Of a DNA stretch of 36,229 nt, positions 1-36,229 are shown piece after piece. The notes under the pieces are model-generated. The model saw nothing but the letters and a program-made list of their open reading frames with translations, did not search any database and had not been told where the DNA came from. The position numbers and the translations under genes are program-made. The stretch is from Alistipes sp. (lineage in GTDB: Bacteria; Bacteroidota; Bacteroidia; Bacteroidales; Rikenellaceae): contig JAFTVW010000003.1 in the NCBI GenBank assembly GCA_017465605.1, positions 1 through 36,229 of the forward strand, in the 5' to 3' direction. How positions within the stretch are numbered: position 1 is the first letter of the stretch; each line of letters starts with the position of its first letter.

Positions 1-36
1 ACGAATCCCCTCCTGTCCGAGAAAACAAAACAGCGA
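1..36 (+). repeat. Partial copy of the tRNA-Ser-tail repeat at the window edge
   Basis: These 36 bases match positions 246-281 with one difference (a G for a T). The shared part covers a sequence identical to the tRNA-Ser 3' end plus the stretch that forms the descending arm of the tRNA terminator. It is probably cut by the window edge. Confidence 0.75.
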
Positions 37-185
37 AGGCCCCTGCAAAAGACGATATATAAATTAGAACGGTCGCCGCAGGTTTGCGCTGACCGCAGCG
101 GAGGCTGTCGCAATCGAAGATTGCTGGATTTGGCTGATGATATCTGAAAATTTATTTTCAAGGATAGCCATCAGACAGATACAGA

Positions 186-271
186 AGTTTGCGAGAGCAA
201 ACGACAGCCGTAGCGAAGATGAGTCAGCCACACCGCCACCGACTGACGAATCCCCTCCTTTCCGAGAAAAC
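186..271 (+). repeat. 86-base dispersed repeat, left copy
   Basis: The same 86-base length recurs at 36012-36097 in the same orientation, with 82 of 86 positions identical by eye. It starts with a small hairpin (GTTTGC gaga GCAAAC) and ends with the tRNA-Ser-tail sequence. No reading frame across it looks like a real protein. It resembles a REP-like intergenic element; the two copies lie almost at the two ends of the window. Confidence 0.8.
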
Positions 272-301
272 AAAACAGCGATGAGAATCTCGTCGCTGTT
301 T
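265..301 (-). terminator. Rho-independent terminator of tRNA-Ser
   Basis: Read on the minus strand, positions 301-288 pair with 286-273 (core CAGCGAYGAGA) and are followed by a T-rich run, TTTTGTTTTCT. The hairpin begins about 8 bases after the tRNA 3' end at 309, as expected for a tRNA terminator. Confidence 0.8.
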
Positions 302-308
302 GTTGGAG

Positions 309-396
309 CGGAAAGGAGGGGATTCGAACCCCTGAAACGCTTTTGACGTTTACTCGCTTTCCAGGCGGGCCAGTTCAACCACTCCTGCACCTTTCC
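309..396 (-). tRNA. tRNA-Ser (anticodon GGA)
   Basis: On the minus strand an 88-base cloverleaf begins GGAAAGG (396-390) and closes with CCTTTCC (316-310) plus discriminator G (309). The anticodon loop reads CTGGAAA, giving anticodon GGA. The T-arm has GGTTCGAATCCCC, and the long variable arm is typical of serine tRNAs. The CCA end is not encoded. A consensus-like promoter lies about 50 bases upstream and a hairpin terminator follows directly. Confidence 0.96.
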
Positions 397-445
397 TTAT
401 GTTTCGACACCCACAACCTTGCGGTTCTCGGGGCATATCTGAGGG

Positions 446-477
446 CAAAGGTATGATAAATTCCGGATAAATACAAC
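446..477 (-). promoter_or_regulatory. Promoter for tRNA-Ser
   Basis: On the minus strand GTTG (477-474), exactly 20 bases, then TACCTTTG (453-446), matches the Bacteroidetes housekeeping promoter TTTG-N20-TAnnTTTG with one mismatch. Transcription should start near 439, about 43 bases before the mature tRNA. Confidence 0.65.
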
Positions 478-542
478 TTTGCACCCCAAAAATCGACAAA
501 TAAAGTTTTAACCTACGGGGAATCCTCTGCAACCACTTGCCA

Positions 543-830
543 TTATAGCAGGTGGCGGAGTGCCTCGATGGGGTGATATAGCAACATCCGAGGGCCCGAG
601 AATCGCATCACATCCCGAATCTTTGCACGCATATCCCTCTTGTAACAGTGCTTTGGACACCTCTTGCACGAGGTCTTCTCCTCTCCATACGAGCACCTCT
701 CCAACCTTGCGTGAGCATACCTCTCCAACTCCGCACAGCTATCGCAGAGCCTACTATTCCCCTCCTTCCGCCGACAATAAATCCGAATCATCAGCGACAC
801 AATCTGCTTCTCCCTCTCAATTTTGCTCAT
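543..830 (-). CDS. ygbA: YgbA-family protein (nitrous oxide-stimulated promoter family)
   Basis: A 95-residue cysteine-rich protein. It carries the family pattern of paired cysteines and a conserved tail: CDSCAELERYAHARLERC, then CKRCPKHCYKRDMRAKI, then VMRFSGPRMLLYHPI. The cysteine pairs suggest metal binding. In E. coli the family is linked to nitrosative stress; its exact role is unresolved. I chose the ATG at 830 because the frame upstream of it opens only with a TTG (851). It stands alone, with a TATCTTTG box about 60 bases upstream and tRNA-Ser downstream. Family assignment is from motif recall and is fairly secure. Confidence 0.85.
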   Translation of the reverse strand: MSKIEREKQIVSLMIRIYCRRKEGNSRLCDSCAELERYAHARLERCSYGEEKTSCKRCPKHCYKRDMRAKIRDVMRFSGPRMLLYHPIEALRHLL

Positions 831-889
831 ATTGTGTTGGCTCACTATCAAAATATAGTACTAATTCTTATTGACCATCAATCAGAGTG

Positions 890-897
890 CAAAGATA
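890..897 (-). promoter_or_regulatory. -7 promoter box for ygbA
   Basis: The minus strand reads TATCTTTG, a perfect TAnnTTTG -7 element. No good TTTG is found 19-21 bases upstream. The start of ygbA (830) lies about 60 bases downstream. Confidence 0.5.
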
Positions 898-1156
898 GCG
901 ATTTTTATGGGAACCTTGGAGTAAAAGGCAATATCACAGTGAGGGGCACCGCCTCTCCGAAAGAAGAATATGAGCGTGTCCAACAAGTTTTCGGACACGC
1001 TCTTTCTTTTCAGAAGTTGTATAACAAGTGCTAATTTTAGGCCTACGAAGCCCGAAAAAGCGCAGTTTACTCGGCGTAAATGAGCATTTTGAGGGCGAGT
1101 ATAACGACAAAGTAGCCTTGTTAGACAGCTTCATTGAGAATTGTAATAGTTCTAAC
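898..1156. other. Intergenic stretch without a gene
   Basis: Apart from the terminator hairpin at 973-1003, I see nothing that supports a gene here. Positions 1031-1130 can be translated on either strand without a stop, but no product is recognisable. It may be a degenerate or dispersed noncoding sequence. Confidence 0.5.
973..1003 (-). terminator. Hairpin terminator downstream of the 1157-5759 gene group
   Basis: A perfect 10-base inverted repeat (973-982 with 994-1003, GAGCGTGTCC/GGACACGCTC) has an 11-base loop. It lies about 150 bases past the stop of the minus-strand gene at 1157. The minus-strand flank is moderately T-rich and the plus-strand flank is TTTCTTTT, so it could act in either direction. 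Confidence 0.65.
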
Positions 1157-2305
1157 CTACTCCCTTGGAACCACATTGCCTTGGCTATCGAGCAGATACC
1201 GGTCGTAGCTGCCGTATTCCTGCACCTCAAACAACTCTTCCGAGAGCATATTGATATCCGAATAGATAGCCGGAGTAATAGGCTCTCCCGTAATGCGGTT
1301 CATAATACCGTAGCTATTCATCACCTCGTATTTCACGAAGTCCGCAAAGGCGTACTGAACCTCACCACACTCATTGCAGCCAATCGGATAGTTGAGATAA
1401 TATGTGCTTTCATACAAAAATGGTTGTACGACCTCTCCACAAAAATTCTCTTTCCACATCCTACCATCACGAATAAGCGTAAAAGTCTCTTCCGCAGAGT
1501 TAATACTTATAAAGTCATATTCTTCGGCATATACACATTCAAGAGGGGTGCCTAGTACACCATATTTCTCATTGTCGATATATATGCGATAGCCGCAGGC
1601 AGATTGTGGCCACACCTGCTCATAAATAGGAGGCACAATCCAATGTCCGCCCAAACCAATAACACCCATCTTACCCTCTGCATTGGTCATCACACAATAG
1701 CCATCATGAAAAACATAACCTAATCCCGCACTCTCTATCATTTTCGAATAGTCAAACCGGAACGGTATCACGACTTCGTTATTGGCATTGATAAAACCAA
1801 TCTTGCCATCCCTCATAACGGCAGCCAATCCATCAGAGAATACCCACGCTTTGCGGTAGTCGTTAGCCTCGGCATCAATAGCAATCTCTCCCGTGTATAT
1901 ATTGAGAAATCCACGCCTATCGTCTTGTGCATACACGGCTAACGAGTCGCCACGCTCCGTACTAACGACCCAATCCAGTTTGTCGGTTATGTACTTTTGG
2001 CTTCGCTTGTCATAGACTCTCCACTTGTTATCGGAGAATGAATGAAGAGTGATATTGTCGGAGAGCCTACGGTCATAGTAGTCTCTGCCGTACTTATCTT
2101 CATATAGAACATAAGCCACCAAAGCGACAAAGCCCACGGGAACAAGAATGAAGATTGCTACAATCGAGCGGCGAAGCCACTTCGAGCGAGTCTTCCACCA
2201 GTTACGGATAGTACGCCAAGCAAGGCGACCTGCGGCTATTAGAGCCGTAAGTATCAAGGCTACCACACCGAGCAGGGCCTGAAAAATTTGAGTCAGTCGT
2301 TTCAT
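1157..2305 (-). CDS. WG-repeat protein with N-terminal membrane segments
   Basis: A 382-residue protein. Two hydrophobic stretches (about residues 10-30 and 45-68), separated by a strongly basic loop rich in R, W and K, suggest membrane anchoring. The rest resembles WG/KWG repeats: short units with an aromatic-glycine step followed by a hydrophobic beta strand, such as GKIGFINANNEVVIPFRFDY, GKMGVIGLGGHWIVPPIYEQ and EKYGVLG. Such repeats build beta-rich binding domains of no fixed function. It starts 2 bases after the creD-like gene and is the last gene of this group. Function unknown. Confidence 0.75.
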   Translation of the reverse strand: MKRLTQIFQALLGVVALILTALIAAGRLAWRTIRNWWKTRSKWLRRSIVAIFILVPVGFVALVAYVLYEDKYGRDYYDRRLSDNITLHSFSDNKWRVYDKRSQKYITDKLDWVVSTERGDSLAVYAQDDRRGFLNIYTGEIAIDAEANDYRKAWVFSDGLAAVMRDGKIGFINANNEVVIPFRFDYSKMIESAGLGYVFHDGYCVMTNAEGKMGVIGLGGHWIVPPIYEQVWPQSACGYRIYIDNEKYGVLGTPLECVYAEEYDFISINSAEETFTLIRDGRMWKENFCGEVVQPFLYESTYYLNYPIGCNECGEVQYAFADFVKYEVMNSYGIMNRITGEPITPAIYSDINMLSEELFEVQEYGSYDRYLLDSQGNVVPRE

Positions 2306-2307
2306 GG

Positions 2308-3561
2308 TTATTCTGTTTTTGCAAGTTCTTTGTTATTGTTCATATTGGCCGTAAGATACATTACCACGCAGAGGAGTAGGAAGAGTACAACTGAGCCTGC
2401 AAGCAGTGCATAAGTCTCCATCTGAAGCAACATATAGTTCAGTGCATAGACTACAGCTACAAATCCTCCAAGTACATAAGCGCTACGGCTCTTTAAGATA
2501 GCCCTGAAATAGAACATCAGTGCTCCAGTTGTCATCAAAGCGGCAATTATATACGCCACACCAAAGGTCATAAACTCGGAGAAGGCTACTAACAACGAGT
2601 AGAACAATACGAGCGACAGACCGATAACGGCATATTGGATAGGATTAATCTCCTTACGAGTCAAAAACTCAACGAACAAACCTGCAACGAAGACAAGGAC
2701 GATAATGAGCATTCCATACTTTGCCGAGCGCATTGACTGCTGATAAGGATTTGCTGGATCTACGAACTTAACGCCCATATCGTCATAACTTGAACTATTG
2801 AAGCTTGACACACTCCAAGTGGCATTGAAACCATCTTCCTTAACCTCTCTACTGTTTGGCAGCATCGCTCCCTGAAAACTTGGGTGCGGATAAGAAGAAC
2901 TTATAGCCACCGTGGTATTTCCGTCTCCTGAAGGATTGAAGAAGAGTGATTCTGTACCTTTCAAGTCAAAGGTAATTGCAAAATCAATGATGTCGCCTGC
3001 TTTTGCACCCTTTGGGAACACGACCTCTGCTACAAACTCTTCCGACTTACGGCTAAGTTCAAAGGATTGACCTCCGAAAGTCAGCTGTGATGGGTTACTG
3101 AACCCCTTAGTGTCTGTCACCTTAAAACGGAACTCATTATCCCTCGCAATAACCGATTTTTCGGTAATAGGCAGCTTGCCGGAAATCTTAACCTTGGAGT
3201 TATATACAATCACATCATAAATAGAACGATGCAACACATCGGTTTCAACAACTGCCGTGTAATCTACTTGTGAACAAGATGAATCATAATCCTCCACATA
3301 GGTCTGCTTGCCACTCGGCTCAATCTTCTTGTCTACCATTTTCGTCTCGACGACATACGACACCAAATAAGGAGCAGATACGGTTTGAGGCTTGGCGTAA
3401 GAGTTTGCCACCTCTTCGGTAACGGCATCTTTGGTTTCTTCACGGTCTTCAATCACCCCCTTAATCATCGTCAAAGGGATAAGCAATAGGAGTGAAATAG
3501 CTGCAACGAGACTGACTTTTATCGCAGTGCGTTTTGCGTTTGAGTTTACTTTTGTTTCCAT
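2308..3561 (-). CDS. creD: CreD-like inner-membrane protein
   Basis: A 417-residue protein of CreD/Cet type. It opens with a basic segment and a transmembrane helix ending in LLLIPLTMIKGVIEDREE, the family hallmark. A large extracytoplasmic beta-rich region follows (about residues 55-265), then a cluster of about five helices containing INPIQYAVIGLSLVLFYSLL, a second hallmark. In other bacteria CreD is linked to envelope integrity and is controlled by the CreBC two-component system, which is absent here. It lies between the YkvA-like and WG-repeat genes, so the group may serve the envelope. Confidence 0.88.
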   Translation of the reverse strand: METKVNSNAKRTAIKVSLVAAISLLLLIPLTMIKGVIEDREETKDAVTEEVANSYAKPQTVSAPYLVSYVVETKMVDKKIEPSGKQTYVEDYDSSCSQVDYTAVVETDVLHRSIYDVIVYNSKVKISGKLPITEKSVIARDNEFRFKVTDTKGFSNPSQLTFGGQSFELSRKSEEFVAEVVFPKGAKAGDIIDFAITFDLKGTESLFFNPSGDGNTTVAISSSYPHPSFQGAMLPNSREVKEDGFNATWSVSSFNSSSYDDMGVKFVDPANPYQQSMRSAKYGMLIIVLVFVAGLFVEFLTRKEINPIQYAVIGLSLVLFYSLLVAFSEFMTFGVAYIIAALMTTGALMFYFRAILKSRSAYVLGGFVAVVYALNYMLLQMETYALLAGSVVLFLLLCVVMYLTANMNNNKELAKTE

Positions 3562-3599
3562 AGCAATATCGTAGTATTTATTTGTTATTGTTACAATTA

Positions 3600-4034
3600 T
3601 TATCCCTCTACGAGTTCATACTCGACACCGAACCACTCGTTGAGTGTGCCCTCGACCTTTGCATTGATTTCAGGGGTAATCTTATCCTTTATTTTATTAT
3701 ATACATAGAGCATTGCCACGCCATCATCCAAGATGCCCAAGAATTTGTATATTACACTCGGAAGCAAGTCCATCGGCAGAATGGTGTAGAAAATGGCAGC
3801 ATAAATAAGTACACGGTCGAGGGTTGATGTGTTGTCATCATCCATCACATAATAGAACTGCAACAGAGGACGAGTAGCCACACGGCCCGCCTTCAATGCC
3901 CACGGATGCAACTTCTCCATCACAGCATCTATTTTACCACGCCAATCGATATTCTTTACACGCTCCAAGAGCGGCTTAATATCCTTACCCATAACCATAT
4001 AAGCAAGAATCAAAAGTGAAATTGTAATCAACAT
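3600..4034 (-). CDS. YkvA/DUF1232 family membrane protein
   Basis: A 144-residue protein with an N-terminal hydrophobic helix (residues 2-15) and a C-terminal DUF1232 core. The core carries the family motif around residues 88-115: YTILPMDLLPSVIYKFLGIL followed by DDG. The DxxP...G...DD pattern is typical of YkvA proteins. The family's function is unknown. It lies 38 bases upstream of the creD-like gene and is probably cotranscribed with it. Confidence 0.8.
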   Translation of the reverse strand: MLITISLLILAYMVMGKDIKPLLERVKNIDWRGKIDAVMEKLHPWALKAGRVATRPLLQFYYVMDDDNTSTLDRVLIYAAIFYTILPMDLLPSVIYKFLGILDDGVAMLYVYNKIKDKITPEINAKVEGTLNEWFGVEYELVEG

Positions 4035-4100
4035 AATATTTGTGTTTAAAATTGTCTGTTTATAGTATAGAGTAACAATGCCGTAAAATCTATCACTCGG

Positions 4101-5078
4101 TTAATCTTCTTTGATCTGTATTCGAAGTTTCTCCACAAACTTACAATTCGTATCAATTTTCCCTTTAAGCCAAATTTCCTTTTCATCCGTGGTTTTACCG
4201 CCATACCACTTGTCGAGATAGTGATATCTGCCATCAGGACTAATTTGCCAAATTATCTCTGTAACCCCATTCTCATGTTTGCCTGTTGTTCCGAAAATAT
4301 ATTTACACTCCCTGCGACGAACTCTCTTCTGCACCTCTTTGGGCAAATTCTGAAAGCCAACCCAGTTTATATCTTTATTCTTAATCCACCAGACTCTCTT
4401 TTTGTTGTCAAGAACCATATAAGCGCATTTTGTTGAGTGATTTATCAGGTATCGGGCATTCCAAGAACCCGTAATAGCAGCATCATAGAACTTCGCCCAC
4501 TCCATCTGTTCGGAGAGCGATATCGTATGGCAATCTATACCCCTCAATTCCTTATAGAGTTGGTTAGGTGACATCATTCTTAACCTCATGAACCTCAACT
4601 CTCCAAAAAACTTTGATACTACATCCAAGCACGCATCACACTTAACTGCAAGTTTCTGTTTTATTTCTGCTATGCGCCCTTTATCAAGTTCTATCCAAAA
4701 ATCTCTTGGAAGACTAACATTGGGAAGTTTTGATGCCTTACGGAACATTGGAGCGATCTCCCACACTTTACAACATCCACCTCCACATCCAACGGGAGTC
4801 ACGAGGAAGTGTAGCTCTGGGTGTTCGATTGCATAGTTGGTAAAAGTGTCAACCGATTTGCGGATTTCATTTAATCCGATAGTGCCACCGATAGTAGGGA
4901 TAGCATAAGATTGTCCCTGACGACCTTCACGCTGTCCCATAATAGCTCCAAAGTGCTCCAAGGCGAAGTTCGAAGCACCGTCAAAATGTCGTCCCGAATT
5001 ACGACATCCGAAGACAAAGATTTCGTTCTCTTTGAGCGTTGCTACCCATTGCGGGGTAATACGATTGTATTGCTTCAT
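4101..5078 (-). CDS. Macro-like N-terminal domain fused to an unknown C-terminal region
   Basis: A 325-residue protein. The first 120 or so residues resemble the phage-associated macro-like family (A1S_2505 type): NEIFVFGCRNSGRHFDGAS, FALEHFGAIMGQ, GQSYAIPT and FLVTPVGCGG. Macro folds bind ADP-ribose-type ligands, but binding here is unproven, and the usual GSNLAGRHGAGAA stretch is altered to GCRNSGRHFDGAS. The remainder (about 160-325) is basic, with many tryptophans and aromatics; I do not recognise it. It starts 9 bases after the unknown gene at 5088, so the two are probably an operon. A role in phage conflict or nucleotide signalling is possible. Confidence 0.6.
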   Translation of the reverse strand: MKQYNRITPQWVATLKENEIFVFGCRNSGRHFDGASNFALEHFGAIMGQREGRQGQSYAIPTIGGTIGLNEIRKSVDTFTNYAIEHPELHFLVTPVGCGGGCCKVWEIAPMFRKASKLPNVSLPRDFWIELDKGRIAEIKQKLAVKCDACLDVVSKFFGELRFMRLRMMSPNQLYKELRGIDCHTISLSEQMEWAKFYDAAITGSWNARYLINHSTKCAYMVLDNKKRVWWIKNKDINWVGFQNLPKEVQKRVRRRECKYIFGTTGKHENGVTEIIWQISPDGRYHYLDKWYGGKTTDEKEIWLKGKIDTNCKFVEKLRIQIKED

Positions 5079-5087
5079 AGGTTATAT

Positions 5088-5759
5088 CTATTTTGTTGCC
5101 AACAACATATATTGTCCGTCACCACTGTAATAGAGCATAGGCAGCATCTCCTCGGGGATATTTTCGTGCACCATACAGAAGTTAGCCCTATGCGACACTC
5201 CAAAAGCATTCTTCATCTCACTTTCGGCAATAGGAGAGTTCCCGAAGATATAGTTTTGGTAGGTCCGGTCATCACCCAAATCATAACTATCAAAAACGGG
5301 ATAGTTCTCATATAAATGGCCTATATGTACATCCTCGTATGGTTCAACCTCCGTTGGTGACCAGCAGTGCAGCCCATCGTACCCATCTCGACCATACAAC
5401 TCAACGTGCTCACGAATATCCGCCAAACCATTGAAGGTATGTCCAAGGATAGTAACCTTATCCCTGATGTTGAAGCACTGGATATCGTAATCAGCAAGCT
5501 TCTCCTCGACAGCCCACTCACGCAAGCGATGAAGCAGCACCTTCTCTTCTTTAAGTTGTGGAGCCTCCTCAATTAACCGTACAATCAAGTCCTCCACACC
5601 GTGACGACGCAGGTGGTTGCGGTAGCAAGTGTTGTACTGCACAATCTCGCACAAAGTGTATCGTGAGATTGAGTATGTTTCACGATTTAGAAACTTCAAA
5701 GCATCTGCAAGCGATGCAAAATCGCCTCTCTTGTAATGAGGAAAACAAATCTTTGCCAT
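5088..5759 (-). CDS. Unknown protein upstream of the macro-like gene
   Basis: A 223-residue soluble protein, rich in charged and aromatic residues (especially Y and H), without a signal peptide or membrane segment. I do not recognise any family. The C-terminal half contains several acidic-aromatic stretches (YEDVHIGHLYENYPVFDSYD). It is the first gene of a likely two-gene unit with 4101-5078, and a strong terminator hairpin lies just upstream of its start. Confidence 0.6.
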   Translation of the reverse strand: MAKICFPHYKRGDFASLADALKFLNRETYSISRYTLCEIVQYNTCYRNHLRRHGVEDLIVRLIEEAPQLKEEKVLLHRLREWAVEEKLADYDIQCFNIRDKVTILGHTFNGLADIREHVELYGRDGYDGLHCWSPTEVEPYEDVHIGHLYENYPVFDSYDLGDDRTYQNYIFGNSPIAESEMKNAFGVSHRANFCMVHENIPEEMLPMLYYSGDGQYMLLATK

Positions 5760-5812
5760 AATATTACTGTTTAGTGTTTACAATATAGAGTGCGGAATGG
5801 CTATATATCTAT

Positions 5813-5845
5813 CAATAAAAAGGAGAGGATGCGTCCATCCCCTCC
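5813..5845 (-). terminator. Strong Rho-independent terminator
   Basis: On the minus strand a 10-base stem (GGAGGGGATG with CATCCTCTCC, one G-U pair) and a 4-base loop is followed by TTTTTATTG. It ends about 53 bases before the start of the gene at 5759, so it closes whatever is transcribed from the region above it, or acts as an attenuator for that gene. Confidence 0.85.
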
Positions 5846-6060
5846 GTCCTCCATCTTCTAACCACTGCGAGGGGGTCTTGTCATTTCTCGACAAGGCAGC
5901 CAACTTACGACTTTTTTTACTTTGGCAAAGAGCAGGGAATATCACCGTTCACGACCAGTGAATATTATACTCTTTCCGGCTACGATTCCATTCTACGCCT
6001 CGTGACAGCGCGGGACCAAGTTTTACAATCCTTTTCTTCTTTCTGCCCTTGTGCGGGTCA
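5846..6060 (-). other. Candidate structured noncoding RNA or long leader
   Basis: About 215 bases without an open frame lie directly upstream of the strong terminator. The minus strand contains a stem CTTGTC/GACAAG (5896-5878) and other GC-rich blocks such as GGTCCCGCGCTGTCACGAGG. I cannot match it to a known RNA family. It may be an independent small RNA, an attenuator for the gene at 5088, or decayed DNA. Confidence 0.3.
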
Positions 6061-6073
6061 TATACTATTGAGC

Positions 6074-6240
6074 TTATAAACTACAAAGTTCTATCACTTT
6101 ATCAATAAAAGTTTCTACACCTGTTGTTGCATTCTCTTTGATATGCTCATAGCCCTTTGGGAAATGGTCGTATTTATATTCTATTTCCATTGCTGATATG
6201 TATTTGCAAACTCTTTAATAAAATTTATCTGTGCCTCGGT
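6074..6240 (-). pseudogene. Frameshifted gene remnant
   Basis: Two short minus-strand frames both look protein-like. One (6240 to about 6184) reads TEAQINFIKEFANTYQQWK then stop. The next frame has an ATG at 6190 and reads 38 residues including HFPKGYEHIKENATTGVETF, stopping at 6074. They overlap at the break, which suggests the C-terminal end of a former protein split by a frameshift. The 38-residue frame could instead be a real small gene. The parent family is not identifiable. Confidence 0.45.
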
Positions 6241-6250
6241 TCATCCATGA

Positions 6251-6652
6251 TTACACGATTGTCAGTGTCACATTGACCGACTTCTCCTCGAATGTTATAT
6301 TGGACAATGCCACATACTCCAAAGCCTTCTCAATCTGTTTGGAACGATGTGGATAGATATTCACACACTTGTCTGTTGTATTCACCTCGATTCCACTTGG
6401 AATCGTCTCTTCAAGGTAGGCAACAACGCCGGCAATCATCAGTGATGCAGGTGTGCCACAATCGTAGGATAAGCATACAATATCCTTGCACATCGCCTCA
6501 ATATGGAACTTGACGCTGATGGCAGGCATAAATACACCGGGCTTATAGCTCACCACCACACTACGACTGTCAACCGCAGAGAATGTCGGACATATCCCGT
6601 ATCGGTCTTTAATAAAGTCCGAAATCTCATCAAAGGTTATTACTACATTCAT
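6251..6652 (-). CDS. Small unknown protein downstream of the GTPase operon
   Basis: A 133-residue soluble protein starting MNVVITFDEISDF. The ATG at 6652 was preferred over a GTG 13 codons upstream, which lies inside the terminator tail of the preceding operon. It has no signal peptide, and alternating hydrophobic patterns suggest an alpha/beta domain. No family recognised. It follows the terminator of the big operon by fewer than 40 bases, so read-through could add it to that unit. Confidence 0.65.
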   Translation of the reverse strand: MNVVITFDEISDFIKDRYGICPTFSAVDSRSVVVSYKPGVFMPAISVKFHIEAMCKDIVCLSYDCGTPASLMIAGVVAYLEETIPSGIEVNTTDKCVNIYPHRSKQIEKALEYVALSNITFEEKSVNVTLTIV

Positions 6653-6681
6653 ATATCGTTTATTATATAGGGGCGGGGTAA

Positions 6682-6735
6682 TAAAAAACACTCAAACGCT
6701 ACTCCGTTTATACAAACGGAGCGACCGTTTGAGTG
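6682..6735 (-). terminator. Terminator of the GTPase-protease operon
   Basis: A long hairpin: outer stem CACTCAAACG (6689-6698) with CGTTTGAGTG (6726-6735), inner stem CCGTTT/AAACGG. On the minus strand it is followed by TTTTTTATT. It lies 27 bases past the stop of the last operon gene. Confidence 0.9.
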
Positions 6736-6761
6736 AAATCTATCTTAAAAAATATCAACCC

Positions 6762-7661
6762 CTATTCAAAAGGGTGTCCTCCATGAATATGGCAGTAGTC
6801 AGAGTCCTTTGATAGGATATTGCCACAGTGGATACAAGGTACCCCTTCGTATTTATTTAAAATTCTGTCATACTCGCCGGATGCAATCCACTTTAACAAC
6901 TCACCTGCACGATATACAGTCCACGGGTGAGTACTTGCCATGATAGAAATAGTGCGTATAGCCGAATCGGCAATACCACTATTCAACTTCTCAAACTCCT
7001 CCGCCTGCTTGATAAAGGATTTTTCATCCAACCTATCAAAATATTTCATCGGTACACCAGCCATTTTTATAATGCTCTTAATAGCCTCATCCTTATCCTG
7101 ACAAGCCAGTAACCCCGCACGGTCTGCGGTAAACTCCGACATCCTATTCCAATATAACAGAGCATATTGAATAGGGGTGAGAAGAGTCTCTCCAAGTGGC
7201 ACCATACCAATCATCGTAGAGAATAGTTGTGCCATCATATGATAAAGCACATGCCCACTCTTAATGTGTCCCATCTCGTGACCTACAATATATTTCAGTT
7301 GGGTATCATTCAACAAATCAACAGCTCCGCTATTTAACACCAATAGTGTTTGCTCTTTAAAACCTGTCGTGTAAGCATTGATTGCATATCCCCACTCTGT
7401 ATATATCTCCGGAAAATCATCTACATTGAGCGTATCTGCCACATCACGAACCAACTCGTATAGTTCGGGGCACGACTCTCTTGTCACGTGGAAATCACTC
7501 CCCTTCAACTCCACAAGATGCCATTTGACATACGCCCAGTTAAGCATAAAGTTTGTAAGAGTATCCAAGCCCGGCATTGCTCGCAGTTTATCCAATGCTG
7601 CACGGTCAAAAGGGTGTTCGTACTCCTCCGGAGGGAGGTTGATTAATCTCTTTGTTCTCAT
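6762..7661 (-). CDS. M48-family metallopeptidase with C-terminal zinc-ribbon-like tail
   Basis: A 299-residue zinc-dependent peptidase. The catalytic motif HEMGH is at residues 128-132 and the third zinc ligand is in EFTADRAG (176-183), as in M48 (HtpX/Ste24-like) enzymes. The multiple membrane helices of HtpX are missing; only a moderately hydrophobic stretch (about 140-172) lies between the motifs. The C-terminus adds CIHCGNILSKDSDYCHIHGG, a CxxC...CxxH pattern that probably binds another metal. It is the last gene of the long operon, followed by a strong terminator. Its substrate is unknown. A second M48 gene (15474-16250) lies earlier in the same operon. Confidence 0.9.
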   Translation of the reverse strand: MRTKRLINLPPEEYEHPFDRAALDKLRAMPGLDTLTNFMLNWAYVKWHLVELKGSDFHVTRESCPELYELVRDVADTLNVDDFPEIYTEWGYAINAYTTGFKEQTLLVLNSGAVDLLNDTQLKYIVGHEMGHIKSGHVLYHMMAQLFSTMIGMVPLGETLLTPIQYALLYWNRMSEFTADRAGLLACQDKDEAIKSIIKMAGVPMKYFDRLDEKSFIKQAEEFEKLNSGIADSAIRTISIMASTHPWTVYRAGELLKWIASGEYDRILNKYEGVPCIHCGNILSKDSDYCHIHGGHPFE

Positions 7662-7685
7662 AATTTTATCGTTTTTTAGTTGTTA

Positions 7686-8747
7686 TCAAAATAATAGGCC
7701 TAACAAGAAACCGGCAATAGCAACTCCCAATATTATCCACTGCACATACTCCACCGGCACTAACAATGTGAATATTGGGATGCGTTCACGTTGTGGTTCC
7801 TTGCCAAATATTCTCTTAAAAAAATCTATAATATGCATCTGTCCACAACAATCAGTATCCTCCTCCGCAGGTTTGGCGACAGCAACATTCTCTCTCTTCG
7901 ATGCATCACTATCATCGCCATCATCTTGTAGGGTCAGCAAAGTGCTATTACTATCTTCCGCCTCCTCGTCATCATCATCGCATGGTGTAGACATACCACC
8001 ACTCTCTTTCTCGGAAGAAGAGGCCAATGAGGTTACCGATTTTGTAACCCCTTGCGCAAATTTAAGTGCTCCTCGAAGTACTTTCCCGTTATTTTGCAGT
8101 ATGGCATCAATAGGGACCCCTGTAAGGTTCTGCTCTTTTATAGCTATATCAATCATCTGCTCACTCGACACCATAATATAGTTCACCTCTCCGGCGCTGT
8201 GTTGCAGAGGAGTAACATCCGGGCAAGAGCTGACCCACCCATATATTACCTGCAAGTCTGCTCGCAATCCATTAACGTATGGGTCATACACTATTGCCGG
8301 ACTCAAAACATCTTCAATCTCTTGCAAGTGTTCTCTACAATACATAGCGACCTTGTCCAATACATAATTATTCTCTGCACTATCAGCAACAAACAGCAGA
8401 TTGAATGGAATAGAACGTCCCTCCTCATCCTTCATTGACCCTGTCAAATTGCGAATCGCCAAGCAAGACTCTCCGCTACGTAGCGTCTTGTATATGATGG
8501 CATATCCTCCGTGAGAAAATAGCGGATTACACTCGTTAGGAAACCCCCAGCTATTCCCCTTCTTTATTATCTCGATTCTCGGCAACTGCTCCAACTCTGC
8601 TATGCGGGATTGCTCTGTCGGATCATTACGCCTTTTCATAATAGAGAGTAGTGGGAGATAATATGCGGGGACCGACTCCGAGGACAATGTTCCAAGATAC
8701 ATATCCTTATAGCCCCCCACTGAATAAAATGCGTACAGCCTTACCAT
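7686..8747 (-). CDS. Tail-anchored partner protein A with acidic linker
   Basis: A 353-residue protein homologous to that at 9996-10850: both begin with YSVGGYKD-YLG, share SHGGY near residue 80-90 and an EGRSIPF/SGRSVPF motif, and end in a membrane helix. This copy has a very acidic low-complexity stretch (about 245-300, including CDDDDEEAED) before the last hydrophobic segment (about 330-353), which should anchor the C-terminus in the membrane with the N-terminal domain in the cytoplasm. It starts 7 bases after a GTPase gene, and the other copy also follows a GTPase, suggesting paired function as adaptor or regulator. No family name recognised; Aravind-type GTPase-associated (GAP1) proteins are a possible comparison only. 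Confidence 0.75.
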   Translation of the reverse strand: MVRLYAFYSVGGYKDMYLGTLSSESVPAYYLPLLSIMKRRNDPTEQSRIAELEQLPRIEIIKKGNSWGFPNECNPLFSHGGYAIIYKTLRSGESCLAIRNLTGSMKDEEGRSIPFNLLFVADSAENNYVLDKVAMYCREHLQEIEDVLSPAIVYDPYVNGLRADLQVIYGWVSSCPDVTPLQHSAGEVNYIMVSSEQMIDIAIKEQNLTGVPIDAILQNNGKVLRGALKFAQGVTKSVTSLASSSEKESGGMSTPCDDDDEEAEDSNSTLLTLQDDGDDSDASKRENVAVAKPAEEDTDCCGQMHIIDFFKRIFGKEPQRERIPIFTLLVPVEYVQWIILGVAIAGFLLGLLF

Positions 8748-8754
8748 AGTTCTA

Positions 8755-9993
8755 TCATCTTGTTAAAAATTCAACATCCTTATATACTTCAATTCCTTCG
8801 TCAGTATATTTTATAATATTCTGCTCCTTCATTGAGTTAATAATACTCTCCATCACACTCATAGGTATATCTCCAAAATAGTCTTTAATATTAGACCATA
8901 AAGAGAATGTAACCACATTAAGTGCAAAATTTGCTAATGCCCTGGCACCCCTGGATAGAAAGCCTCTGTTATTCTCTTCTCTAATCTTGGCGTCTATCAT
9001 TTTTTGAAGCATAAATTCCAGTATATGAAGGGCTAATTGTTCGCAGTTATGTGGCCTATACTCTTGATTGCAGACATAATACCACGAGTTTGGTCTTACG
9101 ATATCCGTACCCAAGATAAGCACTGCGGAAGGGTCATCATCTACATAACCCTCGGACAGAAGTTTTATATCTCCGTCAGCCAATCTTATCTTATCACCAG
9201 CAATGATACTCCCCTTATCTTTGACGGTCTGTTTAAAGAACAATAGTCGCTTCTTCTTGTAAGTAAATAGTGATGCAGGAAGATGCGCATGGAAAACCAT
9301 CGAACCAATTGTTTGGATTGGCAAGAACTCTATTCGAATGTTGCGATGAGCTTGTATTCCTGCAATAGCGGTTTCATACACCTGTTTAGTGCGGGCAACA
9401 ACCAAATCCAACTTGTTCTCCTTCGCCCATTTCTCACACTTAATAGGAGTAAAAATTACTAATTTGGCTGAAACATTATCTTTTTCATTTATGGAGGTTA
9501 AGAAGGTATGAATATCCTCTACAAAATTGAACTTTTCATTTATAATTTCATTCACATAAGGATTTGATGTATTGACAGCCTCCATCAGCATAGGAGTATC
9601 AATGGCAACAATAAATACATCGTATCTTGATATCATATCACATACTTGATCCTGATAGGTATTCCCACCCTGATAGAACTCTCCATTCATATCAGTAAAT
9701 AGAATCTCCATCTTATTATTATTGCCGGAAACAGACAGTTGCAATGTATAGTGATTAAATATTTCCGTTTTGCCAGAATCTACCAAAATAACCTTCTGGT
9801 AGTTCTTCTCCAAACTAGATCGAATATCTATCAACTTCGATGCTATTGGCTCTGATGCATTTTGGGTAACATCTTTCGCTGTCAGTAGTGTATTGATTGG
9901 AGCGTTCGTGAACGCATCAATAATTGCAGCGAGAGCGGAACTCTTGCCCACACGTTGACCACCCATCATCAACACTTTAAGTCCTTCTGCCAT
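8755..9993 (-). CDS. Small GTPase of the operon, copy 1
   Basis: A 412-residue P-loop GTPase. Walker A is GGQRVGKSS (residues 11-19). The G3 region is DMNGE in ILFTDMNGEFYQGG. The strand IDTPMLMEAV and the G4-like TPIKCEKW follow. It shares this unusual motif set with the GTPases at 10876 and 12042: xDxPxLM, then PxKxEKW/PxKxERY in place of NKxD. The C-terminal part (about 320-412) looks like a helical accessory region. It may relate to the DO-GTPase families described in predicted conflict systems; that is recall, not a search result. It starts 2 bases after partner B and is followed by partner A. Confidence 0.82.
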   Translation of the reverse strand: MAEGLKVLMMGGQRVGKSSALAAIIDAFTNAPINTLLTAKDVTQNASEPIASKLIDIRSSLEKNYQKVILVDSGKTEIFNHYTLQLSVSGNNNKMEILFTDMNGEFYQGGNTYQDQVCDMISRYDVFIVAIDTPMLMEAVNTSNPYVNEIINEKFNFVEDIHTFLTSINEKDNVSAKLVIFTPIKCEKWAKENKLDLVVARTKQVYETAIAGIQAHRNIRIEFLPIQTIGSMVFHAHLPASLFTYKKKRLLFFKQTVKDKGSIIAGDKIRLADGDIKLLSEGYVDDDPSAVLILGTDIVRPNSWYYVCNQEYRPHNCEQLALHILEFMLQKMIDAKIREENNRGFLSRGARALANFALNVVTFSLWSNIKDYFGDIPMSVMESIINSMKEQNIIKYTDEGIEVYKDVEFLTR

Positions 9994-9995
9994 AT

Positions 9996-10850
9996 CTACC
10001 TACAAATAGAGAACAACAATACAATTATTCCAACGATGACGGCACAAGCTGCGATCATATATAGCATCTTTTGTCTGCCGAACTTCGCCTCTCTCTGCGC
10101 CTTTGCCCTCATTTGGGCCGCCTTTTGGGGGTTATCCAAAGGAAGAACGTGTTCCAATGGGATGTGTTTTATACGCCTATCATACAACCCCAACTCCTCC
10201 ACAATCTGTTTCCTATACAGATTCGAAGACATCAACAATGCTCCGACCATATCAGGTTCTGCTACCACAACAACCCTATCTGACACCGTCTCGATATAAT
10301 TCTGTCTATTGGCACAATATTCCACAAATACATTAAACTGCCGCAAGCAGAACTTTACGCCATTCACATCGGCATCATAGAGTAGCATCGTGGCAATTTT
10401 ATCTGAAACTGAATCAATATTGTTACTCCAAAACGCAGCAATAGTAGCCAACTTACGAGCATCCTGCACATTGTCCGCAACAAGCATTATCAGAAATGGG
10501 ACAGAACGTCCCGACTCATCCTTATTCTCGCCGAGGATATCTCGTAGTATCAAAACATAACTATCTTCTTCAAGGTGAGTATATACCAACTTATACCCTC
10601 CGTGCGACACAAGCCTAGCACCCGACTTCGGGAAACCATACGGAGAGGCTTGATTTACGAGTAAAATCTTTGGCAGAGCGTCAAGGTGCTTAACTCGCTC
10701 TAATAGTCTCTCATCACTATCTGTTTCAGCTCTTTTCTTTTGAATAGCCAGCAGCGGGAGCAAGTATGTAAATTCGTCATCCATCTCCGAATTGCCGAGA
10801 TACAGGTCTTTGTATCCGCCGACAGAATAGTATGTATAAAATCTCAACAT
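9996..10850 (-). CDS. Tail-anchored partner protein B
   Basis: A 284-residue paralogue of the protein at 7686-8747. It shares YSVGGYKDLYLG at the N-terminus, SHGGYKLVY, and DESGRSVPF, and ends in a 20-residue hydrophobic helix (about 262-282) after a basic stretch, so it is probably tail-anchored with a cytoplasmic body. It lacks the long acidic linker of its paralogue. I chose the ATG at 10850 over the TTG two codons upstream. Its position between two GTPase genes implies a physical or regulatory link with them. Confidence 0.75.
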   Translation of the reverse strand: MLRFYTYYSVGGYKDLYLGNSEMDDEFTYLLPLLAIQKKRAETDSDERLLERVKHLDALPKILLVNQASPYGFPKSGARLVSHGGYKLVYTHLEEDSYVLILRDILGENKDESGRSVPFLIMLVADNVQDARKLATIAAFWSNNIDSVSDKIATMLLYDADVNGVKFCLRQFNVFVEYCANRQNYIETVSDRVVVVAEPDMVGALLMSSNLYRKQIVEELGLYDRRIKHIPLEHVLPLDNPQKAAQMRAKAQREAKFGRQKMLYMIAACAVIVGIIVLLFSICR

Positions 10851-10875
10851 ATTCAATCCGATTTTGGAAGCATAG

Positions 10876-12033
10876 TTAGCGATAGACCTTTATCCGTTCA
10901 ATACCATCTCCGGTATCCTTAATTAAACCGCTATTGGTCAGCTCGACAATCGTATTATTCAGATCATTAAGAGTAATGCGACCAAAAATTCTATTGAAGA
11001 ACTGACTAAACCATGAAGTACTCTGATTGTTTCTCGCCTTATTGAACATAAAACGCAAAATATGAAGTGCTACCTGCTCACAATGCTTGGGAGCGTATTT
11101 AGGTGTTGGATTTGTGTGATGAAACCAAGCCGAAGGGCGTACAATATCGAGGGATTCATCATCAAACTCAAACACTGCTTCCGCATCAGGATTTAATATA
11201 TCCCCTTCTCGAAGAGAATACATATCGCCATTGCTCTTAATTACAATTTTATCCGTAACCTTTGAGCATTTTACAACACTTCCTGTTGCCGTTGTAACAG
11301 TATATGCCGTGCGCATCTCCGAGAAAGCTATGTTTCCTGCTGTTTGCACCGGAATTATCGACACCTCTGTATTGTCCCTTTTTTGAAGATGAGATATCGT
11401 TGAGGCATATCGTTCGAATATTCGATTTTTCACATCTTCTATTTTGCCTTCTTGAATCCATCTTTCACATTTCATTGGCACAAAAAGAACTAATTTTGCT
11501 CCTTGCTTATCCTCTGAATACTCATCAATTGATGTTATAAATGAATGTATTGAATCCGCAACATTTGCCGCATCTGCGATTGCATCGTTCTGCATAAGAT
11601 ATGGAGAATCAACAACTATTACAAAAACATCACAATCTTTCAAATAGTCCAATGTCTCTTGGGTATGATGTCCTCCATGGTCAAAAAATTCTCCTGCGGA
11701 GTCTCTAAACTCAATGTTCATCGTCTTATTGGTTCCAGCTAAGGAAATTTGCATATTGTATGACCAAAAATGTATAGTAGGTCCTTTATCAATAAGAAAA
11801 TCAGAAGCCTTATAAGTGGATAGAAATGACTGAAGTTCCAACCTTTTATTGCTTAGACTCTCTTGCTTCTCTTTGGCGCCATAAATCTCCTTGGTTTCAA
11901 GAATCGTTTTGTCCGAAACCGTCAAAATATTATTAAGCTGTTGAGTGTGTATCATTTGGTCAAAAAGGCTTGACAGCACTGAGGTTTTGCCACATCGACG
12001 ACCACCCATCATAAGTACTTTTAAGCTCGCCAT
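10876..12033 (-). CDS. Small GTPase of the operon, copy 2
   Basis: A 385-residue GTPase closely related to the one at 8755 over its whole length. Walker A is GGRRCGKTS near the N-terminus, G3 is DSAGE, the strand VDSPYLMQ follows, and the G4-like motif is VPMKCERW. Both contain an SWF/NSWYY-type segment and EQ(V/L)ALHILRFM/EFM near residue 320. Two similar GTPases side by side suggest a heterodimer or sequential switches. It starts 8 bases after the GTPase at 12042 and precedes partner B. No membrane segment seen. Confidence 0.82.
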   Translation of the reverse strand: MASLKVLMMGGRRCGKTSVLSSLFDQMIHTQQLNNILTVSDKTILETKEIYGAKEKQESLSNKRLELQSFLSTYKASDFLIDKGPTIHFWSYNMQISLAGTNKTMNIEFRDSAGEFFDHGGHHTQETLDYLKDCDVFVIVVDSPYLMQNDAIADAANVADSIHSFITSIDEYSEDKQGAKLVLFVPMKCERWIQEGKIEDVKNRIFERYASTISHLQKRDNTEVSIIPVQTAGNIAFSEMRTAYTVTTATGSVVKCSKVTDKIVIKSNGDMYSLREGDILNPDAEAVFEFDDESLDIVRPSAWFHHTNPTPKYAPKHCEQVALHILRFMFNKARNNQSTSWFSQFFNRIFGRITLNDLNNTIVELTNSGLIKDTGDGIERIKVYR

Positions 12034-12041
12034 ATCTTCTC

Positions 12042-13076
12042 CTATTTAATGTTAAATATTGTATTTGTTACGACCAATTCATAACCGCTCCTATCTTGGA
12101 TTATATTCTTCCCCATTTTCTTAATCTCGTGGAAGAATTCGTCATCATCTTTCAAGTATGAGACGAATGTATTTATAATACACTCAAAGATGTCCGCTGG
12201 TTGATTTGTCATCCATTCATACTGGTTTGCCACGTATGTCAGCAGATAGTATAGTGGTTGCACACAGAACATAGGCGCAAATTTGGGGTCCTTCCCATAA
12301 AAACGATACTTCGATATCTTTGCTATGCCACCAAGCGCCATATCATTATCCACAAACTTATCGAACTCGACATGCCCTAACGTCTGAATCGGGGTAATTG
12401 CACAGGCAATATTGAATTCCCGACAAAGAGAGATAAGGCCAGCATAGGCACTCTTTACCCTACGATTCAGTTCCTCCAATCTATTATCGTGGAAATATCG
12501 TTCACTTTTAAGAGGAACAAGAAGAATCATTTTGTCCTTGATCCCATTCTTATTTCTCATCAGAAAGTTAGTAACCAACGACACCTCATTCTTCATCTCA
12601 TTATACACTCCATCTTCCTCCATAAGATATGGAGTATCAATCGCCACCATTATCACATTGGACTCTGCGACAAACTCCTCAACCCTCTCCGGCTGCGAAG
12701 TAAGGTACTCTCCGGGGAAGTCTTTTATGTTTATATTTACAGTGTGAGCACGTCCCACCTTACCCATCTCGAAAGAGAATGTGCTCTCCTCCGATGTTGC
12801 CTCAATAGCTCCGGTCTGTGGGGAGTCTTGAATACTGGTCCTAGAAGAGATGATGCTTTGTAGTTGCAACTTCTTCTTTGTCAATACGGCACTTGTTGTA
12901 GGTGTAGGTCTAAAATAAATACCTGCCCCAGCGACAGAATCACGGGTTTCGCTGAATATCGACGCCATCAGCGATGTTTTACCCACAGCACGAGGGCCCA
13001 TCATTGTAACATTCAGGGTCGGAATCTCAGAAACAACCCCTCCTAACTTATCCTTTATAGCACTAAATATTCCCAT
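12042..13076 (-). CDS. Small GTPase of the operon, copy 3
   Basis: A 344-residue GTPase, more divergent than the other two. Walker A is GPRAVGKTS (about residues 27-35), G3 is DFPGE (NINIKDFPGEYL), the strand AIDTPYLME follows, and the G4-like motif is VPLKSERY. The first 20 residues form a short amphipathic lead. The helical tail is shorter than in copies 1 and 2. It lies 10 bases after the dynamin-like gene and heads the GTPase/partner cluster. The three together look like a divergent set from one ancestor. Confidence 0.82.
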   Translation of the reverse strand: MGIFSAIKDKLGGVVSEIPTLNVTMMGPRAVGKTSLMASIFSETRDSVAGAGIYFRPTPTTSAVLTKKKLQLQSIISSRTSIQDSPQTGAIEATSEESTFSFEMGKVGRAHTVNINIKDFPGEYLTSQPERVEEFVAESNVIMVAIDTPYLMEEDGVYNEMKNEVSLVTNFLMRNKNGIKDKMILLVPLKSERYFHDNRLEELNRRVKSAYAGLISLCREFNIACAITPIQTLGHVEFDKFVDNDMALGGIAKISKYRFYGKDPKFAPMFCVQPLYYLLTYVANQYEWMTNQPADIFECIINTFVSYLKDDDEFFHEIKKMGKNIIQDRSGYELVVTNTIFNIK

Positions 13077-13086
13077 AATTATAGTT

Positions 13087-15462
13087 TTAATTGTTTATCG
13101 TTTCGACCGAACTTCTTAAAGAGTTAATACACTCTGCCCACTCGGCAAATGCCGCATTCTCTTTGGCCCTACTCTCAATCTCGCCATGCCAGATAAGACC
13201 CATATTATCGTTGTAGAACTCCTTCAAATCCCTAACACCATTTACGTTAGTTCCTATCTTAACATGAAACTTGTGGACCCTGGAATAGGACAACAGACTC
13301 GGCTGTAACGAGAACTTACCCATCCAATCACGCAGTCGCTTTTGTAGAGGCATCAGCCTGTTAGCCAACTCCTGCCATACACAAGCTGCCTTATCGCTAA
13401 ATTCATGAGGATTACCTCCTGCATACGGGATAAAGTCTTTATGGTCTTTCTCTATAATGTAGAGACTCTCTATCACATAATACTCGGCCGTTCCCTCTAT
13501 ATTTATCTCATAATCCAGCACATAGCGCAAAGCCTCATACAAAGCCGGATACTTCTCTTGTGGAATATAATTGCTAATAATCGCCTCCAACCACTCAACA
13601 GACGGCCCAACTTTTGTGCACTCCCTCGGCAGTGGCAATAGCGACATCTTGCCCTGATTATAAAGGATATTGATAATGTCAAGTTTAACTCTCTGTTGCA
13701 GAGGGTATATCACCGACGTATTGACATCCTCAAACACCTCAAATATGCCGTTGCGCATCTGCTCTATCGCCTCCTCAAATAGTCCCTGAGGTGTTACGAA
13801 ATTACCACTCTTAAAGCGGTACAACAACTCCTCTTCTGTCGGCAAATCCTTATCTATATTACTGAGCAGTCGCTCGTATGCTTTGGTCAACTCCTCGCAC
13901 TCGGCATCCTTTACCTTGGCATATCCGTCATGATCCAAATCATTCATTGCAACATTGAGTGCTTGCAACGTGGGCTCGTACCCATCTCGCTCAAACTTCC
14001 AATCCGTAATAGCTGACATAGGAATTACCTTACCTGCCGTCTTTACCAAGCGCTGGCAGCAGTTCACTGCATCGGCAACCTCTCGGTCAACACACTCTCG
14101 AAGGTTGCTGTCAAGATATTCGAGATTATTTGCAATCATTTGGAGGTGAGGAACCAGAAGGTTACTATTTACATCGTTGCGGTCTGCGGCATTCACTGCA
14201 ACATAAAAACCGAATGGCAACTGCTTTAACGCCAAATCATCCTTTATGTCTTGCAAATTCTGTATGTTACACTTCGGTCCATAAGGTATGGCGTTAATTG
14301 CATAGGATATCCACTTTTGAGGGTTACGTGCCGAGAGATTCTCGATTAACTTATTGTATATCTTCTCCTCTCGCTCCGGCACGGAGCCTCCCGTATTGGC
14401 AGGGCAAAAGACATCTATTGCACCATCGCAATCTTCGCATAATACTCTGAACATCTCACTCTCAACGGCATCAGCATTCACCGAAGGGCCGAGACCAACC
14501 GTATCCACAAACTCAATACGCCCGCAATCCTGATTTGGGAACTCACAAAAGATATTGACAGACTTCACCGCCAAATACCAATAATACATATGTCGCCACA
14601 CTATCTGCTTCGGCGAGCCATCCGGATTCTGCTCCTTTACTCGTTCCTTAACATCACTCGGATTGGCACTGCTTGGAATCTCCGACTTATCTGTATATTC
14701 ACGATATTGGGCAACAAACTTCATCACCTCGTCTTTGTCGGTGTACTCAACAACACCTCGTCCTAAGAACGTCCCATAGAAGTTTCTGTGTCCGATGATA
14801 TTATTCTTGATTAACTTCTCTATCTCAGTTTTATCCTTCCCCACATAACCCGATACGTCTATCGCAGAGAGGTCATCCAAGGAATTCAAGCAGAACTTCC
14901 GCTCCGGCATTAACATCTCCAGTTTTACCCTCACATTGTCCAAAAACTCCGATACTGTATAAAACTCTATCTCTGCCCTAAATGGGGTCTGAGTCTTATG
15001 ATTATGAATCACGGAAACTGCCCCCGTGCAACTGGTTCCATCATACGCCGGAATTACCTCATTTGGCAAACCGGTCATAGATTGCAGAAATGTACTTTTA
15101 CCCTGTCGTTCATACCCAATGAATGCAATTCTCACTGACTCTCGACTGAATCGTTTCTGCAACATAGCGAGGCTCTCGATTGCAACATCTATCTTTTGAA
15201 TCGCAGATATACAATCTAATTGATTGAATGCAGTCATTGCATTAGGGTCGGCAGACAATGTTCGGCAGAACTCTCCCTCCTTATTATCTCTCTGTGCATT
15301 AACCGCCTGTACACATTGTTGGAACCTCACAACACTCTCTCGCAGCCTTACAAGTTTTTCTATCTCAGAATTAACCTCTTGTAACTTTCCGGCTCCTTCA
15401 TACTCTCCTCGACCTAACCTCATATCGAGAATGCGGTCAATTTGCTGGGTTATGGTACTCAT
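13087..15462 (-). CDS. Dynamin-like large GTPase
   Basis: A 791-residue protein. A helical, coiled-coil-like N-terminus (about 1-105) precedes the GTPase domain: Walker A GYERQGKST (116-124), an SCTGAVS switch I containing the conserved threonine (144-150), and G3 DTVGLG (320-325). A large insert separates switch I and G3. The long C-terminal part (about 470-791) is mostly helical, as in bacterial dynamin-like stalks. Such proteins remodel or guard membranes, and some act in phage defence. There is no clear membrane helix. It sits between the M48 gene and the three small GTPases with gaps of 10-11 bases. Confidence 0.82.
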   Translation of the reverse strand: MSTITQQIDRILDMRLGRGEYEGAGKLQEVNSEIEKLVRLRESVVRFQQCVQAVNAQRDNKEGEFCRTLSADPNAMTAFNQLDCISAIQKIDVAIESLAMLQKRFSRESVRIAFIGYERQGKSTFLQSMTGLPNEVIPAYDGTSCTGAVSVIHNHKTQTPFRAEIEFYTVSEFLDNVRVKLEMLMPERKFCLNSLDDLSAIDVSGYVGKDKTEIEKLIKNNIIGHRNFYGTFLGRGVVEYTDKDEVMKFVAQYREYTDKSEIPSSANPSDVKERVKEQNPDGSPKQIVWRHMYYWYLAVKSVNIFCEFPNQDCGRIEFVDTVGLGPSVNADAVESEMFRVLCEDCDGAIDVFCPANTGGSVPEREEKIYNKLIENLSARNPQKWISYAINAIPYGPKCNIQNLQDIKDDLALKQLPFGFYVAVNAADRNDVNSNLLVPHLQMIANNLEYLDSNLRECVDREVADAVNCCQRLVKTAGKVIPMSAITDWKFERDGYEPTLQALNVAMNDLDHDGYAKVKDAECEELTKAYERLLSNIDKDLPTEEELLYRFKSGNFVTPQGLFEEAIEQMRNGIFEVFEDVNTSVIYPLQQRVKLDIINILYNQGKMSLLPLPRECTKVGPSVEWLEAIISNYIPQEKYPALYEALRYVLDYEINIEGTAEYYVIESLYIIEKDHKDFIPYAGGNPHEFSDKAACVWQELANRLMPLQKRLRDWMGKFSLQPSLLSYSRVHKFHVKIGTNVNGVRDLKEFYNDNMGLIWHGEIESRAKENAAFAEWAECINSLRSSVETINN

Positions 15463-15473
15463 AAATTATTGTT

Positions 15474-16250
15474 TTAATTTGTTTTTGCGAACTCCTTAAT
15501 ATTGTCAAGCCTCGACCGAATAAATGGATGATGCTGATACAGTTCAATAAAACTTTGGTGTCCGACTATAGAGCTCCTCTCAAAAATCTTATCGAACAAA
15601 CCTTCAATAAGGTTGACATCTTTACAACACAGATAACCCGCCCTATCGGCCGTATATTCGGCACATCTGTACCACTCATTTAGGGGCACATCTATCGAGT
15701 CACTCACAACAGACCCAAGCATCTCCGACTTGTTGTTCAGTCTATCCAATAGCCCCTTAATCGTGTGGCACATCATATTTTTTTGCAAAATATGTCCTAA
15801 CTCGTGCCCAATAACAAAACTCAACTCTCCATCCGACAGACCTACTACCGTCTTTCTGCTTACGAGAACTATTGGGGCATTGTCTGTTCCTACGCTCAAA
15901 GCGTTTATTCCTCTCAAACGATTGGTTACATATACCGCAGGAACTTGCTCCACGTTCAGACTCTTGCAACAATCTTGTAGCACTCCATATAGGCGTGGGT
16001 GGTTGCTCTCGTCGACCAACCGCCCCTCCAATCTAACATTTTGAATCTGCTCCTTACAATACTTATCGGCAAATAGAAGAAGTGCCCTGCGCACCAACTT
16101 ATTTGATAATATTGCATCCATATAGTTGTCGCAAGGGTATGCATACGGAAGAGGTGCTCCTCTCTTTGGAGAAAGGAACTTTAAGGTCCTCGCCGATTCT
16201 GCAATCCCTTCGGCTTTACTCTCCAATATGGCAAGCCACTTCAAACTCAC
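15474..16250 (-). CDS. M48-like metallopeptidase, upstream copy
   Basis: A 258-residue zinc peptidase with HELGH at residues 149-153 and the third ligand in AEYTADRAG (197-205). It shares with the protein at 6762 the YxVTxR...INA region before the catalytic helix and the ADRAGxLxCxD block after it, but lacks the zinc-ribbon tail and has no clear membrane helices. The only plausible full-length start is a GTG at 16250; the next in-frame ATG is about 43 codons later. The two M48 enzymes bracket the GTPase genes, which suggests proteolysis triggered by the GTPases. Confidence 0.88.
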   Translation of the reverse strand: MSLKWLAILESKAEGIAESARTLKFLSPKRGAPLPYAYPCDNYMDAILSNKLVRRALLLFADKYCKEQIQNVRLEGRLVDESNHPRLYGVLQDCCKSLNVEQVPAVYVTNRLRGINALSVGTDNAPIVLVSRKTVVGLSDGELSFVIGHELGHILQKNMMCHTIKGLLDRLNNKSEMLGSVVSDSIDVPLNEWYRCAEYTADRAGYLCCKDVNLIEGLFDKIFERSSIVGHQSFIELYQHHPFIRSRLDNIKEFAKTN

Positions 16251-16271
16251 TATGCGTAAATTAAGTTACTG

Positions 16272-16508
16272 TTATTGCCAACCATCTCCGCCACAGAACG
16301 AGCACTCGTACTGATATCCGTTATACCAGTAATATCCGCCATCACAATGCGGACAATCTTTTGGCAAAGATTTGACATTGATTCTAGGCAGCCTCTTAGG
16401 CTTTAAAACTTTGTATATATCATCACTATACTTACTAGCATTACGACATCCACATAGTAGAGTGCCGGCCATTGTGGCTACCACCAAAATTCTTAGAAAA
16501 TTCTTCAT
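16272..16508 (-). CDS. Small lipoprotein with half a DnaJ-type zinc motif
   Basis: A 78-residue protein with a basic start, a hydrophobic helix and a lipobox ending LLCGC, so it should be lipidated at Cys20. The mature C-terminal part has CPHCDGG and, 15 residues later, CSFCGGDGW: two CxxCxG units, as in one zinc site of DnaJ. It lies 21 bases upstream of the M48 gene and 12 bases after the membrane protein gene. It could present a zinc knuckle in the periplasm; no named family. Confidence 0.7.
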   Translation of the reverse strand: MKNFLRILVVATMAGTLLCGCRNASKYSDDIYKVLKPKRLPRINVKSLPKDCPHCDGGYYWYNGYQYECSFCGGDGWQ

Positions 16509-16520
16509 GTTCTTAAAATA

Positions 16521-17000
16521 TTAATATCCTTTATATATTCTAGCAATCTCTTTTACCTCATCCTTACTCGGAAGTTTCTTCATAATGTTTAGAAATGCTT
16601 CAATTATATTATCATCTGAATAACTTGGTTTATGCATCAGATCGATGATCGCAACGGCGAATTTGTAAGTAAAATAGATATTACAACAAGCACTTATACC
16701 CAATGCTGCAACAATCGCCACTAATGGTCCGAGTCCCGGAATACAAAAGACCGCAAATGTTGCTGCTTTGCACGCCAAATAGTAACTTGCTATCCCCGTA
16801 GCTGCGGCTACCGCAATACGCTTCGGATCATCGCCAAACTTTGAATTAGCCTCAGATCTAATTGCAAAGAACATAGTAGTCCAACACGTACCTACGGCAA
16901 CTGCATCCAATGTACCAAAAAATCCCAAAGGGCTAATTCCCGCTGCTGCAAGCAAAGCGGTTCTAACGATAGACTTGTATCGTAAAGGAATCTTATTCAT
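16521..17000 (-). CDS. DUF697-like membrane protein
   Basis: A 159-residue protein with three or four hydrophobic helices (about residues 12-50, 65-90 and 92-120), rich in alanine and glycine, with a GISPLGFFGTLDAVAVGTCW stretch and CIPGLGPLVAIV. This resembles DUF697 (YcjF-type) domains, which are often encoded next to or fused with GTPases. A charged helical tail follows. It fits as a membrane platform for the GTPases later in the operon. The family assignment is by resemblance only. Confidence 0.65.
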   Translation of the reverse strand: MNKIPLRYKSIVRTALLAAAGISPLGFFGTLDAVAVGTCWTTMFFAIRSEANSKFGDDPKRIAVAAATGIASYYLACKAATFAVFCIPGLGPLVAIVAALGISACCNIYFTYKFAVAIIDLMHKPSYSDDNIIEAFLNIMKKLPSKDEVKEIARIYKGY

Positions 17001-17011
17001 ACTCTCAACTA

Positions 17012-17125
17012 TTACTTAAACCGCCCTTTTATAGTCTCTATATATTCCTTGTAGTGCTGCCCAATATGGATAACAGCGTGTTTCGCAACTTCTATTAATT
17101 GCCTTTGAATTGTTGGAGGTAACAT
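17012..17125 (-). CDS. 37-residue microprotein in the operon
   Basis: A short frame begins MLPPTIQRQLIEVAKHAV and ends YIETIKGRFK. It is predicted to be one amphipathic basic helix without a membrane segment. It ends 12 bases before the DUF697-like gene, matching the operon's spacing, and fills most of a 200-base gap. It could be a real small subunit, an antitoxin-like regulator, or the tail of a decayed gene. Confidence 0.45.
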   Translation of the reverse strand: MLPPTIQRQLIEVAKHAVIHIGQHYKEYIETIKGRFK

Positions 17126-17200
17126 ATAAAACCAAATTTTAGTTAAACAATCTTTTCTGCCTTACCCTTTATTTATTATATCCTTCTGCTAAAATCACCA

Positions 17201-17998
17201 CTATTTTATCGTAAGTTTCTCTATTTCGTTTAATATTTGAGTCCTATTATCTCCAGAAGTATAAGTTTTGAAGACCTCCTTAACGACCTTTTTGGGCTCT
17301 ATTGTTATCTCAAACAATGAAATTGGTTCTGTGTATTCTAATAGTATATCATGTATATACTGATATTTACAAGATATTAAATCGTTATAACTCGTTATAA
17401 TACAGGACATTGCATCATCACAAGAAACATAAAGTCTTCCGATATATTGAGTCCCTGATTTTAACTTTATCAAATCATATGGTATACAACGGCCCTCACA
17501 AATAATCATATAATAGATAACTAGGAGTACTGATGATGAGTAAGACCATCTTACAATTTCTATAAGCCTTGCATACAGAGACTGCTGCCATTTCGTAGCT
17601 CTTTTAGAGGAAAAAAGGCCCAAGAGAATATGTCGAACATCACTCATTCTATTATTCATATTTATTACTTGAGTCAACTCAACTGCCATACAAGCAAACA
17701 CTAAAAGATTGATGCTTAGCTCATCATCAAACATAGCGGGATTTTTCTTTAAACGAGCAACTTGTTCTTCTAAAAAGTGTTGGCTATCATTTTTTATCCT
17801 CTGCATATTTAACCAACCCAAAATACCTGAAAGGTCGACTATTCCTGAAATACGAGAAACAACAAAGCTTAATGCTCTATCAATTTTTTCATTGTTCGTG
17901 AGAACAGTATCGAAGATTCTGTAATCTTCGATACCTAGCGTCTGTTCATAGTGTCGCAACTTTGCTGTATCTTTCAATAAATCGTAAGGATTGTTCAT
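17201..17998 (-). CDS. Unknown helical protein, operon gene 4
   Basis: A 265-residue protein, mostly alpha-helical with scattered hydrophobic patches (about 94-112 and 150-168) that might be buried helices rather than membrane spans. No signal peptide and no known motif. It is visibly AT-rich, more so than the GTPase genes. It follows 18031-18810 by 32 bases and has a similar size and helical character, which hints at related roles, but I cannot show homology. As a lineage-specific gene in a conflict-like operon it could be a sensor or effector. Confidence 0.65.
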   Translation of the reverse strand: MNNPYDLLKDTAKLRHYEQTLGIEDYRIFDTVLTNNEKIDRALSFVVSRISGIVDLSGILGWLNMQRIKNDSQHFLEEQVARLKKNPAMFDDELSINLLVFACMAVELTQVINMNNRMSDVRHILLGLFSSKRATKWQQSLYARLIEIVRWSYSSSVLLVIYYMIICEGRCIPYDLIKLKSGTQYIGRLYVSCDDAMSCIITSYNDLISCKYQYIHDILLEYTEPISLFEITIEPKKVVKEVFKTYTSGDNRTQILNEIEKLTIK

Positions 17999-18030
17999 AA
18001 TAAAGTGTTACTCTTTATAAAAAAGTATAT

Positions 18031-18810
18031 CTATACAAAACTCCCGTCCAAGACAGCATAACCATATTTATCGATTGTATTTAATATGCAGCTTCCCTTC
18101 GGGTGTCTTTGTTTAGTTATTTGATATAATACATCCCTACATCTATAGTTATTGTATATATTCCCTTTATAATATGGCATTATATGACTAATTTCATGCT
18201 TACACAGGCCGTCTAGTGTCAATTCGTATTTTAGAGTAGACAAAAGAACAGTAACAGCATCATCAACCCACTGCGATTCGTCTGTGCTGGGCATCATACT
18301 CCTTTTACAATGCAAGACGATTGATAATGCTGCAATAAGCAACACTTTGGCCCATTGGCGACTTTTCTCCTCCCATTCTTCCTCAAGAAGTTTCATTCCA
18401 TCACGGATACTAAAAGTCCTAGCAATATTCCATATTAATCGTGGCCCATCTGTGATATAATTGATTGACGTAGTCTTCTCCCGCTCTTCTTGGATCATAT
18501 TGGCAATAACAAATAAAACACCTTTTAATTCTTCTCTAATACAACTAGGGCTATGTTGCATATAATCAGCATACGCACGCATAAATTCGTTAAAGTCTTG
18601 CTGAATCCCCATTGTTACTATAGTGCCAAAAGTATTGGCAGATAAAGTAACATATGGATTACCATAAATCAATCTACCTATTGTTGAACTGCCTATATTT
18701 TCAAGACCTTGGTCAATGTTATAAGATGTTAAATATTGCTTGATGTTTGTATCAGCAAAAATATCGAACGGATATCTATTGAAGTCGATTTTCATATTGT
18801 GTGTGCACAT
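18031..18810 (-). CDS. Unknown helical protein, operon gene 3
   Basis: A 259-residue protein whose ATG overlaps the stop of the upstream gene by one base (TAATG), the mark of translational coupling; this decides the start at 18810. A hydrophobic helix (about 148-168, KVLLIAALSIVLHC) lies in the middle. Cysteines and histidines cluster towards the end (CKHEISH around residue 210). No recognised family. Its coupling to the anti-sigma-like gene suggests it could take part in sensing or regulation. Confidence 0.7.
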   Translation of the reverse strand: MCTHNMKIDFNRYPFDIFADTNIKQYLTSYNIDQGLENIGSSTIGRLIYGNPYVTLSANTFGTIVTMGIQQDFNEFMRAYADYMQHSPSCIREELKGVLFVIANMIQEEREKTTSINYITDGPRLIWNIARTFSIRDGMKLLEEEWEEKSRQWAKVLLIAALSIVLHCKRSMMPSTDESQWVDDAVTVLLSTLKYELTLDGLCKHEISHIMPYYKGNIYNNYRCRDVLYQITKQRHPKGSCILNTIDKYGYAVLDGSFV

Positions 18811-19163
18811 TATCTAGATGATATTTCATCTAATTCCTTACTCATTCTGCTTAATCTGTCATACAGTCCATTTGTCTTGGATAATTTCGATTTTTGCTTT
18901 GGAATGAATGAATTATTTTGCTCCGGTGCAAATGCCGCTGCTGAATATGCTATATCTGAGAATGATGCTTCATTCATCGGAATACAATTTTCAGAAATCT
19001 CTAATTGTTCACCTAAATAATCAACTGTGTCATTATCCATTAAGCATAAGACCCGCTCATACTCTTCGGGATGCTCGCACAGATACTCCCTGACAGCGGC
19101 TTGCTCATCAGCAGTCGCACCCCCCTCAATATAGCAAGCTATCAGTTCGTCACTTATTCTCAT
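18810..19163 (-). CDS. Putative anti-sigma factor, soluble
   Basis: A 117-residue protein whose first 45 residues (ISDELIACYIEGGATADEQ, then EHPEEYERV) resemble the N-terminal sigma-binding helices of Bacteroidetes anti-sigma/FecR-type proteins. The His-Cys-Cys zinc signature of ZAS proteins is absent, and there is no membrane helix, which is unusual for an anti-sigma factor. The C-terminus is basic and coiled-coil-like. It overlaps the sigma gene by 14 bases, the usual arrangement for a regulator and its sigma. Function inferred from context and weak resemblance. Confidence 0.55.
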   Translation of the reverse strand: MRISDELIACYIEGGATADEQAAVREYLCEHPEEYERVLCLMDNDTVDYLGEQLEISENCIPMNEASFSDIAYSAAAFAPEQNNSFIPKQKSKLSKTNGLYDRLSRMSKELDEISSR

Positions 19164-19824
19164 ACCACTCCTTTTTAATCTGTTCTATAATAACCTTGAC
19201 CTCTTTAAGTGCCCTTGCCTTATTCATATCCACATAATGAGCATCAGGAATAACAACCCCTCCTTTATAGGTGGTCACTCTATTTTCTCTCCTCCTTCTC
19301 TCGGCAATCATCTCGGCAATCTCCTTATGATTATATCCCTCAAGTTCCTTAATAAGGATAAAGCGATAATCATCTCTCTTCAATCGGTTGACGGCCTCCA
19401 TCAGCATCACCAACTTTTCATTGCCGCCCTCTTGATTCGGTTCAGGCAATGGTTTATCTCCACCACTTATTACGATAGAATTGTCCTTCACCCCAAAACC
19501 TATCAATTCTGTCCTCTTTGCCAAGAAAAGGTGCGAAGCGACAGAACAAAACCATGTTCTAAACCCACATCTCCACTTGAACGATTTCAAAGGCATCCAA
19601 TCCCCATCTTTGCCCTTGAACTGTATATAGAGATAGTTTATCAAATCTTCAAGATATGCCAACGTTCCATAGTACCGCCACGCATAAAACTTCAAGTCGT
19701 TCTCGTACCTATCATACAACAGATAAAGCATCGCCTCTTCATTCCCCGCAACAACAAGATCAACAATTTCCTTGTCGGTCATAGTGCAATATGGCTTATC
19801 TACCGTCTGTAACATTCCCGTCAT
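19150..19824 (-). CDS. ECF-type sigma factor
   Basis: A 224-residue sigma-70-family factor. The sigma-2 region (about residues 15-90: IVDLVVAGNEEAMLYLLYDRY, EDLINYLY, FRTWFCSVASHLFLAKR) and the sigma-4 region (about 140-220: LKRDDYRFILIKELEGYNHKEIAEMI) are clear. Region 4 has an insert of roughly 20 residues before the second helix of the HTH. I chose the ATG at 19824, preceded by AAGGTGGT; a GTG at 19884 would place the start inside an inverted repeat, and an ATG at 19782 is also possible. It is the first gene of the 13-kb operon, so it may drive its own operon. Confidence 0.85.
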   Translation of the reverse strand: MTGMLQTVDKPYCTMTDKEIVDLVVAGNEEAMLYLLYDRYENDLKFYAWRYYGTLAYLEDLINYLYIQFKGKDGDWMPLKSFKWRCGFRTWFCSVASHLFLAKRTELIGFGVKDNSIVISGGDKPLPEPNQEGGNEKLVMLMEAVNRLKRDDYRFILIKELEGYNHKEIAEMIAERRRRENRVTTYKGGVVIPDAHYVDMNKARALKEVKVIIEQIKKEWYENK

Positions 19825-19877
19825 TCGATGGCAATCACCACCTTTTTTTACGTATATCTTGCTATTTTCTGTCGAGA

Positions 19878-19892
19878 GTTCCACGAAAGAAC
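19878..19892 (-). repeat. Inverted-repeat arm 1 of the switch
   Basis: The plus strand reads GTTCCACGAAAGAAC, the exact reverse complement of the copies at 20103 and 20187. It lies 53 bases upstream of the chosen sigma-factor start. Confidence 0.9.
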
Positions 19893-20102
19893 TATATGGT
19901 TAGGCCAAATTCTTACAAGTCAACTATTTACAAGCAATAATATATGTGAGTTTTGAAACAATATTATCATTCGCTGGTTTGATTAATAACAAACGTTAAT
20001 ATTACTTCTATTCGATATAGTGGCTGTAATTATCGTATAAATCAGCATCTTAGTTACTCTTATCAAAAGATAAGTATTTGTCCGCCAATTGGATGAGTGA
20101 TT

Positions 20103-20117
20103 GTTCTTTCGTGGAAC
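20103..20117 (+). repeat. Inverted-repeat arm 2a of the switch
   Basis: GTTCTTTCGTGGAAC, identical to the copy at 20187 and inverted relative to 19878. It starts 84 bases before arm 2b, in direct orientation. Confidence 0.9.
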
Positions 20118-20140
20118 GACGCAGAAAAGAATTTGTTATT

Positions 20141-20174
20141 ATTGTGTCCGTTTAGAATATTTTTATTAATTTTG
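20141..20174 (+). promoter_or_regulatory. Promoter-like sequence inside the invertible segment
   Basis: TAATTTTG at 20167-20174 matches TAnnTTTG perfectly. The upstream element is weak: ATTG/TTGTG at 20141-20146, with 20-22 bases of spacing. It points right, against the recombinase gene. It lies exactly between the two direct copies of the 15-base repeat. Confidence 0.5.
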
Positions 20175-20186
20175 CACTGCGTTTGG

Positions 20187-20201
20187 GTTCTTTCGTGGAA
20201 C
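20187..20201 (+). repeat. Inverted-repeat arm 2b of the switch
   Basis: GTTCTTTCGTGGAAC, ending 2 bases before the stop codon of the recombinase gene. It pairs with the copy at 19878 in inverted orientation. Confidence 0.9.
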
Positions 20202-20203
20202 AC

Positions 20204-21397
20204 TTACTCCAAACCACCGATTATCCCCCTATTAGCATCGTCGATTACAGAATTTTCCAACATTGTTAGATAAATATGTGTGGTTTGTTCCGAAGTATGG
20301 CCCATTCCTTGGCTGATGACAGAGATGGGCACATTGTGGTTGCGGGCGGCGGTTGCCCAACTATGGCGTGAAGTATAGGATGTCAGTTTGCAGCCACATC
20401 CCAAAATCTTTGACAATCTGCCGAGTAGGCGGTTATGAGTATTCAGCGCAACCCGATACTGCTCGTAGGCCTCTGCGGCATCAAGCGAGGATAAAATCGG
20501 AAAAACATATGGAGAATTTATGCCTGCGTAGCGGTCAATTATTTGCTGTATGCTCGGCTCAATCTTAACCGATAATAGTTGCCCGGTCTTGCGACGGGCA
20601 TAGCAAATGGTTCCATTTTGTAAGTTCGACCTGCGCAGATAGGCTATATCCACAAACGCCATTCCCCGTGTGCAATAGCTAAAAATAAACATATCTCGGC
20701 AGAGCGCAAGCGGAGAACCGTCTTCCAACTCCAAACGATATAGTTGCGCTATAATTGATTCTGCAACAGCACGTTTACGTGTACGGTCAATGCCCGTGTA
20801 AACCTCTGTAAATGGGTACTGTTGCTCGATGAGTTTTTGTCTTACCGCCTTGTTGTAGATAGCACGTAACACCCGCATATAGAACGACACAGAGTTACGC
20901 ACTAAACCCCGCTGAACAAGGAACGCATTATAATCTGTAATCACCTGCTCGGTCAGGGCCGACAATGGCAGGCGAACATCCCCCAGAAAGCCACAAAAAC
21001 TACTCATTGTTTTTTCGTAATTATTAGCTGTACCAAGGCGATTGCCGGCCCTTAACTGCTCAATCTGAGCCCGCATATAATCCACCATAAGAATATGACT
21101 TTGAGGCGATTTGTAACGATTGATTACATCCTCCACGGAGTAGTCCACTCCGCCGCCATCGAGGTCTGCAATAATCCTCCGAAGCAACGCCACATCGCTA
21201 TCTATACGATTTTGAGTCATTGTGCGATTTGGGGCCAGAACAACCACCCTTCCCTCATCGGCATCCCAATCCGACGAATGCACACGAAGTTTTGTAGTAA
21301 TCTGTTGAGTTTTGCGATTGTGGGTGACTTGATAGAAGATAACACCTGCCCTATCCTTAACTGACGATGGGCGTAATTTCACTTTTATTGTTGCCAT
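20204..21397 (-). CDS. Tyrosine recombinase of the Bacteroidales promoter-switch (Tsr/Mpi-like) type
   Basis: A 397-residue recombinase. It has an N-terminal arm-binding region, a SAM-like core-binding domain (about 100-190) and the catalytic domain. The catalytic residues seen are Arg244 in YCTRGMAFVD, Lys270, Arg344 in SYTSRHSWATAA, His367 in GMGHTSEQTT and Tyr376 in HIYL. The TRGMAFVD and SxxSRHSWA wording is typical of Bacteroidales recombinases that invert local promoters, more than of phage integrases. Tyr341 replaces the usual His of HxxR, as is common in this group. Its 3' end abuts one arm of the inverted repeat, which strongly suggests it acts there. Confidence 0.9.
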   Translation of the reverse strand: MATIKVKLRPSSVKDRAGVIFYQVTHNRKTQQITTKLRVHSSDWDADEGRVVVLAPNRTMTQNRIDSDVALLRRIIADLDGGGVDYSVEDVINRYKSPQSHILMVDYMRAQIEQLRAGNRLGTANNYEKTMSSFCGFLGDVRLPLSALTEQVITDYNAFLVQRGLVRNSVSFYMRVLRAIYNKAVRQKLIEQQYPFTEVYTGIDRTRKRAVAESIIAQLYRLELEDGSPLALCRDMFIFSYCTRGMAFVDIAYLRRSNLQNGTICYARRKTGQLLSVKIEPSIQQIIDRYAGINSPYVFPILSSLDAAEAYEQYRVALNTHNRLLGRLSKILGCGCKLTSYTSRHSWATAARNHNVPISVISQGMGHTSEQTTHIYLTMLENSVIDDANRGIIGGLE

Positions 21398-21561
21398 AAT
21401 ATTACATTAGTTAAAATCAAAAGAACGCACTATTGAGTTACGTATATTCCCAACAATACGTTTTACGACAAAAAGTAATCAGCAAAGCGACCCATAACTA
21501 TTTTCGGAATTATATAGCTCAGCGCTCCCTCTCCATCGCTCCGATTTTTCTGTGCGAGGCA

Positions 21562-21593
21562 TTTGTTTATTCCAAATAATATAATTATATTTG
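21562..21593 (+). promoter_or_regulatory. Promoter of the susCD operon
   Basis: TTTG (21562-21565), exactly 20 bases, then TATATTTG (21586-21593): a perfect Bacteroidetes housekeeping promoter. The start of transcription should be near 21600, leaving a leader of about 54 bases before susC. Confidence 0.9.
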
Positions 21594-21653
21594 CATATTA
21601 TGAAGGATGTGTATCCTACGTAAAACTAACTATAAACCTAAAAAACAAGTTCT

Positions 21654-24600
21654 ATGAAAAAACTGCTACACCTTTACGCAAGGTTGCTAATCGTGGCCAT
21701 TGCGTGCTGTTTCAGTTTGACCGCCGTTGCGCAAAAAGTATCTGTGCAGGGTGTTGTGACGGATGACGAAAACAACCCTCTCCCAGGCGCTTCTGTGGCC
21801 ATTTTGGACAGTTCTTCGCTCACCGTGGGGGGGGGGTACTGTAACCGACACAAAAGGCGAATTTAGCCTATCTGCATTGCCGGGACAGTCACTCGAAATT
21901 TCGTTCCTCGGCTACACCACTCAAAAGGTCGCCATTCTCCCGCAGAAGACCTATTATCAAATCAAACTGGGCACTGACAGCAAGGCTGTTGAAGAGGTCG
22001 TTGTCGTAGGTTACGGCACCGAGAAGAAGGTAAACCTCACCGGCTCTGTCTCCTCCGTCTCCACCGAGGAGTTCACCTCCCGCCCTATCACCCAACTTTC
22101 GACCGCATTGCAGGGTATTGCTCCCGGCGTAACCGTCACCACGGCAGGTGGTGCTCCGGGTGCCGACACGGGTAATATCCAGATTCGTGGTATCGGCTCC
22201 TTCGGAGGCTCCGTCTGCACTCCGCTCATCCTCATTGATGGCGTAGAGGGCGATATGAACTCCGTGGATGCTTCGCAGATTGACCAGATTACCGTATTGA
22301 AGGATGCTGCTTCGGCGGCCATCTACGGTTCACGTGCCGCCAACGGCGTTATCCTCATCACCACCAAGCGTGGCAGCAAGGATAAGTTTGGCGTTACCTA
22401 CCGAGGCTACGTAGGTTGGCAGCAGCCGGTTGTATATCCCGACGTAGTGAATGCGGAGGAGTATATGATTCTCTCCCGTCAGGCTTCGGAGAATGATGGC
22501 AACGCCTCCATCTACACCGACGAGTATATCGCCAACTACCGCAAGAACCACTTCCTCGACCCGGATGCATTCCCGATGATTGATTGGCAGAAGCGACTGA
22601 TGACAGGCAATGGTCTTACCCACAACCATATCGTCACTATGAATGCCGGCACAGACCGCATCCGCAATATGACCTCGTTTGGTTATCTCGACCAGAACGG
22701 TATCATCAAGAATGCGGAGTACGACCGCTTCAACCTGCGCAACAACCTCGACGTTCAGTTGCACAAGAAGTTGAAGTTGAGTCTGGACATCTCCGGCACA
22801 TACGGCACTCGCAAAATCAACCCTTACCAGAGCGGCATCTTCTCGTTTATGAATTCGAAAGACCCGTTGATGCTTGCGCAGTGGTCCGACGGCAGCTACG
22901 CCTCATTCACGGGTGGTACGACCAACCCGCTGCCTATGATTGAGCAGGGTGTTGGCGGAAACCGCAAATATCAGAGCCTCAACTTGAAGACCGCTGCCGT
23001 ACTCGAATACAAGCCGTTGAAGTGGCTCACCATCGAGGGTAAGGTTGCGCCGCAGTTGCAGGCGACCAAGAACCACACGTTCATTGACCTCGTAGAGTAC
23101 CATTCCGACCCTTACGGCTCAATCTCGGCCATCTCCAACGCCGAGTTCAACACTCTTGACGAGAGCATCACAACCAAGTTCACGGGCTACTACCACGGTA
23201 TGATTACCGGAGCGCACAGCTTCGGCAAGCACCACCTCAAAGTTTTGGTCGGCGCCTCCTACGAGAATGTCGAGTATGCCACTTTGAGCGCATATCGTCA
23301 GGACTTCATCTATCCGCAGTACGATGTTATTGATGCGGGTGGCAAGAATGAGTTCAAGGACAACGGCGGTACACGCACACAGCTTGCCCTCGCCTCCTTC
23401 TTCGGCCGTGTTAATTACAACTACGACAACCGCTATCTGTTCGAGGCCAACCTCCGTTACGACGGCTCCTCACGCTTCTCGAAGCGCAACCGCTGGGGCT
23501 TGTTCCCATCCTTCTCGGCCGCTTGGCGTATGAGCGAGGAGGCGTTTATGGATAAGGCTCGCAACGTCATCACCGAGTTGAAGATTCGTGCATCCTACGG
23601 TACGCTCGGTAACCAGAACATCGGCGGCGAGTACCCTACCATTCAGGAGCTCACAATAAGTTCCATCTCGGCCGGTGGCAACATATACCCTATCATCGCA
23701 CAGCAATCGCTGGCCAATGAGGATATCACTTGGGAGACTACCCGTATGGCAGATATCGGTATTGACGCTACGCTGTGGGAGAAGTTCACAATCACCGCCG
23801 ACATCTACCACAAGACCACTGACGGTATCCTTATGAAGCTCGACATCCCATCGACCATCGGTCTCAACGCACCTTATCAAAACGCAGGTGTTGTTGTGAA
23901 TAAGGGTTGGGAGTTGGCTCTCGGTTACAACAACCGCTGGGGCGACTGGTCGTTTGGCGTTCAGGCAAACGTCTCCGACGTCATCAACAAGATTGTAGAT
24001 ATGAAGGGTACCTACGGCACCAGCGGCGTTATCCGCAATCAGGAGGGCTCCTCAATCAACTCTCTCTACCTGCTCAAACATCTGGGCATCGTGCAGACGC
24101 AGGAGCAGGCCGACTGGGTGAATGCCAACTGTCCGCAGTTCGGTCGAGAGACCAAGCCGGGCGACCTCATCTATGAGGACTACAACGGCGACAAGAAGAT
24201 TGACGAGATGGATAAGCAGATTGTAGGCTCGATGATTCCTCGCTACACCTATGGTCTTACGCTCAACATCGGCTGGAAGGGCATCAACCTGAGCGCACAG
24301 TTCCAAGGTGTTGGTAAGGCGAATGCCTACATCAGCGGTGCTTATACGCAGCCTGCCGTGAGCGGTGGTACCTTCCAGAAGAGCCACCTCGACAGTTGGA
24401 CACCAAGCAACACCGACGCAAAGTACCCGCGCCTCTCCTATGCCAGCGACCTGAACACCAAGGTCTCTACCTTCTGGATGGCGAATGCGGCATACTGTCG
24501 TCTGAAAAACCTGCAACTCAGCTACACCTTCCCGAAGAAGGTGTTGTCGGCCCTCAAAATCAAGGGTCTGATGGTTTATGCCAACGCTACGAACCTCTTC

Positions 24601-24738
24601 ACCATCAGTGACTACTACGATGGTTACGACCCTGAGACTGCTTACCAGAGCGGCTCACAGGGCGCTGTTACCGGCAGCATAGGTAACAACTACCCGCTTT
24701 GTAGCACATACACCTTCGGTGCTGAGATTAAATTCTAA
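21654..24738 (+). CDS. susC: SusC-family TonB-dependent outer-membrane transporter, frame broken at a G tract
   Basis: The gene begins with a signal peptide (MKKLLHLYARLLIVAIACCF...AVAQ) and a carboxypeptidase-D-like domain (VVTDDENNPLPGASVAIL). At 21827-21836 ten Gs put the rest out of frame, so the first frame ends at 21866 after 70 residues. Continuing in the other frame gives GTVTDTKGEFSL, the plug domain with the SusC hallmarks (TALQGIAPGV, QIRGIGS, LILIDGVEGD, VLKDAASAAIYGSRAANGV) and a full beta-barrel ending FGAEIKF. With nine Gs the product would be about 1027 residues, a normal SusC length. The internal ATG at 21763 would lack the signal peptide and is unlikely to be used. It pairs with susD 14 bases downstream. 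Confidence 0.9.
21827..21836 (+). repeat. G10 homopolymer in susC
   Basis: Ten consecutive Gs lie within the coding region for the N-terminal domain. The frame is intact with 6, 9 or 12 Gs and broken with 10. This is the classic form of a slipped-strand contingency tract, but it is also a common site of sequencing or assembly error. Confidence 0.9.
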
Positions 24739-24752
24739 AACAGATTGCAACT

Positions 24753-26603
24753 ATGAAAAAGTATATAATATCAATATTTCTGTCGGCCCTCTTGTTTGGC
24801 GGCTGCACTCTTGACAGAGAGCCGCTCACAGGCCCTTCGACAGGCTCATTCCCGGCAAGTGCCGAGGAGGCGCAGGCAGGTGTGCTTGCTGCCTACAAGA
24901 GCCTTGCAAACAACCTCCACCAGTACGGCCCTGCCGACCGTTGGTACGACCAACTTACGGACATAGGTGCAATGCGAACCACGCTCAGCGGATGGCCAAA
25001 CTTCGTGCTTTCGAGCATTACATCCAGCACCTCGCACGTGTGCGACACGTACGCACGTGTATATAAAGGTCTGGGGCGTATCCACCTCGTATTGGACAAC
25101 CTCGACAAGCTGCGAGGCGTAATCTCCGAGGAGGAGTACCTCTGCTACAAGGCGGAGCTGCTCTGTCTGCGAGCATACCAGTACGACACCGCCTGCAAGT
25201 TCTTCGGCGATGTGCCTTGGATTGACCACTGCCTGACCCTCGACGACTACGCCTATGCCCGCACACCACGTGAGCAGATTATCGAGCGTATCCTCGACGA
25301 TATGGACGACGAGCTGATAGAGGCACTCCCGGTCGCTTGGGACAAGTCCGCTTGGGGCACCTGCCGTGTTGGCCGTGTTGGCGCCTATGCGTTGAAGGCA
25401 CGCATCTGCTTGGAGTGGGGCTACTTTGAGGATGCTGCGAAGTACTCGAAGAGAGCTCTCGACCTGGCAGCAGGTCTCTATGACCTCACGCCACTCGACT
25501 GCACATACTACCCTACCCACGCCGATGGCGAGCCTGACCAGACACCTCTGTTCGGCTTCGATGCGGAGGTAAACTCCCGTGAGTGGATTTGGTCTATACA
25601 GTTCGACCGTCTGGCCGCCAGCAACACCCACGCCGGCATCTATACCAACGCCTCACGTGTACACAATGGTGCAGCGGGTCGTGGCCCGTCACAGGCGATG
25701 ATGGACTCGTTCCAGTGTACCGACGGATTGTCGATTGTCGAGTCGCCGCTCTACAACTGGCAAGACCCTTGGGCTAACCGTGACCCACGTCTCGACCTCT
25801 ATTGCCAGCGTCCGGGCTCACGCTGTATGGGTATTCAGTTATCTACCGACCCTAACGACAAGACCGTATATGACTACATAGCAAACAAGGCCGTTCTCAA
25901 TGCGGATGCAAACCCTACGGTAAACAAGTACGAGTATGGCCCTAACGGAGAGAAGGGCCCGGGCGGTTACCTGTGGCGCAAGTTTGTTGACCCACGATAC
26001 TACGGCTCTGTTACAGGCAAAGATTACGAGGATGAACTCGATATGCCTATCATCCGTCTTGCGGAGCTTCTTCTGGTGGATGCCGAGGCGAATATCGAGA
26101 TGGAGGGTGGCGACTTGACCCGTGCAAAGGCCAACATCGAGCGTGTTCGTGCCCGTGTCAATATGCCGGCATTGAAGGATGCAAGTCGTGATGGCCTGCG
26201 CAGCGCACTGCGCTATGAGCGCAAGATTGAGTTGTGCTGCGAGGGTTTCCGCTGGTTTGATATCCGCCGCTGGAAGGATGCTGAGGGTCGCCCTATCGCA
26301 TACAAGGCGCTGCACGATGTTCAGCAGATTGCCCCTGCCTTCGGCAAGCAGCTCTGCAACGCAAAGCCTTATATCGACGAGAACTGGGTTGTCACTTACG
26401 AGAAGTTTGAATCCAAGACAGACGATAAGGGCAAGGTTACCTACACCCCTCACCAGTACACCTTCGACGGCAAGGATTGCAATGCACGTGTACACACCAT
26501 AACCAAGTTTAATCTGAACAAGGATGAGCTCTGGCCATTCCCTTACGATGAGATGGTTACCAACCCATTGATTGGTCTGGGCAACAACAACCCTGGTTAC
26601 TAA
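24753..26603 (+). CDS. susD: RagB/SusD-family surface lipoprotein
   Basis: A 616-residue lipoprotein with lipobox LFGGC and Cys at about residue 18. The N-terminal helical TPR-like region shows typical SusD wording (EEAQAGVLAAYKSL; AELLCLRAYQYDTACKFFGDVPWI; ARTPREQIIERILDDMD; GRVGAYALKARICLEWGYFEDA). The C-terminal part has RLAELLLVDAEANIE and LRYERKIELCCEGFRWFDIRRW. SusD caps the SusC channel and binds the nutrient. It starts 14 bases after susC and is surely cotranscribed. The specificity cannot be read from the sequence. Confidence 0.95.
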   Translation: MKKYIISIFLSALLFGGCTLDREPLTGPSTGSFPASAEEAQAGVLAAYKSLANNLHQYGPADRWYDQLTDIGAMRTTLSGWPNFVLSSITSSTSHVCDTYARVYKGLGRIHLVLDNLDKLRGVISEEEYLCYKAELLCLRAYQYDTACKFFGDVPWIDHCLTLDDYAYARTPREQIIERILDDMDDELIEALPVAWDKSAWGTCRVGRVGAYALKARICLEWGYFEDAAKYSKRALDLAAGLYDLTPLDCTYYPTHADGEPDQTPLFGFDAEVNSREWIWSIQFDRLAASNTHAGIYTNASRVHNGAAGRGPSQAMMDSFQCTDGLSIVESPLYNWQDPWANRDPRLDLYCQRPGSRCMGIQLSTDPNDKTVYDYIANKAVLNADANPTVNKYEYGPNGEKGPGGYLWRKFVDPRYYGSVTGKDYEDELDMPIIRLAELLLVDAEANIEMEGGDLTRAKANIERVRARVNMPALKDASRDGLRSALRYERKIELCCEGFRWFDIRRWKDAEGRPIAYKALHDVQQIAPAFGKQLCNAKPYIDENWVVTYEKFESKTDDKGKVTYTPHQYTFDGKDCNARVHTITKFNLNKDELWPFPYDEMVTNPLIGLGNNNPGY

Positions 26604-26622
26604 ACCTATAAAAGACGAATAT

Positions 26623-28452
26623 ATGAAAAAGATTGTTAAATATTTGTGCTACTGCCTGCCTCTGCTGGGCTTGGCAATGGGTTGCAACAATGACGATGGT
26701 CTTTCGGAGTTTCAGCCCGATACAAATAAGAGCGGAGAGGTGACACTGCTCGCCTCTATTGAGAATGCCTCCTCCCGTGCATCAATGATTGCCACGGGTG
26801 AGGCCCGCTGGCTCCGAAATGATGCTATCGCTGTCCTGTGCAACGACAACAGCATCGAGGTCTTCACTCTCGACGGCACGGGCGAGACCCGCAAGGCTCT
26901 GTTCAAGGGTACCGTCGAGGGCAAGACGGTAGGCGAATACGCCTTCTACCCTGCCTCTGTCACCTATGCCGATGGTCTGCTCTCTTACACGCTGCCTTCG
27001 GAGGTTACTGCCACTTCGGCGGGCGAGTGCTCCCTTATGGCGGGCAAGATTAACGAGAAGAACGAGGTTGAGTTCAAGCAGTTTATGGCATACATCAACC
27101 TCAAAATCAACGGTGTAAGTTCTTCGACCAACAAGATAGTCGTTTCGGCAGACAACAACCTCTCGGGTGCCGTATCCGTGGATGTCAACAAGGGTATGGA
27201 GTCGGGTCTTCCGGCTACTGCGGGCGACGCAACCTTATCGATACTCATCCCTGACGGTGCTTCCTCGGCCATCAACGCCATTGTTGCTATCCCTGTGGGC
27301 GACTACACCTCGCTCGTGGCTACGGCGTATGACAAGAACGGCAACAAGGAGGGTGAGACAGTGCTTATCTCCGGCCTTACGGCAATTACCCGTGGTCTGC
27401 TTTTGAGCGGCGAGCTCGCAGTAGAGGGCAGAAAGCCTATCCCGGGCACCGTGGACGTTGCCGGCATCTACTGGGCAACCGGTAACCTCGAATATGAGGT
27501 AGGCGGCCAGAGCAGCGAGGGCTTTGCCGAGGGTTGGAGAATCGCTCCTCACACGGCACACCACTACCACATCGCATCGGGTGGTGGCGACCTCAAAGAC
27601 CTTACCGACTACAACAAGGTGGCGCACTTCAACTTCGGAGGTATCGCCTCCCCATTCGACAACAAGTTAGAGTCTGCCGCAGCACTTGCAACCATAGACC
27701 CTGCATTCGATTTCAGCGGTAAGATGTACACCGACCGTCACTGCACCTCGGCGACTACCGACTTTGCGGCTGCGAAGTTTGGCGACCTCGCCTACTGGGC
27801 ATCCAACGGTAAGTACCGCACCCCTTCGGCTGCCGACTTCGTTGCACTCTACACGTTGGCTTCTCGTGTGCAGGCTACCTACACACTCGACGGCTTCCCT
27901 GTGAAGGGTACCTACTTCACCAACCCTATTGATGGCGGAGAGCCTGTTATCGACACCGAGACCGTCAAGGAGCTTACCGACGAGGATTTGCAGGTAGGTC
28001 TCTTCCTGCCTTGGTCGGGACGTGCTTATGCTGCCAACGACTTCTGGTTGTATGGCGTAAACAGCATCGGAGTATATCGCACCTCGACCGTGAACCTCAA
28101 CTCGACCGTTGATGCTACAAACGGCACAATCTACCGTGTAAGCAACCTCGTCGAGAAGGAGAGCAACAGCAAGGGCCTCAACGGAGCGTTCTACCACGCA
28201 GGCTGGGGCGCAAATGGTCGCTACGCTATCCGCCCTATCTATATCGACGGCAACTACTCGCCGGAGCCTGAGCCTGAACCGGACCCGACACCAACTCCTG
28301 ACCCAGACCCGACACCGGAGCCGGAGCCTGAACCGGAGCAAAAACCGGAGTTGGGTACACTCCCTTCACCTGCACCTGTGGAGGGTGACTGGGGCGCAAA
28401 TACTCCGGGAGGAAGCATCAGCGAGAACCCATACGGAGGTGGAGATTTGTAA
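26623..28452 (+). CDS. Lipoprotein with fimbrillin-like N-terminus, FISUMP-like domain and proline-rich tail
   Basis: A 609-residue lipoprotein (lipobox LAMGC, followed by NNDDG, an acidic start that suits surface export). The beta-rich N-terminal half resembles fimbrillin-like proteins (RWLRNDAIAVL; GEYAFYPAS). The second half (about 280-545) resembles FISUMP domains (IYWATGNL; DFSGKMYTD; LAYWASNGKYRTPSAADF; GLFLPWSGRAY; RYAIRPIYI) and is paralogous to the same region of the protein at 28635. A tail of PEPEPDPTP-type repeats (about 547-580) ends in EGDWGANTPGG, a motif repeated in the next small gene. I chose the ATG at 26623, where the signal peptide begins. A surface binding protein of the Sus locus is likely. 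Confidence 0.8.
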   Translation: MKKIVKYLCYCLPLLGLAMGCNNDDGLSEFQPDTNKSGEVTLLASIENASSRASMIATGEARWLRNDAIAVLCNDNSIEVFTLDGTGETRKALFKGTVEGKTVGEYAFYPASVTYADGLLSYTLPSEVTATSAGECSLMAGKINEKNEVEFKQFMAYINLKINGVSSSTNKIVVSADNNLSGAVSVDVNKGMESGLPATAGDATLSILIPDGASSAINAIVAIPVGDYTSLVATAYDKNGNKEGETVLISGLTAITRGLLLSGELAVEGRKPIPGTVDVAGIYWATGNLEYEVGGQSSEGFAEGWRIAPHTAHHYHIASGGGDLKDLTDYNKVAHFNFGGIASPFDNKLESAAALATIDPAFDFSGKMYTDRHCTSATTDFAAAKFGDLAYWASNGKYRTPSAADFVALYTLASRVQATYTLDGFPVKGTYFTNPIDGGEPVIDTETVKELTDEDLQVGLFLPWSGRAYAANDFWLYGVNSIGVYRTSTVNLNSTVDATNGTIYRVSNLVEKESNSKGLNGAFYHAGWGANGRYAIRPIYIDGNYSPEPEPEPDPTPTPDPDPTPEPEPEPEQKPELGTLPSPAPVEGDWGANTPGGSISENPYGGGDL

Positions 28453-28471
28453 ACCTAAAACCAAAATAACT

Positions 28472-28618
28472 ATGAGAATGAGAAACTATTTAGAGCCGAC
28501 ACTCTCCAACCTGAGAGTAAGAATAGAAGTTGGCTTTGCTGCCTCCGCCGAGGGCGATTGGGGCACAAACACTCCCGGTGGAGCAATCGAAGAGAAGGCT
28601 TATGAATATGAACTTTAA
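28472..28618 (+). CDS. 48-residue Sus-locus peptide
   Basis: A short gene beginning MRMRNYLEPTLSNLRVRIEV and ending in EGDWGTNTPGGAIEEKAYEYEL. The layout (basic start, YxxPT, VxxE, GFAAS, then an acidic-glycine tail) matches the many small proteins found beside fimbrillin and Sus genes in Bacteroidales, whose role is unknown. The EGDWGxNTPGG motif also ends the preceding lipoprotein. It lies 19 bases after one lipoprotein gene and 16 before the next, consistent with translation. Confidence 0.7.
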   Translation: MRMRNYLEPTLSNLRVRIEVGFAASAEGDWGTNTPGGAIEEKAYEYEL

Positions 28619-28634
28619 AACAACAATTACAACT

Positions 28635-30344
28635 ATGAAAAAGATTATAACATCAATATTGGCAGCATCGGCACTCTTCGCTTGCCAGCAGCCAAACGAG
28701 GACATAGTTCCTAACAACCCGGACCTTGTAACCTTCAATATCGAGGCATCGGCACCGGAGGTGCGTACAGCACTCGTTGAGGAGAATGGTAAGTATGGCG
28801 CAGTATGGACCGCAGGTGACACCTACTCTATTATCGAGGTAGGCGATGGCGCCAACAAGCAGAATGGTACGACAACAGCTATTACCGAGAACTCCGCAAC
28901 ACTCTCTGCATCGGTAACCGTTGCAGCAAAGAGTTATAGCAAATATGAGTACTTCTTCGCAGCCCCTAAGGCTTCTATGAACGGAGCTTGTACATATATG
29001 GCAATGACTCTTCCTGAGGAGCAGGCTCCGCTTGCAATGACAACATTCGACGGCAAGGCCGACTTCCTCATTGGAAAGCCCGTTGAGATAGCGACACAGC
29101 CTGCCGAAACCGATGTTCTCTCGTTCGAGATTGCACGTTTATCGGCTATCGGCAAGGTAACCGTTAAGGGTCTTACTCTTGCCGAGGGCGAAAAGGTAAC
29201 AGGCGTAAAGATTGAATTTGCTCAGGCTGTTGCCGGTAAGATTACGAATGTTCTGACCGACGATTTGCGTGCAGGAACATATCCTCCTGCATTCACATAC
29301 GCTACCTATAAGAAGTTTGTATCGGTAACCCTTCCTGAGGCACAGAGCGGCGACTTTACATACTATATGTGCTGCTGGCCTACAACCCTTGCAGCCGAGT
29401 CTGCATACACCGTTACTGTAACGACTACTGCGACCACCGTTACCAAGAGTGCAACGCTTCCTGCCGAGCTCGTATTCAGCGCAGGCGATATGACCTCGCT
29501 CACTATCAATATGGCAAACGTAACCACCGAGCCGGAGCCGGAACCGGAACCTGAGACTCCTGTTGTAATGCCTACATACGTTACCGTTGCAGGTGTTAAG
29601 TGGGCACCGGGCAACCTTATGTATGACAAGGATGTTACCGTTGAGGGATTTGCTGCCGGTTGGAGCATCGCTGCAAGTCAGGCAGAGTATTTCCACAACG
29701 ACACCACCGGCGATATCAAAGACTTGACAGATTACAATCAGACCAACCTATTCAATTTCGGAGGTATCACCGACCCATTCTCTTGCGCAGCAGAATCGGC
29801 AGTCAGTCTCGCAGCATCTGACCCTGCATTTGATTTCAGCGGTAAGATGTACACTGACCAGACCTGCACCACTGCTACTCCCGATTTCACCGCTGCAAAT
29901 TATGGCGACGTTGCTTACTGGGCATCGAACGGTAAATGGCGCACCCCAAGCAAGGCTGATTTCGAGGAACTCTGGACAAAAGCTTCTCGTACAAAAGCTA
30001 CCTATAATTTGGGTGACAAGACTATCAATGGCACATACTTCTTTGACCCTGCCGCAGGCGAGAGCCCTGTTGTTGGCGATACCGTAAAGGAACTGACCAA
30101 CGAGGATATTACCACAGGCCTCTTCCTTCCTTGGACCGGTCGTGGCTACGACGGCACCGAGTATAACGTATATAAGATTGGAGCACAAGGTTGCTACCGT
30201 ACAGCAACCGTAAACTCCACCTCTGCGCTTGATGCTACGAATGGTGTTATCTACCGTATCCAGTCGCTCTCAGAGGGTGCATACTACCACCAGTCGTATG
30301 GAGCCACTGCTCGCTACGCTATCCGTCCTGTTTATGTAGAGTAA
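28635..30344 (+). CDS. Second FISUMP-like lipoprotein
   Basis: A 569-residue lipoprotein (ALFAC lipobox) starting at the ATG at 28635, where the signal peptide begins. The N-terminal half (about 25-300) is a fimbrillin-like beta region. A PEPEPEPETP linker (about 312-322) leads to a C-terminal FISUMP-like domain (about 325-569) that closely matches the preceding lipoprotein: WAPGNLMYD, DIKDLTDYN, DPAFDFSGKMYTD, AYWASNGKWRTPSKADFEEL, GLFLPWTGRGY, ARYAIRPVYVE. It ends with the domain and has no peptide tail. It is probably a surface ligand-binding component, duplicated from its neighbour with the linker moved. Confidence 0.8.
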   Translation: MKKIITSILAASALFACQQPNEDIVPNNPDLVTFNIEASAPEVRTALVEENGKYGAVWTAGDTYSIIEVGDGANKQNGTTTAITENSATLSASVTVAAKSYSKYEYFFAAPKASMNGACTYMAMTLPEEQAPLAMTTFDGKADFLIGKPVEIATQPAETDVLSFEIARLSAIGKVTVKGLTLAEGEKVTGVKIEFAQAVAGKITNVLTDDLRAGTYPPAFTYATYKKFVSVTLPEAQSGDFTYYMCCWPTTLAAESAYTVTVTTTATTVTKSATLPAELVFSAGDMTSLTINMANVTTEPEPEPEPETPVVMPTYVTVAGVKWAPGNLMYDKDVTVEGFAAGWSIAASQAEYFHNDTTGDIKDLTDYNQTNLFNFGGITDPFSCAAESAVSLAASDPAFDFSGKMYTDQTCTTATPDFTAANYGDVAYWASNGKWRTPSKADFEELWTKASRTKATYNLGDKTINGTYFFDPAAGESPVVGDTVKELTNEDITTGLFLPWTGRGYDGTEYNVYKIGAQGCYRTATVNSTSALDATNGVIYRIQSLSEGAYYHQSYGATARYAIRPVYVE

Positions 30345-30353
30345 AAAGGAGGA

Positions 30354-31559
30354 ATGAAACGATTGTTTTCAATATTGTTGTTGTGTCTGGCGGTGGTAAC
30401 TCTCACCGCCGGATACAATGGCAAAAAGGTGCGTAAGGGTCGCACACTGCCTGCGTGGAGCGAGGGGAGCCTCGACATCCACACCATAAGCACGGGCCGT
30501 GGCGAGTGCCTCTTCTTTGTCCTTCCCGACGGCACCACCCTCATCGTCGATGCGGGCGAGTTCAGCCGTGAGGGTACAAAGCACAAGAACGTGGCACAGC
30601 GACCAAATGCCGCCGTGCGCCCGACAAAGGCTTTTGGCGACTACATCCGCCACTTTATGCCAAAGGGCGACAAGGAGGTCGATTACTTCAACCTCTCGCA
30701 CTTCCATATGGACCATATGGGCAATATGGAGCCGGAATATACAAAGTCGGCAGAGGGCGATTACACCCTGACGGGTGTTATGGCTCTCTATCATCAGGTG
30801 CCGTTCCGCAGGGTCATCGACCGTGCGTATGGTGCCTACGACTCGCTCAAAGTCAAGGCTATGAGCACCGCCGTATTGAAGGAGTATCGCAAGTTCTTGG
30901 AGCACCATACGGCAAAGGGCGACATCGAGGCCTCACGCTTTGAGCTGGGGGCAGTGAATCAGTTTACCCTGCTCAACAACCCGAGCGCATACCCCGACTT
31001 CAAGGTGGAGAACATCTGCTCCAACGGCTACGTATGGGCAGATGGCAAGGCGATGAATGTCTATGCCGGCAAGGAGAAGAATCTGCGTGAGAACGCCGCC
31101 TCGTGCGGCTTTGTCATCCGCTACGGCAAGTTCGACTTCCTCACTGCGGGAGATATAGGCGATTACAGCGACCTCGAATACTACGTGGCCAAGGCTGTGG
31201 GTAAGGTCGAGGCTGTCAAGGCCCACCACCACCTCTCGCCGCACTCTATGTGTCAGAAGTCGATGGAGGTATTGCAGCCGCAGGCGCTCGTTGCGACAAG
31301 CTTCTACGTGCGAGAGATTCAGCCCGACAAGAGCAAGTTCGGCTTCATAACGGATGGCGGTTGCAACATTTACTGCACGAGTGCCGCCCCATCGCTCATC
31401 GAGGCAGACCCTGCGACATACGGCAAGTGTGCCGCTACGGAGGGGCATATCGTGATTCGTGTAGCCCCAAAGGGGGATAGCTATATGGTCTATACCCTTG
31501 ACGACACGGATAGCAAATACAAAGTAAAGAGGATTGACGGACCTTTCAAATGTGAATAG
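30354..31559 (+). CDS. Secreted ComEC-like metallo-beta-lactamase-fold hydrolase 1
   Basis: A 401-residue protein with a signal peptide but no lipobox cysteine, so probably periplasmic or secreted. The MBL-fold metal motifs are present: SHFHMDHMG (HxHxDH), TAGDIGD, and KAHHHLSPHS. The leading GRGECLFFVLPDGTTLIVDAG stretch is the strand-turn pattern of the ComEC/Rec2 hydrolase domain, whose members act on phosphodiesters or related bonds. It is preceded by AAAGGAGG only 1 base before the ATG and lies 9 bases after the lipoprotein gene. It is about 60% alike by eye to the next gene. Substrate unknown. Confidence 0.85.
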   Translation: MKRLFSILLLCLAVVTLTAGYNGKKVRKGRTLPAWSEGSLDIHTISTGRGECLFFVLPDGTTLIVDAGEFSREGTKHKNVAQRPNAAVRPTKAFGDYIRHFMPKGDKEVDYFNLSHFHMDHMGNMEPEYTKSAEGDYTLTGVMALYHQVPFRRVIDRAYGAYDSLKVKAMSTAVLKEYRKFLEHHTAKGDIEASRFELGAVNQFTLLNNPSAYPDFKVENICSNGYVWADGKAMNVYAGKEKNLRENAASCGFVIRYGKFDFLTAGDIGDYSDLEYYVAKAVGKVEAVKAHHHLSPHSMCQKSMEVLQPQALVATSFYVREIQPDKSKFGFITDGGCNIYCTSAAPSLIEADPATYGKCAATEGHIVIRVAPKGDSYMVYTLDDTDSKYKVKRIDGPFKCE

Positions 31560-31562
31560 AGG

Positions 31563-32843
31563 ATGAGAAGATTGATTTGGATATTACCGCTGCTCGTGCT
31601 GCTCTCGTGTGGCGAGAAGGATGTGAAGATGCCGTGGGAGGATGATTTGGGCAAGGGCGACACCCCGAAAGAGGAGCCTTCGACCCCCTCTACCCCCGAC
31701 ACGCCGACCAAGGAGGTTATCGAGATTGGCAAGCCCCTGACGGCGTGGCGCAATGGAGAGTTGGACATCCACACCATAAGCACGGGTCGTGGCGAGTGCC
31801 TCTTCTTCATTATGCCCGACGGTACGACGATGATTGTCGATGCGGGCGAGTTCAAGCGTGAGGGAAGCAGTTATAAGAACGTGCTGCAAAGGCCTAATGC
31901 ACAGGTACGCCCTACGCAGACATACGCCAACTACATCCGAAACTTTATGCCGAGCGGCCATAGCGCAATCGACTACTTCCACCTCTCGCACTTCCATATG
32001 GACCATATGGGAAACTTGGAGAAGGAGTACACGAAGTATGCCGACGGCGACTATACCCTCGCAGGAGTGACGGCACTATACCACCTCATCCCATTCCGTG
32101 AGGTCATCGACCGTGCGTATGGCGATTACGAGGGGCTCGCCGTAACCTCTATGAGCGAGGCATCGCTTGCCAACTATCGTAAGTTTCTGGACTACAACAC
32201 CAAGCGAGGGGCCTTCAAGGCATCCCAATTCAAACTCGGAGCCACCAACCAGTTCGCTATGAAGTACGATGCGGCATCATACCCCGACTTCAAGATTGAG
32301 AACGTATGCTCGAACACCAAGATTTGGGAGAATGGCAAGGCGGTAGATATCTACGAGGGCAAGACAAAGGCGGAGAATGCAGCCTCGTGCGGCTTCGTCA
32401 TCCGCTACGGCAAGTTCGACTTCCACTCGGCGGGTGACATCGGCGACTACGAGGACTTGGAGTATCGTGTGGCAAAGGTTGTAGGGCAGGTGGAGGCCGT
32501 CAAAGCGCATCACCACCTCTCGCCGCACTCTATGTGCCAGAAGGCTATGGACGTACTGCTGCCTCAAACCCTGATTGCGACGAGCTTCTACGTGCGAGAT
32601 ATTCAGCCCGACAAGAGCAAGTTCGGATATATCACCAAGGGTGGCTGCGACATCTACTGCACCAGCGTAGGCGAGTCGTTGCTCACGCAGTACCCTGACG
32701 ACTACGCTATGTGCAACGCCACAAGCGGCCACATCGTCATCCGTGTAGCTCCGAAGGGAGATAGTTATATGGTCTATACCCTCGACGACTCGGACGACAA
32801 GTATCGGGTGAAGTACATCGACGGGCCGTTCCTGTGTAAGTAA
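31563..32843 (+). CDS. ComEC-like metallo-beta-lactamase-fold lipoprotein 2
   Basis: A 426-residue lipoprotein (lipobox LLSCGEKD; the acidic residues just after Cys suit surface display). A short linker rich in P, T and S contains KMPWEDDLG. The catalytic domain closely follows gene 1, with SHFHMDHMG, SAGDIGD and KAHHHLSPHS, plus the same C-terminal MVYTLDDSD...IDGPF block. It starts 3 bases after gene 1, so the two are translationally linked. Both may act on one polymer at different sites in the envelope. Confidence 0.85.
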   Translation: MRRLIWILPLLVLLSCGEKDVKMPWEDDLGKGDTPKEEPSTPSTPDTPTKEVIEIGKPLTAWRNGELDIHTISTGRGECLFFIMPDGTTMIVDAGEFKREGSSYKNVLQRPNAQVRPTQTYANYIRNFMPSGHSAIDYFHLSHFHMDHMGNLEKEYTKYADGDYTLAGVTALYHLIPFREVIDRAYGDYEGLAVTSMSEASLANYRKFLDYNTKRGAFKASQFKLGATNQFAMKYDAASYPDFKIENVCSNTKIWENGKAVDIYEGKTKAENAASCGFVIRYGKFDFHSAGDIGDYEDLEYRVAKVVGQVEAVKAHHHLSPHSMCQKAMDVLLPQTLIATSFYVRDIQPDKSKFGYITKGGCDIYCTSVGESLLTQYPDDYAMCNATSGHIVIRVAPKGDSYMVYTLDDSDDKYRVKYIDGPFLCK

Positions 32844-32850
32844 ATTTTTA

Positions 32851-32858
32851 TACCTTTG
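32851..32858 (+). promoter_or_regulatory. Internal -7 box before the third hydrolase gene
   Basis: TACCTTTG is a perfect TAnnTTTG element 26 bases before the ATG at 32885, in the only sizeable gap within the hydrolase cluster. No good TTTG lies 20 bases upstream. It could allow separate expression of the third hydrolase. Confidence 0.4.
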
Positions 32859-32884
32859 CGCAAAACTCAAACCTTATTATTGAT

Positions 32885-34231
32885 ATGAAAAGATACATTT
32901 TTATAGTTGCAGCCCTTATGCTCGCTGTTGCCTGCGGCGGAGATGATACGAAGATGCCGTGGGATGATGCTCTGGGTGGCGGAAATCAGGGAGAGCAACC
33001 CGCTCCCGGCGATGGCGAGAACGGCGACGGCACCGAGGGCGACGACACCGAGGGCGACATCGACGACGGAACACCGAAGGTGGGCAAGACGCTCCCTGCG
33101 TGGAGCGAGGGTTGCCTCGACATCCACTTCATCAACACGGGTCGTGGCGAGTGTGCCTTCTACATCCTGCCCGATGGAACAACCCTTCTGGTGGATGCCG
33201 GCGAGATAGTCACCGAGGAGAACAGCGTGCCGCAGAGGCCTCGTGATGGTGTGCGCCCATACATTGTCTATGCAGAGTATATCAAGCACTTCCATCCTGA
33301 GGGCAAGAGCCAGGAGAAGCCTATTATCGACTACTGCGCCCCTTCGCACTTCCATATCGACCATATCGGCGGCTCGGCCGCTGTCACGGAGACCGATTCG
33401 GAGGGTGGTTACCGCAAGGCGGGCCTTATGGCACTCTATGACAAGGTACTGTACAAGCACGTCATCGACCGCTCATACCCTGACTATAAGGAGAATGCGA
33501 CAACGCCTGCCATGGAGGGACAACTCTGTGAGGATTGGGCGAAGTTTGTCAAGTGGGGAGTCGAGAACGGCAAGTTCACGGGTGCCCGCTTCACGCCGGG
33601 AGAGGAGCAGATTGTGATGCTCAACAACAAGGCAGGATATAGCAACTTCGAGTTGCTCAACATCTGCGCAAACGGCTTCGTGGTGGGCAAGGATTCGTCG
33701 GGTGCCACAACAATACTGGGGGAGAAGTCGGGCGTAGGCAACCCTGCCTCGTGCGGCTTCCACATCCGTTACGGCAACTTCGACTATATCGCTTGTGGCG
33801 ACCTCACCTCTGCGCCACAGAATCTGGTGGCAGGCTACTTCCATGACTTTATCGGCGACGGAAAACTCGATGCCTTCAAGTGCCACCACCACCTGAGCGC
33901 CAACGCTTGGGGTTCGCAGATGCAGAAGAAGACGTTCAACCCGCATATTATTGTCAATATGAACTTCTACAAGTCGCAGCCTAACGCCGAACTGCTGGGC
34001 AAGATTTTTAACAACGAGTTCTCCTTCTGGTCAAGAGAGTTCTTCACGAGCAATGGCCATCCGGAGGCCGTCAGCGAGAATAGCGCCCTCTACGACAAGA
34101 TGGCGGGCTACAACGGCCACATCGTCATCCGAGTAGCGGCAGGCGGCGGAGAGTTCAACGTCTATATGCTCGACGACACCAACTACGACTACAAGGTGAA
34201 GTCCATCCACGGCCCATACAACTCGAAGTAG
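32885..34231 (+). CDS. ComEC-like metallo-beta-lactamase-fold lipoprotein 3
   Basis: A 448-residue lipoprotein (lipobox AVACGGDD) with a KMPWDDALGGG motif matching gene 2 and a Gly/Asp/Glu-rich linker (about 30-60). The catalytic domain is more divergent than in genes 1 and 2. HxHxDH is SHFHIDHIG, the Asp motif is ACGDLTS, and the last histidines are CHHHLSANA. All expected metal ligands are present. The C-terminus keeps the VYMLDDTN...IHGPY block. It ends the operon and is followed by a bidirectional terminator. Confidence 0.85.
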   Translation: MKRYIFIVAALMLAVACGGDDTKMPWDDALGGGNQGEQPAPGDGENGDGTEGDDTEGDIDDGTPKVGKTLPAWSEGCLDIHFINTGRGECAFYILPDGTTLLVDAGEIVTEENSVPQRPRDGVRPYIVYAEYIKHFHPEGKSQEKPIIDYCAPSHFHIDHIGGSAAVTETDSEGGYRKAGLMALYDKVLYKHVIDRSYPDYKENATTPAMEGQLCEDWAKFVKWGVENGKFTGARFTPGEEQIVMLNNKAGYSNFELLNICANGFVVGKDSSGATTILGEKSGVGNPASCGFHIRYGNFDYIACGDLTSAPQNLVAGYFHDFIGDGKLDAFKCHHHLSANAWGSQMQKKTFNPHIIVNMNFYKSQPNAELLGKIFNNEFSFWSREFFTSNGHPEAVSENSALYDKMAGYNGHIVIRVAAGGGEFNVYMLDDTNYDYKVKSIHGPYNSK

Positions 34232-34253
34232 CCGAACCTCCGAGATAGTAACG

Positions 34254-34290
34254 AAATAGAGGGCATCCTTTTGAAAGATGCCCTCTATTT
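34254..34290. terminator. Bidirectional terminator between the hydrolase operon and hpf
   Basis: A perfect 14-base inverted repeat (34254-34267 with 34277-34290, AAATAGAGGGCATC) with a 9-base loop and A-rich/T-rich ends on both sides. It serves the plus-strand operon ending at 34231 and the minus-strand hpf gene ending at 34309. Confidence 0.92.
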
Positions 34291-34308
34291 AGGTAATGAT
34301 GCAGGATC

Positions 34309-34596
34309 TTATCTATCCTTACGCTTCTCGATTTGTCGTTTGATAGCATCAAGAGCCAAGTCCACAGCCTCCTCAAATGTGCGAGCCTGCTGCTCGGTAA
34401 CTATATCTCCGCCGGGGATATGAAGTGCCACTGAGGCCACCTTGTTTCCCTTCTCGTTGTCTTTTTCAAGTCGCAAAACGACATCTACACCTGTCGGACG
34501 GTCGGCGAAACGCTCCAATCTCGACATCTTCTTCTCTACAAATTCGAGCAATTGTTTGCTGGCATCGAACTTCAACGATTGAATCTTAACATCCAT
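34309..34596 (-). CDS. hpf: Ribosome hibernation-promoting factor (HPF/RaiA family)
   Basis: A 95-residue short-form protein with the family's beta-alpha-beta layout: VKIQSLKFDASKQLLEFVEKKM, then RLEKDNEKGNKVASVALHIP, then the acidic-basic helix ARTFEEAVDLALDAIKRQIEKRK. It binds the decoding region of idle ribosomes. It lies 60 bases downstream of xerC; this pairing recurs in Bacteroidales and marks core genome at the right end of the window. Confidence 0.92.
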   Translation of the reverse strand: MDVKIQSLKFDASKQLLEFVEKKMSRLERFADRPTGVDVVLRLEKDNEKGNKVASVALHIPGGDIVTEQQARTFEEAVDLALDAIKRQIEKRKDR

Positions 34597-34656
34597 AGTA
34601 GTAATGTTTTATGGTTAAGGGGAGTCGCTTCATTACGACTTTGTCCCAAAAATGTT

Positions 34657-35559
34657 CTATTTATGCGGGTGCGCCTTGGCGTATGCCGCTTGCAGCTGCG
34701 AGATGCTGTTATGCGTATAGTGCTGTGTCGTGCGCAGTGATGAGTGACCCATCAACTCCTGTATCGCCCTCATATCCGCATCTCGGTTAAGCAGGTGCGT
34801 CGCAAACGTGTGGCGTAGCACGTGAGGGCTCTTCTTGCCCTGAATATTCGCCTCCAACATCTCCGAGGCCACCGCCCTCTGTATCGACGAGCGTGACCAC
34901 TGCCCTCCCCTCTTCGAGAGTATCAGGGGCATATCCGCCCGCCGCTCGGCGATGATGCCGGCATACTCGGCACTGCGCAGGTATCGCTCGATACGCTGCT
35001 CCAACTCCGGCAACAGAGGCAGACAACGCTCCTTGTCGCCCTTGCCGCACACACGCAACACGCCGTCGCTGATGTCGCCCAGTCGAATCTGGCGCAACTC
35101 CGCCAGACGGATACCGCAGCCGTAAAACATTGCGATAACCAGAGCACGCCGCTGCTCCCGAAATGAGGGCTCGCTACTCTCCTGACGCACATTGTCCAGC
35201 AGCCCCTCCATACGCATCTCCGACACGAAGTTGGGCAGGTTGTGAGGCGTGCGCAACGAGGATATCTTACGGAACACATCCGTACTCATAACCTTATGCT
35301 TGCGCAGATAGCGGAAGAAACTCTTTAACGAGGATAGTTCCCGATTCATACTCGCCGGGCTGATGCGGTCGTGGTCCATACGGTGTATTATCCACTCCCT
35401 CACGTCGTTTGCCTCTATCTGCGACACCTCGAAGGCCTCAACGCCGTGACGCTCGCCACACCACGCAACGAAACTCTCTACGTCGTGACGATAATTTCGC
35501 ACCGACAGAGGCGAGAATCTGCGTTCAGAGCGGATATGTGCGATAAAGCGTTCAATCAT
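34657..35559 (-). CDS. xerC: Site-specific tyrosine recombinase XerC/D type
   Basis: A 300-residue recombinase, the normal Xer length, starting at the ATG at 35559; the upstream extension is rejected because it crosses the promoter region. The N-terminal SAM-like domain (1-95) is followed by the catalytic domain with Arg151 (GCGIRLAEL), Lys173 (CGKGDKER), His246 and Arg249 (HVLRHTFATHLL), His272 (GHSSLRTTQHYTH) and Tyr281. Its normal role is resolving chromosome dimers at dif. Whether it is XerC or XerD cannot be told with certainty; the hpf neighbour favours XerC. Confidence 0.9.
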   Translation of the reverse strand: MIERFIAHIRSERRFSPLSVRNYRHDVESFVAWCGERHGVEAFEVSQIEANDVREWIIHRMDHDRISPASMNRELSSLKSFFRYLRKHKVMSTDVFRKISSLRTPHNLPNFVSEMRMEGLLDNVRQESSEPSFREQRRALVIAMFYGCGIRLAELRQIRLGDISDGVLRVCGKGDKERCLPLLPELEQRIERYLRSAEYAGIIAERRADMPLILSKRGGQWSRSSIQRAVASEMLEANIQGKKSPHVLRHTFATHLLNRDADMRAIQELMGHSSLRTTQHYTHNSISQLQAAYAKAHPHK

Positions 35560-35638
35560 AAAGTTTCGGAATGACAAACGACTTCTGTTGCAGAAGAGAA
35601 TCCCCGTCAGTTCATCTGCAAGGGTGTACTCCTCAAAG

Positions 35639-35670
35639 CAAAGATAGTGAAAAAATATCTCCAAAACAAG
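35639..35670 (-). promoter_or_regulatory. Promoter for xerC-hpf
   Basis: On the minus strand CTTG (35670-35667), exactly 20 bases, then TATCTTTG (35646-35639): one mismatch from the Bacteroidetes consensus. Transcription would start about 70 bases before the xerC ATG. Confidence 0.7.
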
Positions 35671-36011
35671 CCTTTTATGATATAATATGTAAAAATCTTG
35701 GATTTTTTGTCGGCACCTATCCGGTACCTATATATAAATAGCGGGAAGGTAGCAGGCAGGAGGGCAAGGCGCAGGCAATGACAGAGGATGGTAACAGAGG
35801 CGCACAAGGTTAAGGGCTATTAAGGGTTGTTAATGGTGCGCAAGAGGTTGGCTAACTTGTACAGCCTCACCATAAAAAACCGCCTGCGTTCCCCTTAATC
35901 ACCTTTAATCACCTTTAACAACCTTTACCGTTGCGCCCCGATAAGGTCAATTAAGGTCAGCCCTGCGGGTGCTTTAAGGTCGGGTAAGAATAGCGCAGAA
36001 GGGAGCGCACG
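35671..36011. other. Intergenic region with short TTAAGG-type repeats
   Basis: No gene is seen. Two clusters of near repeats face each other: AAGGTTAAGGGCTATTAAGG... at 35806-35835, and CCCTTAATCACCTTTAATCA... at 35892-35929, whose reverse complement carries the same GGTTGTTAA core. Three further AAGGTC units lie at 35943-35980. A hairpin GAGG...GGCT/AGCC...CCTC lies around 35845-35870. The role is unknown. Confidence 0.5.
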
Positions 36012-36097
36012 AGTTTGCGAGAGCAAACAACAGCCGTAGCGAAGACGAGTCAGCCACACCGCCACCGACTGACGAATCCCTCTCTTTCCGAGAAAAC
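36012..36097 (+). repeat. 86-base dispersed repeat, right copy
   Basis: It matches 186-271 with four differences and the same orientation, including the GTTTGC...GCAAAC hairpin and the degenerate tRNA-Ser tail (here with two changes in the C-rich part). Confidence 0.8.
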
Positions 36098-36151
36098 GGC
36101 TTAATGGTCAAAAAAGAGACCTGCGAAAGGGGGTAAATATCTGAGATATAG

Positions 36152-36159
36152 TATATTTG
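36152..36159 (+). promoter_or_regulatory. -7 box of a transcription unit leaving the window
   Basis: TATATTTG is a perfect TAnnTTTG element 17 bases before an ATG at 36177. No TTTG is seen 20 bases upstream. Confidence 0.4.
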
Positions 36160-36176
36160 CAGTATTTATAATTATT

Positions 36177-36212
36177 ATGGACAAAAAGGTGCTCTCGTTG
36201 CGGGAGTTCTGA
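36177..36212 (+). other. Possible 11-codon leader overlapping a gene start at the window edge
   Basis: A frame MDKKVLSLREF ends in TGA, whose last base is the first base of a further ATG (TGATG at 36210-36214). That second frame (MWSVRA) runs off the window. This could be a coupled leader or simply the beginning of a gene broken by a frameshift; too little is visible to decide. Confidence 0.25.
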
Positions 36213-36229
36213 TGTGGTCCGTAAGGGCA

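Follow-up and report, generated by a model that had tools for sequence, protein, structure and literature searches.

A 36,229-bp stretch of an Alistipes genome, referred to below as the window, carries a 13-kb run of peptidase and GTPase genes that begins next to a set of short repeats and a tyrosine recombinase gene. The question raised by this locus is whether these repeats are the arms of an invertible promoter and, if so, which kind of operon such a switch would serve. A phase-variable promoter had been proposed in the initial annotation, and this proposal is very probably right. It is the best reading of the locus because close relatives are exact outer-arm isomers of each other and occur in both orientations. 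As judged from sequence comparison, the window would represent a self-contained phase-variation cassette, with a probability of about 0.85, in which the recombinase inverts the segment between sites A and C and the promoter is now OFF. The features of the locus are as follows.

6762-7661, minus strand: second M48 peptidase (PF01435), likely end of the 13-kb run
7686-8747, minus strand: second companion protein
8755-9993, minus strand: DO-GTPase2 protein (PF19993, 31.7 bits, cut-off 27)
9996-10856, minus strand: companion protein of the DO-GTPases
10876-12033, minus strand: DO-GTPase2 protein (PF19993, 36.7 bits, cut-off 27)
12042-13076, minus strand: DO-GTPase2 protein (PF19993, 27.4 bits, cut-off 27)
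13087-15462, minus strand: dynamin-like GTPase, 791 aa (PF00350 at 17.8 bits, below the cut-off of 27)
15474-16250, minus strand: M48 metallopeptidase (PF01435)
16521-17000, 17201-17998 and 18031-18810, minus strand: three unannotated operon genes
18810-19163, minus strand: small partner of the sigma-like protein, 117 aa, also adjoining the sigma-like gene in G024, G027 and G034
19150-19824, minus strand: ECF-sigma-like protein, first operon gene (TIGR02937 sub-threshold, Sigma70_r2 and Sigma70_r4_2 weak; orthologs found)
19878-19892, minus strand: site A, outer arm on the operon side, GTTC-N7-GAAC, exact 15-mer, with an equivalent arm in relatives
19893-20186, no strand: putative invertible segment, 294 bp between the outer arms, with homologous segments both ways round in relatives
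20103-20117, plus strand: site B, inner, exact 15-mer, oriented as C
20167-20174, plus strand: TAATTTTG, candidate -7 box of the promoter, directed away from the operon (OFF), with an equivalent box in relatives
20187-20201, plus strand: site C, outer arm on the recombinase side, exact 15-mer; the equivalent site is the crossover between loci L059 and L060
20204-21397, minus strand: tyrosine recombinase, 397 aa, probable inverter (PF17293, PF13102, PF00589; orthologs in relatives)

Recombination Sites and the Segment between Them

The 15-mer GTTCTTTCGTGGAAC is perfect at 19878 on the minus strand and at 20103 and 20187 on the plus strand, all three positions being those given in the initial annotation; site A reads GTTCCACGAAAGAAC at 19878-19892, and its reverse complement stands at 20103-20117 and 20187-20201. 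When up to two mismatches are allowed, three further copies turn up in the own genome, all of them with two mismatches, and no exact copy was found in it beyond the three of the window. Inverted exact 15-mers placed 60-600 bp apart occur in the window as two pairs at the switch locus and one further stretch of three overlapping 15-mers beside a tRNA-Ser gene; in 60 dinucleotide shuffles of the window, such pairs averaged 0.05 and never exceeded 3. The third stretch (247/312) was rejected as an inverton, as it is part of a repeat of the tRNA-Ser 3' end. That gene lies at 308-396 on the minus strand, and two 36-bp copies (1-36 and 246-281, 97% alike) resemble its 3' end but run the opposite way, an arrangement like that at integration hot spots.

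The GTTC-N7-GAAC site is a partial palindrome composed of two short inverted half-sites and an asymmetric 7-bp centre, and half-sites around an asymmetric centre are the usual form of a tyrosine-recombinase crossover site. Apart from an overlap at site A, the 294-bp segment holds no listed gene of at least 80 aa. Regarding the sigma-like gene, its listed GTG start at 19884 falls inside site A, so that a start at ATG 19824 or 19782 is more likely.

Inversion in Relatives

The strongest evidence comes from loci L059 and L060, two MAG contigs of 15 and 4.8 kb, respectively (RGIG1648, Goat_Cecum-1, and RGIG2949, Goat_Rectum-1), which carry the exact arm sequence of the window and a recombinase 82% identical to its own, L059 having the same three-site layout. 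Both contigs are 99.95% identical over 4198 bp, site C included, and past this site L060 matches L059 on the other strand until its contig ends inside the segment. When L059 was flipped in silico through the outer arms, the last 149 bases of L060 matched at 149 of 149 positions, with 0 mismatches, compared with 90 mismatches when unflipped and 93 after an inversion through the inner site. The inverted form that the initial annotation had proposed to look for in related genomes is present, and the arms it had paired, 19878 with 20187 and not with 20103, agree with these isomers. Inversion through site B was discarded as an account of these isomers, as it leaves 93 mismatches where the outer arms leave 0, and it is also disfavoured by the alignments of L059, L065, L073 and L060 with the interior of the window, in which the strand stays the same across the inner site.

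Both orientations are found more widely. By BLASTN, at 62-73% identity, the interior of the window is turned the opposite way relative to the recombinase in L065, L073, L059, L052 and G014 and the same way in L060 and G083. A comparison of the segment with 180 genomes of the genus gave, besides the own one, G181, where it is oriented as in the window relative to the recombinase, and G077, where it is turned round, these two appearing to be contigs of L060 and L052. The scan of relatives, with one genome per species, covered 29 loci and added MAG loci, many of them from ruminants, under labels such as Rikenellaceae, Alistipes, Bacteroidaceae and Bacteroidales. It gave nine complete segments (L053, L054, L057, L058, L059, L062, L065, L066 and L078), four of which, L057, L058, L062 and L078, are contigs of G037, G027, G024 and G073, each counted once. 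Together with the window, G068, G083 and G014, they make up 13 complete orthologous segments; left out of this count were L052, L056, L060, L061 and L063, with contig ends too near, as well as L055 and L064, where arms are missing. Judging by box and alignment, six of the 13 are OFF (the window, L053, L054, L062, G068 and G083) and seven are ON (L057, L058, L059, L065, L066, L078 and G014), and the ten segments with an exact box divide into five and five.

Inner copies of the site with at most one mismatch lie 84-89 bp from an outer site in the window, L054, L056, L059, L060, L062, L065, L073 and G083, and the promoter stands between inner and outer site in all six such loci present in the alignment. 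The copy of L053 has two mismatches and is 98 bp away, and six complete segments (L057, L058, L066, L078, G068 and G014) lack an inner copy. It is possible that site B binds the recombinase or that, as a direct repeat with C, it would allow loss of the promoter by excision.

The Candidate Promoter and Its Orientation

The box TAATTTTG at 20167-20174 lies on the plus strand inside the segment and points away from the operon, as first described, which fits the OFF state that had been thought possible for the window. Its form, TAnnTTTG, is the -7 consensus of Bacteroides according to passages of PMC4747536 and PMC8748976. Since the box stands between sites B (20103) and C (20187), only inversion through the outer arms moves it. 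By arithmetic, such an inversion between A and C brings it to about 19905-19912 on the minus strand, approximately 80 bp before ATG 19824; in the present window, no TAnnTTTG occurs between site A and this codon. Among the 13 complete segments, 10 have an exact, outward TAnnTTTG 20-25 bp from one arm and none has it at the other end, compared with a mean of 1.07 and a maximum of 4 shuffled segments carrying the motif near either end (500 rounds). At the same aligned place stand TAACTTTA in L059 and L065 and TAAATTAG in L053. As the only -33 candidate seen by eye in the window is a TTG at 20142, which is a weak element, the promoter of the window is plausible, not proven.

Other sequences might also initiate transcription. 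The window has 11 TAnnTTTG boxes on each strand, and five of those on the minus strand lie inside operon genes (8064-18763), so that stretches of the operon could be expressed independently of the switch. A scan of 19700-21800 for E. coli-type promoters gave 10 sites, compared with 5.6 (sd 2.8) in shuffles; two weak ones inside the segment (19992-19963 and 19918-19891, 9/12 matches) aim at the operon in its current state and count against a clean OFF state.

The present orientation could also have a function of its own, the switch then being a two-way selector whose promoter would now give an antisense RNA over the recombinase gene, perhaps reaching a SusC/SusD-type operon from 21763. This is rather unlikely. 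The SusC/SusD genes do lie downstream on the plus strand, and no terminator-like site was found in 19700-21800, but a separate TATATTTG box precedes the SusC gene at 21586. Furthermore, the genes upstream of the recombinase vary among relatives and are often on the recombinase strand, and because of these differences a conserved second target is not seen.

The Recombinase and Its Link to the Arms

The recombinase scores above the Pfam cut-offs for Arm-DNA-bind_5, Phage_int_SAM_5 and Phage_integrase. Its reading frame is intact and ends at 20204, two bp separating the stop codon from site C, which bears out the earlier statement that the gene ends two bases from one arm (arm end 20201). In a search of NCBIfam, no curated invertase model matched; the seven families obtained at E <= 1 all belong to the Xer or integron types and score far under their cut-offs. 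All 16 recombinases compared have the stretches CTRGMAF, GMGH and IYL, and 15 of them have Y-T-S-R (Y-T-A-R in G083); these stretches presumably hold the catalytic residues. The viral contigs searched gave no relative of the recombinase. A second integrase-type gene of the window (34309-35664, Phage_integrase and SAM_1) adjoins a gene for an S30AE ribosome factor.

Matches to the recombinase at E <= 1e-60 were found in 40 of 150 genomes, the own one included, and eight relatives have at least 70% full-length identity. In seven of these eight, complete inverted GTTC-N7-GAAC arms directly follow the recombinase gene, and in the eighth, G077, the contig stops after one arm. Wide regions were taken for 16 of the 40 matching genomes, comprising these eight and eight others at 47-67% identity, and the latter have no GTTC-N7-GAAC inverted arms: in G084, one GTTC-N7-GAAC stands within the recombinase gene, G059 and G084 have another inverted repeat near the recombinase end (18 and 16 nt, respectively), and the remaining six have inverted repeats of 13 nt or less only. 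The motif was also not found at the 12 scanned loci with 43-52% identical recombinases (L067-L072, L074-L077, L079 and L080), nor were such arms found at L055, whose recombinase is 86% identical and is followed by 334 bp of DNA, or at L064 (66%). These loci without the site count against the switch reading. Two of the 12, L070 (Bacteroides timonensis) and L072 (B. cellulosilyticus), have a 47-48% identical recombinase adjoining a different inverted repeat with copies about 330 bp apart.

The 7-bp centre of the site varies between species, taking seven forms over 13 loci, and it matches from arm to arm in 12 of them, with L066 as the exception; the one arm mismatch of L065 is outside the centre. 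A table of 14 loci was made from the 13 complete segments and L073, the latter entering this table only, being without a perfect recombinase-side arm. Four recombinases in it are broken, by two stops (G014), a missing N-terminus (L065), an internal deletion (L066) or a missing C-terminus (L073). Where the recombinase is full length, the two arms are identical throughout (10 of 10 loci); where it is broken, they are so in 1 of 4 (Fisher p 0.011, a value that is only a guide, because related loci are not independent events). With regard to orientation, the broken loci count 0 OFF and 4 ON and the full-length ones 6 OFF and 4 ON, and the proposal that broken loci are always ON was rejected as not significant (p 0.085). 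Near 10616 of L073, the remainder of the shortened recombinase gene lies directly at an arm, and the promoter segment is ON.

These losses are relevant to another alternative, in which the switch was once active and is now frozen OFF, with the recombinase intact but silent and the operon cryptic or dependent on internal promoters. The four broken genes indicate that loss of the inverter occurs in this family, the isomers come from relatives and not from the own species, and the boxes in the operon genes, together with the E. coli-type matches toward the operon, could supply the internal transcription. Yet the recombinase of the window is full length, its three sites are perfect, the arms differ in three of the four broken loci and in none of the ten full ones, and all four broken loci are ON, none OFF, so that a frozen switch is considered unlikely. 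As for the repeats being attachment sites of an integrase that inserts or excises an element, this is highly improbable and was rejected: the recombinase family does include integrases and two of the sites are direct repeats, but the L059/L060 isomers show the segment inverted with the recombinase gene left in place, and the segment is only 294 bp long and holds no listed gene of at least 80 aa, bar the overlap at site A.

Under the preferred reading of a phase-variable promoter, the recombinase (20204-21397) would recombine the oppositely oriented outer sites A (19878) and C (20187) and thus invert the 294 bp between them, which would carry one outward promoter adjoining one arm. In the OFF state, that of the window, transcription from the promoter would run in the direction opposite to the operon and enter the recombinase gene at its 3' end. 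Once ON, the promoter would stand about 80 bp before ATG 19824 and turn on the sigma-like gene, its small partner and the following M48, dynamin-like and DO-GTPase genes. We infer from the sequence that the window's own copy probably flips, that the box would be an active promoter and that the genes may form one operon.

The Putative Operon behind the Switch

The first operon gene had been called a sigma gene; candidate sigma-70 regions 2 and 4 occur in it in order, with sub-threshold HMM scores: TIGR02937 reaches 30.5 bits with a cut-off of 42.9, and Sigma70_r4_2 (E 0.011) and Sigma70_r2 (E 0.02) stay below their curated cut-offs. A sequence search of the PDB at E <= 0.1 gave no sigma match. 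For the small partner encoded at 18810-19163, no family match was found, and an anti-sigma role is a guess. The same two genes occur in G034 (58% and 43% identity), without inverter arms and with a fixed TATATTTG box about 75 bp before the listed start codon of the sigma-like gene. At L085 of this genome (5718-17472), an LRR protein and type III-A CRISPR genes (Cas10, Csm2, RAMPs and Csm4) come next after the two, which is an adjacency only.

Concerning the following genes, the dynamin-like protein was matched at E <= 1e-20 in 1 of 150 genomes, the own one. Both companion proteins (9996-10856 and 7686-8747) have the stretch YYSVGGYKD in common, as seen by eye, and a GAP1-type match was not found for them in Pfam even at E <= 5. 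Because of the 200-bp gap at 17001-17200 and the boxes inside genes, a single 13-kb transcript is not assured. PADLOC gave weak matches only for 10 cargo proteins, among them one GTPase (PDC-S02 0.022, LeoA 0.024) and an M48 peptidase (RmrA 0.0013, capP 0.012), and a defence assignment on this basis was not accepted, the matches being weak. The operon may act in intracellular conflict or stress, to judge from its gene content. The cargo does not look like a surface locus, in contrast to the classical cases cited in the initial annotation. Beyond the GTPase genes, at 4101-5078, lies a gene whose product matches the NCBIfam model for the N-terminus of the 'A1S_2505 family phage non-structural protein' (112 bits, cut-off 45).

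Modularity of the Switch among Relatives

Pairs of loci were compared by BLASTN at E <= 1e-4 using 1500 bp of the cargo side. The window has its segment in common with L059 or L065 (65-70%), but not the cargo-side DNA, and the reverse is seen with L058 or L062, with which it has the cargo-side DNA in common (75-79%), but not the segment. In the same manner, L057 and L066 have the segment in common (86% over 183 bp) without the cargo side, and L065 and L066 the cargo side (71%) without the segment; in both pairs, the change falls at most a few bases from site A, as seen by eye. Some pairs, for example L054 and L062, have segment and cargo both in common. As judged from these alignments, the switch is modular, segment and operon reassorting between genomes with the break at site A. 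By hypothesis, the recombinase itself could exchange operons at site A; ordinary homologous exchange together with selection would equally account for the reassortment.

On the other side, the common DNA upstream of the recombinase extends for 37-153 bp in most sharing pairs and for 229-400 bp in three close pairs, and in several loci it includes a hairpin, recognized by eye, followed by T's. The 400 bp upstream of the recombinase in the window gave no match to the other 18 loci.

The cargo of the relatives was assigned by Pfam on selected genes, with one of several similar-sized genes scanned for HSP70 in G027. In that genome, the switch is followed by NusG-like, sigma-like, acyl-carrier, GYF_2 and M48 genes (the last 63% identical to that of the window) and an HSP70 gene. 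Dynamin-family proteins are found twice, as two of them with an AAA protein in G037 and as two with a sub-threshold DO-GTPase2 in L059. The cargo of G073 has FHA, kinase, PP2C and TssR-type proteins and that of L066 RyR and TIR-LRR proteins; G068 has a NusG-like gene with capsule-sugar enzymes, G014 a NusG-like gene with M48, and G083 a fimbrillin-type operon. At L030/L058, L031 and L034, a NusG-family gene comes first after the switch, also before HSP70 and M48 genes and not only before capsule genes.

A broader reading, possible and offered here tentatively, is that recombinase and flippable promoter form a plug-in switch exchanged between unrelated operons at site A, which would place predicted intracellular conflict systems under bet-hedging. 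Under the same tentative reading, site A would mark one border of the switch, and the opposite border would be formed in many relatives by a terminator-like hairpin preceding the recombinase gene. The conflict systems so controlled would be the GTPase/dynamin, HSP70, kinase-TssR and TIR-LRR operons, in addition to surface structures. The label 'conflict system' would here follow from the cargo domains, by comparison with passages of PMC7159879.

Comparison with Known Systems and Significance

By locus architecture, the window can be likened to BF2766/Tsr19 and IVp-I of Bacteroides fragilis. As described in passages of PMC4747536, a tyrosine recombinase gene is also there followed immediately by an invertible promoter with a TAnnTTTG -7 box and more than two repeat copies, and an ECF sigma gene is part of the distant IVp-II region. 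According to the same passages, BF2766 also inverts a distant promoter, whereas the genome of the window has no other exact site; IVp-I drives extracellular polysaccharide, unlike the cargo of the window; and extra repeats between promoter and gene accompany lower expression, whereas the extra site of the window lies behind the promoter. A second likeness is to the IP-ARG of human-gut Bacteroidales, for which passages of PMC8748976 describe an invertase gene adjoining an invertible promoter, a -7 box TANNTTTGY like that of the window and horizontally spread invertases with different cargo (glycan loci and resistance genes). These differ from the window in their cargo and in being located on integrative conjugative elements, and Pfam scans of the larger ORFs of the window found no conjugation genes.

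Concerning the cargo, the DO-GTPase conflict systems, as portrayed in parts of PMC7159879, resemble the window in having more than one DO-GTPase gene in a row and membrane-anchored-looking companions. The window differs from them in giving no match to GAP1 or another named partner, as well as in having dynamin-like and M48 genes and an invertible promoter; that paper does not once use the term 'phase variation' in its main text. Promoter inversion in Bacteroidales has been described, in passages of PMC4747536, PMC8748976, PMC11892184, PMC10939037 and PMC5903667 taken jointly, for capsules, outer-membrane proteins, fimbriae and some resistance genes, and a search of titles and abstracts of the open-licence PMC literature gave no paper on an invertible promoter driving DO-GTPase or dynamin operons. 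The architecture is thus known in Bacteroidales, from Tsr19 and the invertible-promoter resistance loci, and the conflict-type cargo together with the modular exchange is the new part.

One recombinase lineage, with 66-94% identity among the pairs listed, appears to take the same switch to GTPase, dynamin, chaperone and signalling-kinase operons as well as to a capsule operon and a fimbrial one. If the switch works as proposed, a share of the cells would keep these candidate conflict systems off, which would reduce what they cost, and, if this is true, the orientation of the arms in sequencing reads may provide a simple marker of selection for such systems in uncultured gut bacteria.
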